From a virus, in IMG/VR virus record IMGVR_UViG_3300037520_001276, positions 20,397 to 84,396 of that record: a stretch of 64,000 nt of DNA; one strand, 5' to 3'. Each line of letters opens with the position of its first letter. Position 1 is the first letter of the stretch. Under the pieces are notes generated by a model that had not been told where the DNA came from, did not search any database, and saw only the letters and a program-made list of their open reading frames with translations. Shown in pieces: positions 1 to 64,000 of the stretch. Both the position numbers and the translations under genes were made by a program.

Positions 1-651
1 TGGGTAATTATTATTGTGGTTAATAGTAAAAACAATCAATTTACTATGAACCTTTGGGTCTTGTAGATTTTTAATTAGTGGTTTTTTAACCTCTTTTAGT
101 TTTTCATCAAAATCTCCTTTTAGACATTCGCATATTCTTTTTATGTGACATTTTGTTTCTAAGTTCCCTTTCTTGATTGGTTTTATAATAAACTCATATA
201 GATAAGTCTTACTACCATAATCTAAAAAGAAAAGACCTTGTTTTGGTTCAATGTTTTTTGGGTTTTGTACCGGGTCAATTGAAACTGTGTCATTTACAAT
301 ATCCCAAATTGCTTTAGCGTGATTAAAGTAATCGGTCAGTTTTGTTGATGAGTATTTACATATGTGGTATACATCAAGTATTTCTTCTTTTGTTAGTAAG
401 GGACAATCAACCGGTATTAAGTCTGAAATTAAAATTTCATCGTCAGGGTCCTTTAATGTTCTATTAAGTGTTAAAATTTGACCTTTTTCAATTAAAAGAT
501 TGATACTAGCAAGATGTAATGATATTTCTTGAAACTGTGGATATAATTTAAAACTGTTTAAATTTTTGTCTAATTTTTGTAAATAACCTAAAAGGGTTAA
601 TTGTTTGTGTTCTAAATCTATGGGGTCTTGAAATAACCAGTCAGTTTTCAT
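1..651 (-). CDS. Conserved phage protein of unknown function (3' end outside window)
   Basis: An open frame of 217 codons begins with ATG at 651 and runs off the left edge, so the C-terminus is missing. The protein begins MKTDWLFQDPIDLEHKQ and reads as a soluble, mostly helical protein with no signal peptide or membrane segment. The N-terminal look (DWLFQDPIDLEHKQ, later LYPQFQEISLHLA) is one I associate with conserved hypothetical proteins of Bacteroidota-type phages, but no enzymatic motif is visible. It lies 49 nt downstream of the next minus-strand gene and carries no TATTTAT motif of its own. Function unknown; existence of the gene is well supported by frame length and start context. Confidence 0.8.
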   Translation of the reverse strand, partial: MKTDWLFQDPIDLEHKQLTLLGYLQKLDKNLNSFKLYPQFQEISLHLASINLLIEKGQILTLNRTLKDPDDEILISDLIPVDCPLLTKEEILDVYHICKYSSTKLTDYFNHAKAIWDIVNDTVSIDPVQNPKNIEPKQGLFFLDYGSKTYLYEFIIKPIKKGNLETKCHIKRICECLKGDFDEKLKEVKKPLIKNLQDPKVHSKLIVFTINHNNNYP

Positions 652-700
652 TAAAATATTTTAGATAAAAAATAGATGTTTTTTTGGTGAGTGTAAATGA

Positions 701-1882
701 TTAGTTATATCTCATAACGTAATATTCCTCTCCGTTGATCGTGTACGAATCTGCAGTTCCGTCATAACCATTTAAAACACTTCCATACCCATCAGATCTA
801 ATTACGTCGTCAATAGCCGCCTCAATATCAACAAAATCTAAAAGTGCGTAATTATCATAACCTCTATCTCTTAATAAACTAAATATATCATCTTTGTTAT
901 CATCAACCATACCTTCTATGGTATCTTCAATTTCTTGTTCATTATAGTCACCTTCTGGATTTTCTTTAATGTCCTCTATTAATTGTTGGTAGTCGTAAAT
1001 ATCACTTTCAATTTCTTCTTGTTCTTCATCGGTTAATCCGCCTTCTTCAAGTTTTTGATTTAATCTATCGATATTTGCTTGGTGTATTTCTAAATACCTT
1101 TTTTGTTGATCTGTTAATTCTTTATTTATATTCCAATCTTCTGGACTTTGTCTAACGTATTCACTATAGTCCTCATAAAGATAGTCCCTCACATATCTTT
1201 CATCAATATGATTTTCCCAAACCCATTCTCTAAATGTGTCAAAACCAGATTCCTCAATTTGTGATTCTAACTGTTCTTTTGCCGCATCATATATTTTATC
1301 ACCTTCATAAACAACATATTCACTTTCAAAGTTTTTTGATCCTAACCACAAATAAACACTTGAATTACCATAATGATTATAATTCTCTTTAAATAAAAAA
1401 TACTTATCTTCACCTTCTTCTACGTTTCCACTTTCTTTTAGGTATTCAAAAATTGCTTCAGTTTCATTTGATTCTTTGTCATCATTTTCAACATTCCAAT
1501 CATCATCCTGTCTTAATACGTCTTGATGTGCAAGTCTTTGTTTATGGATTTTTAATTTTTCTAATCTTTGCATTTCAGAACCGTAATAATCAAATCTACC
1601 TCTTACTTTATTTTGATCAAAAAATGGAATTTTGGTATAACTGATATCTAAATCACCTTGTACTAAATCAACACTATCTATATTTGTCACATTTTTATTC
1701 CCTCTAAGATCTAATTCACCTGTAATTCTAATTTTTTTACCGTTATAATCTGGAAGTCTTTTAATAAATGAACCATCACCATTAACATAAGCCAAAAGTT
1801 CTTTATACTCTTCAGGACTAACATCAACCCACTCTTCGGTTTCTTCTTTTATTATTTTTTTAATTAAGGAATTTAAACTCAT
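701..1882 (-). CDS. Predicted capsid-packaged acidic protein with N-terminal targeting-type peptide
   Basis: 393 aa. The first 14 residues (MSLNSLIKKIIKEE) form a short basic amphipathic helix ending in I11-K-E13, the (I/L)-x-E signature cleaved by T4-type prohead protease in packaged proteins. Residues about 45-80 contain a short beta-rich, leucine-rich-like stretch (GELDLRGNKN, QGDLDISYT). The rest is very acidic, with a predicted coiled coil around 255-310 and a conserved-looking C-terminus (INGEEYYVMRYN). A TATTTAT box lies 5 nt upstream of the ATG. I infer a virion-internal protein delivered with DNA; its activity is unknown. It is divergent from the small gene at 1969, with 86 nt between them. 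Confidence 0.8.
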   Translation of the reverse strand: MSLNSLIKKIIKEETEEWVDVSPEEYKELLAYVNGDGSFIKRLPDYNGKKIRITGELDLRGNKNVTNIDSVDLVQGDLDISYTKIPFFDQNKVRGRFDYYGSEMQRLEKLKIHKQRLAHQDVLRQDDDWNVENDDKESNETEAIFEYLKESGNVEEGEDKYFLFKENYNHYGNSSVYLWLGSKNFESEYVVYEGDKIYDAAKEQLESQIEESGFDTFREWVWENHIDERYVRDYLYEDYSEYVRQSPEDWNINKELTDQQKRYLEIHQANIDRLNQKLEEGGLTDEEQEEIESDIYDYQQLIEDIKENPEGDYNEQEIEDTIEGMVDDNKDDIFSLLRDRGYDNYALLDFVDIEAAIDDVIRSDGYGSVLNGYDGTADSYTINGEEYYVMRYN

Positions 1883-1887
1883 ATTTT

Positions 1888-1894
1888 ATAAATA
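1888..1894 (-). promoter_or_regulatory. TATTTAT late-promoter-type box
   Basis: In gene orientation the heptamer TATTTAT sits 5 nt before the ATG at 1882. It is one of a recurring set found before virion genes; promoter function is inferred. Confidence 0.5.
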
Positions 1895-1930
1895 CTTTAT
1901 GTTTACAAATGAATAAACATACTTTATAAA

Positions 1931-1937
1931 TATTTAT
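1931..1937 (+). promoter_or_regulatory. TATTTAT late-promoter-type box (plus strand)
   Basis: TATTTAT on the plus strand, 31 nt before the ATG at 1969. Together with the minus-strand copy at 1888-1894 it makes a divergent pair, which supports the motif being directional. Confidence 0.4.
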
Positions 1938-1968
1938 ATATAAAATAAACCTCTAAAAAATTTTAGTC

Positions 1969-2109
1969 ATGGGATGTGGGTGTAAAAACAAAACTAACGA
2001 GCAACAGGCACAACCTGTTCAGACACAACAAACACAACAACAACAAAACGGTCAAAATATTCAAAACGCCGTTCAAAAAATTGTAGAAAAATATTACAAC
2101 AAAAAGTAA
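1969..2109 (+). CDS. Small Cys/Gln-rich protein (46 aa)
   Basis: This short open frame starts with ATG at 1969 and ends TAA at 2107-2109. The peptide begins MGCGCKNKTNEQQ, has a glutamine-rich middle (about residues 11-29) and ends in a short amphipathic helix (IQNAVQKIVEKYY). The two cysteines (C3, C5) sit at the extreme N-terminus; there is no hydrophobic signal segment, so it is not a classical lipoprotein. The codons are regular, and a plus-strand TATTTAT box lies upstream, which argues for a real late gene. Function unknown. It could be a small virion component or a metal-binding or membrane-associated peptide. Confidence 0.6.
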   Translation: MGCGCKNKTNEQQAQPVQTQQTQQQQNGQNIQNAVQKIVEKYYNKK

Positions 2110-2174
2110 TTACTATTTAGTCATATTTTTATTTTTTCTAACATTAATTAAAATAAAATGTTAAAAAATAAAAA

Positions 2175-3035
2175 ATGATAGAAGTTTCAAGTTTTTTAAG
2201 TGGTAAGAATTTATGTAATATTTTTGCTGACTTAGTTGTGAAAAAAATCAATGAAGTAACTCCTGACGCTAAAACACAGATAACTGTAATTAACGTCAGG
2301 AATTTTTTTATTGTAAAAGGAGTGACAACATCCGACAGTGTAATCAATCTTTCCGATATTTTATCAGGCATTTACGAAAAATACGATTCTGAATTATTAA
2401 ATAAAGTAAGGGTTATTGATACCATTCTATATAATAAAGAATTTGATTTAAATTTAAACATAAATTTTTATGAAGATAAAAAAAACAAATCATTAATAAG
2501 TAATCTATATAAAACATGTAATGACCTACAAAATGAAGGGTTTTATATAACAGTTAAATTGAATAATGGTATATTATTTTATGATTTTGAACACGAAAAG
2601 GACTTTGACCCATCATACATAAAAGAAAAGTTTCCAACATATACTTGTATTAAAGATGATTTTTCTCAAGACATATACACTTCTGAAGAAATTTATGGGT
2701 TGTCTAATAATGGGATTAAATATTACCACTTTTTAATAAGAAAAATATCATACAATTTATTATCAAGAGATTTTTCAAAAATCACCGACATATCTATTTC
2801 ATCTGAGTTAAAATTAAACGATGTAGATGCCGAAAATATCAATTTAAAACTTAATAACAAATCAATTACAGATAACAGTGTTTTAGAAAGTTTAATTTTA
2901 GATAATTTTAATTTTGATATTTCTAAATTGGAAAAAGAGGTGGATTTTAATGACTTTGATGTTTTAAAATCAATATCTGAAAGTTCTTACCTTTGGGAAA
3001 ACTTTACGGGTACAAAAGACTTTATCCTATTATAG
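2175..3035 (+). CDS. Phage protein of unknown function, weak MetK-like N-terminus
   Basis: 286 aa. ATG at 2175 is chosen because an AT-rich leader precedes it and the first residues look structured (MIEVSSFLSGKNLCNIFADL). Residues about 20-75 (KKINEVTPDAK ... FFIVKGVTTSDSVINLSDIL) recall the pattern of S-adenosylmethionine synthetase N-domains, where an Asp-Ala-x-x basic stretch is followed by a G-x-x-T-T-S element. The catalytic GHPDK and ATP-binding loops are not visible, so any relation is remote. The remainder is Asn/Ile/Lys-rich with no motif. The gene converges on the glutaredoxin gene and overlaps its end by 6 nt. Function unknown. Confidence 0.7.
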   Translation: MIEVSSFLSGKNLCNIFADLVVKKINEVTPDAKTQITVINVRNFFIVKGVTTSDSVINLSDILSGIYEKYDSELLNKVRVIDTILYNKEFDLNLNINFYEDKKNKSLISNLYKTCNDLQNEGFYITVKLNNGILFYDFEHEKDFDPSYIKEKFPTYTCIKDDFSQDIYTSEEIYGLSNNGIKYYHFLIRKISYNLLSRDFSKITDISISSELKLNDVDAENINLKLNNKSITDNSVLESLILDNFNFDISKLEKEVDFNDFDVLKSISESSYLWENFTGTKDFILL

Positions 3036-3314
3036 GACGTAATCTTTCACCATTACAACTCCTTCATATATGTCTTGAAAGTCTCTGTCGGGTGCCAATA
3101 ATCTAACATCCGATGGATTTTCATCTTCATCTAATGTCAATAACATAAGGGCCGGTACGTATTCATTTTCAGTTATTTTGGAAAATTCGTCGTATTCTTC
3201 GCTGTAATCATCAATATCTCTTTCCAAAAAAGGTAGGTTTTCTTTTTCTAACTCTTCTTTAATCATAGTACAAAAGGGACATCCCTTCATTGTGTAAACT
3301 ACTGCAATTTTCAT
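3030..3314 (-). CDS. Glutaredoxin-like protein
   Basis: 94 aa, the usual size of a glutaredoxin. Residues 1-9 form the first beta strand (MKIAVVYTM), followed by the redox motif C12-P-F-C15 at the start of a helix; YVPALMLL (about residue 52) supplies the typical cis-proline region. Glutaredoxins reduce disulfides and often serve as electron donors for ribonucleotide reductase, which this phage also encodes at the right end of the window. An acidic loop (DEDENPSD) replaces the usual short turn near the end. It is the last gene of a four-gene operon, overlapping the gene before it by 4 nt. The family call is confident; the physiological substrate is inferred. Confidence 0.88.
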   Translation of the reverse strand: MKIAVVYTMKGCPFCTMIKEELEKENLPFLERDIDDYSEEYDEFSKITENEYVPALMLLTLDEDENPSDVRLLAPDRDFQDIYEGVVMVKDYVL

Positions 3315-3667
3315 ATTCTGTCTATTGTATAAAATTTATTCAAACCTTTAAGTAGTAAGTCAACATTAACACCACTATCTTCAGATGACATTATTATTAA
3401 TTTATATGTTTTTTCACTTTCTTTTGATTTAACATAAACCATTATTTTATAGGTACTACTGTAATCAATTAATGCCTCTTTTATTAATGTGTTTTGTCCA
3501 TCAAATACTTTACTAAACCATACCATTTTATTTTTTTTTGTCAACACATTAATAGCATCTACAGTTACATTCCTAGTTTGTATAAAACAAGGAAATTGTT
3601 CATATTTTTTTACAAAAATATCTAAAACGTGTTCAGGTACAATATTTTTTTCAATTTCATTTGTCAT
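3311..3667 (-). CDS. Hypothetical phage protein (118 aa)
   Basis: Small soluble protein beginning MTNEIEKNIVPEHVLDIF. No recognisable catalytic motif; alternating hydrophobic strands in the second half (YKIMVYVKS, YKLIIMSS) suggest a small alpha/beta fold. It overlaps the PcfJ-like gene upstream and the glutaredoxin gene downstream by 4 nt each (ATGA type), so it is translationally coupled to both. Function unknown. Confidence 0.7.
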   Translation of the reverse strand: MTNEIEKNIVPEHVLDIFVKKYEQFPCFIQTRNVTVDAINVLTKKNKMVWFSKVFDGQNTLIKEALIDYSSTYKIMVYVKSKESEKTYKLIIMSSEDSGVNVDLLLKGLNKFYTIDRI

Positions 3668-5361
3668 GGTAGATCCATAAATAGTTCTTCAAAATAATTA
3701 TAATCGTTAGTATCAATAATAACTTTCTCATTTACTTCATTAACCCATATTGGGTATATATCATAAATAGGTTTTGTTTCATCAAATTCTTTAAATTTAG
3801 AAACGGTTTTATTGGTTTTACCATTTTTAAATTTTTTAACCATAATTGGTAATTTTATAAATTCTTTTCTAAAAAGGTGATCGACTCGTCTATCTAACTC
3901 ATCGACAGGTATAATCCATTCATCTAAAAGTGGCATGTTATACTTACCTAAAGTTTGTGATCTTCTTAAACCGTCTCTTGTAAATTGGTATTCTATTGTT
4001 GCCCTTTCAATACCATCTTTATCTCCCTTTCTTAATGAAACAATAAAACAGTATGGTTTTTCAGAGTATGTCCTTACACAGTTGTGCTGGTGAATTGATT
4101 CTCCCTGGTATTGTTCTGTGGTTTTAAAAAGTATCGGAAAGTATGTGTTGTCATGAGTAAATATTGGATCCTCAACTAAAACTGAATCTTCTCCATAAAA
4201 TCTTGTGATGTGACCATTACTATAAGAATCAATAAGTGTTGCCCATTCAGAGTGTTCGTGATTAAATTCATGTCTATTTTTAGCCAATAATTTAACATTT
4301 TCACCATAATTTTCTAATTTAATTTTAAATCTTAAATGATCTCGTAACAAATTAATAAAATTTTCTGATTTTGTTTCGTTTAAAAGTGAAACAATATTTT
4401 CTTTTTCTTTTTTTGTTAAAAAAATATCTGCAGGTATTCCTTCATAAATGGAATTATAATCTGAATAAATTTTTTCAGTTATAAAAACTTCATCTTTAAT
4501 TTTATTAAATAAGTCTTGTCCTAAAAAATGGTATAATTGAACAACACCATTAAGGTCAATATTATCATATCTATTAAGTAGTGATTTTATTTTTCTACCT
4601 TTTAAATTGTATTTTTTCATTAACCATGTAACCAAGTTTGCGTCGTGTTTTCTAACATCTTTAAATGGTGCAAACATTTCAGAAAACTTTAAAAATGCGT
4701 TTGGGTATTTGATTTTTCCGTTTTGAAGTATAATTTCATAATACTTCGCTTTTGGTTTTTTATTTAATTCAATATTAAGACCTAATTTTTCAATAATTCT
4801 ATTTAAAAAAATGTTAAAAACAGTATCACTATTCCCTTCGGTATACCGTTGGGACAGTGGCGAATAAACAAACGTGTTAAATAAATTTGTTATATTTATT
4901 TTACATTTGAACCCTATTTTTTGTTTTCTTTTAAATGCCGCTTCTCCTGTATAAAATAACTTTCTCTTATAATTAAATGTTAGATAATAAATTGTTTTTC
5001 TTGTCTTGAAATACCTTTTACCGACTTCTCTATTGTTTCTGTAATTAAAAACTTTTAATGCAATCTTATCATCATTTTCTTCAATAACATATAAATTTCT
5101 ATTTAAATAACAACTAGTTAATAAATTGGAGTAGTTTTTTAAATATACTTCCTCACCATGCTCACAACCATCTCTTCCATGTTTACATGTGAAATTACCA
5201 ACATAGGACTTATGTGGGTTAATTGGTACATAATGCCGATTCGTAGTTATTCCAAAAAGATCTTCATCTTCGCTCTCCACATTTATTGAATTAAAATCTT
5301 CATAAAAGTAAGTTTCGTATTGTTTAAGCTCTTCTTTAAAAAGGACTGTCATATCTGACAT
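3664..5361 (-). CDS. PcfJ-like protein
   Basis: 565 aa. The C-terminal third has the hallmark of PcfJ-like proteins: a conserved His-x-Cys-Val near residue 425 (QHNCVRTYSEKPYCFIVSLR), then an acidic/hydrophobic strand with IEYQF and a glycine-Lys-Tyr-Asn segment (LGKYNMP) before a terminal Trp. PcfJ was named from a conjugative plasmid and similar proteins occur in many phages; the biochemical role is not established. The N-terminal 350 residues are helical and Lys/Asn-rich, with a Cys-rich stretch near residues 58-67 (CKHGRDGCEHG). It sits in an operon between a small gene (25 nt upstream) and the 118-aa gene. Family call is by motif memory only. Confidence 0.65.
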   Translation of the reverse strand: MSDMTVLFKEELKQYETYFYEDFNSINVESEDEDLFGITTNRHYVPINPHKSYVGNFTCKHGRDGCEHGEEVYLKNYSNLLTSCYLNRNLYVIEENDDKIALKVFNYRNNREVGKRYFKTRKTIYYLTFNYKRKLFYTGEAAFKRKQKIGFKCKINITNLFNTFVYSPLSQRYTEGNSDTVFNIFLNRIIEKLGLNIELNKKPKAKYYEIILQNGKIKYPNAFLKFSEMFAPFKDVRKHDANLVTWLMKKYNLKGRKIKSLLNRYDNIDLNGVVQLYHFLGQDLFNKIKDEVFITEKIYSDYNSIYEGIPADIFLTKKEKENIVSLLNETKSENFINLLRDHLRFKIKLENYGENVKLLAKNRHEFNHEHSEWATLIDSYSNGHITRFYGEDSVLVEDPIFTHDNTYFPILFKTTEQYQGESIHQHNCVRTYSEKPYCFIVSLRKGDKDGIERATIEYQFTRDGLRRSQTLGKYNMPLLDEWIIPVDELDRRVDHLFRKEFIKLPIMVKKFKNGKTNKTVSKFKEFDETKPIYDIYPIWVNEVNEKVIIDTNDYNYFEELFMDLP

Positions 5362-5386
5362 AAAATAAAAAATTAAAAGGTTGTTA

Positions 5387-5668
5387 CTAATTCATACAAA
5401 TTAAACCCATGTGGTGTTGCATATGTGGCATTACTTTATCTACACCTTTTTTGTCACCATTGAGTTTTACTATTAAATCTATAAGTTGTTTTCTTGTTGG
5501 TTCTAATGGTTTTTCGTCATCTTCTGAATTAAATTCAACTATTTTTTTAACACCATTAAAAAACTTTTTGGGGTCTATATCACCTATAAGTTGTCTTAAC
5601 TGATCGGGGTTCTTGTCAAAAAACCCCTTAAAGTTTGTCATATATATTTCAATATCTAAATTCCCCAT
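5387..5668 (-). CDS. Conserved phage protein (93 aa)
   Basis: Soluble helical protein beginning MGNLDIEIYMTNFKGFF, with KNPDQLRQLIGDIDPKKFF in the middle and a His/Met-rich end (MPHMQHHMGLICMN). I regard this as a conserved small protein of Bacteroidota phages without known function. It is the first gene of the operon running through the PcfJ-like protein to glutaredoxin. A TATCTTTG element 23 nt upstream could be the -7 box of a host-type promoter, although a matching -33 is not seen. Confidence 0.75.
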   Translation of the reverse strand: MGNLDIEIYMTNFKGFFDKNPDQLRQLIGDIDPKKFFNGVKKIVEFNSEDDEKPLEPTRKQLIDLIVKLNGDKKGVDKVMPHMQHHMGLICMN

Positions 5669-5690
5669 AACTTTATTTTTTATTCAATAA

Positions 5691-5698
5691 ACAAAGAT
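5691..5698 (-). promoter_or_regulatory. Possible host-type -7 element (TATCTTTG)
   Basis: The minus-strand 8-mer fits the Bacteroidota -7 consensus TAnnTTTG and lies 23 nt before the ATG at 5668. No TTTG is found at the expected -33 distance, so the call is weak. Confidence 0.35.
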
Positions 5699-5720
5699 AA
5701 GAAATTTATTTGAGACTTTT

Positions 5721-7097
5721 TTACTTTTGGTCAAAAATAAAGAAGTTTCCGTCTCTTTCCGCTCTTTGTCTTAATGCATCAGGAATAGTTCCATCAAGTT
5801 TGCTATTTTTAATATTAATAATTGAAAGTTTAGGTAATTCTGCTAAACATGCCGGTAATGGTTGTAAGTTTGGATTATCAGGTAAAGATAAGAACTTCAA
5901 CTCTTTTAAATTACAAATACTATCAGGTATTTTAGATACACAACCAACAAGGTGTAATGCGCTTAACTGTTTAAAGTCTCCGATTTTTTCAGGTAAATCT
6001 AAATTAAATGCCGATCCTCCTCCTTTATGTGTGAATTCTAATCTTTTAATGTTTTCAGGTAATGTATCAAAAAATTCATCAAACCCATAAAGTGCAATAA
6101 ATTTAGATGCTGAATCGCCAGGATAATTAACAGATACTTTTTCACCATTATTTTGTGAAAGACCTTTCATAAATTCAGGTTTAAAGTATTCTTTAAGTCC
6201 GTCTTCTTGTTTAGATAAGAAATCAACCAAATCAATTTGTCTATCCGCAGGGTCCATATATTGATTATCAGGAAAATGGAACTGATAACGGAACGCCGGA
6301 AGTCCTGATTTTTCACCAACATCCATACTTCCTGTAAATTTAGTAGGTGAATTAGGTATAACCACATATAACGGCCCTTTACTAATATATCTTTCAAACC
6401 ATGATAAACCTGGTGATGATGTACACCATCTTGTTTCTCCTTTTTGTGGTTCTAAATGGTGTCCACCGTAAAAACATGCCGCGTCTTTTCCTAATTGTCC
6501 TGTGTCAGAAATACGGGCCACTGTCCAATTAGCCCCACGATAAACGATATCAGCACCTGGATGTTGATAAGTTTTGGATGCCTCTTTTTTCTCGTCAGCA
6601 GTTGCCTTAGTTTTTTCTAAACTGAAATCTTTTACTTGATTATAAAGTGTTTCAGGAGTTAACTTATTTATATCTCTATATTCTTGTGATAACCTTCCTT
6701 TAAATTTTTCATACTTCATTAAGTCACCTGTAATCTTATAAATGTCTTCTAAAAATTGTGCTTGGTATTCTTTGATTGCTTGTTTAACTGCCGGACTATT
6801 AGGGTCGGTAACACCACTACTTAAATCAATATTTGGTGTTGCGAAGTTTTTAAGTAACCATTGGGTGTATTTTCCAATTTTTACTTTTTCCATGTCTTCG
6901 GGCTTTGCGTTAATTGCCTCCATTCCTTCAGGAATTCTTGATGTTGGATCTGCAGCAATTATCTCAAATAATACATTAAAAGGCATCATACCTTTTCTTG
7001 TTTCTTTGTTTGGTTTAACGTATTTGTCAAATAATACTTGGAATCTTGAGCTTTCAACAATTAAATCTCTTAAAATACTCGTAAATCTAATAGCCAT
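5721..7097 (-). CDS. Predicted capsid-packaged protein with RWCT-type domain and leucine-rich repeats
   Basis: 458 aa. The N-terminus (MAIRFTSILRDLIVES) is a short amphipathic helix ending I13-V-E15, matching T4-type prohead-protease sites. Residues about 185-310 hold a domain with RWCTSS near 221, followed by an aromatic segment and GPLYVVIP, then a beta stretch ending in Asp-rich turns. The pattern loosely resembles the C-terminal domain of PcfJ-like proteins. Residues about 330-445 are leucine-rich repeats (LSALHLVGC, LKFLSLPDN, LSIINIKNS). A TATTTAT box lies 17 nt before the ATG. I infer an effector or virion-internal protein injected with DNA. The catalytic function, if any, is unknown. 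Confidence 0.8.
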   Translation of the reverse strand: MAIRFTSILRDLIVESSRFQVLFDKYVKPNKETRKGMMPFNVLFEIIAADPTSRIPEGMEAINAKPEDMEKVKIGKYTQWLLKNFATPNIDLSSGVTDPNSPAVKQAIKEYQAQFLEDIYKITGDLMKYEKFKGRLSQEYRDINKLTPETLYNQVKDFSLEKTKATADEKKEASKTYQHPGADIVYRGANWTVARISDTGQLGKDAACFYGGHHLEPQKGETRWCTSSPGLSWFERYISKGPLYVVIPNSPTKFTGSMDVGEKSGLPAFRYQFHFPDNQYMDPADRQIDLVDFLSKQEDGLKEYFKPEFMKGLSQNNGEKVSVNYPGDSASKFIALYGFDEFFDTLPENIKRLEFTHKGGGSAFNLDLPEKIGDFKQLSALHLVGCVSKIPDSICNLKELKFLSLPDNPNLQPLPACLAELPKLSIINIKNSKLDGTIPDALRQRAERDGNFFIFDQK

Positions 7098-7114
7098 AAT
7101 TAAAGTTTTTATTA

Positions 7115-7121
7115 ATAAATA
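7115..7121 (-). promoter_or_regulatory. TATTTAT late-promoter-type box
   Basis: Heptamer in gene orientation 17 nt before the ATG at 7097, in the 46-nt gap after the methylase stop. Confidence 0.45.
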
Positions 7122-7143
7122 TCACAAATATAAGAAAAATATT

Positions 7144-7983
7144 TTAATAATTCATAATCAATAACTCTTCTCCCATATTTTGTTTTTCTCCTTTCTTTGC
7201 GGATGCCGCCTTAGCAAACTCTTTTTTAACCCAACGGTACTCATTTTCAGGAAACCAAGTGTGTAATAATTCAAAATCATAATAAGATAAACTAAATTTA
7301 CCTTTAACCTTGTGTAAAACTTTAGCCAATCTTTCATGGTCCTGACGGTCAAAATCATGATTTGAGTAGTAGTTTTCAGTTTTCCAATAAGGTGGATCCA
7401 AATAGATATATGTGGATGGAGAATCGTATTTATCAATAACGTCTGAAAAATCCATGTTTTCAACATCAGTAATTTTTAAAAAGTGATCAACCCAATCAGG
7501 TTTTGATAACTTATCTCTAAATGTCAAATATTTTGATTTGTACTTACCTTTAAGGTCAATAAAGTTAGATGTCTCAGGTTTTGATCCACTAAATACTTGT
7601 GTTAGAATATAGACGTATTTGGCTGCGACTTCATAATCACCAGGTTCTACGCTGAAACCTTGACTAAAAATTTCAGCCTGAAAACTTACAAATTGTTGTT
7701 TATATATTTCAGGTGTTAGATCAACACCCTGTTTTTGACAATCTATTGAATTAATTGCTCTCAATAATTCAGATGGATTTTGAACGCATTTGAATAAATT
7801 GTAATTTAATGGATTAAAGTCGTTATAAACAACTTTTTTAAGGTTAGGGTATTGTTTTAGGTCCATGTTATAAAAACACCAATACATCCCTCCAAATGTC
7901 TCTAAATAGACCTCCATATCTTTATCATAGAAAGGGACTATCCACTTTCCGATCTTACTTTTACCTCCAATATAACTTAACAT
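7144..7983 (-). CDS. DNA adenine N6-methyltransferase, D12 (Dam) class
   Basis: 279 aa, the usual length for Dam-type enzymes. The N-terminal AdoMet-binding region is visible (YIGGKSKIGKWI at residues 4-15 and LETFGGMYW about 28-36), and the catalytic motif DPPY lies at about residues 196-199, which together define alpha-group adenine-N6 methylases. Such phage enzymes methylate an adenine in a short target, commonly to resist host restriction; the target cannot be read from sequence. Upstream is a plausible host-type promoter (ATTG-N19-TATCTTTA), so early expression is likely. It ends 46 nt before the packaged-protein gene. Confidence 0.9.
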   Translation of the reverse strand: MLSYIGGKSKIGKWIVPFYDKDMEVYLETFGGMYWCFYNMDLKQYPNLKKVVYNDFNPLNYNLFKCVQNPSELLRAINSIDCQKQGVDLTPEIYKQQFVSFQAEIFSQGFSVEPGDYEVAAKYVYILTQVFSGSKPETSNFIDLKGKYKSKYLTFRDKLSKPDWVDHFLKITDVENMDFSDVIDKYDSPSTYIYLDPPYWKTENYYSNHDFDRQDHERLAKVLHKVKGKFSLSYYDFELLHTWFPENEYRWVKKEFAKAASAKKGEKQNMGEELLIMNY

Positions 7984-7995
7984 ATTTTTTTATTG

Positions 7996-8026
7996 TAAAG
8001 ATAGTAAATTTATTATATTTATCAAT
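7996..8026 (-). promoter_or_regulatory. Host-type -33/-7 promoter for the Dam methylase
   Basis: Minus strand: ATTG, a 19-nt spacer, then TATCTTTA. It matches TTTG-N19-TAnnTTTG with one mismatch in each box. The start site would be about 9 nt before the ATG at 7983. Confidence 0.5.
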
Positions 8027-8050
8027 AAGCGAAAATATTATTAAAAAAGT

Positions 8051-8081
8051 TTTGGCAGTATCAAAAAAATCATTATCTTTG
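8051..8081 (+). promoter_or_regulatory. Consensus Bacteroidota-type promoter for the ncRNA
   Basis: TTTG at 8051-8054, a 19-nt spacer, and TATCTTTG at 8074-8081. This is a perfect match to the -33/-7 consensus TTTG/TAnnTTTG recognised by the primary sigma factor of Bacteroidota. The predicted start is near 8085. It is the best promoter in the window and has no coding gene directly behind it. Confidence 0.8.
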
Positions 8082-8084
8082 TAC

Positions 8085-8240
8085 TGTTGATGTGGGTAAC
8101 ACTACTGAAAACAAGGATGTCAGTACTCCTAATTAACAATCTGACCGCTGAAAACTGGGTGAATCGGTTTGGGTTAATTACCTCAATTCTGGGAATGAAA
8201 TAATTTAAACCCCATCTTACAAAAGGTGGGGTTTGTTGTA
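8085..8240 (+). ncRNA. Candidate small non-coding RNA, about 150 nt
   Basis: A perfect host-type promoter is followed by about 125 nt without a convincing open frame and then by a strong rho-independent terminator at 8207-8234. Inside, 8130-8137 (TAATTAAC) pairs perfectly with 8173-8180, and within that arm ACCG 8144-8147 pairs with CGGT 8165-8168, so an extended stem-loop is likely. A small GTG/CAC hairpin is possible near 8092-8102. Promoter, structured body and terminator in a genome with almost no non-coding space argue for a functional RNA, perhaps an antisense or protein-binding regulator. I do not recognise the family. It is not a tRNA. Confidence 0.6.
8207..8240 (+). terminator. Rho-independent terminator of the ncRNA
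   Basis: AAACCCCA at 8207-8214 pairs perfectly with TGGGGTTT at 8227-8234. The stem extends inward by three pairs (one G-T) to a 6-nt loop and is followed by a T-rich tail. The TATTTAT box of the next gene begins at 8239. Confidence 0.8.
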
Positions 8241-8245
8241 TTTAT
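8239..8245 (+). promoter_or_regulatory. TATTTAT late-promoter-type box (plus strand)
   Basis: TATTTAT on the plus strand 4 nt before the ATG at 8250, directly after the ncRNA terminator. A plus-strand gene carrying the motif in its own orientation supports directionality. Confidence 0.5.
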
Positions 8246-8249
8246 TAAT

Positions 8250-8732
8250 ATGAAACTATTAAATGTTTTAAAAAAATTAATAACAGAGTCAATTTTTATT
8301 GATGAATTTGAAATTGATGATCAAATAATTAAATTATTTCAGACTTACGAATCTTTAAGGGCGGTTTCAACTTCAAACAAAACAGGAAGGGTTAGTTCTG
8401 ATGAAATTATGGATTCAATGTCAGATATTTATGACGTGATTATTGATCAATCTAATATCGTTTTAAAAAATTGTGTTAAAAATTGTTCTTTACTTATACG
8501 AGATTTTAGGTTGGGCTTCGATTATCAATTGTTTATCAAAAAAGATAATGAAGATAAACTTAAAATAACAATAAACACGTCAATTAGACACCCTTTAGAC
8601 TTGAGGAATAAAAAATTTAAAACCAGAGAAATTACTATAACTTCAAATGAAAATATTAGAATAAAAGAAAATTTCAATATTAATCAATTTACTAAAATAA
8701 TAAAAGGTGATATTATTATTTATTATAATTAA
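8250..8732 (+). CDS. Predicted capsid-packaged protein (160 aa)
   Basis: I choose ATG 8250 over the in-frame GTG at 8226, because the GTG lies inside the terminator stem and the ATG is preceded by the TATTTAT box. The N-terminus MKLLNVLKKLITES is a basic amphipathic helix with I11-T-E13, the prohead-protease-type site shared with four other proteins in the window. The mature part would be about 147 residues with alternating beta strands in its second half (YQLFIKKDN, LKITINTSI, REITITSN). No enzymatic motif is seen. I infer a virion-internal protein; function unknown. Confidence 0.75.
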   Translation: MKLLNVLKKLITESIFIDEFEIDDQIIKLFQTYESLRAVSTSNKTGRVSSDEIMDSMSDIYDVIIDQSNIVLKNCVKNCSLLIRDFRLGFDYQLFIKKDNEDKLKITINTSIRHPLDLRNKKFKTREITITSNENIRIKENFNINQFTKIIKGDIIIYYN

Positions 8733-8740
8733 TTTAATTT

Positions 8741-8899
8741 ATGGAAAAGAAAGAAGCAACACAAGTTACAGGGTGTCAAACATGTAAAAAAGGTTTAAGT
8801 AAGAGTCAAATTGGTTTAATATTTTTTTCTATGTACATTTTTGCAAGTGCCATTTATGGTACTTACAAGATCATAGAAAATTTAGTTAACATGATTTAA
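8741..8899 (+). CDS. Small single-pass membrane protein with CxxC (52 aa)
   Basis: ATG 8741 to TAA 8897-8899, starting 8 nt after the stop of the preceding gene. The peptide has a charged N-terminus, C12-Q-T-C15 followed by [10 protein letters not shown], then a hydrophobic segment (about residues 24-43) that would span the membrane once. The CxxC-KKGLS pattern followed by a membrane helix is one I recall from small phage and Bacteroidota proteins of unknown function. The 3' end overlaps the convergent dnaJ gene by 18 nt. Confidence 0.65.
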
Positions 8900-9871
8900 A
8901 ACCATTTTTAATTTATCTTTAGATTCTTCATCTAAAGATTCTGTTTTAACTACCGACAATTTAATATAAAAATGTCCCTTCCCATTGTTTGAATCATACC
9001 CCTTGTTTGGTATCCTTAAAGGTGTGTCAGTATCTATCCTATCTGGCATATTTACAGATAATAACCCGTCAGGATGTTCAATTAACAATTTATCATCTAA
9101 AACTAATTGGAGTGGATTTAACTTCATTTTAAATATAAGATCATCTCCAACCTTTTCATAGTTTTTATCGTCAATCATATCTACTTTTATAATGAGGTCC
9201 CCTCTTTGTCTTATATTTGGGTAAAAGTCTCCCTTTCCTCTCATCCTCATAAAGTGTCCGTTGTCGGTGTTTTTAGGGATTGTAAACATAAAAATTTCAG
9301 ACTTTGTTTGTGTTGCCGTACCATTACATATTTTACATGGGTTCATTAACACAGAACCTTGCCCTTGACAAGTTGGACATTGCATTTGTATTTGTTGGCT
9401 GAACATGTTTGTACCAAATGTTTGTATAACAAATCCATTACCTTTACATGTTTCACATATTTTTTTGTTTCCTCCGGTACCATTACAAGGATCGCAAGAT
9501 AAATTACTTTGTAGTCTTATTTCTTTTTTTGCCCCGTGATATGACTCAATTGGTGTTATTTGTATTGAAACTACTTTATCAGGAGCCTTTGGTTTTTGTC
9601 TTCCTCCATTCATCATTTGTTCAAACATACTGTGAATGTCAAAACCTCCGTTTGACATACCAGCAAAAGGATTATTTTTTCTATTATCATAGTCCCTTCT
9701 TTTGTTTTCATCACCTATGTTTTCATAAGCCTCACTCACCTCTTTAAACCTTTCTTCACCATCAGGGTTTACATCCGGATGGAATTGTTTACTTAATTGT
9801 CTGTAGGCCTTTTTAATATCGTCTTGTGTTGCGTTTTCGTCAACACCTAAAATTTCATAGTAGTTCTTCAT
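8882..9871 (-). CDS. dnaJ: DnaJ-type co-chaperone (Hsp40)
   Basis: 329 aa from ATG 9871, chosen because the protein then starts with the canonical J-domain strand ([10 protein letters not shown]); the further upstream start adds a hydrophobic stretch without homology. Domains in order: J domain 1-70 with HPD ([10 protein letters not shown]), a short Gly/Phe linker, a zinc domain of four CxxCxGxG-like repeats ([32 protein letters not shown]), and a C-terminal substrate-binding region with GDL and GKG elements. It would stimulate the host DnaK ATPase and may aid capsid or tail assembly. A full-length DnaJ is uncommon in phages. Its start codon overlaps that of the divergent gene at 9870. Confidence 0.93.
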
Positions 9872-10514
9872 GGATAGTAAATTTATTATCGTACTTTTTA
9901 AAAATAAAAAAAAAAGAAAAATTATCAAACGTTATACCACAGAAAAAAACGCAAAATTGTTTTTTGATGATCTAATAGAAAAGCAAAATCAAATTATTTT
10001 TCCAAAAGTTATAGAGAACGCAGAAGAGACATCTTATACGTTAGGTCTTTTAACTAACACAACAAATGTTCAAAAAAGTTTATTTATTAAAGATGATGTC
10101 GGTAGAAACATACCCGCTACTATTGAAAACAGTCCTTATGTTTTTTTAGATTTAGTTAGTTATAAACAAGAAGAAAAGATTTTTGATTGGCAAACAAAGA
10201 ATAAAATTACTTTTTTAGAGTTTATTAAAAATTACTGTAACAATACTGAATTAAAAAACATATTTACTCTTAACAATAAAATATGTGTTCAAAAAGATAC
10301 TGAGTTATACGCATTCTCATTAAAAGATAAAAATGAATCTGTTAGATTTTTAGACACTTTACAGGACTATTTCTTTTCTAATAATAGACTGGATGGTCTT
10401 TTTGTAAAAGATATATCCACAACACAAAGGAAGTGGATATATAATGTGTTAACCGAAAAAGGTTTTGATAAGAAAAGATTATATAGACTAAAAACTACTT
10501 TTTCAAAAAGGTAA
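9870..10514 (+). CDS. Hypothetical phage protein (214 aa), divergent from dnaJ
   Basis: Begins [17 protein letters not shown] with a strongly basic N-terminus, and contains a predicted alpha/beta body ending in a basic tail ([14 protein letters not shown]). No catalytic motif is recognisable. The ATG (9870-9872) shares two bases with the dnaJ ATG on the other strand (9869-9871), so neither gene has private upstream sequence. Its 3' end converges on the next minus gene with a 20-nt overlap. The frame has no competing start nearby, and the N-terminus looks like a first beta strand, so I keep this start. Function unknown. Confidence 0.7.
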
Positions 10515-10713
10515 AATTAACGTTCCCTATTGATACTACGCACTTGTTTCTTTTTCCGTTATTTAATTCTTTAGATATTTGTTCAAATATGGTTTCTTCT
10601 AAATAACTTATAATTTCAATTGGATCATTACCTAAAAACGTGTCTTCTATGTTTTCAACAACGTTTGCAAATTTAACTAACTCATCCCTAAAGTTTTCAA
10701 TATTCTTCGCCAT
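10495..10713 (-). CDS. Hypothetical small protein (72 aa)
   Basis: Begins MAKNIENFRDELVKFANVV; helical with acidic centre and a C-terminal strand ([15 protein letters not shown]). It overlaps the next upstream minus gene by 37 nt and the convergent plus gene by 20 nt. No motif recognised; reading frame and operon position support a real gene. Confidence 0.6.
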   Translation of the reverse strand: MAKNIENFRDELVKFANVVENIEDTFLGNDPIEIISYLEETIFEQISKELNNGKRNKCVVSIGNVNFTFLKK

Positions 10714-10892
10714 AAAGTGTAGTTTTCCTCTTTGTGTATTGTATTTTGTATTTGATCTTTTTTGAACTTCATTAGTTCTTCAGAAAACTTTAATTTATCT
10801 TTTTCTAATAATACTTTGTTTAAATCTTTTTCCTCTACAAATTTACTTAGTTCTTTCTGTATTTTCGATATTGGTCTCCTCTGGCTCATCAT
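10677..10892 (-). CDS. Hypothetical small charged helical protein (71 aa)
   Basis: Begins MMSQRRPISKIQKELSKF; almost entirely charged helix (KLKFSEELMKFKKDQIQ) with a C-terminal WRRILKTLG. Overlaps the genes on both sides in the same operon (37 nt downstream, 50 nt upstream). The double ATG leaves a one-codon uncertainty in the start. Function unknown. Confidence 0.55.
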   Translation of the reverse strand: MMSQRRPISKIQKELSKFVEEKDLNKVLLEKDKLKFSEELMKFKKDQIQNTIHKEENYTLWRRILKTLGMS

Positions 10893-11271
10893 TTTGCAAA
10901 ATTTTAGTTAATTCTTCAATGTCGAACTTTAAACTTTTTAGATTTTCTAATTTTTCACTTTCAAAAATACTTTTTAACTCTTGTACTTTTGATTTAAACA
11001 ATCTTTCTTTTTCTTCTCTTTCTATGTTTGTTTTAATAAAACTATCCATAGTTTGTTCCAAAATATCAATAAGAGTTTTGTTATTTTCACATACAAAAGA
11101 AGTAACAACCCCATTATCTGTTTCTGTTTGTAAAACTTCAATACCTTCTGGGAATTTTTTTAAAGACATCCACGTAGTCGGGAATTTCATATCGAAACTT
11201 ATAAAGTTTTTCAAAACTCTTACAGATGTCAAATACTTCGATACTTTTGTTATAAATTGGCTAAAAATCAT
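10843..11271 (-). CDS. Conserved phage protein with C-terminal coiled coil (142 aa)
   Basis: N-terminal half (MIFSQFITKVSKYLTSVRVLKNF, written here only as its first residues) leads into a compact region with FDMKFPTTWMSLKKFPEG. This looks conserved among phages of this type. The second half (about residues 75-125) is a long charged coiled coil, followed by an acidic tail. The N-terminal amphipathic helix lacks the (I/L)-x-E site, so I do not include it with the packaged set. First gene of a small operon behind an integral membrane protein. Function unknown. Confidence 0.65.
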   Translation of the reverse strand: MIFSQFITKVSKYLTSVRVLKNFISFDMKFPTTWMSLKKFPEGIEVLQTETDNGVVTSFVCENNKTLIDILEQTMDSFIKTNIEREEKERLFKSKVQELKSIFESEKLENLKSLKFDIEELTKILQNDEPEETNIENTERTK

Positions 11272-11275
11272 TTTC

Positions 11276-11464
11276 TTATAAAAATATTAAATAAGTTATA
11301 ATATAAGATACAAAAGATGCAATAACGATTAATTGTCTATCTGTATATTCTATTGTTTTTGGTGGGTTTGAAAATGTAGCCATTAAAAAATTTGAGCAAA
11401 ATTTAAAAAACCCTAAAAGTGAAAAAATAAATAAAAATGTTTTTATTTGAAAAAGTAATTCCAT
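11276..11464 (-). CDS. Small integral membrane protein (62 aa)
   Basis: Two hydrophobic segments (about residues 8-28 and 46-62) separated by a short polar loop (SNPPKTIEYTDRQ). That is enough for two membrane passes with both ends on the same side. No signal-peptide cleavage site is evident. Adjacent to the histone-like gene (1 nt gap). Holins have this general size and topology, but nothing specific supports that function. Confidence 0.55.
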   Translation of the reverse strand: MELLFQIKTFLFIFSLLGFFKFCSNFLMATFSNPPKTIEYTDRQLIVIASFVSYIITYLIFL

Positions 11465-11465
11465 A

Positions 11466-11645
11466 TTATTTTTCTGTCTTGTTATGTGCTAAAATTTCTT
11501 TTCTCAAAACTTGCATAAGTTCTTTTAGTTCTTGAGCAGCCTTTCTTGCTCTGGTACCCGCAGAACTATTATTTTTAGTGTAAAATTTTGTAGTTTCAGC
11601 ATTTAATGTTTCAACCAATGATTTAATTTGTTCTAATGTTTCCAT
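11466..11645 (-). CDS. Histone H1-like protein (59 aa)
   Basis: The frame runs from ATG 11645 to TAA 11466-11468. The peptide begins METLEQIKSLVETL and contains NNSSAGTRARKAAQELKEL followed by MQVLRKE. The G-x-R-A-R-K-x-x-x-E-L-x-x-L core is the signature I know from the histone H1-like (Hc1-like) proteins that are ubiquitous in Bacteroidota. These are small basic helical proteins thought to bind DNA. Its presence in a phage supports a Bacteroidota host and suggests a role in DNA condensation or nucleoid takeover; the role is inferred. No TATTTAT box is seen. Confidence 0.7.
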   Translation of the reverse strand: METLEQIKSLVETLNAETTKFYTKNNSSAGTRARKAAQELKELMQVLRKEILAHNKTEK

Positions 11646-11712
11646 TTTTTAATTATTCTAAATTGTTTATTTTTTAAAAAAGGTAATTTTTATTTTTTTA
11701 TTGTAAATAAAA

Positions 11713-12201
11713 TTAATTAACTTTAATTGACCTTTCTAATAGTTTATATAGTTCTGTGAATATTTCAATATCGGATTTTGTTTTCTTTTGTCCCCTGTCA
11801 AAAAGATTTGTAAAAAAATCATCTATTGCTGATTTAAAATTTTTATCGTTTTGAGCATAACAAATTTCAAAGAAAAATCCTTCAAAAAAAGAAAGATCCT
11901 CTTCATTCAAATTAAACTTAATGTTTTCTTTTTTGAAGTTTTCTAACGTTTTATTTAAACACCATTTTAAGTGATCTTTTTTTTGTTTTTCTGTCATCCC
12001 TACTTTGGTTACCGTTTCCTCAAAATCATCACCAAGATATGTGTCTTTAACTAAATTTAAAAACGATAAACAAAAATCTCTAAAAAGTTCAGTAAGTTCG
12101 GGAATGATATTATTGGCTAAATACCAAGCGGTAATATCGTCTTGGTCCATTGGTTTTGCTAACCAATCAAAAAAACGACCCATATTATTATCAATCATCA
12201 T
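11713..12201 (-). CDS. Hypothetical helical phage protein (162 aa)
   Basis: Begins MMIDNNMGRFFDWLAKPMDQ; three nearby Met codons leave the exact start open (12201, 12198 or 12183). The protein is acidic, rich in aromatic residues and helical (LSFFEGFFFEICYAQND). No catalytic pattern or membrane segment. 39 nt separate it from the zinc-ribbon protein gene. Function unknown. Confidence 0.6.
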   Translation of the reverse strand: MMIDNNMGRFFDWLAKPMDQDDITAWYLANNIIPELTELFRDFCLSFLNLVKDTYLGDDFEETVTKVGMTEKQKKDHLKWCLNKTLENFKKENIKFNLNEEDLSFFEGFFFEICYAQNDKNFKSAIDDFFTNLFDRGQKKTKSDIEIFTELYKLLERSIKVN

Positions 12202-12240
12202 GTATCAATAATAATATGGGTTTATCCAAAATAAAAGGTT

Positions 12241-13413
12241 TTATTGTGTTTTTTTTCCGTATGAAATAAGATTTTTAATTTTTTGAATATCTTCTAATAT
12301 TACTTTTTCTTCTTTAGACTCTAATTTCATCATAATTTTAGATGCTTTATCTGTGTTTTCACCAGCCTCATCGTTTACCGGTTGTACTGATTTATTATAC
12401 GCCTTTCTTTTCAGTTTAGCAAGTAAATTATCTTTTCTTATTTTGTTTCTTTCTTTATTAACAGGTGTTTCTACTGAATTGGCCCATTCAGGGTTATTAC
12501 CTGTTCTTGAAGATCCTACAAGTAAATCGTCCATCCATTCTTCATTTGGTTTAATTCCGTCATTAAAATCTAAGTTTTCTAACCCAGCCGCTGTAAAATT
12601 TTTCACATAATCATCAACAGCGTCAGATGGTATATACGCCTTTTTAGACATTTTAGCTAACTCACCATTTCCTTTAGGGAAGTGTTTAGCATCCATTTCA
12701 TAATCACCCTTAGAACCACCTTTTAAGTAGTCTTTCATTTTTTTAACAACACTATTAATGTAATCATCATTTTCTTTTTTAGATCTTGATTGTGCACTTT
12801 TAGTTACGTTATTAACTTTAGTCTTTTTATTTTTCTTTTTCTTTTCCTCTAAAACAATATTTTCAATAATATTAATAACTTCATTTTCTTTAAAATAGAA
12901 TGTCTCATTTGTTGATTCGTCAAGAGTTATTTTATATGTTATACTTTCCTTTCTAAGAAGTTTAAAATCTTCCGAATCAATTTTATTATTTTTGTTTTTA
13001 TCTATGGCTCTCTGTCTGCCATATAACTTTTCTTTAACTTCTGATTTTTTAGATCTTAATTTTGCAAAATCGTTTGCCCCTATTTTATTATATGGTTTTG
13101 CTTGTTTTGCAATATGTTGTTGTCCTTTAGAAAGTGTTTTAGACTCTTTAAATTCACCTTCCATATATCCACATTCAGAACATTCTCCTTCAACCATATT
13201 ACCGCTACCACATTCTGAACACATTCCTCTACTTTCTTCCATGTATCCACACTCTTTGCACTCACCTTCATACATATTTCCACTTCCACACTCTGAGCAT
13301 AATTCTTTTTTCATATTTTTATCTTCAAAAATTTTATTTCCTAGTGAATGAATTCTTTTTTTTATTTCTTCCGAAATAACTTTATCAACTATTTTTAAAC
13401 TATCACTTCTCAT
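12241..13413 (-). CDS. Predicted capsid-packaged zinc-ribbon/EF-hand protein
   Basis: 390 aa. N-terminal helix MRSDSLKIVDKVISEE has I13-S-E15, a prohead-protease-type site. Residues 39-81 carry four CxxC pairs (C39/C42, C52/C55, C65/C68, C78/C81) in a tandem repeat of CSECGSGNM...GEC.ECGYME, which would bind two zinc ions. Residues 138-149 fit an EF-hand/dockerin calcium loop (DKNKNNKIDSED). A second L-x-E site (VLEE at 187-190) precedes a poly-lysine stretch, so processing may release several fragments. The C-terminal half (PKGNGELAKMSKKAYIPSDA and onward) looks conserved. A TATTTAT box lies 5 nt before the ATG. Function inside the virion or the new host is unknown. Confidence 0.8.
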   Translation of the reverse strand: MRSDSLKIVDKVISEEIKKRIHSLGNKIFEDKNMKKELCSECGSGNMYEGECKECGYMEESRGMCSECGSGNMVEGECSECGYMEGEFKESKTLSKGQQHIAKQAKPYNKIGANDFAKLRSKKSEVKEKLYGRQRAIDKNKNNKIDSEDFKLLRKESITYKITLDESTNETFYFKENEVINIIENIVLEEKKKKNKKTKVNNVTKSAQSRSKKENDDYINSVVKKMKDYLKGGSKGDYEMDAKHFPKGNGELAKMSKKAYIPSDAVDDYVKNFTAAGLENLDFNDGIKPNEEWMDDLLVGSSRTGNNPEWANSVETPVNKERNKIRKDNLLAKLKRKAYNKSVQPVNDEAGENTDKASKIMMKLESKEEKVILEDIQKIKNLISYGKKTQ

Positions 13414-13418
13414 AATTA

Positions 13419-13425
13419 ATAAATA
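13419..13425 (-). promoter_or_regulatory. TATTTAT late-promoter-type box
   Basis: Heptamer in gene orientation exactly 5 nt before the ATG at 13413, in the 31-nt gap behind the next gene. Confidence 0.5.
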
Positions 13426-13444
13426 TCTCGATAGTCATAAAGTT

Positions 13445-13939
13445 TTATTTAATTGATTTTAAAATTATCTTTTTGATTTCTTCTTCACTTAATCCTGTTC
13501 TTAGTGACACATTTTCAATCGCTTCACTAAGTGGTGATTTTTTTATTTTTCTCGGTTTAACTTCTCTTACAGGTTTATCTTTACTATCCCCCTGACTACA
13601 ATATGGAAAAGTTTTACATTTTTTATTAAACGAAACAAAAGAACCGCCAGGTATTTGTGTTCTTTTATATGATCTACCGGAACCTATTGGGTGATTACCT
13701 CGCATATTAACGTCTTCAAACCCTGGCGCATCATAAGCACCAACAGAAGATGATGAGGTCGCTTCTTTAAATTCGCCCTCCATTCTTTTGTATTCTTCCT
13801 TTGCCTCCTCATCATTAGAAAACATAGAAAAAGCCGGACCTTCAAAACCACCAGCAGAACCTGCACCTGTAGCCTCTTTAGGTTCATCTTTAACTTTTTT
13901 TAAAGACTTTTTTATTAACTCATTTAATAATTTATCCAT
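13445..13939 (-). CDS. Gly/Ser-rich phage protein, possible virion component (164 aa)
   Basis: Begins MDKLLNELIKKSLKKVKDEP, a basic amphipathic helix similar in style to the packaged proteins but without a clean (I/L)-x-E site close by. The middle has two related segments (KEATGAGSAGGFEGPAF and KEATSSSSVGAYDAPGF), a short duplication, then TQIPGGSFV and a Cys pair (KCKTFPYCSQGD). The C-terminus is a helix (LSEEEIKKIILKSIK). It overlaps the next gene by 1 nt (TAATG). Probably expressed late with the operon starting at 17255; possibly a prohead-core or internal protein. Not assigned to a known family. Confidence 0.65.
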   Translation of the reverse strand: MDKLLNELIKKSLKKVKDEPKEATGAGSAGGFEGPAFSMFSNDEEAKEEYKRMEGEFKEATSSSSVGAYDAPGFEDVNMRGNHPIGSGRSYKRTQIPGGSFVSFNKKCKTFPYCSQGDSKDKPVREVKPRKIKKSPLSEAIENVSLRTGLSEEEIKKIILKSIK

Positions 13940-14187
13940 TACTTCTTATTTTTTAAACTTCCTTGCCATGTGTTCTTTTTTGTCCACATTGTGTAATAAA
14001 ACTCGGCCATCATATTGGTAAATATTTCATTAAAATCAGGTCTTAGTGATCCGTTTTTTAATTCTTTGCCCATTTTTTTAATTAATGTATCCTCAAATTT
14101 TTTAACTGTAGGTTCTCCAAGAAAATCTTTTATCTCTTTTCTAACTAACGTTTCTAATTCTTTTTTTTCTTGTGGTGAAAGTGCCAT
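13939..14187 (-). CDS. Hypothetical small protein (82 aa)
   Basis: Begins MALSPQEKKELETLVRKEIKDF; helical, charged, with a conserved-looking aromatic segment (FYYTMWTKKNTWQG) near the end. It shares single-base TAATG overlaps with both neighbours, showing tight translational coupling. No motif recognised. Operon position among coiled-coil membrane proteins suggests a late function. Confidence 0.65.
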   Translation of the reverse strand: MALSPQEKKELETLVRKEIKDFLGEPTVKKFEDTLIKKMGKELKNGSLRPDFNEIFTNMMAEFYYTMWTKKNTWQGSLKNKK

Positions 14188-14600
14188 TATTTAAATAATT
14201 GAATATAAACGAAGGAAGCCATTAAAACTCCGGAAGCAATTTCAACAATATTTGATTTTATTCCTGACCATTTTAATTTACCTCTTAGGTCCTTATTATC
14301 TTGTTCTACAAGTTTGTATTTTTCTTCAACACCAGCAACTATTAGTTGATTATTAACGTCTTTCTGCTCTAATTTTGATATAACTGAATCCTGCTTAACT
14401 ATCTTTTTTTGTAATTCAATTATTTCAAAATCAGTTAATTTTTTTAACTCTCTTAATTTATCTAACTCATTTAAGTCAGTTTCTATTTGTCTACCCACTT
14501 CAGTAGGAAAACATATTTGTGTGGTGTCTTTTTTAACTTCTTTTTGTGAATATGAGTATGTCGATACTATCACAAAAAATAAAACTAATATTTTTTTCAT
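14187..14600 (-). CDS. Exported coiled-coil protein with C-terminal hydrophobic segment; spanin-like candidate
   Basis: 137 aa. Residues 1-19 are a Sec signal peptide (MKKILVLFFVIVSTYSYSQ) with a signal-peptidase-I-type end and no lipobox Cys. Residues about 35-105 are a charged coiled coil; residues about 118-136 are hydrophobic (EIASGVLMASFVYIQLF). Topology fits a periplasmic coiled coil anchored at its C-terminus. With the neighbouring N-anchored coiled-coil protein it could form a spanin-like pair that acts on the outer membrane during lysis. That is an inference from architecture only. Confidence 0.65.
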   Translation of the reverse strand: MKKILVLFFVIVSTYSYSQKEVKKDTTQICFPTEVGRQIETDLNELDKLRELKKLTDFEIIELQKKIVKQDSVISKLEQKDVNNQLIVAGVEEKYKLVEQDNKDLRGKLKWSGIKSNIVEIASGVLMASFVYIQLFK

Positions 14601-14602
14601 AT

Positions 14603-14956
14603 TTAAAACTTATATCTTTTTCTCAATGAGCTATCAATTTGTTTATTAGTCCAACCCGGTATTTCTTTGGCCTTTTCATCATAATAGTTGTTTATTACTG
14701 TTTTTTGTGCTCTTATATTTTCAATGGTCTCATCAATTTTTTCTATGTCTTTTTTATAAACTGATATCGAGTCATCTAAATCTTTTTGTTTTTGTTTAAG
14801 GTCATTAATTTTAGTATCTAACTGTTGTAATTTGTATTTCAACAACTCACTCTTGTCAGGTGCCGGAGTTAAAACTTTAACCAATAAAAAGACAACAACA
14901 CCAATTAATAGTGTTAATAATATTTCTTTAAAATATTTTTTTATAAAATTTTTCAT
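14603..14956 (-). CDS. N-anchored coiled-coil membrane protein; Rz/i-spanin-like candidate
   Basis: 117 aa. A short basic N-terminus is followed by one membrane segment (ILLTLLIGVVVFLLVKVL, about residues 11-29), then a periplasmic coiled coil (about 34-90) and a short C-terminal motif (IPGWTNKQIDSSLRKRYKF). This is the classic architecture of an inner-membrane spanin. It lies 2 nt upstream of the exported coiled-coil gene and follows the gene at 14956 with a 1-nt overlap. Alternative: a structural membrane protein unrelated to lysis. Confidence 0.65.
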   Translation of the reverse strand: MKNFIKKYFKEILLTLLIGVVVFLLVKVLTPAPDKSELLKYKLQQLDTKINDLKQKQKDLDDSISVYKKDIEKIDETIENIRAQKTVINNYYDEKAKEIPGWTNKQIDSSLRKRYKF

Positions 14957-15525
14957 TACTTTTCTTCTTCTTTTTTAAATTCAGTTTTTCTTCTATTAGA
15001 TAAAATTTTAGCCCACTTAGATTTGAACTTATTATAGTAACCTGTTAATTTATTTATTAGTTCTGTAAGTTTTTCGTCTAATTTAATCATATCTCCGTTG
15101 ATATATACTCCGTTGTTTTCTCCAATAGAGAAGAAGAATTCCAAATCAAAATCAATGACTTTACCGCTCCATTGTACTTCGTTTGGGTACATGTTTAAAA
15201 CACCAAAATCAGACAAATCTGATACTTCAGAAACAAACTCATCCATAGTTTCTTGATAAGCGGTTTTTTCATCTGTAGTTAATTCAACGTCTTTTTTTTC
15301 TTTACCATGTAATGTTAAAAGACCTCCTGATATTCTATAAGACTTACTTTTATCTCTTTTCTCTACTTCAGGTTTTTCATCTTGTACATCAGCAGTTTCA
15401 TACCCTTGCTCATCATCTTCAATGTTATCTTCTATACTTTTTGCTAAATTTATTCTTGATGCCTGTTCTTGTAGCATTCTCGATCTTTTTAACAAATTTT
15501 TAATTTCGTCGTACTGATTACTCAT
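14956..15525 (-). CDS. Conserved phage protein with N-terminal helix and beta-rich domain (189 aa)
   Basis: Begins MSNQYDEIKNLLKRSRML. Residues 1-35 form an amphipathic helix, about 36-60 are acidic and low complexity, and about 85-175 form a mixed domain (LTTDEKTAYQETMDEF, VQWSGKVIDFDLEFFFS, IKLDEKLTELINKL). I read this as a conserved protein of Bacteroidota-type phages, possibly linked to the virion, without known activity. It overlaps the amidase-fold gene by 8 nt. Confidence 0.65.
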   Translation of the reverse strand: MSNQYDEIKNLLKRSRMLQEQASRINLAKSIEDNIEDDEQGYETADVQDEKPEVEKRDKSKSYRISGGLLTLHGKEKKDVELTTDEKTAYQETMDEFVSEVSDLSDFGVLNMYPNEVQWSGKVIDFDLEFFFSIGENNGVYINGDMIKLDEKLTELINKLTGYYNKFKSKWAKILSNRRKTEFKKEEEK

Positions 15526-16114
15526 TTTTTAATAGTTTTGTTAATAATTCAAAATTGAATGATGGGTTTAAATCTTTATATACAAAATCGTAGTTGCTTT
15601 TTGAGGTCACCCCTTTAAAGTCTATAACTTCTCCATATCTTACATTAGTACCAATACACTCTCTTTCTATATTCATTTTATCACATATTTCAATCAAAAG
15701 TTTTGAAAGACTTACTATTTGTTTTTCCTCATATTTGTCCCAATATAGGTAGTCTCTCCACTTTTTTTCAAATACTTCTTTTTTATAAATATCACCAACA
15801 TAATTTAGATATTTGTTTTCTAAAGCATTTTTTTGTAACCAACCATAATTTTCTAAAACTATAACAATTGATTTTTTATCTACTTTATCATTTCCCATAA
15901 ATTTAGTGTGTTGGTTGTCATCTAAAATTTTATAAATTTCACCTTCTTTATCTACAATATAATTTGGTATATATGGGTTTTTACCGTTATATCTATATTT
16001 TAAAGAATTAATATAGTTTTTAGCAGATCTTTTAGATTCGGCTAATATTATTTGGGTTTTTTTGTTTGATGTCTCGACAGTTTTAAAGTCTGTCGATTTT
16101 GAAAGATCCACCAT
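15518..16114 (-). CDS. N-acetylmuramoyl-L-alanine amidase-fold protein lacking zinc ligands
   Basis: 198 aa. The order of elements fits the amidase_2/PGRP fold: first strand QIILAES (residues 21-27), then NYIVDKEGEIYKILDDNQHTKF (core residues about 51-72), SIVIVLENYGWL (82-93), a long helix (EKQIVSLSKLLIEICDK) and GVTSKSNYDF...DLNPSF near the end. In active enzymes the first strand ends in His (IVIHHT-like) and the last segment begins G-H and has a second ligand before DPG. Here the first is Ala-Glu and the last is G-V-T, so the zinc site appears lost. It may be a peptidoglycan-binding or structural protein. It overlaps the upstream membrane-protein gene by 32 nt. Confidence 0.6.
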   Translation of the reverse strand: MVDLSKSTDFKTVETSNKKTQIILAESKRSAKNYINSLKYRYNGKNPYIPNYIVDKEGEIYKILDDNQHTKFMGNDKVDKKSIVIVLENYGWLQKNALENKYLNYVGDIYKKEVFEKKWRDYLYWDKYEEKQIVSLSKLLIEICDKMNIERECIGTNVRYGEVIDFKGVTSKSNYDFVYKDLNPSFNFELLTKLLKNE

Positions 16115-17255
16115 TTCTATTTATGTAAGAAAGACGTTTAGGTTCTGTTTGAATTACTTGATTAATGATTTCTTCATTATTTTTAATTACTTCTTCAACT
16201 TCTTCTTTTATTCCCTGTAAGTCTGTTAAATCCTCCCTTTCAAAGTATTCATCAACGGGAACATCATTTTTGTCAATATAAACAGGAACCTCAACAATTT
16301 TTTCCACTTCTTTTATTACTTCAACAGGTACCTCAACAATTTTTTCAATTATTATCGGTTCTACTTGGTCGGTATCTTGTATGGTATCATGTATGGTATC
16401 TTGTATGGTAACTTGTGGGGTGGTTATGGTATAGTTATGGGGTGTGTCATCTTTTTTTCTTGTGTTTTTAAACGCCTGATTAGTAGCAATTACAAGTGTT
16501 ATTGCCAATGGATCAAAAACAAATATTAAAATTAAAATGAAAAAGTTTGCGGTTTTTTTAATGTCCCAACTTAATAACTCACTTAAATACTTGATGGTAC
16601 CTAGTTCTCCTCCACCAATCTCTTTTGATTCCATATTTAATATGTCAACATCTAGTTTTGTAATACTGTCATTAAATGCATCTATTTTTTTAGATATTGT
16701 GTCTCTTCTTGTTTGAGCCTCTTTTAATTGCCCTTCAAAAGATTTTCTATTTTCGTTATTTGCTTTTGTAATTAACTGTCCGGTTCTTTTATCTACTGTT
16801 TGTGTTGTTGTGTTATTTGATAATCCATCTCTTAATTTTGTGATATCTCCATCAAGTATTGTTTTTTCTTTATTCAGTTCAGTTTTTATATCTTCAAATC
16901 TTTTCTTTTTTACTTCAACATTTTTCACTTGTTTTTCACCTATTTCAAGTTTTGCAATATTATCTTGAAAACCGGTACTAAGTAATCCATATATACCTAA
17001 AGAAGTTATTATTGACAACGTTATTAATGCAATTGTCATATATATCTTTAAAACTCCATAGGTCTCTTTCCATTTGTCGTGTAAATATGTTGCTATAGCG
17101 ATTTTAGATATTTCTAAAAATGTACCCATAATTATAACAGGAATTGCCGCACCAACAAATACAACAGCTAACCCAACAACGCTATAATACGCGGCAGTTC
17201 CTGATAATCCTAATGCACAAAATAACAAAAACCAAGGTAAAAACTTTTCTTTCAT
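16083..17255 (-). CDS. Multi-pass membrane protein with coiled coil and Val-Pro-Glu repeats
   Basis: 390 aa. Residues 1-90 contain about three membrane segments (FLPWFLLFCALGLSG, VVGLAVVFVGAAIPV, IALITLSIITSLGIYG). Residues about 100-215 are a long coiled coil, about 238-262 a further membrane segment (FFILILIFVFDPLAITLVIA), and the C-terminal third is soluble with a repetitive element (EVPVEVIKEVEKIVEVPV around 318-335). A TATTTAT box lies 18 nt before the ATG, and the gene heads a late operon reaching to 13445. A structural or lysis-related membrane role is possible. No family recognised with certainty. Confidence 0.7.
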   Translation of the reverse strand: MKEKFLPWFLLFCALGLSGTAAYYSVVGLAVVFVGAAIPVIIMGTFLEISKIAIATYLHDKWKETYGVLKIYMTIALITLSIITSLGIYGLLSTGFQDNIAKLEIGEKQVKNVEVKKKRFEDIKTELNKEKTILDGDITKLRDGLSNNTTTQTVDKRTGQLITKANNENRKSFEGQLKEAQTRRDTISKKIDAFNDSITKLDVDILNMESKEIGGGELGTIKYLSELLSWDIKKTANFFILILIFVFDPLAITLVIATNQAFKNTRKKDDTPHNYTITTPQVTIQDTIHDTIQDTDQVEPIIIEKIVEVPVEVIKEVEKIVEVPVYIDKNDVPVDEYFEREDLTDLQGIKEEVEEVIKNNEEIINQVIQTEPKRLSYINRNGGSFKIDRL

Positions 17256-17273
17256 ATTTTAATAATATAATTA

Positions 17274-17280
17274 ATAAATA
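17274..17280 (-). promoter_or_regulatory. TATTTAT late-promoter-type box
   Basis: Heptamer in gene orientation 18 nt before the ATG at 17255. It lies directly after the terminator of the sigma-factor operon, so it is well placed to start a new late operon. Confidence 0.5.
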
Positions 17281-17297
17281 GTTATAATAAAGTAATC

Positions 17298-17329
17298 AAA
17301 AAAAAACCACAGTATTCTGACTGTGGTTT
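17298..17329 (-). terminator. Rho-independent terminator after the sigma-factor gene
   Basis: On the minus strand AAACCACAG (17329-17321) pairs perfectly with CTGTGGTTT (17312-17304) around an 8-nt loop and is followed by a run of T. It ends the unit containing the sigma gene (stop at 17362). Confidence 0.88.
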
Positions 17330-17361
17330 GCCTAAGTGTATGACGACAAATAGGTCTTTTA

Positions 17362-18177
17362 TCATAAATATTCAAATAAATCTGAACACTCGTTTCTAAG
17401 TTTACGAAGAGCCTTTTCTTTGATTTGTCTAACTCTTTCTTTTGTTAAACTAAAATCGGATCCGATGTCTTCCAATGTTCTTGGTGTTCCTGTGATTCCG
17501 TAGTAGTCTTCAACGATAACTCTTTCTCTATTGTCTAAAACACCCATAATATTCATCATTTTTTCTTTTAAAAGGTCTTTTGTTGAAAATATCTCGTCGG
17601 GTGATTCTACGTTATCATTTTTAATGATGTCAATAAGGGTGTCACCGTCTTCGTTGATATGCATATCAAGATCAATCATTCTTGGTAGTGTAGCAAATTT
17701 GTCTGAAAGATCCTTATTTGTTTTTTCGTTTTCTTTCTTTTCTTTTTGCATATCCTGAACAACATTAACTGGAAGTCTTATTGTTCTTGAATTTTCATTA
17801 AGTGATTGTAAAATTGATTGTTTAATCCACCATACCGCATACGATATAAAACGGTTATTTTTACTCCAATCAAAGTTTTTAATTGCCTTCATAAGGCCAA
17901 AGTTTCCTTCAGCAATTAAGTCAGATAAATCGACTCCTTGATTTTGGTATTGTTTGGCCACAGTAATTACAAATCGTAAATTACCTTCCAACATTTCTTT
18001 TTGAATTTGTTCTCTTTCTCTATCCGTACAATCATTAGATGCTATACGTTGGGCTAAGAATTTTTCTCTGTCAGGTGTCATCACCTTCAGTTTTCTAATG
18101 TCTTTTAAATAAATTTGAATCTCATCTTGATTCAAAGGGTTTGACGATTTAACGTCCTCCATCTTTTCTCTTTCCAT
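17362..18177 (-). CDS. Phage-encoded sigma-70 family RNA polymerase sigma factor
   Basis: 271 aa, resembling a shortened Bacteroidota RpoD. Region 1.2 starts near residue 20 (IQIYLKDIRKLKVMT). Region 2 is well preserved (NLRFVITVAKQYQNQG, LSDLIAEGNFGLMKAI, FISYAVWWIKQSI, RTIRLPVNV), with a reduced region 3. Region 4 has the helix-turn-helix (LEDIGSDFSLTKERVRQIKEKALRKLR, key residues about 229-256). It would bind host core polymerase and redirect it, possibly to the TATTTAT boxes. Region 2.3/2.4 differs from the primary factor (WSKNNRFISY in place of the usual basic-gly segment). Another Met at codon 6 is an alternative start. A strong terminator follows. Confidence 0.93.
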   Translation of the reverse strand: MEREKMEDVKSSNPLNQDEIQIYLKDIRKLKVMTPDREKFLAQRIASNDCTDREREQIQKEMLEGNLRFVITVAKQYQNQGVDLSDLIAEGNFGLMKAIKNFDWSKNNRFISYAVWWIKQSILQSLNENSRTIRLPVNVVQDMQKEKKENEKTNKDLSDKFATLPRMIDLDMHINEDGDTLIDIIKNDNVESPDEIFSTKDLLKEKMMNIMGVLDNRERVIVEDYYGITGTPRTLEDIGSDFSLTKERVRQIKEKALRKLRNECSDLFEYL

Positions 18178-18787
18178 AATTGTCTAAAATTTCTTTTTCT
18201 GTCTCTGTTAATGATTCAATTCCTTTCTCTGATATTTTGTCTAATATTTCATCTACCGTTGGTAAATAATCGGGTTCGTTCTTTTGAACCATTTGATTAA
18301 AGTCCGTTGGCATTAAAAACTCAAACGTAAAATTTCTTAATTCTTCTTTTCTTTCTCTTAATTTACTTTCTACATTTATTTCTCCTGTTTTGTTTTCTTT
18401 CTTTTTTTCTTCTCCGTCAATATTCAAAAAATCTTTCTTTAGTTTTCTTGGCATTTTTATATCCACGTTCTTAGTTACTTCCATTAAAAAGTATTGTTCT
18501 GTAATTTCTGACATACCCATATCGATATACTCTTTTAGGTCAGAAAAAACTTCTTTACTTCTAAAATGAAAAACAACACCGTACTCACCGTATGTAAACT
18601 TTAAAAATGGTGAAGATACGACTGTTAATAACTGAGACGACAAATTTGTTGCCAAGTTTTCTTGCTCATCAAAATCTCCAAAAATAAATAACATATAAGA
18701 GGGATCTTGTTTTGGTTGTCTTTTTCTCATTAATTTACTTTTTATATATAGTACAAAGTTATATATTTTTTTTGATATTCCTAGCAT
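18149..18787 (-). CDS. Hypothetical protein with C-terminal EKG-SLT-x-E motif (212 aa)
   Basis: N-terminus is basic and hydrophobic (MLGISKKIYNFVLYIKSKL), then a mixed domain (SYMLFIFGDFDEQENLATNL, KFTYGEYGVVFHF) and a charged helix. The last 35 residues (VDEILDKISEKGIESLTETE, then EILDNYGKR) match a short helical motif that I know from the C-termini of Bacteroidota membrane proteins (DUF6576-like). It overlaps the sigma gene by 29 nt, so the two are probably coupled; it may be a partner of the sigma factor. Function unknown. Confidence 0.65.
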   Translation of the reverse strand: MLGISKKIYNFVLYIKSKLMRKRQPKQDPSYMLFIFGDFDEQENLATNLSSQLLTVVSSPFLKFTYGEYGVVFHFRSKEVFSDLKEYIDMGMSEITEQYFLMEVTKNVDIKMPRKLKKDFLNIDGEEKKKENKTGEINVESKLRERKEELRNFTFEFLMPTDFNQMVQKNEPDYLPTVDEILDKISEKGIESLTETEKEILDNYGKRKDGGR

Positions 18788-18788
18788 G

Positions 18789-21236
18789 TTATTTTAATAA
18801 AAATCCAAGTTCATACACTAAAGGTCTCATTTCATTATCCAAGTTACTTAGAAGGGATTCAAATACACGTTTTTCGTTTTCGGTGAATAACCTTTTTAGT
18901 TGTATGTACCCAATATCCCACCCTTCTTCTGAAATTCTATCAACATATTTAGAGTAGAGTTTAAAATACTCTCTCAAAATATTTTGACATGGTTCGGGTA
19001 ATTTATCGAACATACCATCATTGTACAATATGTTTGCAACATACCTATCATTTGAAATTTCAAAATCGTTATAAACTGAAATTGTAGCATTTTCATTAAT
19101 TTTTTTCCCTATATGTTTTTTTGTGAAGGGGAAAAATTGATTTTTTACACGATAGTTATTACCACCATACTCTTTAGTCAACCAAGCGGTTTGATTTGAG
19201 CTTTCAGAAAACATTGATTTTACAATTGACATAAAATAAAAACTTTCATACTGTTCGTGATTTTTGTTGGGATTTAAGTATTCATCTTGGTCATTTAACC
19301 AATTTAGTCTTATCAATTTTCTGGCCGAGAACATCATAACAGCCTCTTTAAACCCATCTTTATCAAAAGAGATTCCGTTAGAAGATGCAAATGGCATTGT
19401 ATACAAACCAACCATTTGACTATTGTATTGGACCTTGTTTGAGTTGTTATGTAAAAATCCGATAAAATTTGTTTTAACTGTATCCTTTCTAACACCTTCA
19501 ATCGGAACATCAAAACCATTGATAGTTGGAACAAAAATTTCAGTATCTTTTTTATTAATCCACCCTTGTTTTAACCAATCTTTAGCGGATTTCTTACTGT
19601 CAGTATTGTAAAAACTTTTTTCACCAATTTTTACCACGTCAAGACCTTGCCTCTCCAAAATGTCAAATGTAAAATTTTGTGAATCATCCTCAACTCCACA
19701 TTCGAAAATCGCAAAAATAAGTGGCCAAGTTTTAACACCCGAAAATTCTTTAGCATTAAACACAAAACCTTTTATGAATTTGTGAGTTTTGGACATATAT
19801 GTCCTTAGTGATTGGTAATCAGGGCCTGTGAAAAAAATTGGTTTGAAGAAATATGCGATGTGAACTTTTTTACCCGTTTTTTTATGGAGGTCTATGTCTT
19901 GAAATAAGAATTGTGCGAATAGTTGGTCTGAACAAGAACCCAAACCTTCTTGTTTCATCAAACCTTTTACAATGGTATCTGATATACCTTCTTTACTTGA
20001 TGAACCAAAATTTGTGGAGGTACCATAAGGTGGATTCTGTAAACTTATAACTTCATCACAATTATTAATAAAATCATTAATCATTTTAGGAAGGTATTGG
20101 TTAGATGTTGATAATCTATCAAAATCTAAGACATTAGAACCTTGATTCAACCCCCCCTGTAATATTGTATCTGAGTCTGATTTTTCTAAAGTAGTCTGTA
20201 GTAGTTTAGAATAAGAACGATCTCTTGTTAGATTACCGGTGCCGGCACTTGCATCCCAAACACCAAAAAAAGTATTTTGACGAAACGAAGGAAAAATAGA
20301 CTCTAAATATTCATTCGCACACTCAGCCCAAACCTCACGAGTATAAAAAGCACCATTCCTTCTACGTTCAGCATCTTCAATTAAGGTATCTTGCGTGGAA
20401 ATGATTTTCTTTTTTTCGGTGTTTGTAAAATTTTGGACATCAAACCCGTTCATTAGATAACCGAAGGTTTTTACATCTACTTTAATCTTATTGTTACCAA
20501 AACTTTCTGTAATTAAAACACCGCCTTCACGGTCTTTATTTATTTTATTACTTGTAGGGTTTGTAAATAATTGTACAAACAAATTTACCGAATCGTTAGA
20601 TTTCATTTTAGTTTTTAAAACTTCTTCTTCCCAATAATCAAAGGCTTTTTTAATTTTATTTGCGGTTACAGGTCTTTTTTGGATAGCACCTGTACAATAA
20701 TTAATAACTTCTTTATATATAATAGGTAGTGAGTGTTCTGTGATTTTATGATATTGTGGTAATAGATCACCCGATTCCAAACAAATTAAGAGGTTTTCAT
20801 ATAATGTCGGTAGTTTTGTATATGCATCATGAGCTGAGCTTACAGACCAATCAACATCTAAAGCTAAAAACTGTATCAATTGATTTGTATGAAAAAAAAC
20901 AAATTCATCTTTATCTACGATAGCAACAACTTTAGGTGTTTTAAGGTTACTACTTTCATCCATTCGTTTTAAATAAATTAAAGTTTGACATAACTTTTTA
21001 GCCAAATTCGAGTCATTATTTAAATTTGTTTGGAGTTTGAATTCAAAAAGAATACTTATGTATTTTGGGTCTCCGAGTTTTGCATCATTATATAATACAC
21101 CGTCATTTCTAACTTCTCGTTTAAATATTAGATTAGAATTAATTCTTTTAAAATACTCAATAATGCCTTGTTGTACAACTGTTTCATCATTTGCAACGTA
21201 TAATTGATTGATAGTATTACCTGTAATTGTTCCCAT
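18789..21236 (-). CDS. N6-adenine DNA methyltransferase with N-terminal nuclease-like domain (type IIG-like)
   Basis: 815 aa. AdoMet motif I is at about residue 328 (WDASAGTGNLT) and catalytic motif IV at about 401 (SLQNPPYG), the gamma-class adenine-N6 arrangement of type I/IIG methylases. The N-terminal 80 residues have a D-x(n)-E-x-K pattern (GDPKYISILFEFKLQ with E65, K67), suggestive of a PD-(D/E)XK nuclease. The C-terminal 300 residues could be the specificity region. It may be a restriction-modification enzyme, or a methylase with a decayed nuclease, used against other phages or for self-protection. It ends 1 nt before the 18149 gene. It has both a TATTTAT box and a -7-type box upstream. 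Confidence 0.75.
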   Translation of the reverse strand: MGTITGNTINQLYVANDETVVQQGIIEYFKRINSNLIFKREVRNDGVLYNDAKLGDPKYISILFEFKLQTNLNNDSNLAKKLCQTLIYLKRMDESSNLKTPKVVAIVDKDEFVFFHTNQLIQFLALDVDWSVSSAHDAYTKLPTLYENLLICLESGDLLPQYHKITEHSLPIIYKEVINYCTGAIQKRPVTANKIKKAFDYWEEEVLKTKMKSNDSVNLFVQLFTNPTSNKINKDREGGVLITESFGNNKIKVDVKTFGYLMNGFDVQNFTNTEKKKIISTQDTLIEDAERRRNGAFYTREVWAECANEYLESIFPSFRQNTFFGVWDASAGTGNLTRDRSYSKLLQTTLEKSDSDTILQGGLNQGSNVLDFDRLSTSNQYLPKMINDFINNCDEVISLQNPPYGTSTNFGSSSKEGISDTIVKGLMKQEGLGSCSDQLFAQFLFQDIDLHKKTGKKVHIAYFFKPIFFTGPDYQSLRTYMSKTHKFIKGFVFNAKEFSGVKTWPLIFAIFECGVEDDSQNFTFDILERQGLDVVKIGEKSFYNTDSKKSAKDWLKQGWINKKDTEIFVPTINGFDVPIEGVRKDTVKTNFIGFLHNNSNKVQYNSQMVGLYTMPFASSNGISFDKDGFKEAVMMFSARKLIRLNWLNDQDEYLNPNKNHEQYESFYFMSIVKSMFSESSNQTAWLTKEYGGNNYRVKNQFFPFTKKHIGKKINENATISVYNDFEISNDRYVANILYNDGMFDKLPEPCQNILREYFKLYSKYVDRISEEGWDIGYIQLKRLFTENEKRVFESLLSNLDNEMRPLVYELGFLLK

Positions 21237-21248
21237 GTCTATATTATT

Positions 21249-21255
21249 ATAAATA
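21249..21255 (-). promoter_or_regulatory. TATTTAT box before the methyltransferase gene
   Basis: Heptamer 12 nt before the ATG at 21236. This is a non-virion gene, so the element may be fortuitous or allow expression at two stages. Confidence 0.3.
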
Positions 21256-21264
21256 TTATTTTTA

Positions 21265-21272
21265 CAAATATA
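21265..21272 (-). promoter_or_regulatory. Possible host-type -7 element (TATATTTG)
   Basis: Fits TAnnTTTG on the minus strand 28 nt before the ATG at 21236. No TTTG is present at the -33 distance. Confidence 0.3.
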
Positions 21273-21300
21273 CGAACAATATTTAATATAGTTTCACTTT

Positions 21301-23634
21301 TTACTGAAAAACTTTTGAAATATTGTCTTCTTTTGAAATTCTTATTGTGTTGTCACTCCAGGCGTTAACTATCGGATTGTGACTTATTAGTAAAATAGTT
21401 GGGAAAAAGTCTTTAATACCCATAAAGAAATTATGAACCATTTCTAAGTTTTCATTTGATATTTTCCCAAATACTTCATCAAAAACAATCAAGTTTGGTT
21501 TTGGTAAACTACATATCTTACTCAATACTGAACGTAACGCTAATGATGCAATTGTGCGTTCATATCCACTTCCTGATGACATTAGTTTTTCAACCCCCGT
21601 TCCATTATCGATCATACTAAACTCAACCTCATTTTTATCATTAATTTGAATTTGAAGTTTAAAGTACGCACTTTCCTCCATCAATCTCTGAAGTTCTGAG
21701 TTAATTAACGGGATCATTGTTTTCATTATGATTTTAGAAATTCCGTTTTTACCGTAAGCCTCCAAATATATCTTATAGATCCTTTCTTTTTCTTCCTCTT
21801 CAGTAATTTTAATGATGTTATTCAAGTTTGTTTTGATTTTCTCTTCTAACGTTTTAATTGAATACTCATCACCATTAATTTGATTTTGTTTTTGTGTCTT
21901 TTGTCTGTCAAGTTCTTCCAATCTCATGTTTGCTTTAATCAACATGGTGTCAACATGTTCATTTGCCTTGATTTTATCCAACATCTTATCATATTCCGTA
22001 AGTTTTGTTTGAAGTCCCCCTATTTTTAGTTGGTAGTTTTCAATTGTTGCTTCGTGTTTTTCTTTGATAAGTTTGTTTTTTTCATATTCATCAAATTGTC
22101 TTTTAATATCAACAAATCCCTTATCTTTGCCTGTTAAAACAGTCATTAACCCCTCTTTTTCCTCTTTTTGCCTAATATAACCATCAAGTTCGGATATTTT
22201 TTGTTGTGTAATACTAGCATTCATCAAGTCAATTCCACAGTGTTCACATTTGATCCCACCTTTTACTTCAGACTTTAATTTTTCAATCTCTGAGATTTTT
22301 GTGTCTAACTGAACTTTCTCTTTAAATGCAACATTATATTCTTCTTTTACTTTGTCGTGTTCATCCTCTTTGTAGTATTCTTTTGGTTCAACGACGTTAA
22401 GTTCATTAAGTTTTAATTTTGTTTGTTCAATTTGAAACTCGTGTCCTTCAATTTCTTGTTTTACCTGACTTGGGTTTAATCTACTTAATTCAACATCAAT
22501 ATCTGTATGTTTTTTAGACATCATGTCATCACGGTAGTCCTTACCTTTAACAATATTTTCTTCTATTGTTTTTAGTTCGGTTTTATATGTTTCAATATTA
22601 GACTTCAGTTCAGTTATTTTTGTTTCATTATTTTCATTATCAGTTTTTAACTGTTCCGTGTTATAGATGTTTGACAACATTGATTTAGAAAAGTCTGAGT
22701 ATATTGATTTTGCAACATCTTCTTTTCTTCTTAAAAAATCAAGGCCCATAAATCTTGAAAGTACCTGACCTCTTGCTGTTGGTTTTGAATCAATTAGTTC
22801 TTCAAGATTTGTTGCGGTTGTAAGTATTGTCATTAAGAAATCTTCTTTTGTTCCAATAGATTCTTTGATGAACTTTTCGGTTTCTCTTCTTTGTTCTCCT
22901 GTAAAGTTTTGAAGTGTTCCGTCAGATAGTTTTTTAAAAAAGTCTAATTCGGTTTTAACATTCCATTCACCCTTTTTAGACATTTTTCTTTCAATATTTC
23001 TAACAATAATATATTCTTCACCATCAATAACAATTTCACCTTTTACGGTTACTTTATCTTTATCTGTAAATCTATTGAATATCTCTTCGGCTTTTGTTGT
23101 TTTTGTTGTTTCATTAAAGAATAAAAACAATAATAGATCCACTGACAAGACAGTTTTTCCTCCGAAGTTCGGTGGGTTTGATTCAATAACTGTTAGTCCT
23201 CCCGTTTTTTCAAAATCCACTTTTTGATTTTCACCGTATGATAGGAAATTAGAAAACTCAATATTTTTAATAAACCATTTTTTAAATACCGCAGTTTCTG
23301 TTTCGGTTTCTTGCATTTTATTTTCAACCATTTTATTATGGTTCAAAATTGCGTCCAAATGCTTGTCGTAGTTTTTACTTGTTAGAAACTGTCTAAGTAA
23401 CTCAACTTGGTAGTTTGTGTCCATGATATTCACAGACACATCTACTGTTTGCTCACCCTCTTCTTTTTCAATTTTAGCCTTTGTTATTACATTGACGTTT
23501 GTTGTGTTATACTTTTTTTGAAAGTAATGTTTAACACTTTTGATTTTGTCTTGGGTGAAATTTTCATTATAATCTTCCCATACCACTTGAATAGTTGGGT
23601 TGTCAAACTTTGAAAATTCTATATCTTTTGTCAT
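21301..23634 (-). CDS. 46: Recombination endonuclease subunit, gp46/Rad50/SbcC-like ATPase
   Basis: 777 aa from ATG 23634. An upstream ATG at 23712 would overlap the preceding gene by 68 nt and adds a low-complexity basic stretch, so I prefer 23634. After a roughly 120-residue N-terminal extension come the ATPase N-lobe (FIKNIEFSNFLSYGENQ) and a Walker A at about 151-160 (NPPNFGGKT, with Pro instead of the first Gly). Long coiled coils flank a zinc hook (CEHC at about 463), then a signature motif (SSGSGYERTIASLALR) and Walker B at about 717 (LIVFDEVFGK). With gp47 it forms the Mre11-Rad50-type complex that processes ends for recombination-dependent replication. Confidence 0.92.
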   Translation of the reverse strand: MTKDIEFSKFDNPTIQVVWEDYNENFTQDKIKSVKHYFQKKYNTTNVNVITKAKIEKEEGEQTVDVSVNIMDTNYQVELLRQFLTSKNYDKHLDAILNHNKMVENKMQETETETAVFKKWFIKNIEFSNFLSYGENQKVDFEKTGGLTVIESNPPNFGGKTVLSVDLLLFLFFNETTKTTKAEEIFNRFTDKDKVTVKGEIVIDGEEYIIVRNIERKMSKKGEWNVKTELDFFKKLSDGTLQNFTGEQRRETEKFIKESIGTKEDFLMTILTTATNLEELIDSKPTARGQVLSRFMGLDFLRRKEDVAKSIYSDFSKSMLSNIYNTEQLKTDNENNETKITELKSNIETYKTELKTIEENIVKGKDYRDDMMSKKHTDIDVELSRLNPSQVKQEIEGHEFQIEQTKLKLNELNVVEPKEYYKEDEHDKVKEEYNVAFKEKVQLDTKISEIEKLKSEVKGGIKCEHCGIDLMNASITQQKISELDGYIRQKEEKEGLMTVLTGKDKGFVDIKRQFDEYEKNKLIKEKHEATIENYQLKIGGLQTKLTEYDKMLDKIKANEHVDTMLIKANMRLEELDRQKTQKQNQINGDEYSIKTLEEKIKTNLNNIIKITEEEEKERIYKIYLEAYGKNGISKIIMKTMIPLINSELQRLMEESAYFKLQIQINDKNEVEFSMIDNGTGVEKLMSSGSGYERTIASLALRSVLSKICSLPKPNLIVFDEVFGKISNENLEMVHNFFMGIKDFFPTILLISHNPIVNAWSDNTIRISKEDNISKVFQ

Positions 23635-23644
23635 GATATTATAA

Positions 23645-23896
23645 TTAAACGGTCTGATCTCCTGAAATAGGTTCTGTTGATTCGGATTCTTCTTGTATTG
23701 TTTCTTTCTCATCTTCTAATAATCCAGTTAATCCCGACATAGTGTCTCCTGACATTGATGCAAATTTCTCTTTCATTGCATTCATTTGTTCTTCAAAAGC
23801 CTCTTGCCAAACTTTTTGCATTCTTTTTTCTTGTACTTTCATGTTAGCATTTCTTTTTGCTACTTTTGCTCTGTGTGCTTTTGCCGCCTTTCCCAT
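23645..23896 (-). CDS. Small protein with basic N-terminus and acidic C-terminus (83 aa)
   Basis: Begins MGKAAKAHRAKVAKRNANMK, strongly basic; the middle is Met/Glu/Lys-rich helix (WQEAFEEQMNAMKEKFASM), and the end is acidic (EDEKETIQEESESTEP). The GKAxKAHRxxVAKRN start is one I recall from small phage proteins next to gp46. It lies 10 nt upstream of the gp46 start in the same operon. A nucleic-acid-binding role is plausible from charge alone. The start codon is embedded in a 10-bp tandem repeat. Confidence 0.7.
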   Translation of the reverse strand: MGKAAKAHRAKVAKRNANMKVQEKRMQKVWQEAFEEQMNAMKEKFASMSGDTMSGLTGLLEDEKETIQEESESTEPISGDQTV

Positions 23897-23944
23897 TATT
23901 AGTTATTATTAGTTATTATTAGTTATTATTACTTGTTATTACTT
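23895..23944. repeat. Tandem 10-bp repeat (ATTATTAGTT), five units
   Basis: Three perfect copies of ATTATTAGTT (23895-23924) are followed by two degenerate copies (ATTATTACTT, GTTATTACTT). The array spans the last codons and stop of the membrane-protein gene and ends in the start codon of the 83-aa gene. Copy-number change would alter only the spacing between the two genes. Confidence 0.85.
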
Positions 23945-24279
23945 GGTCTATTTTCTTCAAACCACTCTATTATTGCGTTTATTGCCCATACCAATCCGGC
24001 AGATAACATCCCGTCAAAGAATACGGATAAAATTTTATTAAGTCCAATCAAATCCGCATTTGGCGAAAAATACGCTAATGATAAAAAGAAACCGACCCAT
24101 GTTGATGTGCATAAAACACAGGAAATAAGGCCAGATAGGAATTTACCTAAAAAGTTAAATGGAGATAATGGGTTATTACCCCAATTGTGTATGGATTGTC
24201 TTAATCCACCGAATATTGATCCATAGACCAATATGTTTGTCATTCCGTAGGCAACCATTGCCCAAATTACTAAATTCAT
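23929..24279 (-). CDS. Integral membrane protein with Cys pair (116 aa)
   Basis: Three membrane segments are visible (about residues 3-22, 45-70 and 85-105). A loop-proximal SCVLCTSTWVGF recalls the C-x-x-C...W-x-G element of small DUF1360-type membrane proteins, but the similarity is weak. It lies between the coiled-coil gene (1 nt gap) and the tandem repeat. The gene sits between gp47 and gp46, so a membrane anchor for replication or recombination is conceivable, without direct evidence. Confidence 0.7.
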   Translation of the reverse strand: MNLVIWAMVAYGMTNILVYGSIFGGLRQSIHNWGNNPLSPFNFLGKFLSGLISCVLCTSTWVGFFLSLAYFSPNADLIGLNKILSVFFDGMLSAGLVWAINAIIEWFEENRPSNNK

Positions 24280-24280
24280 A

Positions 24281-24910
24281 TTATTTATATAAGTTATCGT
24301 TTAGGTTAGAACTTCCATGAAACCTGGCAGGGGTATCTCCAACTTGTTTTGGTTGTTCTAACAATTTTTTTTCTAATTCTTCAATTTTCTTTTTTAATTC
24401 CCTTATTTCTGTGTTAAGGTTTTGTATTGTCTGTTGTAACATTTTTGTTTTATTATCGTCTACGTTAATGTCTAAATTACGTCTAAGTTCATCTAAAGTT
24501 TGACTAAGTTTAGATATTTCTTCATCTTTTTTAGTTATAGTTTCATTAAGGTCATTTTCTGTGTTTTTGTCACCAATATATTCTATTTTTGTGACAATCT
24601 TTTCTACAGGTACCTCTTTAATAACTTCAACAATCTTTTCAACTTCCTTGATTACTTCAACCGGTACTTCCACCCGTATTTCACGGATTACCTCAATTTC
24701 TACCTGTTTTTCACCAACAATACCCGTTTTTAAGTCTTTTTCATCTTCATTAAGTGTTTTTCCCAAAAGTCCGTACTTTTCTATATTAAACCCCGACTGA
24801 AAACATTTTTTAATAAACCCATCAACATCTTCAATATTATTGAGTTTACAATATTCAGATACTGATTTCAATATGGTTTTATTAAATATTTCTGAGTACT
24901 TCAGTTCCAT
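24281..24910 (-). CDS. Coiled-coil protein with Val-Pro-Glu repeats (209 aa)
   Basis: ATG 24910 is preferred over a TTG two codons upstream. Residues 1-50 are a small helical domain (MELKYSEIFNKTILKSV, VDGFIKKCFQSGFN) that looks conserved. Residues about 70-110 are a repetitive stretch (IRVEVPVEVIKEVEKIVEV and variants), and residues about 115-190 a long coiled coil. The Val-Pro-Glu element also occurs in the membrane protein at 16083. It overlaps the gp47 gene by 29 nt and is therefore coupled to it. Possibly a scaffold or partner in the recombination complex; function unknown. Confidence 0.7.
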   Translation of the reverse strand: MELKYSEIFNKTILKSVSEYCKLNNIEDVDGFIKKCFQSGFNIEKYGLLGKTLNEDEKDLKTGIVGEKQVEIEVIREIRVEVPVEVIKEVEKIVEVIKEVPVEKIVTKIEYIGDKNTENDLNETITKKDEEISKLSQTLDELRRNLDINVDDNKTKMLQQTIQNLNTEIRELKKKIEELEKKLLEQPKQVGDTPARFHGSSNLNDNLYK

Positions 24911-25661
24911 TTTCAATATCAGAAAAAGATTTTATTGAAAACTTTAAAAACGGTTTTGGGTTTTCAAGGTCCGTATAGGTATATTCTTTAGTTCCGAAAT
25001 CATAAGTTCCGAAACCGTGATTTCGGATACTCTCTCCGATGTTCTGTTGAATTGGTGATCCGATCATATACCCTTTACCGGTCTTGAAACTAAATTCCTG
25101 TCTTTTGTGAATATCTCCACATAAAACAATATCTAACCCATCAAACTTTTCAACATCATACGCGTGGTCTCCAAAGTCATAACCTAAGTCCGTAGTCATA
25201 CCTTGTATTGGTCCATGAAATAAACCTACCTTTATTCCTTTTGCTTCACTAATTTCAGGAGGAATATTTCCTTGATACTGAGAATAAACACACCAACTAA
25301 CATTATCATCTTCATAAACACCTCTGTCTTTGTAATAGACAATGTTTTTGTTATTTAATGAGTCGATAATCGGAGATAATGCGTCTAACCTATCAATATT
25401 ATTCACTAAAAAGTCGTGATTACCAGGAATTAGAATGGTTTTTGTAATATTCGCACATTCAGTTAAAATCCAAGCAACAAACTCAATAAGTTCAGGAGTC
25501 ATTTGATTTTTAGAGTGAACTAAATCACCGGTAAAGACAATACGGTCAGGTTTAATTTCTTTCCATTGGTTGATTGCATTCTCTAATATCTTTCGGTATT
25601 GGTCGTGATCTTTAAATAGTTTTACGTGAAGATCAGAAAAGTGTATTAATTTTTTAATCAT
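24882..25661 (-). CDS. 47: Recombination endonuclease subunit, gp47/Mre11/SbcD-like nuclease
   Basis: 259 aa calcineurin-like phosphoesterase with all motifs visible: DLH at 9-11 (HFSDLHV), GDLV near 45 (VFTGDLVHS), GNHD near 80 (LIPGNHDF), GLFHGP near 146 and GDIH near 188 (LCGDIHKR). These bind two metal ions. It pairs with gp46 as the nuclease of the phage Mre11-Rad50 complex. It is shorter than T4 gp47 and lacks an obvious C-terminal extension. It overlaps the upstream gene by 1 nt and the coiled-coil gene downstream by 29 nt. High confidence. Confidence 0.94.
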   Translation of the reverse strand: MIKKLIHFSDLHVKLFKDHDQYRKILENAINQWKEIKPDRIVFTGDLVHSKNQMTPELIEFVAWILTECANITKTILIPGNHDFLVNNIDRLDALSPIIDSLNNKNIVYYKDRGVYEDDNVSWCVYSQYQGNIPPEISEAKGIKVGLFHGPIQGMTTDLGYDFGDHAYDVEKFDGLDIVLCGDIHKRQEFSFKTGKGYMIGSPIQQNIGESIRNHGFGTYDFGTKEYTYTDLENPKPFLKFSIKSFSDIENGTEVLRNI

Positions 25662-25897
25662 TACATTACAATTTTTGGTGGTCTTCCTAAATCATCATAT
25701 CCATCATCTTTGAATGGATTTGGTGGTATTGGTGCTGGTTCAAAAGTAGGTACATTAATTTTTGGATTTGAAAAAAACGGGTCAACGTCTTTAACTTCCA
25801 GCATTTTATCAACAATTGGTAGAATATCTACATTTTCATCATTGAATTTACCGTGTAAATAACCTTCTAACCAAATATAAAATTCTTTATGTGTCAT
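25661..25897 (-). CDS. Hypothetical small phage protein with Pro-rich C-terminus (78 aa)
   Basis: Begins MTHKEFYIWLEGYLHGKF; the N-terminal half is helical with aromatic residues, the C-terminal half is proline-rich (FEPAPIPPNPFKDDGYDDLG). Looks like a conserved protein of T4-like phages of Bacteroidota; function unknown. The stop codon overlaps the gp47 start by one base (TAATG). Confidence 0.7.
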   Translation of the reverse strand: MTHKEFYIWLEGYLHGKFNDENVDILPIVDKMLEVKDVDPFFSNPKINVPTFEPAPIPPNPFKDDGYDDLGRPPKIVM

Positions 25898-25899
25898 AA

Positions 25900-26100
25900 T
25901 TAATCCTCCTCAATACTAAAATCATATTCATCTTCGTCTTGGATTTTATCCCACTCCAATTCTTGATCTCCTCTGAAATCAACTTCTTCATAAAACTTCT
26001 CTTCATCTTCTTCAAAAAGTTTTACTTCTTCATCCGTTAACTCGGCCGAATATTTACAAATTGTTGTGTAAGATTCAAACCATACTAATTTTTTTCCCAT
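25900..26100 (-). CDS. Small acidic protein (66 aa)
   Basis: Begins MGKKLVWFESYTTICKYSA; more than a third of residues are Asp or Glu (LFEEDEEKFYEEVDF, ELEWDKIQDEDEYD). The size and charge would suit a DNA mimic or a small inhibitor of a host DNA-binding protein, but nothing specific shows that. Sits in the gp47 operon with 2-4 nt gaps. Confidence 0.65.
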   Translation of the reverse strand: MGKKLVWFESYTTICKYSAELTDEEVKLFEEDEEKFYEEVDFRGDQELEWDKIQDEDEYDFSIEED

Positions 26101-26104
26101 AATT

Positions 26105-26251
26105 TTATATTAATTCACGATTATAAAGATTTGCTAAAATAATTCTAGCAAACTTAAATTCTTTAGATCTGTTCAATTTTAATCCATAAGCAAGAGCAAC
26201 ACTTCTAAGGTGAGGATACGCTTCACTTATTGTCATTTTACCTATTTCCAT
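26105..26251 (-). CDS. Small basic protein (48 aa)
   Basis: ATG 26251 to TAA 26105-26107. Begins MEIGKMTISEAYPHLRS and continues VALAYGLKLNRSKEFKFA. The start overlaps the stop of the zinc-ribbon gene by one base (TAATG), and the stop lies 4 nt before the next ATG. Perfect operon spacing and a helix-turn-helix-like rhythm (SEAYPHLRSVALAYGLKLNR) support a real gene, possibly DNA-binding. Confidence 0.6.
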   Translation of the reverse strand: MEIGKMTISEAYPHLRSVALAYGLKLNRSKEFKFARIILANLYNRELI

Positions 26252-26466
26252 TACTTATCAAATAATTTAAAATCTTCATTTACATTTCCACAATCATTAC
26301 ACATATAAGTTGGGAACGGTACAATAGTGTCTTCAGGACTACCTGTTAATAGTTTAGGTACTTTTTTCAATATTGTAACTTCTTTAAAGTATGTTGATTT
26401 ACATTTTTCACAATCAATGGTTGGTTGATCTCTTAGATTGATTTTTGGTTTGATGATTTCTTCCAT
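26251..26466 (-). CDS. Zinc-ribbon protein (71 aa)
   Basis: Two CxxC knuckles (C19-E-K-C22 and C56-N-D-C59) 33 residues apart form a zinc ribbon. The linker contains PKLLTGSPEDTIVPFPTY, a pattern I associate with small phage zinc-ribbon proteins. It is acidic at both ends. It could contact RNA polymerase or DNA. It overlaps the 48-aa gene by 1 nt. Confidence 0.7.
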   Translation of the reverse strand: MEEIIKPKINLRDQPTIDCEKCKSTYFKEVTILKKVPKLLTGSPEDTIVPFPTYMCNDCGNVNEDFKLFDK

Positions 26467-26552
26467 TTTGTTTTATATTTTACTTTTATTTTTCCTACTT
26501 CTTTATCCCAAGTGGTATTATACCACCACCTAATTGTTAATTCTGGTTTCAT
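26433..26552 (-). CDS. Candidate short protein (39 aa)
   Basis: ATG 26552 to TAA 26433. Begins MKPELTIRWWYNTTWDKE and ends in a basic stretch (KYKTKWKKSSNQKSI). It fills the 99-nt gap between the nuclease and zinc-ribbon genes, overlapping the latter by 34 nt. Trp/Tyr-rich composition and fit with operon packing make it plausible; the short length leaves doubt. Confidence 0.45.
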   Translation of the reverse strand: MKPELTIRWWYNTTWDKEVGKIKVKYKTKWKKSSNQKSI

Positions 26553-26565
26553 ATTAAATTATAAT

Positions 26566-27432
26566 TTATTTTTTTAATGTTGTCAAACGTTCTTTAATAT
26601 CCATGTTTATTATCTCATCAATTACCTTTCTTTCTACCCTATATTCAGTAAAATCTTGTTCTTCTGTTAAGTGAACAATCACACAACCATAAAACCCAAT
26701 ACCCTCATATTTTGTTCCTTCCAACATTTTTAATAACACCTTTCCATATAGTGGTAATTGTGTGTTGTAGTGACCAAGAGCGGTATTTGGTAGGTATTTA
26801 AATGGTTCTTTCATCGGTTTTGTGTAGTCGTTAGATTCCATGTTTTTCTTTTTATTGGTTTTCCAATCGGTTATAACAATACCAAACCCGGTTTTTTGTT
26901 TATTAAACATTAACCAAACTTTATCAGGTTGGCCTGTGTATCCTAACTCAGGATGACCTAAAACTATCTCCGTGTCTAATAGAACCGCACCCCTTTCTTC
27001 CATGAGTTTCAAAAACTTATAGCCAGCTTTGATCATTCTATCACCTTTCATAATCATTTCCATATCACATTCATAGAGTGGTTGTCTAACCTCTTTTTTG
27101 ATTCCATGTCTTTTGATTGTTTCAATCTCCAATTCATAATGGACTCTACTTCCCATATTGGTTGATATTCTACCAGCCTCTTCCCATTCTGCGAGCAGTG
27201 TTTGCATAACGTATGGGTCTCCTTTTGCCTTATTTCTTGCCGCTTCTTCAGTGGGAAAATCATCATAAAATAACTTCATTACTTTTGATACGGACGGAAA
27301 ATCATCTCTGATTGTTCCATCAATATCTTTCATGGTGTATCTATGTTTATCTTCTTCAAAAGTTAATTCTAACTCTTTTTGTCTTTCTGATAAGATATCT
27401 CGTATTTCTTTTGCTATTTCTTTTAAATTCAT
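26566..27432 (-). CDS. RecB/Cas4-family PD-(D/E)XK exonuclease
   Basis: 288 aa. The nuclease core is visible: GYTGQPDKVWLMF (acidic Asp of motif II, about residue 170), IVITDWKTNKKK (D-x-K of motif III, about 190) and a QxxxY-type end (HYNTQLPLYGKVL, about 225). This is the RecB-like exonuclease arrangement, usually acting on single- or double-stranded DNA ends. The N-terminal 60 residues (RQKELELTFEEDKHRY) form an extra helical lobe. It overlaps the primase gene by 4 nt (ATGA), so it probably serves replication or recombination. Confidence 0.85.
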   Translation of the reverse strand: MNLKEIAKEIRDILSERQKELELTFEEDKHRYTMKDIDGTIRDDFPSVSKVMKLFYDDFPTEEAARNKAKGDPYVMQTLLAEWEEAGRISTNMGSRVHYELEIETIKRHGIKKEVRQPLYECDMEMIMKGDRMIKAGYKFLKLMEERGAVLLDTEIVLGHPELGYTGQPDKVWLMFNKQKTGFGIVITDWKTNKKKNMESNDYTKPMKEPFKYLPNTALGHYNTQLPLYGKVLLKMLEGTKYEGIGFYGCVIVHLTEEQDFTEYRVERKVIDEIINMDIKERLTTLKK

Positions 27433-28349
27433 TCTTTTTCTTCTACTATATATTCGTTTATTTGACCTCTTAGGTCACAAACGTCTTTATCTTTTGGTAG
27501 TTTCATCAACTTAACCCTACCATAAAGTTTTCCTCCGTTTAATTTGTCATAAATGTTTTTAGCATCTGTAAACGCATCTCCATCAAGACAAACAATAATG
27601 TCTTTTTTTGCCTTTTCGTAAAGTTTTTCCCATAAATTATCATTAACATATTTACCTAACAATGCAATTGAATTGTCTAAAAAGAAAGAATCAAACACAC
27701 CCTCAACAAGGTATATATCTTTTTTCCAATCAATTAAACTTTCGTTAAATATAAGAAAGTCTTTTGCCGCTTCAGGGTTTTTGTATTTTAACTTTGATCT
27801 TGGGTTCCATGATCTTGATACAAAAAAGTTTAGATCTCCTTTTTTATTAAATGACGGAACAATAATACGACCAGCATACTCACCTTCAATACAAAGACCA
27901 ATATTATACTTATCTATTGTTTCTTGAGTTATACCTCTTTTTTTAAGGTAATTAAACGCCTCTTTTCTTGGTACGTGTAATGGGTGTATTTCCTCAAACT
28001 TTTTATATTCTTTTGGTAATTCTAACTCTTTATATACTTTTTGTTTTTTTTCTACCTTATCCGGTCTGATGAGGTTATAGGTTTTTTTGTCTTTTTTTGA
28101 ACCAAATTGTTCAATTAGTCTACCTAAATGTCCATGTGTGTCGTGTGTTTCAGAGCACGCCCAACATTTATAAACATGGTTAATATAATTTATTTCTAAA
28201 TTTCCCTTACCATCGGTTTTTGATAAACCTTTTATCTCATAGGAACAAACGGGACAGTCAACAGATATTTGACCACTATATTCATTTACGTTTTTCGGTT
28301 CACCAAAAATATTCTCGATAAGGTCAACTAATAGTGACTCTTCTTTCAT
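27429..28349 (-). CDS. DNA primase, DnaG/gp61-like with zinc ribbon and toprim
   Basis: 306 aa. A zinc ribbon occupies residues 32-65 (C32-P-V-C35 and C62-W-A-C65). A primase-type N-lobe follows, and the toprim fold has LVEGVFDSFF (catalytic Glu near 214) and CLDGD (Asp pair near 255). The protein is compact for DnaG and lacks a helicase-binding C-domain, like T4 gp61. It would make RNA primers for lagging-strand synthesis. A near-consensus host-type promoter (TTTG-N19-TATCTTTT) lies directly before it and may drive the whole block down to the sigma factor. Confidence 0.9.
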   Translation of the reverse strand: MKEESLLVDLIENIFGEPKNVNEYSGQISVDCPVCSYEIKGLSKTDGKGNLEINYINHVYKCWACSETHDTHGHLGRLIEQFGSKKDKKTYNLIRPDKVEKKQKVYKELELPKEYKKFEEIHPLHVPRKEAFNYLKKRGITQETIDKYNIGLCIEGEYAGRIIVPSFNKKGDLNFFVSRSWNPRSKLKYKNPEAAKDFLIFNESLIDWKKDIYLVEGVFDSFFLDNSIALLGKYVNDNLWEKLYEKAKKDIIVCLDGDAFTDAKNIYDKLNGGKLYGRVKLMKLPKDKDVCDLRGQINEYIVEEKE

Positions 28350-28353
28350 ACAT

Positions 28354-28384
28354 AAAAGATAAGAAATAAGGGTGAATAGTCAAA
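28354..28384 (-). promoter_or_regulatory. Host-type -33/-7 promoter before the primase gene
   Basis: Minus strand TTTG (28384-28381), 19-nt spacer, TATCTTTT (28361-28354). One mismatch to TTTG-N19-TAnnTTTG, same spacing as the ncRNA promoter. The predicted start is within 1-2 nt of the ATG at 28349, so the transcript could be leaderless. Confidence 0.6.
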
Positions 28385-28393
28385 CAGAATATA

Positions 28394-28996
28394 TTACCAA
28401 ATGTTTTCTTGTTTCATATATCCAAGAACACAAGTATAAGAATCGGCCATATCATAACATTCTTTTTTAAGTGTGTTGTTTCTTGTATAATGCCAAGTAA
28501 TTTGTGGTTCCTTATCTGAAACTCTTTTCCAAATAAGTTCTTTTTTGTCAACATCTTTAGGTAATCCACCAAACAAGACGTGTTTACCCTTATCGTTTTG
28601 TTGTACTAAATCAGGCCATGCAAATTTTCTTGAGTTGTATGTAGAAATATATGATGGAACAATTCCTAAGATATCATAAATTGATTTTGTAATCATAGAA
28701 TTATATCTAAGTAAAGTACCTACAGTCCAAACATTGTTTGAGTTAAGTAACGGCTCTTCAATTACGACACTTGTAATACCTAACTTTGTATAGTTTTGTA
28801 GTTTTTCTTCAAATGCGGTTACTTTCATCAAAAGTTCTTGAATTTTATCATCAACTTTTGGTTTTATTACAGGTGAGAAATGTGTTAATTCTAATAATTC
28901 TTGTGATTTAATATCAAATAAACTCCATCCTATTGTTTTTGTTGATATATCAAGACCCAACACCTTTGGTGAGTTCTTTAAATCTGTTTTTGCCAT
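28394..28996 (-). CDS. RuvC-like Holliday junction resolvase (RNase H fold)
   Basis: 200 aa. First strand with catalytic Asp (VLGLDISTKTIGWS, D16), second acidic motif near residue 80 (VVIEEPLL) and a late Asp-containing helix (CYDMADSYTCVLGY, about 182-195) match the RuvC/RNase H-like D-E-D arrangement. It would cut four-way junctions before packaging, the job gp49 does in T4 with an unrelated fold. It lies 6 nt after the structural gene at 29003, so it may be read both from late transcripts and with the replication genes. Confidence 0.85.
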   Translation of the reverse strand: MAKTDLKNSPKVLGLDISTKTIGWSLFDIKSQELLELTHFSPVIKPKVDDKIQELLMKVTAFEEKLQNYTKLGITSVVIEEPLLNSNNVWTVGTLLRYNSMITKSIYDILGIVPSYISTYNSRKFAWPDLVQQNDKGKHVLFGGLPKDVDKKELIWKRVSDKEPQITWHYTRNNTLKKECYDMADSYTCVLGYMKQENIW

Positions 28997-29002
28997 AAAA
29001 AT

Positions 29003-31195
29003 TTAAAAATCTAATTTAATAGGATACTGTTGAATCCCTTGTCTTTTTTCAGGTGATTGTATCTTAGAAATAACCATAAGTTCTTTCTCAGAGTTGTAAA
29101 GAGCAAGTTCGGTTACGTGTGGTGTCTTAGTTTTATCCCAAGTAGGGTTTGATGAATCAAAAAATTGTGTCTGACCTAAGTTACATAGATAGTTCATAAC
29201 ATAAATTGTTGCCTGAATATCTGTCTGAATTGTACCATAAAAATAAAACTCACCACCAAAATTAAAAGTAGTCCCCGTTTGATTTAAAGATGGAAGGTCA
29301 ATATAATTATCTAATCTATATGTTGGTGCAGAATTATACAAAGTTTCAGTTATTTGTAATGTAGTTCCTGTCAATCCTGTCACTGTTAAATAACCACCTA
29401 CGGTTGTTGCCGATAACTGTGAACTCATATCAATTTCTCTCCACTGTGTTGGGTCGGGTCTTGTCGTTCCATATGTTACTTTTTGTGCCAATATTTTTAA
29501 ACTATTCGCAGTAAAACCGCTTGGTGTTGTTCCAATTTGTGAAACTAAAAATGGAAACTCGTTTCCAAATCTGAATAAAACGTCTGTTGATCCTGGTATT
29601 GTTGTTTGGTCATAGCCCGATACTTTTGAGTAATAATTACAATGTAATGAGTTGGTAAATGCTGTATTGTTAAATCTATATGTTACAAATAAACTTTCCG
29701 CACTTCCTGATAATAATCCTGTAGTACTACCATCAGTACCACATAATGTATTTGGAATAATTAGTCCTAATTGTGGTGCCGGTAATGTCCAAGATCTGTT
29801 TGATTTGTTATTTAATGTTGCAACAATTTCTTCATCATCAAATATGACCATTTTGTAGTCAGGATAAACTTTACCTACCCTATTTGGTATTCCGTTTGTA
29901 TTTGGATGTGTGTCCCATAAATGATAGTACCTTAAACCAGGTGCATTAAAATTTAAGTCTCTTGTTGATTCCATATAATATTCTTGAAATAAATTAAGAG
30001 ATGTAAAACCTGATGGGTCAACATAAAAATCTTCACCTACAGTTCCATTACTATTTTTGTGCCACATTAACCAAGGTAAAGACAATTTAAAGTTCCTTGC
30101 TTGTCCTGTATTACCTGGATTTGTTGGGTCATATTCTTGAAATGCGAATTTTTCACCATAAAAATTATCTATAGCTTGATTTGTATAATGTAAAATAGCA
30201 ACCGATTTTTGATCTTTCGGTTCTACTGTAATTTTTTCAGACAATGAATTATAGTAATATACCGAATCGGTATCTGTCTGTCCCTCAGATTTATTGTAAC
30301 CGAAATATTCTTTTGATCCTGTATATCCTGTAGATTCGTAAAAATTATAATTTTGGTTTAAATTATTAAATACCCCTGCTGGTGATTCAGTCCAAGGCGA
30401 ATTCATGTTCCAAATAACCACATTTCTTTGTGAAACATCACAATTTGTTTCAAAATTAAACACATCAGTAGCCCAATATGGTTGTGGTGTGAAAGTATCA
30501 TATAGATCGGTCATTTGTTCGGGGTAAAATAAACAAGAACTATTTCCCGTTATACCCATAGAACTAAAATCAGGAACTTGTCTATCTACTTGTATAGTGA
30601 TGGTAGTTGCTGTTGACGTATTACCTGTTATTCCGACAACCTTATATGTAAACATAGGTCCATTATTAGATACTGGAGATAATAACCCATTTGTAAATAT
30701 TGTAATAAAATCACCTTCACTAACAGTACCAGAAACACTAACATTTACGCTACTATACGTTAATGTTATTGTATTTCCTGATGATAAAGTCGTGTTATCA
30801 ATTACAAAATTTGGATTTAATGTATACGCCGAAGTTGTAAATCCCGTACTACCAGTAAAAAATCCTCTTGGTGCTGCACTATTAAAAACATCATCAATGT
30901 ATGAGTCGTCAAATGGAATACCGAATGTACTTCCTGAAGTAGAATCAACAAATAAAGGATATTTAATGTTCATTCTATTTCTATCGGGTATTGGTGCCAT
31001 GTTTTGAGCATTATATTGTGGCATCAAAACATTTGACTCAACTAAATTCATTCCATTTACACAATTGTAACAAACTTCGCTATCACCTACTTGAAAATAA
31101 GCAATATCAAATTTTCCTTGTGAAAGTTTTTTTCTCGCAGCGTCTGTAAGTTGCGTATTAATTAATGCTGATGTGTTTTTAATTATGTATGACAT
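29003..31195 (-). CDS. Virion structural protein, tail/baseplate or fibre region (730 aa)
   Basis: The N-terminus (MSYIIKNTSALINTQLTDAA, then RKKLSQGKFDIAYFQVGDSE) looks like an attachment domain. The body is Ser/Thr/Gly/Asn-rich beta structure, rich in TGxTG-type turns, with PWLMWHKNSNG in the middle, and it ends LMVISKIQSPEKRQGIQQY. Composition and location at the end of the tail cluster mark it as a virion protein; no family motif is certain. A TATTTAT box lies 5 nt before the ATG. Alternative: a distal fibre or baseplate-associated protein. Confidence 0.7.
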   Translation of the reverse strand: MSYIIKNTSALINTQLTDAARKKLSQGKFDIAYFQVGDSEVCYNCVNGMNLVESNVLMPQYNAQNMAPIPDRNRMNIKYPLFVDSTSGSTFGIPFDDSYIDDVFNSAAPRGFFTGSTGFTTSAYTLNPNFVIDNTTLSSGNTITLTYSSVNVSVSGTVSEGDFITIFTNGLLSPVSNNGPMFTYKVVGITGNTSTATTITIQVDRQVPDFSSMGITGNSSCLFYPEQMTDLYDTFTPQPYWATDVFNFETNCDVSQRNVVIWNMNSPWTESPAGVFNNLNQNYNFYESTGYTGSKEYFGYNKSEGQTDTDSVYYYNSLSEKITVEPKDQKSVAILHYTNQAIDNFYGEKFAFQEYDPTNPGNTGQARNFKLSLPWLMWHKNSNGTVGEDFYVDPSGFTSLNLFQEYYMESTRDLNFNAPGLRYYHLWDTHPNTNGIPNRVGKVYPDYKMVIFDDEEIVATLNNKSNRSWTLPAPQLGLIIPNTLCGTDGSTTGLLSGSAESLFVTYRFNNTAFTNSLHCNYYSKVSGYDQTTIPGSTDVLFRFGNEFPFLVSQIGTTPSGFTANSLKILAQKVTYGTTRPDPTQWREIDMSSQLSATTVGGYLTVTGLTGTTLQITETLYNSAPTYRLDNYIDLPSLNQTGTTFNFGGEFYFYGTIQTDIQATIYVMNYLCNLGQTQFFDSSNPTWDKTKTPHVTELALYNSEKELMVISKIQSPEKRQGIQQYPIKLDF

Positions 31196-31200
31196 ATTTC

Positions 31201-31207
31201 ATAAATA
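31201..31207 (-). promoter_or_regulatory. TATTTAT late-promoter-type box
   Basis: Heptamer in gene orientation exactly 5 nt before the ATG at 31195. Confidence 0.5.
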
Positions 31208-31214
31208 CTTTGTT

Positions 31215-33143
31215 TTATAAAACCGTAGGACATGTTGGTCCTGTTTTTTGTGCTAAAGTAGATCTTGTTATTATTGTTGAATCTATTCCTTGGCAATTTA
31301 ATGGTGTGATCGATATGTTTCTTACTTGTAAAGTTATTAACGAATTCGCCCTCAAAGTACATGAATTAGTACTGGCACATGTTTCATAAATATACTGACT
31401 AATAGTACCTCCAATCGTTGCAGTGTTATTAGTTATTAAACATGCTGAGTATGTGGTTTGGAATCCGCTAACAATAACTTGTCCTCCCGCACAATTATTG
31501 TTAATTGTTGTACTTGAAGTCGGTGTTGTTGAAGTTGGTAAGTTTAGGGTTGTACCTGTCGATCCTGTAACAACGATGGTGTTATTTATTATTGGTTGAT
31601 CAGTTGCGTTTGTTGTGCCTGTTGTTGAGATATCAAAAACTAAATCAAACTGTACGGTACTTGGTTGATTGAACGGTTGTGTTGGTGTTAAACTAATTGT
31701 AAATGTAGTATTTTTTGTAAGTGTTGCAAAACTAGCAGCTTGAGTAGTTGTGTTAGATAATGGTGATGGTTCAACAAAATTAACATTAATTAAATAATTT
31801 ACAAAGTTTTGTACAGGAACAATACTAAAAGTTTGATTACCTGAATTTTGTATTGGTGACGAGTCTTTAACATAAACAGTGTATGGTCCACCCGCTAAAT
31901 TTGTTAAAAAGTTATTTGATGTAAAATTAATATTATCTAAAGAATATGTGTATGGTGCAGTGCCTCCAATAACATTAACGGTCGCAGAACCATAACTTGT
32001 TGAACATGCCGGGTTTTGTGTTTGAACGCTAATTTGAAGTGGCGAAGTTGTACAAACACCTGTAGTTACATTAATGTTAGATATAAACGCACCTGGCGTT
32101 GTCCAAGTACCAACAGGTGGTGTGTTTGGGCTTTGTAGGTAAGGAACATTACTACTTGACCATCCACTTATTGTCCATCTCGTTGTTCCGCTATTATAAT
32201 ATATAGTTTGTGTGCCGGCAGTCCAAGATGGGTAATTATTTATTGTGTTACCGCTGTAGTATGTTGTTTGATTTAGCGTTGCAGGATGAATTAATCTTGT
32301 AAAACAAAGTGGTCCTCTATATATTTGCGGAGTAATTAGTATATTAATACCGCTATTACATATTAAACAAGAATTATATGGGCCAGCAGATTTAACGGCT
32401 ACTTGATTTATAAATGTTTGTCCGCTATTTAATTCTGATCCTAAACTTTTCCAACACCCCATTTGTGATGTTAGTTTATAAATTTTATTAAGGGTAAATA
32501 AAGATGGTTGACTTCTTAAATAATAAACCACTTCTCCGCATTGTGGTGTTGATGTAAACATTTCGATTGTACCTAACCAGTCATCTATTGTTCCGGAAGG
32601 ACAATCAGTATCATCGTTTAACCAATTTAATGTAGTTAAAGTAAGGAAAGACGCCAATTCCCATCTTTCAAGTGTTGGGTTCCAACCTAATACAAAATTT
32701 TCATCTCCTGATCCTATATCTGCCATCCAAGTAAAAAGGTTTCTACCGTATTGAGTTCCTGTTGGTGTAAGATTAAATGTCTGAGCTTGTAATGTTGATG
32801 GGTTAGTCCATGTCAATGTTAAACCGCAATCACAAACTGAAGAACATTTTTGAAACTTTTCTAAAAAAAATGATTCGTATCCAACGGTACAGGTTGTCGA
32901 TGCGCTAAAATCACCATAGTAATCGGTTACATTTACAGTATAGTCTCCCGGTATTAAATTTGTTATATATGTACCTTGAGCACCATTACTCCATGAAACC
33001 GTATATGGTGGTGTTCCTCCTGTGATTAGTACCGCCATATAACCGTTAGATGACGCTGGTGTTGACGCATTTATAGTGTCACAATCAATACCCAAAGGTA
33101 AAAGAGTTACGATATTACAACTATTTCCACTTAAATCTGCCAT
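31215..33143 (-). CDS. Tail adhesin with SprB-like repeats (642 aa)
   Basis: SprB-type units are visible at residues about 15-85 (ITGGTPPYTVSWSNGAQGTY, then LIPGDYTVNVTDYYG) and about 375-450 (VIGGTAPYTYSLDNINF, GGPYTVYVKDS). This repeat was first described in the Flavobacterium gliding adhesin SprB. The middle region carries several Cys pairs (CSSVCDCG near 97). The last 190 residues are Thr/Ser/Asn-rich beta structure. It likely forms a distal fibre contacting a Bacteroidota cell surface. No secretion signal, as expected for a virion protein. Confidence 0.75.
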   Translation of the reverse strand: MADLSGNSCNIVTLLPLGIDCDTINASTPASSNGYMAVLITGGTPPYTVSWSNGAQGTYITNLIPGDYTVNVTDYYGDFSASTTCTVGYESFFLEKFQKCSSVCDCGLTLTWTNPSTLQAQTFNLTPTGTQYGRNLFTWMADIGSGDENFVLGWNPTLERWELASFLTLTTLNWLNDDTDCPSGTIDDWLGTIEMFTSTPQCGEVVYYLRSQPSLFTLNKIYKLTSQMGCWKSLGSELNSGQTFINQVAVKSAGPYNSCLICNSGINILITPQIYRGPLCFTRLIHPATLNQTTYYSGNTINNYPSWTAGTQTIYYNSGTTRWTISGWSSSNVPYLQSPNTPPVGTWTTPGAFISNINVTTGVCTTSPLQISVQTQNPACSTSYGSATVNVIGGTAPYTYSLDNINFTSNNFLTNLAGGPYTVYVKDSSPIQNSGNQTFSIVPVQNFVNYLINVNFVEPSPLSNTTTQAASFATLTKNTTFTISLTPTQPFNQPSTVQFDLVFDISTTGTTNATDQPIINNTIVVTGSTGTTLNLPTSTTPTSSTTINNNCAGGQVIVSGFQTTYSACLITNNTATIGGTISQYIYETCASTNSCTLRANSLITLQVRNISITPLNCQGIDSTIITRSTLAQKTGPTCPTVL

Positions 33144-33144
33144 A

Positions 33145-33303
33145 TTATCTTGGTGTGTAACCTGGTCTTATATAACCATCATAAAATTCAATAGTTTCAA
33201 TTTCATCTCTTCTATTGTAGTATGCTATTTTTTGTTTTGTAAGTGTACCGGCGGTTGGGTGATCTACGGTATATGTTTCTATTTGATAAGTTCCTAAGTC
33301 CAT
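33145..33303 (-). CDS. Small virion-cluster protein (52 aa)
   Basis: ATG 33303 to TAA 33145-33147. Begins MDLGTYQIETYTVDHPTAG and ends FYDGYIRPGYTPR. Strand-rich, no hydrophobic segment. It sits with 1-2 nt gaps between two fibre genes, so it is almost certainly translated in the same unit and could be a fibre connector or chaperone. Function unknown. Confidence 0.65.
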   Translation of the reverse strand: MDLGTYQIETYTVDHPTAGTLTKQKIAYYNRRDEIETIEFYDGYIRPGYTPR

Positions 33304-33305
33304 AA

Positions 33306-34604
33306 TTAATATTCTAAATAAACGTTCATTTGTTGTCTAACACTTGTTGGGTTTGTTGCCCATGTTGGTGTTGTCCATCTTATTTCTATTTTATCTCCTT
33401 CTGTAACTGCTAAGGGTGATGATAATACATAACTTATATTTGCACTTGAAGAGTCGTAAGTATATGTTGTTGTTATCGTACTTTGTGTTGATTGTGTAAA
33501 ATTATTTATTGTAAACGTACTAGTTTCACTAGTACCTAAAGCACCACCAACTGTTTGACAAATACCTACTCTTACAATATTTCCTGTTTTAGGTACAATA
33601 ACTCTTCTTCCATCGGATCCCGAAATAGGTGCTGTAAGATTGATTGAGTTACCTATATAATATGTCTGTGTATCACCAGGATTTAATGAATCATGTCCAA
33701 AAAATAAAGCGATTAATTGTTTAGGGTTCACTGTTATTCCACTTACTGTTAAAGTATTAGCAGAAACAGTATTTGCAGTAATTGATTGTGATGATATAGT
33801 TCCGTTTGATGTTAAACCCGAAACGTCATCAAACAAAACTGAAATAGAACCTCCAGTACTATTTGTGTAGGTAAAGTTATTATTAGAATACGTTGCTCCT
33901 GTTATAAAAACATCAGTCGCACCTGTATAAAACCCAGTCACATTAAAAGTACCTCCTGTATTATTTGTAAAAGTTGCAGTACCATTACTATATGTTCCTC
34001 CTGTAAGTCTAACATCTGTTGCACCTGTTAAAAAACCAGTTACATTAAAAGTGCCTCCGCTATTATTTGTAAAAGTTGCAGTTCCTGTTGAAGAATTATA
34101 AGTCCCTCCAGTTACTCTAAGATCAGAGGCTAATATTGACAAACTTGAAGTTAAAGTTACCCCATCATTTCTACTTAATGAAAGATTATAGTTGGAATTG
34201 TTAAATGTCACTCCTGTTACAAATGTATCGGCAGATATTGAATTATTATTTATAGTTATTGTTGTTGCAGATATTCCTTGCGGGAATACTACCGGACTTA
34301 ACATGTTTATTGGTGAACATCCTGAAATACTACTAGTGTAAAGGGTCCCGTTTGACCCACACAAATCTATTGTTGTTGCACTAAATGTATTAGCCGAAAG
34401 TCCTCCGATGAAGTTTGTTTGTGAATTCACAGTTCCTCCTGTAAATGTACTTCCTGAAAATATAGAAGTTAGCTGTTGTAATTCAGCTTTATATGATGAT
34501 CCAGCAGCGTTCTGCGATGGATCACCAGTATACACAATATGAATAAGTGTTGTTGGTGTAATAGCTGATGATTGTGCTAATGTTTTTTCTGTTAATCTTG
34601 CCAT
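33306..34604 (-). CDS. Tail fibre protein with shared attachment domain (432 aa)
   Basis: Residues 1-50 (TLAQSSAITPTTLIHIVYTG, DPSQNAAGSSYKAELQQL) are nearly identical to the start of the SHAEG-repeat fibre at 39844, pointing to a common virion-attachment domain. Residues about 140-270 contain three or more repeats of VTGGTY...TFTNNxGGTFNVTGF-TGATDV, a beta-solenoid-like array. The C-terminal 150 residues (from about 290, PKQLIALFFGHDS) form a separate beta domain, probably the receptor-binding tip. No TATTTAT box in the correct orientation lies directly before it. Confidence 0.75.
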   Translation of the reverse strand: MARLTEKTLAQSSAITPTTLIHIVYTGDPSQNAAGSSYKAELQQLTSIFSGSTFTGGTVNSQTNFIGGLSANTFSATTIDLCGSNGTLYTSSISGCSPINMLSPVVFPQGISATTITINNNSISADTFVTGVTFNNSNYNLSLSRNDGVTLTSSLSILASDLRVTGGTYNSSTGTATFTNNSGGTFNVTGFLTGATDVRLTGGTYSNGTATFTNNTGGTFNVTGFYTGATDVFITGATYSNNNFTYTNSTGGSISVLFDDVSGLTSNGTISSQSITANTVSANTLTVSGITVNPKQLIALFFGHDSLNPGDTQTYYIGNSINLTAPISGSDGRRVIVPKTGNIVRVGICQTVGGALGTSETSTFTINNFTQSTQSTITTTYTYDSSSANISYVLSSPLAVTEGDKIEIRWTTPTWATNPTSVRQQMNVYLEY

Positions 34605-34614
34605 TTTAATTTAT

Positions 34615-34899
34615 TTATTGAAATTGATATTCGTCTCCATCTTGAAATTCAAAATAATCTCCGTCTTCAAATTGTTTATACGATGCCGATGATGTTTCAC
34701 AATAAACACATCCCACATCATCAATAATTTTTATAACATAACTAGGGTATGTTTCATATACAGATGGTAATGTAAAACTATAAGGTGTTGTTGTTATTGT
34801 GTCATGATACACACAAGTACCAAAACATGTGTCACATATCCATATATTATATGGCGATGTTCCACTTGTAATTGAATTAATTGTTACTTGATATGACAT
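34615..34899 (-). CDS. Small tail-cluster protein, paralogue 1 of 3 (94 aa)
   Basis: Begins MSYQVTINSITSGTSPYNIW. The pattern of an initial G-T-x-P-Y-x-I strand, a Cys pair (ICDTCFGTC), a central strand and a second Cys pair (VGCVYCET) followed by an acidic Phe-rich tail ending YQFQ recurs in the genes at 41875 and 42178. It resembles a single SprB-like module. TATTTAT lies 5 nt before the ATG. Possibly a fibre tip or decorating protein. Confidence 0.65.
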   Translation of the reverse strand: MSYQVTINSITSGTSPYNIWICDTCFGTCVYHDTITTTPYSFTLPSVYETYPSYVIKIIDDVGCVYCETSSASYKQFEDGDYFEFQDGDEYQFQ

Positions 34900-34904
34900 T
34901 ATCT

Positions 34905-34911
34905 ATAAATA
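34905..34911 (-). promoter_or_regulatory. TATTTAT late-promoter-type box
   Basis: Heptamer in gene orientation exactly 5 nt before the ATG at 34899. Confidence 0.5.
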
Positions 34912-34913
34912 TT

Positions 34914-36524
34914 CTACCCTCTACTTTTACAGTTTCCATTTAATGTACAAAACTCAGTTAACAAACCTAAAGTTCCTACTTTATATATTTTAGTGCCGTA
35001 TTGTACATAATCAATAGTAACCGGTCTTGTTAAATTAATATCTCTATATATGTAAACACCTGTCTGTAAAACAGTGTCCGCTGAAGACGTGTAGAATGTT
35101 ATTGCCGCCCCAAAATTTGTTAACTGACAAACAGGGCAAGATAATGAGTATTCTCCTTTAGCTTCCCAACTTTTATATGTGGTTCCTGTTATTACAGGTG
35201 TATTACATTCTAAACAACTATCATAAACTGTTTGGGCGGAAGAAGTAAATATATTAGAGTTTGTAACAATAAATCCGCTTGGTGGTATATATCCAATAAA
35301 GTTTCCAATGTACTCATAACAAATCCCAGAATTTGTTTTTATAATATCATTTACAACCACATTTGATGGTGGGTATGATGTTTGAACTATCATACTATTA
35401 TTAGTACAAGACGTAAACACAAATGAAGTCCCAATAGGATATGTCGGAGTAGGTGTTGGTGTTGGAGTAGGTGTTGGAGTAGGTGTTGGTGTTGGTGTAG
35501 GTGTTGGTAAATCACACTGTGAACAACCTGATATTAAAATTTCAATTATTTCTTTTACGGTCCTATTTGGTGACCCACTTACACTTCTTTCATAAGTAAC
35601 ACACTGTATTTGGTCTGAATTAAAATCACTTAATGTCACAACAAACGTTGTCCCTGTTTGTATTTGAGTTCCGCTGTATATCAAACTATTGGTCACATAA
35701 TAAATGTCAGATGTTTGGCAGTCAACAAGTTTTTTAACTGTTGGACACACAAAAAACCCTTGATCTACCACAAAAGTAACACTTTCACCTGTAATTGGTA
35801 TTACCGGTGTAGGAGTTGGTGTAGGGGTTGGTGTAGGTGTTGGTGTAGGTGTTGGTGTTACTTCCTCAAAACTAATACTAGCAGTAAATACATTACAAGG
35901 GTCGGGTGTAGGGGTTGGTGTAGGGGTTGGTGTTGGTGTAGGTGTAGGGGTTGGTGTTGGGGTCGGTGTGGGTATTTCACACTCCAATAAAACATCAAAA
36001 TCTAAAACCGAACACGGATCTGTTGGTGGTGGTGTTGGTGGTGGACAAACTCCGTTTGTTTGAATAGATGGTGCAAGATCAGGACAAAAACTTGTTGTTG
36101 GAAAAGACCCATAAAATAAACAAGTTCCACCAAGAGACGTACTTAAACACCATTTAGTATTGTCAAAATATAAAAAACCAGGGTCAGTTCCTCCTGTAAA
36201 ATATAAATAACCATTATAAGAACCATCAAGACTATATGTTCCTGTTATACCTGAATAGGTATCTCCAAGTAGTTCTAAACAAATAATATCATCACAACAA
36301 GACTCACAAGAAGGGTGAGTACACCCTGAAACAACAGTTGCGGTACCAACTAATGATGTAGTGATTACTGGTGTAATACCACTAGATACCGTATAGCACC
36401 CATCAACAATAACGGTATCTCCTGTTATGTTAAATACAGTACCAATGGCTGTTAAACCACCCCAACTTGTTGCACTATATGATATTTGATTGTAACAACA
36501 ACTACTTAATATTATGTCCGTCAT
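34914..36524 (-). CDS. Tail protein with three Pro-Thr repeat linkers (536 aa)
   Basis: Beta-rich, Cys-containing modules (ISGCSQC, HPSCESCCDD, VCPVC) are separated by three (Thr-Pro)n linkers at about residues 185-208, 222-240 and 339-360. Such Pro-Thr stretches are stiff extended spacers typical of modular surface proteins. The N-terminal 165 residues form one beta module (CYTVSSGITPVITTSLVGT); the C-terminal 150 residues another. It probably builds an extended fibre. TATTTAT lies 19 nt before the ATG. The hexanucleotide repeats encoding the linkers could vary in copy number without frameshift. Confidence 0.7.
   Translation of the reverse strand: MTDIILSSCCYNQISYSATSWGGLTAIGTVFNITGDTVIVDGCYTVSSGITPVITTSLVGTATVVSGCTHPSCESCCDDIICLELLGDTYSGITGTYSLDGSYNGYLYFTGGTDPGFLYFDNTKWCLSTSLGGTCLFYGSFPTTSFCPDLAPSIQTNGVCPPPTPPPTDPCSVLDFDVLLECEIPTPTPTPTPTPTPTPTPTPTPTPDPCNVFTASISFEEVTPTPTPTPTPTPTPTPTPVIPITGESVTFVVDQGFFVCPTVKKLVDCQTSDIYYVTNSLIYSGTQIQTGTTFVVTLSDFNSDQIQCVTYERSVSGSPNRTVKEIIEILISGCSQCDLPTPTPTPTPTPTPTPTPTPTPTYPIGTSFVFTSCTNNSMIVQTSYPPSNVVVNDIIKTNSGICYEYIGNFIGYIPPSGFIVTNSNIFTSSAQTVYDSCLECNTPVITGTTYKSWEAKGEYSLSCPVCQLTNFGAAITFYTSSADTVLQTGVYIYRDINLTRPVTIDYVQYGTKIYKVGTLGLLTEFCTLNGNCKSRG
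35446..35508. repeat. Hexanucleotide repeat array encoding (Pro-Thr)n
   Basis: About ten units of the type GGTGTT/GGAGTA on the plus strand. The unit length of 6 nt keeps the coding frame whatever the copy number. Confidence 0.8.
35806..35859. repeat. Hexanucleotide repeat array encoding (Pro-Thr)n
   Basis: About nine units of GGTGTA/GGGGTT-type hexamers encode the second linker of the same protein. Confidence 0.8.
35904..35973. repeat. Hexanucleotide repeat array encoding (Pro-Thr)n
   Basis: About eleven units of GGTGTT/GGGGTC-type hexamers encode the third linker of the same protein, the one nearest its N-terminus. Confidence 0.8.
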
Positions 36525-36541
36525 TTAATTAATTGGTTTTT

Positions 36542-37738
36542 TTATAAATATACATCTTTACGATTTATCCAATTATTATTTGTATCATAAACCCAATAAA
36601 CCCACCTATATGGGTTTGAAGTTGATTTGAAACTTACATTTAATTTTTCTTGGTTGTGGTTTAAATCTACCCTATATATTAAATCTCCATTTATATCTTC
36701 AAAACCGATGTAAATAAATTTAAAATCTTTTGCTTTTGGTATGTTTAATTCAAATTCATAAGTTTGTTCCTCAATTAAAAACCATTCGGAATAATCATTG
36801 ATTGGTGGGTTAATTCCTTTTAAAGTTTTGGGGTGTAGTTTTCTATTTTTAAAATTTATTCCGGCATAATCCTCATATTGTTTATGGGTTCTAACGTTAC
36901 CTAAACCATATTCTTCTAAATCTATATTATTATCTTCTTCCTGTAACATGTGTCTTAATCTTTTTTTTGACTCATCATCCATTTCCCACCATTGTTTTTC
37001 AACGACACCTTTTGTTTTATTTTCTTGATTAAAATCTGTCCAATGTTTTGTTCTACCTTCTCTTGTGTATTCATGCCATACAACAGTTTTATGTGGATGA
37101 TATAAATCATAACCTAAAGTATATGACCTTATTGATAAGCTAATCTCATCCCCTGCAAAGTATATATTTGGGTCGTATTTGTACTCTTCACAATGTTTTC
37201 CTATTGTAAAAAAGAAATGACCACTAACAAATCTTGCAGGTATTGGTTTATCTAAAGTTTCCCAATTTTGTATTGCATGGGGTCTAAACATTATGGTACC
37301 ACCTTCTGTGAAGTTTGTTGCAACCATTTTATACGGTTCAACATTTAATAATTGGTTATCGTTTGGTCTATACATACCAGCATATGATGTAATTATCGGT
37401 TTTTCTGAATCGACCATATTCATCATATTAATTAATTCTTCGTCCCAATTTTCAATAAACCTGTGATGCGAATCTAATTGAAGTGTGTATTCTTCTCCTC
37501 TCCAAAGTTTTTGTATTTCAGAACGTGCCCAACAAAGTCCTTTACTTTCCGACCAATGATATTCTAAAACTCTAAACCTATTATCAAATGTAAATTCCTC
37601 TAATGATTCTGTTTCGTCACGTTGCCAACATATACCAAAAGTTAAATTTTCAGGATGTTTTGCCTTAGTTATACAATCTCTGATAGTCGGTAAAAGTTCG
37701 GGATCCCTATATGACGCGATTTGAACAAATATTTTCAT
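36542..37738 (-). CDS. GlcNAc-type glycosyltransferase (398 aa)
   Basis: The N-terminal 290 residues match the PF11397-type glycosyltransferase fold (relatives of Skp1 GlcNAc transferase). Visible elements are MKIFVQIASYRDPELLPTI, the metal-binding motif QLDSHHRF near residue 92, FAGDEISLSIRSYTLGYDLY near 193-212 and VVWHEY near 222. A C-terminal domain of about 90 residues (SEWFLIEEQTYEFELNI) is probably beta and may bind the acceptor. Its position inside the fibre cluster suggests it modifies tail fibres or host surface glycans. Sugar and acceptor are not determinable from sequence. TATTTATG overlaps its start codon. Confidence 0.85.
   Translation of the reverse strand: MKIFVQIASYRDPELLPTIRDCITKAKHPENLTFGICWQRDETESLEEFTFDNRFRVLEYHWSESKGLCWARSEIQKLWRGEEYTLQLDSHHRFIENWDEELINMMNMVDSEKPIITSYAGMYRPNDNQLLNVEPYKMVATNFTEGGTIMFRPHAIQNWETLDKPIPARFVSGHFFFTIGKHCEEYKYDPNIYFAGDEISLSIRSYTLGYDLYHPHKTVVWHEYTREGRTKHWTDFNQENKTKGVVEKQWWEMDDESKKRLRHMLQEEDNNIDLEEYGLGNVRTHKQYEDYAGINFKNRKLHPKTLKGINPPINDYSEWFLIEEQTYEFELNIPKAKDFKFIYIGFEDINGDLIYRVDLNHNQEKLNVSFKSTSNPYRWVYWVYDTNNNWINRKDVYL
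36544..36550 (-). promoter_or_regulatory. TATTTAT late-promoter-type box
   Basis: Heptamer in gene orientation 19 nt before the ATG at 36524. It lies within the last codons of the upstream glycosyltransferase gene, so it may be partly constrained by coding. Confidence 0.35.
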
Positions 37739-37774
37739 AAATAAAAGTTATGAAAATATAAAAATAAATGAATA

Positions 37775-38002
37775 TTATTGTTTGTTATTTGATCTTATTT
37801 CGGTACTTCTAATACCATTTTTAAAAACGACATAGTTTATTTCATCTAAAGTGTATTCAAAATCAAATTTCAATTCTTCTATTTTAGTGTAACATTCTTC
37901 AATAGTGTTTCCGTCAAAAACGTAGTTTCTTGTTAAAGTAATATCTGAAGTTTCAAATAAACTTAAAATTTCTATATCATTATATATTAATCTCCAAATC
38001 AT
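37775..38002 (-). CDS. Hypothetical small phage protein (75 aa)
   Basis: ATG 38002 is preferred over the ATG at 38023, which would overlap the upstream fibre gene. Begins MIWRLIYNDIEILSLFETS, continues with a second strand (ITLTRNYVFDGNT) and a helix (IEECYTKIEELKFDFEY). It looks like a small conserved alpha/beta protein found in T4-like phages; function unknown. Sits between a fibre gene and the glycosyltransferase gene. Confidence 0.65.
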   Translation of the reverse strand: MIWRLIYNDIEILSLFETSDITLTRNYVFDGNTIEECYTKIEELKFDFEYTLDEINYVVFKNGIRSTEIRSNNKQ

Positions 38003-38004
38003 AT

Positions 38005-39840
38005 TTAATAAGTAATTGTCCAATTTTGAGGTGATCCTGTTAAAAACGCAACCGCGGCTAAACCATCAAACCCACCACTAGAATTGTCAGGGTTGGCGTT
38101 AGATCCACCAATATTTAAATCTATACTATCCCAACCTGTTAAGTTATATGTTGCATTACCACTAAAATCAACAAGAATTTGATTAACCTCAGATGCCGTC
38201 ATTCCGTTATTTTGTAACCTTATTCTTGAGTTTGTTGAAAATGTTGATCCTGATAATGGTTTAAAATCAACATAGTTAAGACCATTACCGTACAATGTTA
38301 ATGCGGAATCGTTTTCTGAGACACCACCGTTATTAAAAGTATTTATTGTAACCGGAAATAAAACATCGGTTAATCCTGTATTACTAAAAATTTGTATCGA
38401 TCCTGATAAACCAGAAAGTGGTGTCAAGTCATGAGTACCTGTAAGATTACAATTATACGCTAAATAATATGAAAACGTGTTTGCGGAAGATGATGGTCCG
38501 TGTAATATTTGATTTAAATTTGTATTGTTATTACATGCAAAAGACCCACCTAATCCTGTTATTTTTGATAAATCAAGGGTACCTGTTAGATTACAGTTGT
38601 CAACTAAAAATTGATTTGTAACACTTGCAACATTTTGATTATAGGTACATGCACTACTAAAAGTTATACCTGTTAAATTTGGGTTTAAGGATATATCAAA
38701 TCTACCACCTAATCTACCTGTAAATCCACTTAAATTTAAATTACCTGTTAAATCACACTCACTTAAAAGTATTGATCTGAAATTTTTTGTTGTTGAAGTA
38801 AAAAATACGGATGTTAATCCTGTGTTGAATCTTAAATCAATTTCACCAACACTAGAAGAACCACCAAAGTTTGGAAAAATTGATAAATCTAAGGTACCTT
38901 GTAAGTTGCAACCCGCAAAGTCAAAATTTGTAATTCCGTTTGATATACAAGAATTTGTAGGGCTTGAAAATATTGCGGCTTGTGTTGGTAAAGTAATACC
39001 GGTCAAATTTGGATTGGTTCTAAAACTAATATTAACAGGAAACCCTGACAACATGGATAAATTTAAATTTCCTGTTATATTATTATTTTGACCAAATAAT
39101 TGTGGTGATCCGACGGAAGCCACTCTAGCACCAACATTAGGAAACGTAACTCCAGTTAAAAAAAAGTTACTAGATATATCAAAACTATAGGTTGTGACAT
39201 TCATTCTATTATTCATACAAGAAAAATCTAAATCACCTATTAATCTATTATTACTAAAATCAATATTTCTTGGAGATCCTGCAATATAGAGACTTGGTAA
39301 AGTTATAGATGATAATGATAGGTTATCTAATACGTCAATATCTCTCACTCTATTAAACATTGAAATATCTAAATCTTTTAATCCTGTTGATTGTAACCCA
39401 TACGAAACCGACAAATTATACAAAGAATTTGTTATTCCCTTCCAATTTTGTGGGTTTGTCACCCCTGTTAAACTATTTGTTCCAACAATACTGAATTGGG
39501 CCTCAATTTTATTCCATTTTGAAAAATCAAGATTTCCAATTAAACCTGGACCTGCCTGTATGCTTGTTCGACCTATTTCTCCTGTGTTGAAAGTTTTTAT
39601 TTGGGCTATTTTTTCTCCTGCAGTTAATCCTGTAATAATGTAGGGTCTTGTTGTTCCTGTACCACCGGCACTTCTAGTGACTCCACTGTACGATGTAGGA
39701 TACCCACTAATACCAACTAACGCCCTCTTTATTGTCCCATCATCGGCAAAATAATGAGTAAAATTAAATGTTGTGCCGGTAAACCTTATATTAAATATAT
39801 CCTGAGATTTGTTTGTAGAAAAAAATGCTGCTCCTTTCAT
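38005..39840 (-). CDS. Leucine-rich-repeat tail fibre protein (611 aa)
   Basis: From about residue 100 to 560 the protein is a series of LRR-like units with consensus NLTGTLDLSKITGLGG and NPNLTGITFSS, alternating short strands and loops. This resembles BspA-type surface LRRs of Bacteroidota and other bacteria. The first 95 residues (TGTTFNFTHYFADDGTIKR) form a cap or attachment domain; the C-terminus ends in AVAFLTGSPQNWTITY. A solenoid of this length would present a large protein- or glycan-binding face. It follows the SHAEG-repeat fibre by 3 nt and has no own TATTTAT box. Role as receptor-binding fibre is inferred. Confidence 0.75.
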   Translation of the reverse strand: MKGAAFFSTNKSQDIFNIRFTGTTFNFTHYFADDGTIKRALVGISGYPTSYSGVTRSAGGTGTTRPYIITGLTAGEKIAQIKTFNTGEIGRTSIQAGPGLIGNLDFSKWNKIEAQFSIVGTNSLTGVTNPQNWKGITNSLYNLSVSYGLQSTGLKDLDISMFNRVRDIDVLDNLSLSSITLPSLYIAGSPRNIDFSNNRLIGDLDFSCMNNRMNVTTYSFDISSNFFLTGVTFPNVGARVASVGSPQLFGQNNNITGNLNLSMLSGFPVNISFRTNPNLTGITLPTQAAIFSSPTNSCISNGITNFDFAGCNLQGTLDLSIFPNFGGSSSVGEIDLRFNTGLTSVFFTSTTKNFRSILLSECDLTGNLNLSGFTGRLGGRFDISLNPNLTGITFSSACTYNQNVASVTNQFLVDNCNLTGTLDLSKITGLGGSFACNNNTNLNQILHGPSSSANTFSYYLAYNCNLTGTHDLTPLSGLSGSIQIFSNTGLTDVLFPVTINTFNNGGVSENDSALTLYGNGLNYVDFKPLSGSTFSTNSRIRLQNNGMTASEVNQILVDFSGNATYNLTGWDSIDLNIGGSNANPDNSSGGFDGLAAVAFLTGSPQNWTITY

Positions 39841-39843
39841 TTT

Positions 39844-41853
39844 TTAATTATAATCATTACCTACCGTCCAATAAAGAATATTACCATCATATACACATGA
39901 TAATATATCAACAGCGTTAGGATTACTGGTTAAATAAATCAATCCTCCTCCTCCACTTGATACTTTGTGTCTTCCTGAACCTGAAGTTCCGTTTATTGTT
40001 CCTAACGTGATGGTCCTACTACCAACACTATCTTGAGTTAAAATAATTGTAGCATACTCACCATTTCTTATATTAGATACATTAAGTGTTGTTGTTGTTG
40101 CAGTTAAAGTTGCGGTATAATTGTTACTAACGCCAGAAACGTCCCAATTAATAGTAGATGCGGTTCCAGGATTAAAAAATGGTGGTACAGGTAAGTTTAA
40201 ATATGTTGTTGCTGATATTGTTGTTGCCGTAAAATTACCATAAACAGTAACACCTGAATTGGCAGCAAATAGTAAATTTGATCTGTTCGTTGAACTTAAC
40301 CCATTTCCTATTATAAACGCCCCTTGTGTGGTGTCTCCGGTTGAATTCCATTGTCCTATCGCCATTTGGTAATCACCTCTTGAGTATGTACCTAACCCTT
40401 CTGCGTGTGAATAGTTACCAAATGCCGTTGTTCCACTTCCTTCTGCATGTGAACCTGTTCCTGAAGCGGTAGTATTTCTTCCTTCAGCATGAGAATTAGC
40501 ACCAGACGCAAGTGTAATATGTCCTTCTGAATGTGCATATGATGTTGTTGCTGATGTTTGAAACCCTTCGGCGTGTGAACCCGTTCCTGACGCCCTAGTA
40601 CCACTACCTTCTGAATGTGCGTATGATGTTGTTGCTGATGTTTGAAACCCTTCACTATGAGAACCGACTCCTGATGCTCTTGTAGTAACCCCTTCAGAGT
40701 GAGATGCGATTCCTGTTGCCGTAGTTCCACTACCCTCAGCATGTGATGCGATACTAAGTGTGAAAGTGTTACTACCTTCTGCATGTGACGCAATACCATT
40801 TGCTATTGTATATTCTCCCTCGGCATGTGCGTGTGTGTTTGAGGCCGTAGTCTCATAACCCTCAGCGTGTGACGCTTGTCCTGATGATAATGTTCGTATA
40901 CCTTCTGAATGAGCATATAATGTTGTTGCCGATGTTTGAAACCCTTCGGCGTGTGTATAACTATTTTGTGTAAATGTAAGATTACCCTCTGCGTGTGACC
41001 AATTGCCGGAAGCAATTGTTTGACTACCCTCTGCGTGTGAACCAGAACCTGATGCTGTTGTTTGGGTCCCTTCCGCATGTGAACCACCACCACTTGCAGT
41101 TGTTGTATCACCTTCAGCATGTGATGCAGCACCTGACGCAAGTGTTAATTGTCCCTCAGAATGAGCATAAGTTGTTGTTGCTGATGTTTGGAATCCTTCA
41201 GTATGTGAAGCACCTCCTGACGCCAACGTACTTTCTCCTTCCGCATGTGAACCATAACCTGATGCGAGTGTAAGTTGTCCTTCTGCGTGTGAATAATCTG
41301 TAGTTGCGGATGTTTGAAAACCAAAAGAAATAGATGATTGATCCGAAACTGTAGAACCGGTTGATCTTATTGAGTCATATATTGTTATTGGTGAACATCC
41401 GTGAATATTCGTGACATATAAATCAACTATACAATTTCCTGATCCTCCCGTGAATGTTGTTCCTGAAGCGGTAATTCCTGTAACTTGGAATGTGTTATTT
41501 TGATTATTTGTAAAAGTTAAAGTATCTATTAAAAACGTCCCTCCTGTTACAAAAGTGTCTCCTGTAATTTGTACACCATTAACAAATAAAGTACTAGCAG
41601 ATATTGTATTCGCAGTTAAACCATTTGTGAAGTTAGTTGCCCCACTTACAGTACCCCCACTTAATGGTAAGTAGTCACCTGAAACCGATCCTCCACTAAA
41701 AATACTAGAAAGTTGTTGTAATTCGGCCTTATAAGACGATCCCGCAATATTTTGTGACGGATCACCTGTATAAACAATATGTATGAGTGTCGTCGGCGTT
41801 ATTGCCGATGATTGTGCTAATGTTCTGTCAGTTAATAATTGATATGTTGGCAT
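39844..41853 (-). CDS. Tail fibre with trimeric-autotransporter head (SHAEG) repeats (669 aa)
   Basis: N-terminal attachment domain (about residues 8-55) is shared with the fibre at 33306. Residues about 175-490 contain 22 copies of a 14-15-residue unit with core SHAEG-x-x-T-x-ASG, the YadA/Hia head motif that folds as a trimeric left-handed beta-roll. The unit FQTSATTxYAHSEG recurs at intervals, suggesting block duplications. After a neck (YQMAIGQWNSTGDTTQG) the C-terminal 120 residues (GEYATIILTQDSVGSRTITL) form a separate beta domain, likely the receptor tip. No autotransporter membrane anchor exists, consistent with a virion fibre. A TATTTAT box lies 10 nt before the ATG. Confidence 0.85.
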   Translation of the reverse strand: MPTYQLLTDRTLAQSSAITPTTLIHIVYTGDPSQNIAGSSYKAELQQLSSIFSGGSVSGDYLPLSGGTVSGATNFTNGLTANTISASTLFVNGVQITGDTFVTGGTFLIDTLTFTNNQNNTFQVTGITASGTTFTGGSGNCIVDLYVTNIHGCSPITIYDSIRSTGSTVSDQSSISFGFQTSATTDYSHAEGQLTLASGYGSHAEGESTLASGGASHTEGFQTSATTTYAHSEGQLTLASGAASHAEGDTTTASGGGSHAEGTQTTASGSGSHAEGSQTIASGNWSHAEGNLTFTQNSYTHAEGFQTSATTLYAHSEGIRTLSSGQASHAEGYETTASNTHAHAEGEYTIANGIASHAEGSNTFTLSIASHAEGSGTTATGIASHSEGVTTRASGVGSHSEGFQTSATTSYAHSEGSGTRASGTGSHAEGFQTSATTSYAHSEGHITLASGANSHAEGRNTTASGTGSHAEGSGTTAFGNYSHAEGLGTYSRGDYQMAIGQWNSTGDTTQGAFIIGNGLSSTNRSNLLFAANSGVTVYGNFTATTISATTYLNLPVPPFFNPGTASTINWDVSGVSNNYTATLTATTTTLNVSNIRNGEYATIILTQDSVGSRTITLGTINGTSGSGRHKVSSGGGGLIYLTSNPNAVDILSCVYDGNILYWTVGNDYN
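40390..41330. repeat. Coding repeat array, 22 units of about 42-45 bp
   Basis: The DNA encoding the SHAEG units is a degenerate tandem array of 14-15 codons per unit. It is coding, not a CRISPR array: the unit spacing is continuous, with no unique spacers. Confidence 0.8.
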
Positions 41854-41863
41854 ACTTTATTTT

Positions 41864-41870
41864 ATAAATA
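41864..41870 (-). promoter_or_regulatory. TATTTAT late-promoter-type box
   Basis: Heptamer in gene orientation 10 nt before the ATG at 41853. Confidence 0.45.
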
Positions 41871-41874
41871 TTGA

Positions 41875-42162
41875 TTATTGAAAATAATATCCGACACCAT
41901 CCATGAAATCAAAATATATTTCGTCTTGGAATGCTTTTTGACCAACACAATTAAGTATTGTTGAGTAAATACATCCGTTTGTATCGACTATTCTTAAATA
42001 AAGAAAATTTTCATTTGGAAAATAATTTTCCGTATTTATTTCGACTGTTGCCGGTATATATGTTAATCCCGATATATAAAAACACCCTGTATTTGTTGGG
42101 TCACATAAAAATATATCATATGGTTCAAGACCTCCAGTGTCTCCTGTAATTTGTACTAACAT
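41875..42162 (-). CDS. Small tail-cluster protein, paralogue 2 of 3 (95 aa)
   Basis: Begins MLVQITGDTGGLEPYDIFLC and continues with DPTNTGCFYISG, then a Cys-containing strand (DTNGCIYSTILNC) and an acidic aromatic tail ending YYFQ. It shares the G-G-x-x-P-Y-x-I-x-x-C start and the NGCIY element with the proteins at 34615 and 42178. TATTTAT lies 4 nt before the ATG. Confidence 0.65.
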   Translation of the reverse strand: MLVQITGDTGGLEPYDIFLCDPTNTGCFYISGLTYIPATVEINTENYFPNENFLYLRIVDTNGCIYSTILNCVGQKAFQDEIYFDFMDGVGYYFQ

Positions 42163-42166
42163 ACAT

Positions 42167-42173
42167 ATAAATA
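42167..42173 (-). promoter_or_regulatory. TATTTAT late-promoter-type box
   Basis: Heptamer in gene orientation 4 nt before the ATG at 42162. Confidence 0.45.
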
Positions 42174-42177
42174 GTTT

Positions 42178-42465
42178 CTATTCAAAAACCAAAAAGTCTC
42201 CCCCTTCGGTTGTCATCATATCACCTAATTCGGTTAGGATTATGAATGTTTCTAAATCACAAGATATTATCTGAAAATAAATACAACCCGTACTATCAAC
42301 AGATTTTATCATTAAAGTAGTTGCCGTCTGTAATAATGTTGGTAATATATAGATACCCGGTGTTGTCCCTAATAAAGAACAATTATTACCATATTGGTCA
42401 CAAGCATAGAAACTAATCGGTGCGGTACCACCTGAAACACCTGTTATGTCTATTGAATAAGCCAT
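42178..42465 (-). CDS. Small tail-cluster protein, paralogue 3 of 3 (95 aa)
   Basis: Begins MAYSIDITGVSGGTAPISFY and continues with ACDQYGNNCSLLG, a central strand and STGCIYFQIISCD, then an acidic tail ending FLVFE. Related to the proteins at 34615 and 41875 by the G-G-T-x-P start and TGCIY element. Its start overlaps the stop of the large adhesin gene by one base, so the two are coupled. It may associate with that adhesin. Confidence 0.65.
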   Translation of the reverse strand: MAYSIDITGVSGGTAPISFYACDQYGNNCSLLGTTPGIYILPTLLQTATTLMIKSVDSTGCIYFQIISCDLETFIILTELGDMMTTEGGDFLVFE

Positions 42466-45400
42466 TATACCGGTCCTCCGTCATATATATCCCAACTTTT
42501 AGTTGTTGTTAAATAGTTTCTTGCAGCAGTTGCCGTTGCCCCACTATATTTTGAATTTCCAAATTCTGCGACAACTCCATTTTGTAAAGACGCACCATAT
42601 GATGACCAACCTATTAGTAAATCATTATAACTATCCGTGGTAAATGCGACTACCGTAGGGCTACCATCATTATCTTTTAGGAATTCCGATAACCCCGGAA
42701 AACTAGTAATATCAGTAACATCCCAACTTCCTATGTTATTAACTTCAGTTGCTCCACTAAAGGCGTTATAAAATAATTTTAAAGAAGTTCTACCATTTAG
42801 ATTTGGTGTGTCGATAACATTATCAAATTTTAAATTATAACAACCTCTAAATTCATCGTTAGGTCTTGGTCGGTATCCACCCCACTCGTCGATTGATATA
42901 AATTTCAATCTGTCTGAACCTCTATCATATGGAGAAGTTCCTGGGTATCCGACTTGAAATTCCCAACTAGGTATTAATCCATTATCCGGAAAAATACTAA
43001 TTTGATAAATTCCTGGTGTAGGGTAGGTATGAAGACTGCTGGTTCCCACTAAAGGACTTGTAGTACCATCCCCCCAATGAATACTTCCGTTAGAGAAAGA
43101 CTGCCCAGGTGATGAAAAAGGTAATCTTATAACGTATGGTCCCGATGATGTAATCATTTGGTCTCCAGTTATAGGGTCAATATATGAACCATAAACAATT
43201 CTAGTATCTACAGTAAATCTAAATGCAGGTATCGGTGTTGGAGTCGGTGTTGGAGTCGGTGTTGGAGTTGGTGTTGGTGTTGGAGTCGGAGCAACCGGAT
43301 AAGTGTATATAAATGTATTTGAGTAATCACTTACACCAGCACCGTTACATGTTTGTTTTATTCTAAAATAAACAGTACTTGTTGTTGCTGTTGTTGCTGT
43401 TGTTGGTATTGTTCTATACAAAGAACAAGCACCGGTATTTGAGTTCCATGTTGCCCCACTATTTGTTGAGTACTCAACTGTTGTTGCTAGACAAGGTCCG
43501 CAAGGTAAGTTAAAATAAATACCAAATAATCCTGTCGTATTTATTGGACCTGCACTTGATATTGTTGGTGTACAACATACTACGGTTGGTGTTGACGCTG
43601 TTGATGCACTACCAGTACAAGTGGCGTCGTAATCTATTTGTAATTCTAATTTGTATTCAGAATTACCAATTGGGTCAATGTCTCCCGAACAATTAGACTC
43701 TATGTGTATTGTATTGTTTAACTCATCAATTGTGAAATCACCAACACCATTAATATTTGATAGTAGAAATTCAACGGTACTTAACCATAAACTATCTGAA
43801 GGGATGTCGTCAATATCGGTTATGTTGGCAAATGTTTGCGTATATGCACTACCATTTATAGTGATAGAACAAGTTAAATCGGCATTTAAAATAGTACAAC
43901 CAGTATAACCTGATGTTGCATCCATAAAACCTTCAAAAAACATTTCAGATATTCCTCTTTTTGCACCAACGGTCGTTGTAAATTCATTTTCACATAAATT
44001 ATATGTTTGATATGCTGATATTAAATTACCAATACAAGTAATATTAAAATAATTGGTTTCAGAACACCCATCAATATCGGTAACTGTTAAACTATAAGTT
44101 CCTGCGGTTAATCCCGCAACTGAAGACCCCACAGAACCATTAGACCAAAGGTAAGTAAATGGTGGCGTACCTCCATATATTGAAGTGGATGCGGAACCAA
44201 GAGTTGTTCCAACACAGTTTGTATAATTAATTGCAAAACTAACAGTAGGTGTTGTTGTTATTGAAAAATTTTGACTGACGGTACATCCTTGGTTATCGAC
44301 AACACTTATTGTATAATTCCCTGGTACTAAGCTTGTAAAAGTTTCTGCACTTGATGTTGTGTTTGGTATTACACTATCGTTTATTAATGGTGTATCAATA
44401 TTTTCTAAAACATAGGTTATTGATCCTGTGTATCCTGTACCAACAATTACTTCTACCGAACCGTTTGGTTGTCCACAAGTAGATCCTGTTGTTGTTGCCG
44501 AAACTGTAAATTTTTGTTGTGAATTAATTGTTGCTGTTGTTGTATAAGCACAAGCAGCTCCTGAACCAGATATTAATAAATCATATGTCGCATTACTTAA
44601 ACCTGTTTGTGTAAAACTTTGGTTTGTTCCAAAGTAACTATAAACGGTCCCTCCTGTTTGTGCACTTAAAACATATAGATAATTTTGACTGCCTGTTCCT
44701 AATATTGAAACACTTATTTCTCCGTTATTTTGACTACAAACGGAATTTGTCACATTTAAACTATTTAATGAAAAACCATTTTGCGTGTTTAAAGATCCCG
44801 GTATAGTTAATACACAAAAATTAGCATCTCTAACTAAAATATTATAAATTCCAGCACCTAAATTACTTACAGTAAATGTATTTGATAGTGTATACCCAAC
44901 CTGACCTGTGTTTGCCGAATAAAAATATGGTGATGTTCCTCCTGATATCGTATAGGTTAAACTACCATCAGTCGCAAAACAACTAGGACTAATACTAGTT
45001 AAACCAACAAACCCTAAAGGTTCTGCAATACCTATTGTTTCTTCAACTGTTGTTGAGCAACCTAAACTATCCGTAACCGTACAACTATAAGTCCCTTGAG
45101 TTAGTCCTGTTACGAGTTGTGTTGTTTCTCCATTATCCCATAAATAAGTGAATGGCCCAACACCCGTAAGTCCGGTTACTGCAAGTTTTCCTGTGTTTAT
45201 AACACATGTTGATGCGTTAACTTTCCAAAGTCCAAAATTAACACCAGTAGAATCATAAATTAAAGAGTTTGGTGTATTTGCACTTACCGCACCAAAATCA
45301 AAAATGGTTGAGTAGTATGTACCAGCACTTAAATTAGTAAAGGTGTATGGTAATGTTAATGTTTCTATAACTTGGAAAATAGATCCGTCTTTATATAATA

Positions 45401-45926
45401 TAATATCATAAGGACTATTAATAGATGTTGCACTAACCGTTAGAGATCCGTTTGGTAATCCGCATGTTGTGGTGTCGACATCTGTTATAACTGAAGTAAA
45501 ACATTCAGAAACATATATGTTTATGTATTGCTCATTGTTTTGTAATCCTTGATTATCATTTATTCTAAAGACGTATGTTCCAGCACTAAGTCCTGTGTAT
45601 GTAAATGGTCCGTTACTCGTTTGTAATGGTAAAGTACCTGGAATTATATTATCTATAGTATACGGTAAAACACCACCAAAACCAGTGATTATTGTTGACC
45701 CCGATGTTGAATCACAAACTCCGGTTACAGTAAAAGTAGTACTTAAAATACCTGTATTACAATTTTGTGTACAAGTTATTCCTGTTGCAACGTAAACCCC
45801 ACTTGCACTTCCTGAAAAAGCACCGTCAATACAAATACTTTCACCTAAAGAAATACCCGATTGTAGATTACCACAACAATCAACATAACTGTAAATACCA
45901 TTGGTTAAACCTGAAACACATGCCAT
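42465..45926 (-). CDS. Large modular tail adhesin: SprB repeats, Pro-Thr linker, PKD and BspA-like C-terminus (1153 aa)
   Basis: Residues about 65-640 hold seven or eight SprB-type units (e.g. VGPFTYLWDNGETTQLVTGL, GTYSLTVTDIDGCSETNYF). Residues about 640-870 are a mixed Cys-rich region. A (Thr-Pro)n linker lies near 876-900. The C-terminal 250 residues contain a PKD-like strand (IHWGDGTTSPLVG), a BspA/DUF285-like unit (AFSGATEVNNIGSWDVTDIT) and an end typical of BspA surface proteins (KYSGATATAARNYLTTT, SWDIYDGG). These modules normally belong to host surface proteins. The protein probably is a long receptor-binding fibre. Confidence 0.8.
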   Translation of the reverse strand: MACVSGLTNGIYSYVDCCGNLQSGISLGESICIDGAFSGSASGVYVATGITCTQNCNTGILSTTFTVTGVCDSTSGSTIITGFGGVLPYTIDNIIPGTLPLQTSNGPFTYTGLSAGTYVFRINDNQGLQNNEQYINIYVSECFTSVITDVDTTTCGLPNGSLTVSATSINSPYDIILYKDGSIFQVIETLTLPYTFTNLSAGTYYSTIFDFGAVSANTPNSLIYDSTGVNFGLWKVNASTCVINTGKLAVTGLTGVGPFTYLWDNGETTQLVTGLTQGTYSCTVTDSLGCSTTVEETIGIAEPLGFVGLTSISPSCFATDGSLTYTISGGTSPYFYSANTGQVGYTLSNTFTVSNLGAGIYNILVRDANFCVLTIPGSLNTQNGFSLNSLNVTNSVCSQNNGEISVSILGTGSQNYLYVLSAQTGGTVYSYFGTNQSFTQTGLSNATYDLLISGSGAACAYTTTATINSQQKFTVSATTTGSTCGQPNGSVEVIVGTGYTGSITYVLENIDTPLINDSVIPNTTSSAETFTSLVPGNYTISVVDNQGCTVSQNFSITTTPTVSFAINYTNCVGTTLGSASTSIYGGTPPFTYLWSNGSVGSSVAGLTAGTYSLTVTDIDGCSETNYFNITCIGNLISAYQTYNLCENEFTTTVGAKRGISEMFFEGFMDATSGYTGCTILNADLTCSITINGSAYTQTFANITDIDDIPSDSLWLSTVEFLLSNINGVGDFTIDELNNTIHIESNCSGDIDPIGNSEYKLELQIDYDATCTGSASTASTPTVVCCTPTISSAGPINTTGLFGIYFNLPCGPCLATTVEYSTNSGATWNSNTGACSLYRTIPTTATTATTSTVYFRIKQTCNGAGVSDYSNTFIYTYPVAPTPTPTPTPTPTPTPTPTPIPAFRFTVDTRIVYGSYIDPITGDQMITSSGPYVIRLPFSSPGQSFSNGSIHWGDGTTSPLVGTSSLHTYPTPGIYQISIFPDNGLIPSWEFQVGYPGTSPYDRGSDRLKFISIDEWGGYRPRPNDEFRGCYNLKFDNVIDTPNLNGRTSLKLFYNAFSGATEVNNIGSWDVTDITSFPGLSEFLKDNDGSPTVVAFTTDSYNDLLIGWSSYGASLQNGVVAEFGNSKYSGATATAARNYLTTTKSWDIYDGGPV
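43229..43290. repeat. Hexanucleotide repeat array encoding (Thr-Pro)n
   Basis: About ten GGTGTT/GGAGTC hexamers, closely similar in sequence to the three arrays at 35.4-36.0 kb. It could recombine with them. Confidence 0.8.
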
Positions 45927-45935
45927 ATTTTATAA

Positions 45936-48908
45936 TTAGTTCGTACAATTTATATCTATATCAACACCAATGTTAATATATAAAGTTTTATCAGTGAAAC
46001 TATCATAACAAGTAGTATTACTAACTATTAGATTATTTCCCGCCAAATAATAATTTAAACCAAAACTATATAAAGTATCTAATTCGGTTTCTATTCCATT
46101 TAATATTTCCGTCGTTGTTGGTGTTTCATCACCATATCCCGTAAAAAATGGACTCTGTATCAATATGTTATCATCTAATCTGCAATCAATGTACCACGTA
46201 CTAATTACGCTAGTTTGATCACATTGTGATTGTGTATACCCACTTGATGAGATTAGATCGTTAATTGAATCATTTAATATTTCTTGAGGAAATAGTGGGT
46301 TTGAAAGGTTTGTTAAATTACAAGTTAAAGTCTGATCAATACAATCATATGTGAATAGTTGTCCATTGTAAGTACAAGGAATACAACTAACAGGAATGAA
46401 TACACAACCTCTTTGTCTTCTCCAAACTACTTTTTGTCTATGGAAAACCGAGTTATCCATTTTTTGCCCTGTCATCCAAATAGTAGTTGCAGGAACTACT
46501 TGTTCTAATAATCTTTGCCAATAATCACCTAAACCTAACGTAAAATCAATCATTTTTTGATATGTGAATTTATTGTTAGGTATTCCAACGGTTTCTTCTG
46601 ATTGTAAGTATCTCCAAAAAATAGATTGTAATGTTGGGTATCCTCCTGTTTTACCATCGGATATTGTCCACCTGTTTCTCACATTAATAAAATTATTATA
46701 AAAATTTTGAGCAAACTCAAAAAATGTTTTTTCTTTTGGTTTCGGATTAATATAGGTCCAATCAATATTACCAGGTGATGGGTATGGTGCGGTTAACCCT
46801 GAATTTGGTATTGGGTAATCGTATTGTACTGACATGTCCCAAACATCATACGTGATACCTTGACCCATATTCAAATACGCTTCTATTATTTTTGTATTTA
46901 AAACTAACTTGTCGTCATCTGCAAAATAATTAGCCCCATTAAAGTTACTATCAACTCTTCTATTTTCAGTATTAATTTCCCAAGACTTTTGGTTATCTAT
47001 TGTTTTCGTTAATTCAAACCCGAACGTACCCATTGATGGGAAATTTCTAAACCTTTCTAAATATTCTTGACCATAAGTAAATGGTTTCAAATAAGATATC
47101 AAATATGGATTTGCAGGATCAAAAGAAGAATTTGCGGTGTCTGCAACTTCATCCGATCTATGTTCAGGTGTTGTTTCAAACCAACCACTACCTAATTGAT
47201 AATAAAAACTATCGTTATTTGCTGGTGGTTTTGGGTACCCTTCTTTATCGGTAGGAAAATCTGTCGGTACTGAACTTACTAACCCTATACTTGCAGAAGT
47301 AGTAAAACCTGAATATGTTTTCCCTAAAATACTAAATGTATTTGTTGTGTCTAATGCCGGTACAACATCTAATAATGTCCCTCCAGAAATAGAACTATAT
47401 AGTTGATTAAATCTATCTATATTTATTTTAGAGTCCGCAAGGTAAACTATTTCATTTAATTCTATTAATGCTTCAGGTGCCCCAATAAATCTTAAAACAT
47501 ATTCTAAAGATTTTCTTGTACCTTTTGATTTGAACATATATGAGGCATTTAAAATTAAATTCCTATAATATTGAAAGTTTAATTCCGTTGGTGTGTCGGG
47601 TCTTGATTGTCCCGCATAAATTTGAGTCGCATCAGGATTAAAAACTGATGTTAAAAAATTTTCGTTAGTTATTGGTGATATGTTTGGGTTTAAACCTAAT
47701 GTTTGAGCTAAATTTGTAAGAAGTTGTGAAGGTATATCATTTTCAACCTTATAATTAACTGAGTTCATAAAAGCAAGAGCGTCTATGAATTTTTTAACTT
47801 CATCAAAACTTCTTCCGTAAATTTGTAATATTTTTTCTATTTTTTGATCAGGAGTGTCAAACTCAATAAATGCCCCTGTTATTAAAAATCTATTTATTAA
47901 ATTTGTTTTATATGTGTCTAAAGCATTTGCTATTTTTTGTAATTTAGAAAGATATGTATTAAAATTTTGAGATGTTATATCTAAATTCCAATAAACATCT
48001 TTTTTCCAAGTAAGTCTTTCATTATATGTTGTATAGTTACCATCACCATCATAATCAAAGTATTTGAAGTTAGAGGTGTACATAGGTATTGTTTTTCTAT
48101 TCAATAAAAAATCCTCAATCTCATCAAAACTGTCCGTAAAAATTTGTTCTGTAACTAAATTATTTGGTTTTATGATTAAAGTTTCGTTTGATTGCGTAAC
48201 TATTGATGTTTTGTTTTTAAACGGGTCACCTTTAACGATTAACGATACTGTACCTCCAGATATTGATTCTGTTGGTATAAAATCCAATAGTTGGTAACTT
48301 TCGTTTAAATCTTTAAAATATAAAGAATAACTTGTAAAGTTATCAGTTATGTTTCTATATTTTGAAACCCCCAAAGGTCTTGTTTCAATATTTCTTCTTG
48401 CATTTACTGAATAATCAATACCAAAAGGATTACTAAATAAAAAAACATCAACGTCAAATGATGTTTCATCGTCAACACTATCATAAACAATATTTGTTGC
48501 TGTTGGTAATGATGCTATTGATGATTGATTAGAATACACCTCAATCGCAGCAGGAAAAAAGTTAATTATTTTAGTAACTGAGGCTAATAATCTTTTTTGT
48601 AATGATCCATAGAGAGCAAAACTAGTAACTTGTGATATATCAAAATTAGGATAAACTTTAAAATTTTTTTGTATTATTTTTTTAGTTTCTTCTATATTAT
48701 CAATTTTTAGATTTTCTAAAGTATATGGTTCAGAAAATATACCCGTATCAAAATTTCTATTTACCTTTTCATAAATTGCGGTAGTAAATTGAAAATTACC
48801 TTGCGTTAAACCTCCTCCAGCAACAATTTGTAAACCAACTATTTTGTCAGAAAATGTTTCTGTACCTCCTGGAGGTGCTGGTGGGTATGAAAATCTTAGT
48901 TTAGCCAT
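45936..48908 (-). CDS. Large tail/baseplate structural protein (990 aa)
   Basis: Begins MAKLRFSYPPAPPGGTETF. Residues about 330-490 are helical and include YRNLILNASYMFKSKGTRKS followed by LEYVLRFIGAPEAL. This segment (stalk helix, then a basic K-G-T-R-K-S turn) I associate with large baseplate proteins of Bacteroidota phages and with tail-protein-I-like baseplate components. The C-terminal 200 residues contain several Cys (CVFIPVSCIPCTYNG). Its position between fibres and baseplate wedge genes suggests it links fibres to the baseplate, a role comparable to T4 gp7 or gp10; that comparison is inference. Confidence 0.7.
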   Translation of the reverse strand: MAKLRFSYPPAPPGGTETFSDKIVGLQIVAGGGLTQGNFQFTTAIYEKVNRNFDTGIFSEPYTLENLKIDNIEETKKIIQKNFKVYPNFDISQVTSFALYGSLQKRLLASVTKIINFFPAAIEVYSNQSSIASLPTATNIVYDSVDDETSFDVDVFLFSNPFGIDYSVNARRNIETRPLGVSKYRNITDNFTSYSLYFKDLNESYQLLDFIPTESISGGTVSLIVKGDPFKNKTSIVTQSNETLIIKPNNLVTEQIFTDSFDEIEDFLLNRKTIPMYTSNFKYFDYDGDGNYTTYNERLTWKKDVYWNLDITSQNFNTYLSKLQKIANALDTYKTNLINRFLITGAFIEFDTPDQKIEKILQIYGRSFDEVKKFIDALAFMNSVNYKVENDIPSQLLTNLAQTLGLNPNISPITNENFLTSVFNPDATQIYAGQSRPDTPTELNFQYYRNLILNASYMFKSKGTRKSLEYVLRFIGAPEALIELNEIVYLADSKINIDRFNQLYSSISGGTLLDVVPALDTTNTFSILGKTYSGFTTSASIGLVSSVPTDFPTDKEGYPKPPANNDSFYYQLGSGWFETTPEHRSDEVADTANSSFDPANPYLISYLKPFTYGQEYLERFRNFPSMGTFGFELTKTIDNQKSWEINTENRRVDSNFNGANYFADDDKLVLNTKIIEAYLNMGQGITYDVWDMSVQYDYPIPNSGLTAPYPSPGNIDWTYINPKPKEKTFFEFAQNFYNNFINVRNRWTISDGKTGGYPTLQSIFWRYLQSEETVGIPNNKFTYQKMIDFTLGLGDYWQRLLEQVVPATTIWMTGQKMDNSVFHRQKVVWRRQRGCVFIPVSCIPCTYNGQLFTYDCIDQTLTCNLTNLSNPLFPQEILNDSINDLISSSGYTQSQCDQTSVISTWYIDCRLDDNILIQSPFFTGYGDETPTTTEILNGIETELDTLYSFGLNYYLAGNNLIVSNTTCYDSFTDKTLYINIGVDIDINCTN

Positions 48909-49816
48909 TAACTAATAATATTTGTAAAATTCTTACTAAAATCAATGTTAGAACCTCTATCTTGTCTAACTTCATAAAGTAATTCATTAAAGTTATCCCT
49001 AATTTCAAATAAGTTATATTGTTTATAGATATTATTAGCACTATCGTATAAGGTATAAACACCATCCTCAACACTTTTAGTTTGATTACCATAAAGAGCA
49101 ATCGCAATAGTATCTAAGTCATGTTCAGCCATTTGTATATCAATCGTTACTGGATTAAAAAACGTGTTAGTAATTATGATATTTTGATTTGGTTGACCAA
49201 TAAATGGGGTTGCGGTTGGTTTATTTGTTGGTGACGTTGATGGTGAAAGGGTACAAAATATTAAATCGCTACCTCCATCAACATATCTATATCTTATTGA
49301 TTTCTGTGTACTATTTGTTTGGTCTGTTAAAACAGGCTCACAGAAAAAAGAAGATGTAATAATTCTATAAAAATTTTGTATTTTACTACCGTCTATATTT
49401 AGATACTCAACTCTATAACCAACTAAACCTTGATTTGTGAATTTGTTTCTAAATGCTATCGGCACGTTGTTAAGATCAATAATAATCCCTTTAACATTAG
49501 GTAATGATGACAATACCCCACAATCAGTAATTGTGGTTCTAATCTCCGCAGGTCTTATATATAAAGTGTAAATACCTATTTTATTAAATTCAGAAGCCGG
49601 TAATTTTAAATTATAAAGTCCTCCTAATATTTCAACACCATCATTACCACCAGTATCTGAATTGTTAAAATATGGTGTTAATATGGTTCTAGAATTTAAT
49701 TTTTTTAATGTGAAATTTGTGGTCACGTCTCTTGATTCTGTATAATGCAATATTATATCAACGTCTTCCGGTGAAACGTCCGCAGGTCTTACTGTACCGT
49801 ATGTTCCTAATGCCAT
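48908..49816 (-). CDS. Baseplate/tail structural protein (302 aa)
   Basis: Begins MALGTYGTVRPADVSPEDVD and continues IILHYTESRD; beta-rich with Asn/Thr/Ile composition and an internal YTLYIRPAEIRTTI strand pair. The C-terminal helix (NELLYEVRQDRGSNI) ends the protein one base before the next gene's ATG. No family motif recognised; location and composition indicate a virion protein. TATTTAT lies 11 nt before the ATG. Confidence 0.65.
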   Translation of the reverse strand: MALGTYGTVRPADVSPEDVDIILHYTESRDVTTNFTLKKLNSRTILTPYFNNSDTGGNDGVEILGGLYNLKLPASEFNKIGIYTLYIRPAEIRTTITDCGVLSSLPNVKGIIIDLNNVPIAFRNKFTNQGLVGYRVEYLNIDGSKIQNFYRIITSSFFCEPVLTDQTNSTQKSIRYRYVDGGSDLIFCTLSPSTSPTNKPTATPFIGQPNQNIIITNTFFNPVTIDIQMAEHDLDTIAIALYGNQTKSVEDGVYTLYDSANNIYKQYNLFEIRDNFNELLYEVRQDRGSNIDFSKNFTNIIS

Positions 49817-49827
49817 TTTTTTATTTT

Positions 49828-49834
49828 ATAAATA
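49828..49834 (-). promoter_or_regulatory. TATTTAT late-promoter-type box
   Basis: Heptamer in gene orientation 11 nt before the ATG at 49816, in the 32-nt gap between structural genes. Confidence 0.45.
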
Positions 49835-49848
49835 GTTTATCTTTTTTT

Positions 49849-50937
49849 TTATATGGTGTTAATCTTGAAAAATCCGTATCCGTACCTAACCATGTCACCA
49901 GTGTTATCAATCTCACCTAATCTTTCTAATGATTCAAATGGTGAGTATTTTCCTCTATCAACAAAAACGTCCGCCTGTATTTGGGGGTCCATAACAAAAT
50001 CTAATAATAATTCATTTTTAGTTATTGCCGATGATACTATCATAGTATCTGTAATACCTGAAGAATTTATAACAAAAAACGTCTTTCCGTTTGGAAAATC
50101 AAAATAAGTTATATTATCTATGGTGTAAGCAGTATAATCATTTGTTATAGAGTCTATTTGACCAAATAAATTATTATTTTTAAAAAACTGATACCCTACT
50201 GTATATTTTTGAGATCCGTATCTTCTTAATTCACTTAATTTTGATTTTGTAAATCCAGATATTGTGAAAGGAACTGTTGTAAAATTATCTGATGTTTGGG
50301 CGGAAATTGAGTTATCACTATCTCCTTGAAAGATGGTCTCTAAATTTACGGTTTGTGTTGGCCAACTACCACCCATAGGTAAATAAGTCACTAACCCATT
50401 GGGATTATCAACCGTAGCTCCTGATAGTGGTATAGAAATTGGTTTTTGAACAATGGTTGAACCGAACCGATTTGATCCTGAAAGTGTTATTGTATAATTA
50501 CCACTAACATTATATGTGTGATCTAAGTTATCGTTTGGTATGTTTTCAAAAGGAGACCCGTCTCCCCAATCAACTTTGTATGTTGTCTGATTTAAAAACT
50601 TTTTTCTTATTTTTTCTGACGTATTTAATAATCTTACTTGATACAAATTAAATGGGTTGTATCCTGAATATAAAAAGTTAGTTATGACGTTTTGTTGTTG
50701 GATTAAACCATCAAATTCGGAGTATATTCCAATATCATTATATGATTGAGTTAAAAAAATAGGTATTGTTAATCCGGTCAATAATGAACTCCCATTTGTA
50801 CCACCACTCAAAATCTGTGACATACCACTATAAAGACCAAAAGTATCAACGTCGGTCTGTCCTGTGTATGATTTTAAAAATATATCTCCCTTTAAAACTT
50901 CAGGAGATACTCTAATATAAATTTTATTTTCGTTCAT
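49849..50937 (-). CDS. Structural protein with PKD domain (362 aa)
   Basis: Residues about 118-175 form a PKD domain with YKVDWGDGSPFENIP and HTYNVSGNYTITLSG, the W-G-D-G and H-T-Y signatures. PKD domains are extracellular beta sandwiches used for protein or polysaccharide contacts. The C-terminal 100 residues (FVDRGKYSPFESLERLGEI) are probably the part that docks to the tail. It overlaps the upstream gene by 4 nt. Likely a baseplate- or fibre-associated protein. Confidence 0.75.
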   Translation of the reverse strand: MNENKIYIRVSPEVLKGDIFLKSYTGQTDVDTFGLYSGMSQILSGGTNGSSLLTGLTIPIFLTQSYNDIGIYSEFDGLIQQQNVITNFLYSGYNPFNLYQVRLLNTSEKIRKKFLNQTTYKVDWGDGSPFENIPNDNLDHTYNVSGNYTITLSGSNRFGSTIVQKPISIPLSGATVDNPNGLVTYLPMGGSWPTQTVNLETIFQGDSDNSISAQTSDNFTTVPFTISGFTKSKLSELRRYGSQKYTVGYQFFKNNNLFGQIDSITNDYTAYTIDNITYFDFPNGKTFFVINSSGITDTMIVSSAITKNELLLDFVMDPQIQADVFVDRGKYSPFESLERLGEIDNTGDMVRYGYGFFKINTI

Positions 50938-51791
50938 ATTGGATTTACATACTCATACCAGTTTATGGGGTTTGTTGTCCCTTCCCCTACTCTAACATAA
51001 ATAAAATTTGACTGATTTGAAGGGATCTCTTTATAAACACTATATTCGTAATTTTCATAATCAAAAAAAACTTTATAATAAAAATATTGACTCTTATTAA
51101 AATCATATACATTAGGACCTAAAAAACTACTTTGTGGTGTATTCATCATTCTAACAAATTGTCCTTTTTTAGCATTAAAAAATTTACAACTCATATACAT
51201 TTCTGTTTGTGATAAAAATGATTGGTTTTTTAACCAATAAAAATAAAAACCTTCTTTATCGGCACCTATCGAATCTAAAATCATGTATGGTTTTTTAACC
51301 AATACGGTTAAGTTAGGGTTACCAAAAAGTATTCCTGGTTCTTTTTCTCCTTGTTGTGTTGGTAATACGACTGAAAAAAGTATTTTTTGATTTTCAGTGG
51401 TATTTCTATCATAGAAGTCCAACTTATAAAAACTTTTTTTAAATGAGTTTGCAAAATAATAAATTTCTTCATCTAAAAACCCTTCGTTTTGATAATCATC
51501 TAACCATTGATTTATGTTTGGGGGATTAACTAAAAAATCTGTTTGCCCTTGTTGGTTAAAAAAATTAAATTTATAATGTATTTGTGTTTTTGTTGTATCG
51601 TTTTCCCAAGTGGCATGACTAAATCTGGTTGTTTCAAAATCACTTATAGGGTTTATTATTTCTTCTTTTATTTTATTTGATAATTCATCAATAGCCTCGT
51701 CTCTACCCGACATATCAAAGTTAATTTGAATGGGTATATTAATACTTTTATCTTCAGCATTAAAAGAAAATCTATAATTACTCACACTCAT
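50934..51791 (-). CDS. Tail/baseplate structural protein (285 aa)
   Basis: Begins MSVSNYRFSFNAEDKSINIP; contains DEAIDELSNKIKEEIINPI (helix) and a series of beta strands with many Phe/Tyr residues. No family motif is recognised. Overlaps of 4 and 14 nt with its neighbours tie it to the structural operon. Confidence 0.65.
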   Translation of the reverse strand: MSVSNYRFSFNAEDKSINIPIQINFDMSGRDEAIDELSNKIKEEIINPISDFETTRFSHATWENDTTKTQIHYKFNFFNQQGQTDFLVNPPNINQWLDDYQNEGFLDEEIYYFANSFKKSFYKLDFYDRNTTENQKILFSVVLPTQQGEKEPGILFGNPNLTVLVKKPYMILDSIGADKEGFYFYWLKNQSFLSQTEMYMSCKFFNAKKGQFVRMMNTPQSSFLGPNVYDFNKSQYFYYKVFFDYENYEYSVYKEIPSNQSNFIYVRVGEGTTNPINWYEYVNPI

Positions 51792-53520
51792 CTCTTTCTA
51801 TTGTATTAAGTTGATTTGTTTGTACAAACATCCTTCTAGTTATTGGGTATTGATTAAATAGTATATTTGTAAATGGGTAATGGGCTCCGTTTAGAAAAGG
51901 ATAATTAACACCTCTACCATCTCCATCAATAAAACCATAAGTATATATATCTCTCCAAAAAAATGTTTGTTCTGTTTCTGAAAACCAAGCATAACTTGGT
52001 AAGTTGTCTATCTCACCTTTTTTACCTGTTTCAATATCATCACTAAAAACTCTAATAGTGATTTCGTTATGTGGTTTATAAACATAACCACTTGGTAAAT
52101 TTACAGGTGAACTGTCCCATAATAGGGTTGGGTTAAACGAGTACTTATGATTTATATTAGATAGAACATATTCATTTTGTTCAAAATCATTATATTCACA
52201 AAAATCACCTTTAATCACGGAACCTAATGGTAATATTTTATTAAAATAAAAATTTAATGAATTAACAGTATAACTATCAAGTGGTATCTCATCTTTATTA
52301 ACCGTTGATGAATGGTTCCACCAGTTATCGACAGAATTTTCTAAAAAGTTAAAGTCCCAACCAATATCAATTCCTGTTGGTGATCCATTAAATGTAAGGG
52401 CAGGTGGATTAAAATACCCCATATACCCTCTTTGTACTATTGTATAAAATAATTTTGTTAACGGTTTTCCATTATTATCTAAAAGACCTTCAATATTAAC
52501 ATCTTTAGAAAAAGAAAAAGAATAATTTTGATTATCATCTTTAAATGAAACTCTTTGAATGTTATTTGGTGTCAATGCAGAGTACTCTAACTTAGATTTA
52601 ACATTAAACGCATTTCTATCAAACCCTGTTTTAAAAACATCTAAATCTTTTATTTCGGTTAATGTTTTGTGTAATCTTATATAATATCTTGATTTTGTTT
52701 CGGCACTATTTGTTGTTGTGATAATCCTTTTAAAGTTACCGTAAGTTCCTGTTTGTGTTTGTGATGGATTAAATTTTTGATTATATGTTGTAAATACATA
52801 TTTTTCTGAATTATATGTCCCATCACCAACCGAATATACTTGAAAAACTTTTTTACCGTCAATACCTAATGGTTGTGTTGGTAAATTAATTTCAAAAAAG
52901 TCACCTATTCTTAGGTTGTGTTTTGTTGCACAATAAAAATATAAAACTTGAACCCCGTCTAATTGTCCTGTATCTATTACAAAGGGTATACCGTCAGAAA
53001 CTAAAAAATTGGCATTTGTGACCCCAAATTTTTCACTTGTCCATGACATTCTTTGTGTTGTGTCACTACTAAATGGATATGTTATATACGACATCCAATT
53101 ATACGTTGCCGCACTTTTAGCAACAAAAGGAATGTGCCCATTGATACCTTGCTCCCTATAAAAAGTAAATTCATAAAATTGTGGATAACCATCCCAAGGA
53201 GTGTTTGGGTTTTGTGATTGTGAAATTGCGTTATTAATTTGATTTGTGTAATATAAATTATTTTTATATGGTTCGTATTGTGTTGATCCGCTAAGAGTAC
53301 TTTGAAACAAATTTACAATTTTACCAGACAATCTAAATACACTACACTTATTTCTTTCTTGATTAAATTGTTCAACTTGGTTTACTAATATATTTCTTTC
53401 ACCTTCAACCATATCTCTTCTTTCTCCAGCAAGTGGCACTTGTATCCATACAGGCTTATCGGTACTTGTTGCAAATCTTTTTGATCCTAAAACTATTCTT
53501 GTTTCATCTTCTTTTGACAT
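51778..53520 (-). CDS. Tail/baseplate structural protein (580 aa)
   Basis: Begins MSKEDETRIVLGSKRFATST, then DKPVWIQVPLAGERRDMVEG, a conserved-looking start for a baseplate component. The body is beta-rich with Asn, Tyr and Phe. The C-terminus is Asn/Arg-rich (NQYPITRRMFVQTNQLNT). It lies 4 nt downstream of the 1740-aa gene and overlaps the next by 14 nt. No fold assignment possible by eye. Confidence 0.65.
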   Translation of the reverse strand: MSKEDETRIVLGSKRFATSTDKPVWIQVPLAGERRDMVEGERNILVNQVEQFNQERNKCSVFRLSGKIVNLFQSTLSGSTQYEPYKNNLYYTNQINNAISQSQNPNTPWDGYPQFYEFTFYREQGINGHIPFVAKSAATYNWMSYITYPFSSDTTQRMSWTSEKFGVTNANFLVSDGIPFVIDTGQLDGVQVLYFYCATKHNLRIGDFFEINLPTQPLGIDGKKVFQVYSVGDGTYNSEKYVFTTYNQKFNPSQTQTGTYGNFKRIITTTNSAETKSRYYIRLHKTLTEIKDLDVFKTGFDRNAFNVKSKLEYSALTPNNIQRVSFKDDNQNYSFSFSKDVNIEGLLDNNGKPLTKLFYTIVQRGYMGYFNPPALTFNGSPTGIDIGWDFNFLENSVDNWWNHSSTVNKDEIPLDSYTVNSLNFYFNKILPLGSVIKGDFCEYNDFEQNEYVLSNINHKYSFNPTLLWDSSPVNLPSGYVYKPHNEITIRVFSDDIETGKKGEIDNLPSYAWFSETEQTFFWRDIYTYGFIDGDGRGVNYPFLNGAHYPFTNILFNQYPITRRMFVQTNQLNTIERDECE

Positions 53521-53524
53521 ATTA

Positions 53525-56500
53525 TTATCCGATATAGTTTGTTATGAATTTATTAAGAGCCGTCTTACCTTTATTTAAACCAAAATAGAAATGAAATGGT
53601 GCACCCACAACAAAACTATCACCTGTTTGTATAGTACCCGTCCAATTTGGATCGTTATTACCATTTACGTCTGAATTAAATATATATCCTTTTTGTCCTG
53701 TTGGTGTCGTATTAAAGTACCTAGATGCTGGTGCGTATTGGAAACTCATTGATTGGTATTTGTTAGAATAAAAAGCATTGTTTGCAACAATTACATTTGT
53801 ATACCATTCATTATTGTCGGTACCAAAAATTGTTTGTTGTCCTGCAGTTGGGTTTGATGTCCAAAGGTACATTGGTACTTCTTGTGTTTTAGTATAACCA
53901 AAATAATTTAGTAGTGGTGGTGTTAATGAAAATGTTAGTACACCAGGTGAGAGTACATTTCTACTAGCAGTATCTGAAGAAAAGAAAATACCAAATACAC
54001 TATTAAAAGTACCTCCTTGCACATATAAATCATTATCATCATATTCCTCATCACCAAAAGGAACAACACCAAACTCAGAATTAATACTAAACATTTGTGC
54101 AATATCACCATCCAATCTATCGCCGCTTCTTGAGAAAAATCTATTAACCGATTTATCACCCAACCCTAAAGTATCTAACCAATAGTTTTTATTAACAAAT
54201 CTTGAAATTATAGCTAAGTTAAGTACGTCTCCTTGGTCGTTATAAGAACTACTTTCTAAGTTTTTCATTAAATACCCTTCAAAATTGGGGTTAGAGCAAA
54301 TTTCTTTTGTGTATAAATCTCTTGGACCTAAATCCATTATTGTTGTTGGGAAAAATAAATTTCTGTCATTGTTAGCTCCAAATGGTACTTGAACATATCC
54401 TCCAAACCCAAGAGGTTGGTACTCAGGTCTCTGTCCTACAAATGTTTGTTGGTTTCCGTTATATGGTGAAGACCTATAAAAAAAGGAGTTAGTTGTTCCT
54501 GAAGTATAAAATAAAGTACCTTGACCTGACCTAAAAAACGAGTTTGGCATACCACAATACTTATATTTTTTTGGTTCTCCCGCAACATTAAATGTTGTTT
54601 GTTTTTTAAATGAAAACATATATAAAGAACCATTTAACCAATTGTTTTGAAAAACTTGCGAAAATATCCCACGACACGCGGCATATGTTACCCTAAACCT
54701 TGACCTCCATTCTCTAAAATATCTAATATCGTTAGGTATAGATACGATTAATGGTTTATCAACAAAGAAATAACAACCACCATCAACCCTACTGTCGGTA
54801 TTTTGACCTAATAAATTATCAATTGGGTCTGTACACGGTGTTTCAACACCAAAATTATTACCGCTACCAGAATAACATGTAATAGGAACCATCCCTTCAC
54901 ATGTTAGGGTATTTAGTATCGCATCAGTATACGCATTACTGGTATCTCCGCTTAAGTCTTGAGCATTAAACGTATTATCTGTTGCCTCAAAATCATTAGA
55001 AGGTATTGCAACAGAGCTACCCTGATCATCTACTGTATAAATTTCAAAACGATTATTTAAATGTAATGAAAATGAAGTATTACCTGAAACCTCCGTAACA
55101 TCAGATGTTGGTAATCTGTCCGATCTAAATACTAGTCTATTATTATTAGTTACCGTAATATTTGGATTTGATCCGTTTGTGTGGTATGCAAATGAATAGA
55201 CTCTAGCATTTTCAAAATCAGCAGTTGGTGATCCTTGAAAAGTTAATCCAGGTACCGCAATCAATGTACCCCCTTCAATGTTTCCTTGATCGGTGTTTGG
55301 AAAAAGATCGTATGTCGGTCCTGAAGTTGTACACAAAACCGGATTTAATTGTATCGTACCAAGAGAGTCAGTTATTAACACATAATACGTGTTAGTCCCA
55401 CTTAATTTAGCAATAAAATAACCGGAACTATCGTATGGAGTGGTAAGGTTAGAATTCGTATAAAGTTTGGTAACGGTAGGAAAAGCAGATGGTCTATTAG
55501 CGTAGAGTGGATTCGTAAACGCTAAAGGATCTATTGTTGCCGCACAGGCATCAGGCTGAAATGGATATTGTATTCCATCTGTTAACCAAACGTATTGATT
55601 TAGTGTTGATGGTGTGTGTCCAAATTGGAACCCCATTTTATTTAGTGGTGTTTGATCTGTTGTCTTAAATGCAGGTGAATAAACACCAGTACCGTTCAAG
55701 TAAAACCCTAATGTATATAAATCACCATAATACGCAACACTACTTGTGGTTGATTTGTCTGTTGAGTTATAATAATATGGGTTATTATTTGTAAAACTCG
55801 AAAATTGTGTTGTATCAACATTAAACCCAAAAGGTTGGTGGTATAGGGATACATTAGTGTTGTTAGTCACCAAATGTGATTCTGGTGATTGGTTAGAATT
55901 ATACCAAGAAGGTGGTGTTGGTGATCCGTTTGGTACTGTGTTTGGTTGTATTGGTACATTCAAATAATAACTACCTTCAACAATAGGTCCCGAACCAAAT
56001 GAAGAGTATCCAAACAATTTAGATAAATCGTATTTTATATTTTGTTTATCAGTATATGGGTCAACACCTCTTGATAAAATCAAAACTTCTAAATCATTAA
56101 ATCCATCAAAATTTCTAATAGAATACACATAACTGTCATTTTGTGTTGATGTTGGAAACGAAGGCCAATTTTCTAAATATTGTGTTTTTCCAAACAAATA
56201 CTTATTAAGTGCACCACCAAAAACTGAAGGATTAGTTATTGCTGAAAATTGACTAACAGTTCCTCCTGTTATTAATTGGAAGTATTCTAATCCTGACTTA
56301 AATTTATATTCCTTACCATCAGATGTTATATTTAATTTTAAATTTATTGTTTGTATATTACCCGATTGATCGATATACGTTAATGGTTTATTTACTAATG
56401 CGTTTGTGTTATATGGTGTTGATCCCGTTATTGTTGTAGTACCAAATTGATTTCCAGATGTAAACCCTGTAATATTTGGGTCGTTAATATTATCAACACT

Positions 56501-58747
56501 ATTAAAAGTTAATATTTGACCTGCATTAATGTTGCTTAATGTTTGTGAATCACACAACAAAATTAATACACTATCGGTGAATGGTGTTGATGGGTCTAAT
56601 GTTGTAGTATTTGGTATTGTATTATTTACGGTTGTTTCTATGATATTTTGACCTTCAAAATATCTTGCCCTAAAATTAACCATGTTCATTGATTGAGCTA
56701 AAGAAACGTCCCATGGTGCTTTACCCCATCCGGGAGTTACTTCTTGTGAAGCAAATGGGACTTTAATGATTTTATTTGATGCCGCATTTCCTTCTAAACC
56801 CTGAAACCCTGAGAGAAATTCTCTATATTCCTCATTTAACGTTTCATTAGAAGAGTCAAGCGTATTATTTGCTATAGTAAAAGAGTTTGATGATGTTAAA
56901 TTAGCCAAAACACTATAATTACCTAATGTTATATTATACACATCACTTTCTGTTTTTGATGAAGTGTCTAATTCTTGCTCTGTACAAGGGCAAGATTCAC
57001 AATCAGGATAAGACATCATAGGTAAAGATATTCTTTTAAAGGGGTTTGTTTTTGATATTGGTGTGATATTTTGTTTTTTACATTGACTTCTCCTTAATCT
57101 AGGCGATAATATCGCAACAACAATACATATTGAATATACAAAAGTATTAATTAACCATATGAATAAATTTATAATTACCCTAAAAATCGGATATAGTAGT
57201 GCTAAAACATGTAATATGATTAAAATATTTGGTACTAAAAATGAAACTATTGTTATTAAAAACATCATTAGAAAAAATATCAAATCAAAGTTTCTAACTC
57301 CGTCATTTACTGGCAGTTTATTAATTTGATTACATTCTTTACTGTCAATTTCTTTTATACCTAAATGTCTATTTCTATTATATCCCCATTTAAATCTATC
57401 AATAAAATTAGCAACAGTATAAACTTTATTAAAATTAAACTCATAAAAATAGTCCTCGCAATTAATAGCAACCTGTGGATCGGCATAATCATTCCAATCC
57501 AAACTAAATGCGTATGATTTTAATTGTAATGAATAATCAAAATTACTATCATCATATTTACCACTATCTGTCCAACCGTATTCTCTTATATTAGGAACTA
57601 AATAATCAGCTCTTTGAATTGTGTTGTTTTCAACATCTTCGTTTTGATACTGAACCCTAAATCTATATCTACCCTTAGTTGGTATACCAACCGATGGGTC
57701 GTTAGAAATGACTTGTTCTCCAAATTCATTTGTTGTCACATAATCAATATTCATTGGGAGTTCGACTAACCAAGCACCGTCTTCATCAATAACTTTACCT
57801 CCGTTTGGTAAGTTAAACTGTTCTAGTACGGGTCTACCACTAGAATCGTACCCTATTGTTTGTCTTATAGATAAAATCTTACCGGGACCTGTTTCTAACC
57901 CACATAAACTACCTATATCTTTTTTAGGTTTACAGTTTGTTCTTAAAAAATCTTCTTTTGATGTAGAAAATATTGACCCCATAAAAATAGCTTGTGGTTT
58001 AATTTCAATACCTAAATCTCTTAAATCAAAATCAGTTCTTGTAATACCAATATTACATAATTCGTTTTCACCCCAAAAAGGAGTTACATCTATGTCTCTA
58101 ACAAAGTTTACAATTTGTGGTAGTGATGCTAAATCTTCAGATGATTTAAAATTTTCACCGTCAAATTGTTCAGGAGTACCAAGACCCGTTCTTATTAAAT
58201 CTTTTGGTCTTAATGAAAAACAACCCATATCCGATAGGTCTAAATCCATTACGATAGTTTGTATACCTAAAGGAACCCCAACAATCATAAAATCACCACT
58301 ATCGTTAGTTGTTGTTGTGTATTTGTAATATTTTTCGTAAACTTCTAATACCTCTATTCTTGTTAGTACATCTTCCTTGTCTGGAAATGTCCCTGTTGGT
58401 GTGTGCCCTCCGTAACTTTTTTTATAAGGTAATAAATTATATCTGTAACCATCTTCATTTTTTTCTGCAGGTGTTTTATAAGGATATAAGTTAGATATTA
58501 CAGGATCATTTTCGTCTACTTGATCTAAAGGAATGAATATTGAAACGGTTGCGTTAGGGACACCATACCCACCATTAACAATAACCCTTCCAGCAACAAC
58601 ACCATAATCTGCACAAAATCTAGTATAAACATCGTTCTGTCTTAATTTTAAAGATAGTATTTCTAAAAAATCAAAGTCTTGGTTTATGTTAATTCTTATG
58701 TTTTTGTCTGTACCGACTTGTGTTCTTAATCTGTAACTTTTGGACAT
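53525..58747 (-). CDS. Giant tail/baseplate protein with internal membrane-type segment (1740 aa)
   Basis: Residues about 50-170 look like a carboxypeptidase-regulatory/Ig-like domain (AGRVIVNGGYGVPNATVSIF, NDSGDFMIVGVPLG). At about residues 486-546 there is a run of some 60 hydrophobic residues (FDLIFFLMMFLITIVSFLVP, IWLINTFVYSICIVVAIL), enough for two or three membrane spans. A Cys cluster follows (YPDCESCPCTEQ). The remaining 1150 residues are beta-rich, Asn/Thr/Ser-rich structure. Position beside gp6 and gp25 marks it as virion. A membrane segment in a tail protein suggests insertion into the host envelope during DNA entry. TATTTAT lies 14 nt before the ATG. Confidence 0.75.
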   Translation of the reverse strand: MSKSYRLRTQVGTDKNIRININQDFDFLEILSLKLRQNDVYTRFCADYGVVAGRVIVNGGYGVPNATVSIFIPLDQVDENDPVISNLYPYKTPAEKNEDGYRYNLLPYKKSYGGHTPTGTFPDKEDVLTRIEVLEVYEKYYKYTTTTNDSGDFMIVGVPLGIQTIVMDLDLSDMGCFSLRPKDLIRTGLGTPEQFDGENFKSSEDLASLPQIVNFVRDIDVTPFWGENELCNIGITRTDFDLRDLGIEIKPQAIFMGSIFSTSKEDFLRTNCKPKKDIGSLCGLETGPGKILSIRQTIGYDSSGRPVLEQFNLPNGGKVIDEDGAWLVELPMNIDYVTTNEFGEQVISNDPSVGIPTKGRYRFRVQYQNEDVENNTIQRADYLVPNIREYGWTDSGKYDDSNFDYSLQLKSYAFSLDWNDYADPQVAINCEDYFYEFNFNKVYTVANFIDRFKWGYNRNRHLGIKEIDSKECNQINKLPVNDGVRNFDLIFFLMMFLITIVSFLVPNILIILHVLALLYPIFRVIINLFIWLINTFVYSICIVVAILSPRLRRSQCKKQNITPISKTNPFKRISLPMMSYPDCESCPCTEQELDTSSKTESDVYNITLGNYSVLANLTSSNSFTIANNTLDSSNETLNEEYREFLSGFQGLEGNAASNKIIKVPFASQEVTPGWGKAPWDVSLAQSMNMVNFRARYFEGQNIIETTVNNTIPNTTTLDPSTPFTDSVLILLCDSQTLSNINAGQILTFNSVDNINDPNITGFTSGNQFGTTTITGSTPYNTNALVNKPLTYIDQSGNIQTINLKLNITSDGKEYKFKSGLEYFQLITGGTVSQFSAITNPSVFGGALNKYLFGKTQYLENWPSFPTSTQNDSYVYSIRNFDGFNDLEVLILSRGVDPYTDKQNIKYDLSKLFGYSSFGSGPIVEGSYYLNVPIQPNTVPNGSPTPPSWYNSNQSPESHLVTNNTNVSLYHQPFGFNVDTTQFSSFTNNNPYYYNSTDKSTTSSVAYYGDLYTLGFYLNGTGVYSPAFKTTDQTPLNKMGFQFGHTPSTLNQYVWLTDGIQYPFQPDACAATIDPLAFTNPLYANRPSAFPTVTKLYTNSNLTTPYDSSGYFIAKLSGTNTYYVLITDSLGTIQLNPVLCTTSGPTYDLFPNTDQGNIEGGTLIAVPGLTFQGSPTADFENARVYSFAYHTNGSNPNITVTNNNRLVFRSDRLPTSDVTEVSGNTSFSLHLNNRFEIYTVDDQGSSVAIPSNDFEATDNTFNAQDLSGDTSNAYTDAILNTLTCEGMVPITCYSGSGNNFGVETPCTDPIDNLLGQNTDSRVDGGCYFFVDKPLIVSIPNDIRYFREWRSRFRVTYAACRGIFSQVFQNNWLNGSLYMFSFKKQTTFNVAGEPKKYKYCGMPNSFFRSGQGTLFYTSGTTNSFFYRSSPYNGNQQTFVGQRPEYQPLGFGGYVQVPFGANNDRNLFFPTTIMDLGPRDLYTKEICSNPNFEGYLMKNLESSSYNDQGDVLNLAIISRFVNKNYWLDTLGLGDKSVNRFFSRSGDRLDGDIAQMFSINSEFGVVPFGDEEYDDNDLYVQGGTFNSVFGIFFSSDTASRNVLSPGVLTFSLTPPLLNYFGYTKTQEVPMYLWTSNPTAGQQTIFGTDNNEWYTNVIVANNAFYSNKYQSMSFQYAPASRYFNTTPTGQKGYIFNSDVNGNNDPNWTGTIQTGDSFVVGAPFHFYFGLNKGKTALNKFITNYIG

Positions 58748-58761
58748 GTTTTCTTTTAAAA

Positions 58762-58768
58762 ATAAATA
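58762..58768 (-). promoter_or_regulatory. TATTTAT late-promoter-type box
   Basis: Heptamer in gene orientation 14 nt before the ATG at 58747, in the 72-nt gap behind the gp6-like gene. Confidence 0.5.
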
Positions 58769-58819
58769 GTTATGTATGTATTTTTAAAAATACGGTAGAT
58801 AAATTCAAAATAAAGATTC

Positions 58820-60661
58820 CTATGAAAAGTCTACAGACTTTAGATTTTTAACTCTAACTTTAATATCCTTGTTATCGTACCTTATTTGATATATTTGATC
58901 TGGTTCGGCAAATACGGTATCATCGATTAAACGAATTTGTCTTGTTTCGGGGTCAATATATCTTTGTGATGTTTGAGATGAGGAATATTGTCCTCCAACT
59001 TTATTAAATACATTAATTTCTGTTAAAGATATTACACCTGCAGTGTTTTGTACTAACCTTCTAACATCAGAAACGTTAACATTTTGACCAAGTTCTCTGT
59101 TTTTTGGGTTCATATAATTTGAAATCTGATCAATAATCTCAGTTATAACTTGTCCTTGATTCTGTGTTGATTCTAAAACGACAAAAAGTTCTAACTCTAA
59201 ATCAATAACTTTAGCTATATCAATTGCAATGTAATCATTTATCATTCTATACTTTGATAGGTATGTCGCTAAATTACTTTTTAAGTAATTTGACACCACT
59301 TGTGTTAATTTACCAGTATCATCATAAGATAAAATTTGAACATTAATTTTATTATTCTTTTCAGTTATTGAAACTTTTGCTGGAGCACCAAATTTACTAG
59401 GCATTGTATCAATTAATGACTTATAATCATTAATTGTTACCGCTCTTTTTTGTGCAGAAAAGTTAAAAGAAACCATGTTTCTAACTTCTTCTGTTGATGG
59501 TGGATTTGCTCCCCCAATTGCTGCCGTTACATTGTTACAACCCAAAGATTGTTGAACATTTCTATTTATTGAGTCTGATGGTCCGGTGACCGCAAAATCA
59601 ACAGTACCAACTTGATTAATAACTCCAACACCTACATTTGTAGCCAAACCACCACCAACCCTATATTGGATAAATAATGTTGTATTTGGTCTAACAGTTA
59701 AACCTAAACCAATGTTATTTTGGTATTTGTTAATATCTAAAGGTATTCCTGTATTTGTAAAACTTTTTAATTGTTCATTTGGTGTTGTTGTTCCTCCTCC
59801 AAATTGTAGTTTCATAAAACCTTCGGGAGTATATTCAGACATAAATCTTTGTTCTGTTTTAATATATTTACCAACCTTAATACCACTACTATCTATTGGT
59901 TTTGTGGGATCTTCAACAAATATTGTATCTTCGGCCAAAGCGTCAACTTCATACCATTTATTATTTGTTGCATTTAAAAAATCTTGGAATGTTGGCGTAC
60001 CTGGATATGATGTTCCGTCTTTTTGAATAACACCTGTAACACCTAAAACATTTCTTTCAGGTAAAAATAAATTAAAAAATGGAACCGCATCTACCGGATT
60101 TATAACTTTTTTAAATACTTTAGTAAACCCATTTACAACCACCTCTCTTTTTGTGATAATGTAATTCACTACTTTATTATTAGCATCAAATGTTGGTATC
60201 TTAGTTCTATTAATAAACCCTTCTTGATTATACTGTGTTGAAAAGTCTATGTCATATATTGTTTCAAAAGAAGTACCTCCTCCATTAAATTGTGAACCCG
60301 CCCTTAAAATTCCCAAATATCTAAAGTCTTCAGAGTCTCCAAGTGGTGGTACCGTTATTGATATATCAACAATAGCAACTGATGGTCTATATCCGGGTAT
60401 TTTTAAACCATATGTTCTTGCAATATTATAAATTGAGGATCTTTGTTGTGCGTATTGTAAAACCGTTTCTTGAATACTTCTATCAATATGAAAATGTAAA
60501 TTGTCAGCAACTGCAGCGTTCAAATCCATTAAAACAGAATATACTGAAGCATCATTAAAGTTTTGTATTAGTTCTGGGTAATACTGTTTTGTGTAGTTAA
60601 TTAAATCCTGCCTTAACCCTTCAAAATCTCTTTCAGTATAATTTATTTTATTATTTGCCAT
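58820..60661 (-). CDS. 6: Baseplate wedge protein, gp6/baseplate-J-like
   Basis: 613 aa, similar in length to T4 gp6 (660 aa). The N-terminus (NYTERDFEGLRQDLINYTKQ, then FNDASVYSVLMDLNAAVADNLHFHIDR in its key residues D, L, N, A, D, H) is typical of gp6/baseplate-J proteins. A central beta region with GGGTTTPNEQL and the conserved EVRNMVSFNFSAQKRAVTI segment follow, then VTINDYKSLIDTMPSKFGAP. Gp6 forms the core ring of the baseplate wedge in contractile tails. It lies 1 nt downstream of the gp25-like gene, the same neighbour relation seen in contractile injection systems. Confidence 0.9.
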   Translation of the reverse strand: MANNKINYTERDFEGLRQDLINYTKQYYPELIQNFNDASVYSVLMDLNAAVADNLHFHIDRSIQETVLQYAQQRSSIYNIARTYGLKIPGYRPSVAIVDISITVPPLGDSEDFRYLGILRAGSQFNGGGTSFETIYDIDFSTQYNQEGFINRTKIPTFDANNKVVNYIITKREVVVNGFTKVFKKVINPVDAVPFFNLFLPERNVLGVTGVIQKDGTSYPGTPTFQDFLNATNNKWYEVDALAEDTIFVEDPTKPIDSSGIKVGKYIKTEQRFMSEYTPEGFMKLQFGGGTTTPNEQLKSFTNTGIPLDINKYQNNIGLGLTVRPNTTLFIQYRVGGGLATNVGVGVINQVGTVDFAVTGPSDSINRNVQQSLGCNNVTAAIGGANPPSTEEVRNMVSFNFSAQKRAVTINDYKSLIDTMPSKFGAPAKVSITEKNNKINVQILSYDDTGKLTQVVSNYLKSNLATYLSKYRMINDYIAIDIAKVIDLELELFVVLESTQNQGQVITEIIDQISNYMNPKNRELGQNVNVSDVRRLVQNTAGVISLTEINVFNKVGGQYSSSQTSQRYIDPETRQIRLIDDTVFAEPDQIYQIRYDNKDIKVRVKNLKSVDFS

Positions 60662-60662
60662 T

Positions 60663-61127
60663 TTAGATATTTATTATAATAAATTCTCTACTACCAAATG
60701 CCTTTGCTTCGTCTGTGTAGTCAATTTTTAGTTTAGCGGTGTATTCACCAGTATTTTGGCCAGGTATTTTAAAAACGCTAGCCTGACCCAATAATTCGTA
60801 ATTTAAATCACCAGGGGCTTCGTCACTTTCTAAAAAAGGCTCAACAGAAATATTATTAATAGTTAAGTTTGGTATGTACTTTGCAACCTGTTCTTCAATG
60901 TCAGTCCTAATACTATCAAATGTTTCTCCGTCTAAAGGTTCAAATATAAATTCATATATTCTTGTTCCAAAATCAGGTAAATAATATCTAGTTCCCTTCC
61001 TTGTTAAAATTAAATGTAATAAATTACTTCTTATTTCTTCTGAAGTCTCTTCAGATAAAGACAAATAAAAACCTTTATCGCTTTGTCTAAAAGGAAAATT
61101 TATTCCATATGTTGTTCCATCTGCCAT
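60663..61127 (-). CDS. 25: Baseplate wedge protein, gp25-like
   Basis: 154 aa, close to T4 gp25 (132 aa). Signature RKGTRYYLPDFGTRIYEFIF followed by EPLD lies at about residues 43-67, with the helix SEEIRSNLLHLILT before it, the GPW/gp25 fold. Gp25 starts sheath polymerisation and holds the inner baseplate. A TATTTAT box lies 5 nt before the ATG, and the gp6 gene follows 1 nt behind the stop. Confidence 0.93.
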   Translation of the reverse strand: MADGTTYGINFPFRQSDKGFYLSLSEETSEEIRSNLLHLILTRKGTRYYLPDFGTRIYEFIFEPLDGETFDSIRTDIEEQVAKYIPNLTINNISVEPFLESDEAPGDLNYELLGQASVFKIPGQNTGEYTAKLKIDYTDEAKAFGSREFIIINI

Positions 61128-61132
61128 ATAAA

Positions 61133-61139
61133 ATAAATA
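61133..61139 (-). promoter_or_regulatory. TATTTAT late-promoter-type box
   Basis: Heptamer in gene orientation exactly 5 nt before the ATG at 61127, heading the gp25-gp6 pair. Confidence 0.55.
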
Positions 61140-61178
61140 TAGTATTAATAAATTTCTGTTAAATAATAAATCTTTAAT

Positions 61179-61916
61179 TTATATACGATTACCAATATCA
61201 CTTAGCGCTTGCCAATGTGATAGACCATCTTTTGTTGAACTAGCACCACTAACAATACCTAAACCTCGATATTGGTTTGGTCCTACGTATACGTTTTTTT
61301 TAGGAACACCTGAACTAACGGCGGATTTAACAACACTACTTGTTTTTTTACTAACAGCGTATGGTTCAATTATAAAAACTTTATTTTTATTTGTGTTTTT
61401 ATTAATTGCAACATCAGAAGCCAAATTACATCCCGCACTAAACATAAAAACATATAATCCAGGATTTTCATCTATTATTTTTTTTACTTCAGATGCACTT
61501 GTATTATATCTAACTCCTTTTATTTTTTTTGTCTGACCAAAAGAACTTTTTAATAAATTGACTTGTTGTCCGATAGAATAATCACCTCTTCTAGTGTCTA
61601 AACCACCAATTAAGAGAGCGTCGTAATTGTTTTTATTTTTTGATTTTGAAGCACTAATAGTAAACTCTGGTAAATCTTTATTTAATTCATCTTTATTTTT
61701 ATCGTACAAAGATTTAGTGCTTGATGTTGATGATTTTGGTGGTTCGCTTTTTTTATTATCATTTGTTGGTTTACTGCTATTTTTTTCCGCGTCGTTTGCC
61801 GATTTTTTAGCAATATCAGACCCCAATTTTAAAATATCTTCCCAACTCATTTCTTCTAAAAGGACCTTTCTAACTATACTTTGTAGTTTTTTTTCACTTA
61901 TATATTTTTTTCTCAT
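61179..61916 (-). CDS. Predicted capsid-packaged alpha/beta-hydrolase-like protein (245 aa)
   Basis: The N-terminus MRKKYISEKKLQSIVRKVLLEE is a basic amphipathic helix with L19-L-E21 as prohead-protease-type site (shown here as its first 22 residues in two pieces: MRKKYISEKKL and QSIVRKVLLEE). A Ser/Lys/Asn-rich linker spans 35-90. Residues 98-245 look like a small alpha/beta hydrolase: DALLIGGLDTRRG (strand and turn), YVFMFSAGCNL with a nucleophile-elbow-like S160, FIIEPYA (E184) and LSHWQAL with H234 near the end. Serine, acid and histidine are in hydrolase order. It could act on host lipids or wall after injection; this is inferred. A TATTTAT box lies 6 nt before the ATG. Confidence 0.7.
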   Translation of the reverse strand: MRKKYISEKKLQSIVRKVLLEEMSWEDILKLGSDIAKKSANDAEKNSSKPTNDNKKSEPPKSSTSSTKSLYDKNKDELNKDLPEFTISASKSKNKNNYDALLIGGLDTRRGDYSIGQQVNLLKSSFGQTKKIKGVRYNTSASEVKKIIDENPGLYVFMFSAGCNLASDVAINKNTNKNKVFIIEPYAVSKKTSSVVKSAVSSGVPKKNVYVGPNQYRGLGIVSGASSTKDGLSHWQALSDIGNRI

Positions 61917-61922
61917 AATACT

Positions 61923-61929
61923 ATAAATA
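61923..61929 (-). promoter_or_regulatory. TATTTAT late-promoter-type box
   Basis: Heptamer in gene orientation 6 nt before the ATG at 61916. It follows the T-run of the upstream terminator by 4 nt. Confidence 0.55.
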
Positions 61930-61933
61930 TTAA

Positions 61934-61967
61934 TAAAAAAAAAATCACCGATTTCTCAGTGATTTTT
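61934..61967 (-). terminator. Rho-independent terminator overlapping a coding end
   Basis: On the minus strand AAAAATCAC (61967-61959) pairs with GTGATTTTT (61948-61940) around a 10-nt loop and is followed by a T-run. The stem contains the last codons and the TGA stop (61947-61945) of the upstream gene, so terminator and coding end are merged. Confidence 0.85.
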
Positions 61968-62178
61968 CTTGTATTTTTGTAATACCTCTTTCATGTCTTG
62001 GTTCGTATGGACAATGTAAACATCCGTTACCACAACATTTACCACGTTTCATATGGTAATCTTCTGTCATAACCATTCTACCTTGACTATCATAATAAAA
62101 TTCAGTTGGTTGGAGTTTTGGTCCAAACTCTCTAACGTATTGTTGTTGTATCCAATCTTTTGATGCTCCTACATTCAT
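61945..62178 (-). CDS. DUF5522-like small Cys-rich protein (77 aa)
   Basis: The core EFYYDSQGRMVMTEDYHMKR followed by GKCCGNGCLHCPY (about residues 26-58) matches the DUF5522 family of small Cys-rich proteins common in Bacteroidota and other bacteria. Function is unknown; the four cysteines may bind a metal. The N-terminal 25 residues (MNVGASKDWIQQQYVREFG) are an extension. It follows the candidate 26-aa gene by 1 nt. The terminator is built into its last codons. Confidence 0.8.
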   Translation of the reverse strand: MNVGASKDWIQQQYVREFGPKLQPTEFYYDSQGRMVMTEDYHMKRGKCCGNGCLHCPYEPRHERGITKIQEKSLRNR

Positions 62179-62179
62179 T

Positions 62180-62260
62180 TTAATTATTCTTTCTAAGATT
62201 ATAAAACGCCAACATAACTTGGTATGTTAGCGTTATATCATTTCCCCATTGTACTTTCAT
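62180..62260 (-). CDS. Candidate 26-aa peptide in the gap after the ribonucleotide reductase
   Basis: ATG 62260 to TAA 62180-62182. The peptide begins MKVQWGNDITLTYQVM and ends LAFYNLRKNN. It starts 3 nt after the stop of the reductase and ends 1 nt before the next ATG. Exact operon packing argues for translation; the same bases form a terminator-like hairpin, so coding may be a coincidence. Confidence 0.35.
   Translation of the reverse strand: MKVQWGNDITLTYQVMLAFYNLRKNN
62201..62234 (-). terminator. Terminator-like hairpin after the ribonucleotide reductase
   Basis: On the minus strand AACGCTAACATA (62234-62223) pairs with TATGTTGGCGTT (62216-62205), 12 pairs including one G-T, around a 6-nt loop, followed by TTAT. 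It would end the reductase transcript. Confidence 0.6.
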
Positions 62261-62263
62261 GAC

Positions 62264-64000
62264 TTATACAATTTCACAAGCACCACCGGCACATGCTGCC
62301 TCACCTCTAAGGTCAGTGTTATCTTGTAACTCAATAACTTTTGTAAGATCAACATCTGTTAATGATTTAACTAATCTTTCAAAGTCTTCTTTTGTACAAT
62401 CTTCAAAAGGTGCCTGTGTGTAAGTTCCTCCGTTGTATGGTAATACTGAAAGTCCGTTATAAAAGTCTCTATTATTCCACATCCAATCACCAACTAATTC
62501 CCACTCATCTTCTTTAATTGAAACGGTTGCCGATACGTTGTGAGTATTTTGTCCGTTTCTATGACCAGGTTTAATCCATTCTTGTGAAACTTTTTTAACT
62601 CTCTCTAACATCTGAAATACTGATTCATGTCTAACGATTGAACCTTCAGGTGCTCTTTGTGGAATAGTGATTACCGCAGTGTCGTGTGGTCTAAAGTATT
62701 CGTCTTCAATCAATTCAGGGTGGTTAATTGCCAAGTATGAATAGATTGATTCGTTTTTACCAACACGGATTCTTCTTAGGTAATAATCATTATGCCAAGC
62801 ATGAATACCTGATGATGTTCCCAATACTAAAGATGATGTTCCTGATGGTTTAACTGTTGTTGTTCTTGCAGATTTGTTAATTTTAATTAATGATGCAACT
62901 CTTTCGTTTTCTTCTTTAACTGCTTTAGCCGCCTTTTTCATATCATAACCCAATACAACACCTGAACCGATACCCGTCATACCAACACCAATAAGTGCGT
63001 CTTTTTCGGTTGTTCTTTTCCAAATGTCTCTTAGGTAATGAAAGTCTGTGTACCCTGCCTGTAATGTTCCAATAAATGATGCCGCTCTAACTCTTTTATC
63101 GAAGTCTTCTTGTGATTCAATATCTGATGCATTTACCTCACATAAGTTACAGAATTGGAATGGACGAAGTGCGATTTCACAACATGGGTTAGTTCCCCAA
63201 TCTTTATCGTTAGATAAATAGATTCCAGGTTCACCTGCTCCTGATAACTCAATACGTTTCCACAAATCCATAAAGAATTCTTTTGTGATTTTGTGACGAA
63301 GAAGTACTGCCGAGTTATTTGCTCTACCTCTTTGTGCGTTTTGTTCCCACCAACTTCCTGACTTACAAGAAATCATTTCTTCATCATCTGCCGAGAATAA
63401 AGATATAAGTGCAGCTCTTCTAATACCACCAGCAAGTACCGCATCAGCAATATGACACACAATATCATGGGTTTCAATCGGTGATAATCTTTCTCCATCT
63501 TTTTTGTTATCCAACACTTTTGTTATGTGGTGGATACAATCTTTTAGTGGTTGAGGTCCTGGTGCTTTACCCCCTGATGTTACAAGGTTTGCTCCTTTGT
63601 GTCTGATATCTGAAAAGTCAAATATCGGTGTTGACGATTTGTAACCTAAGTATGATTCCATCAATACTTTAATTGCGTCTGCCCATCCTTCAATAGAGTC
63701 ACCAATAAGGTAACGTCTTGTTCTTTCAGGGTTTGGTTTTTTTATTTCTGGTAGTTTTTCAACATGGTGTTTTTGAACTGAGTATCCAACTCCCGTTCCA
63801 CCTAAAAGTAAAAACATTGTTTCAGAAAATGCGTCTACATGGTCAATTGGCATATATGCACAGTTGTAGACTCTGTTTGGTGAAATCTCAATTGGTTTAC
63901 CACCGAATTGTAATGATCTCATTGATGGTAATACTTTCTTGTCGTATACCATTTTATATACCTCCTCTATCTCATCTTTGATGTGGGGGTACTTACGTTG
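62264..64000 (-). CDS. nrdJ: Ribonucleotide reductase, class II (adenosylcobalamin-dependent), N-terminus outside window
   Basis: The frame is open from the right edge (QRKYPHIKDEIEEVYKM) through the internal Met at 63952, so the gene is 5'-truncated by the window. Visible signatures are LPSMRSLQFGGKP, the substrate-side cysteine (NRVYNCAYMP), GTGVGYSVQKHHV, the catalytic loop NPCCEIAL with the radical Cys and Asn/Glu neighbours, FCNLCEVN, KPSGTSSLV, and a C-terminal redox pair C-A-G-G-A-C (CAGGACEIV). This set is that of monomeric RTPR-type enzymes, which make deoxyribonucleotides using B12. It would feed phage DNA synthesis; the glutaredoxin at 3030 may help reduce it. Confidence 0.88.
   Translation of the reverse strand, partial: QRKYPHIKDEIEEVYKMVYDKKVLPSMRSLQFGGKPIEISPNRVYNCAYMPIDHVDAFSETMFLLLGGTGVGYSVQKHHVEKLPEIKKPNPERTRRYLIGDSIEGWADAIKVLMESYLGYKSSTPIFDFSDIRHKGANLVTSGGKAPGPQPLKDCIHHITKVLDNKKDGERLSPIETHDIVCHIADAVLAGGIRRAALISLFSADDEEMISCKSGSWWEQNAQRGRANNSAVLLRHKITKEFFMDLWKRIELSGAGEPGIYLSNDKDWGTNPCCEIALRPFQFCNLCEVNASDIESQEDFDKRVRAASFIGTLQAGYTDFHYLRDIWKRTTEKDALIGVGMTGIGSGVVLGYDMKKAAKAVKEENERVASLIKINKSARTTTVKPSGTSSLVLGTSSGIHAWHNDYYLRRIRVGKNESIYSYLAINHPELIEDEYFRPHDTAVITIPQRAPEGSIVRHESVFQMLERVKKVSQEWIKPGHRNGQNTHNVSATVSIKEDEWELVGDWMWNNRDFYNGLSVLPYNGGTYTQAPFEDCTKEDFERLVKSLTDVDLTKVIELQDNTDLRGEAACAGGACEIV

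Follow-up and report, generated by a model that had tools for sequence, protein, structure and literature searches.

We analysed a window of 64,000 nt (positions 20,397 to 84,396 of the IMG/VR virus record IMGVR_UViG_3300037520_001276), in which a 1740-amino-acid protein is encoded on the minus strand at 53525–58747, in an open reading frame without an internal stop codon and with relatives in viral contigs. The gene lies inside a baseplate cluster. Immediately upstream of it is a gene for a gp6-like baseplate wedge protein (58820–60661, minus strand; PHROG 219, E = 1.8e-21, and a Baseplate_J match just under the cut-off), and upstream of that a gene for a gp25-like baseplate wedge protein (60663–61127, minus strand; PF04965, E = 2.5e-10, and PHROG 261). 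These matches bear out the gp6/gp25 neighbourhood proposed in an earlier, sequence-only reading of the window. The order of the three genes is kept in relatives G001, G002, G003, G006 and L267, and it is because of gene order that we place the 1740-aa protein in the tail. Downstream lies a gene for a 580-aa protein of unknown function (51778–53520, minus strand), its synteny also kept in relatives. The same cluster encodes a 990-aa protein (45936–48908, minus strand) that is weakly similar to gp109 of Flavobacterium phage immuto (21% over 234 columns, E = 2e-4, in one single comparison). A 1153-aa protein encoded at 42465–45926, in which repeats resembling those of SprB-type adhesins and a TPTPTP linker were recognised by eye, is likely a host-surface adhesin. 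Ribonucleotide reductase (62264–63952), gp25 and gp6 follow one another in the same order in the distant relatives G001, L267 and G021, and replication genes adjoin the baseplate cluster.

The source is an 84-kb linear virus record that is probably a fragment, and the window's own tape-measure protein (TMP) gene is not on the contig; the sheath, tube and tape-measure genes were therefore read in longer relatives. There, genes for a sheath, a gp19-like tube, a PF12322 hub protein and a TMP (phrog_12506) follow one another, from which we conclude that the phages are contractile-tailed.

No Pfam or PHROG family was matched by the 1740-aa protein, and a PHROGs scan across its relatives returned insignificant matches only. 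All parts described here are on the minus strand. The N-terminal domain (residues 1–480, 57308–58747) is strongly conserved in the alignment and beta-rich in the AlphaFold model. It includes Cys472 (57332–57334), which is invariant in the alignment and stands just ahead of a hydrophobic domain (residues 486–547, 57107–57292) that was delimited by hydropathy, by comparison with relatives and by an AlphaFold helix spanning residues 489–547. Past this domain, the alignment revealed a PDCxxCxC cysteine cluster (residues 581–588, 56984–57007). The C-terminal region (residues 589–1740, 53528–56983) is more variable.

The sequence-only reading had pointed to an almost entirely hydrophobic stretch at residues of about 486–546, with room for two or three membrane spans. 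Its coordinates and residue numbering proved right, and both the Kyte–Doolittle (KD) scale and shuffled sequences uphold the claim. The run is 62 residues long and contains one Arg, one Asp and one His. Its peak 19-residue KD value is 2.63, compared with a maximum of 1.61 in the rest of the protein, and the best 60-residue KD mean is 2.31, about ten standard deviations higher than the 0.70 ± 0.17 (maximum 1.32) obtained for 200 shuffles. Three non-overlapping KD peaks fall within the run, and two long spans fit equally well; the GES scale likewise finds several spans there. These spans were called by hydropathy scales (KD, GES). The flanking charges (mean −0.4 on the N-terminal side and +1.5 on the C-terminal side) give no consistent topology among relatives. 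A frame or coding artefact was ruled out, as the segment is conserved and evolves with a dN/dS of 0.03–0.05. The premise that such segments are rare in tail proteins holds only in part: TMPs often have them, but among the tail-module proteins 300 aa or longer in the four related modules of G001, G002, G003 and G006 this one alone reaches a KD peak of 2.0. Outside the tail cluster, a 390-aa protein encoded at 16083–17255 has a strong membrane segment (KD 2.81) and no PHROG match.

A segment with KD ≥ 1.6 was found at the same position in 114 of 116 distinct close-to-moderate relatives. The two exceptions are L124, an ORF starting inside the gene, and L203, which truly lacks the segment. On a family tree of 70 representatives, the segment is present in 66 and missing in four, with three changes on the tree. 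Residue identity within the segment has dropped to the level of the variable regions (top-residue fraction 0.42, vs. 0.72 in the N-terminal domain), while its hydropathy is kept (mean KD across relatives 1.85; charged residues 4.8% vs. 22%). Against the two nearest relatives tested, the dN/dS range given above applies, and in comparisons with two relatives at a greater distance one hydrophobic residue replaced another in 20 of 29 and 20 of 27 segment changes. Since hydropathy is maintained as identity falls, dN/dS is low and the place is conserved, the segment looks, at the sequence level, like a membrane domain under selection and not like a neutral or chance stretch. The hydrophobic moment is low (0.09–0.31), which argues against a one-sided amphipathic helix. 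In several sister lineages, the domain is longer, reaching about 100–130 residues with more spans.

The hydrophobic domain is bracketed by four cysteines (Cys472, Cys583, Cys586 and Cys588) that do not vary among 75 aligned relatives. The cluster past the domain was detected in 159 of 192 members bearing the segment and in none of five full-length members lacking it (TM-less), against a background of four in 790 stretches drawn at random from these proteins. From this distribution, it is reasonable to infer a putative metal site, or a clamp, located at the domain's base.

In several sister clades, a gene for a small membrane protein of 79–178 aa stands directly before the family gene (61 of 214 loci), separated from it by 0–25 bases or overlapping it. 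Examples are L267 (9579–9992), L269, L270, L282–L345, L337 and L383–L385. The small proteins have N-termini of the M(G/A/E)C type, such as MGCxTC, MGCNC, MGCC or MACNC, and in most of the sister clades that have them the segment of the large protein is shorter. In the window's broad clade, 120 loci were tested and none has such a gene. The small protein is possibly a partner, a chaperone or a targeting factor, and its adjacency is independent evidence that the family protein works in a membrane context. A 46-aa ORF at position 1969 of the window (plus strand) starts with MGCGCKNK, resembling the first residues of the small proteins, and has no membrane segment.

By what route the DNA of tailed phages passes the inner membrane is far from settled; the spans of TMPs are the usual suspect. 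In T5, 46 hydrophobic residues of the TMP pb2 have been proposed to enter the membrane as a pair of helices (PMC10038345); the diffocin TMP CD1366 has five predicted spans (PMC10996793) and the TMP of roseophage R4C has two (PMC10276861). The literature assigns such spans, largely on inferential grounds, to a conduit across a host membrane (PMC10038345, PMC10996793, PMC10276861). The 1740-aa protein resembles these three in having a hydrophobic stretch worth at least two spans in a large tail protein. In contrast to them, the segment is in a gp6-adjacent protein, and the TMPs of its relatives lack it.

We considered whether the 1740-aa protein is itself a TMP and rejected this on three counts. 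By sequence, it matches no PHROG or Pfam family, and a separate gene in the relatives matches TMP phrog_12506. By gene place, it follows gp25 and gp6, whereas the TMP follows the sheath, tube and PF12322 genes. As for a long coiled-coil body, residues 1–720 are mainly beta in the model, with the hydrophobic segment as the sole long helix. Though it fails all three tests, the protein may still do what the membrane portion of a TMP does.

The TMPs of the relatives were compared with the presence of the segment. TMPs with at least three segments of KD ≥ 1.6 were found in three of three cases lacking the segment or the whole protein and in none of 24 having the segment (Fisher p = 3e-4, with one representative per TMP at 90% identity and phylogeny ignored), the multi-span side consisting of three clear cases, two uncultured lineages and phage immuto. 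In segment-bearing genomes the TMP is mostly 598–691 aa long, reaching 1392 aa in a few lineages, and has no strong span. In the TM-less lineage of G021, G022, G037 and G038, it has 931 aa and seven spans; the L271 lineage, TM-less too and separate from the first, has a TMP of 844 aa with four. The third case, Flavobacterium phage vB_FspM_immuto, is cultured and contractile, and shares with the relatives related gp25 and gp6 proteins and the sheath–tube–hub–TMP order; unlike them, it has no match to the 1740-aa protein, and its TMP of 1006 aa has eight predicted spans. LR756508, an uncultured huge phage in which no family protein was detected, encodes a protein with four weak segments at the TMP position. 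In the TM-less L268 lineage the TMP runs off the contig end ahead of the expected span region. The contig of TM-less G012 is without a TMP, and no compensating span was found in its baseplate-cluster genes. By KD, then, the segment takes the place of TMP spans throughout this comparison, and by GES one lineage is mixed. That exception is G023 (the contig of L383, 380343 bases), which combines the segment and the small partner with two Gly/Ala-rich TMPs that have one or two spans by KD and five or six by GES; it is the sole lineage seen with both arrangements. The two TMP-like genes of G023, L393 and L394, lie about 226 kb apart, and both encode Gly/Ala-rich hydrophobic stretches.

Read most simply, the alternation means that the baseplate-cluster protein does in these phages what TMP spans do elsewhere. 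That a membrane-acting segment resides in a baseplate-cluster protein, as the sequence-only reading had suggested, is well supported as far as sequence comparison goes, by its conservation, the constraint on its hydrophobicity and its alternation with multi-span TMPs; for a role in host-membrane passage, the alternation provides indirect support. The sequence-only reading had also envisaged a segment buried in the virion and then freed to form a channel across the host inner membrane, which would be one hypothetical form of such a role; the membrane could be the inner or the outer one. We consider it somewhat better than an even bet that the segment is a membrane-inserting module doing the job of the TMP spans elsewhere. 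The wider proposal, to which we give slightly less than an even chance, is that the DNA-entry module moved from the TMP to the gp6-adjacent protein, that the two arrangements alternate in evolution, and that the TMP was reduced to a ruler while the baseplate makes the membrane opening. In the course of events proposed for a membrane-inserting module, the 1740-aa protein would join the baseplate beside gp6, as gene order suggests, and its hydrophobic helices would stay buried until tail contraction. At infection they would enter the host envelope, forming a hairpin or a bundle of helices which the flanking cysteine cluster may clamp at its base, and several copies could then hold the tip of the tube in place and line the path of the DNA or open it. 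A point against a membrane module is that assembly in the cytoplasm would need the segment to be shielded from the cell's own membrane-insertion machinery.

The predicted structure bears on whether the segment meets a membrane at all. An AlphaFold2 model of residues 1–720, built with 75 sequences (mean pLDDT 65.9), has mainly beta N-terminal domains, in agreement with the earlier description of a beta-rich protein around the segment, and one continuous helix of 59 residues (489–547, pLDDT about 70–83). The helix is separate from the beta-rich domains; the model, at moderate confidence, thus lends no support to the segment being the buried core of a globular domain. In the model, it could equally be a hairpin or a kinked rod. 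Foldseek gave low TM-score matches only, to adhesin or pilin-type beta folds, and the N-terminal domain of relatives had weak, sub-cut-off matches to a carboxypeptidase regulatory-like domain. The model of residues 1170–1739 is of low confidence (60.4) and had no PDB match; a profile search of the PDB with the family found no match up to E = 1. The uncharacterized protein A0A8S5LA66 of Myoviridae sp. ctPuP5 is an N-terminal homologue by both structure and sequence (38% over 446 columns, E = 1e-40).

Such a helix could be a structural element permanently packed in a multi-subunit bundle of the baseplate core, never meeting a lipid bilayer. Helical core bundles do occur in contractile baseplates, which speaks for this explanation, as does the presumed membership of the 1740-aa protein in a soluble assembly and the length of the continuous helix, which exceeds one membrane span. 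We nevertheless regard it as unlikely: the segment has almost no charge and a low hydrophobic moment, the domain of some relatives extends to the 100–130 hydrophobic residues and additional spans noted above, sister clades pair the segment with a separate small membrane protein, and TM-less lineages exist with spans in their TMPs.

The pairing with a small M(G/A/E)C-type membrane gene would also fit an assembly anchor: the segment would sit in the producer cell's inner membrane and hold the forming baseplate there. There is a precedent in the type VI secretion of Bacteroidota, where TssN, a five-span protein encoded among baseplate genes, connects the baseplate with the membrane complex (PMC10781749). 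We liken the 1740-aa protein to TssN as an analogue only; TssN belongs to a cell-anchored secretion machine. The anchor does not predict the reciprocal relation with the TMP, the small gene is missing from the window's broad clade, and virions would have to detach from the membrane at release; we hold this explanation to be less probable still. Least probable is a phylogenetic coincidence of one ancestral loss of TMP spans with the unrelated gain of a membrane segment that serves another purpose, for example outer-membrane adhesion: the TM-less cases are few and mostly on deep or long branches and G023 combines both arrangements, but the TM-less lineage related to L203 nests with TM-bearing sisters (99 support), and in G021, closely related to that lineage, the TMP is multi-span.

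For the preferred reading, a membrane-inserting module in the baseplate cluster, a further parallel is the Megatron (tail-tip) protein of R4C, whose helices have been proposed to insert in a membrane (PMC10276861). Like the 1740-aa protein, it is by description a distal-tail protein other than the TMP with proposed membrane helices; R4C differs in being a siphophage, in having these helices at the N-terminus of Megatron and in having spans in the TMP as well. A natural swap between two proteins would separate the ruler role from the membrane role, which would thereby become testable in a compact segment. For hundreds of unannotated phage contigs, it also offers an idea of what one of their largest conserved proteins might do, and wherever a TMP has no spans it points to the baseplate genes as a place to look for them.

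These uncultured contractile-tailed phages form a group that is both large and abundant. In IMG/VR, one distant query yielded at least 600 matches, and other queries yielded 84, 74, 27, 226 and 16; the TM-less L271 member, used as a query against viral contigs, found no relatives. A tblastn search of the INPHARED phage records with four query proteins gave no relative, and hence no cultured member. Five bacterial records carry relatives: L267 is from the record of Prochlorococcus sp. AG-409-L21, and L268–L271 are from MAGs labelled Wolfebacteria, Mycoplasmatota, Paludibacteraceae and Bacteroidota. These labels are very different, and at least some of the records are probably contamination or co-sorted phage. 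Aquatic Bacteroidota may be considered candidate hosts. Among the relatives, the protein at L006:2293-7725 is 93% identical to that of the window in the N-terminal domain and 63% identical in the hydrophobic domain, the second half of which is different, a mosaic that is a possible sign of module exchange by recombination.
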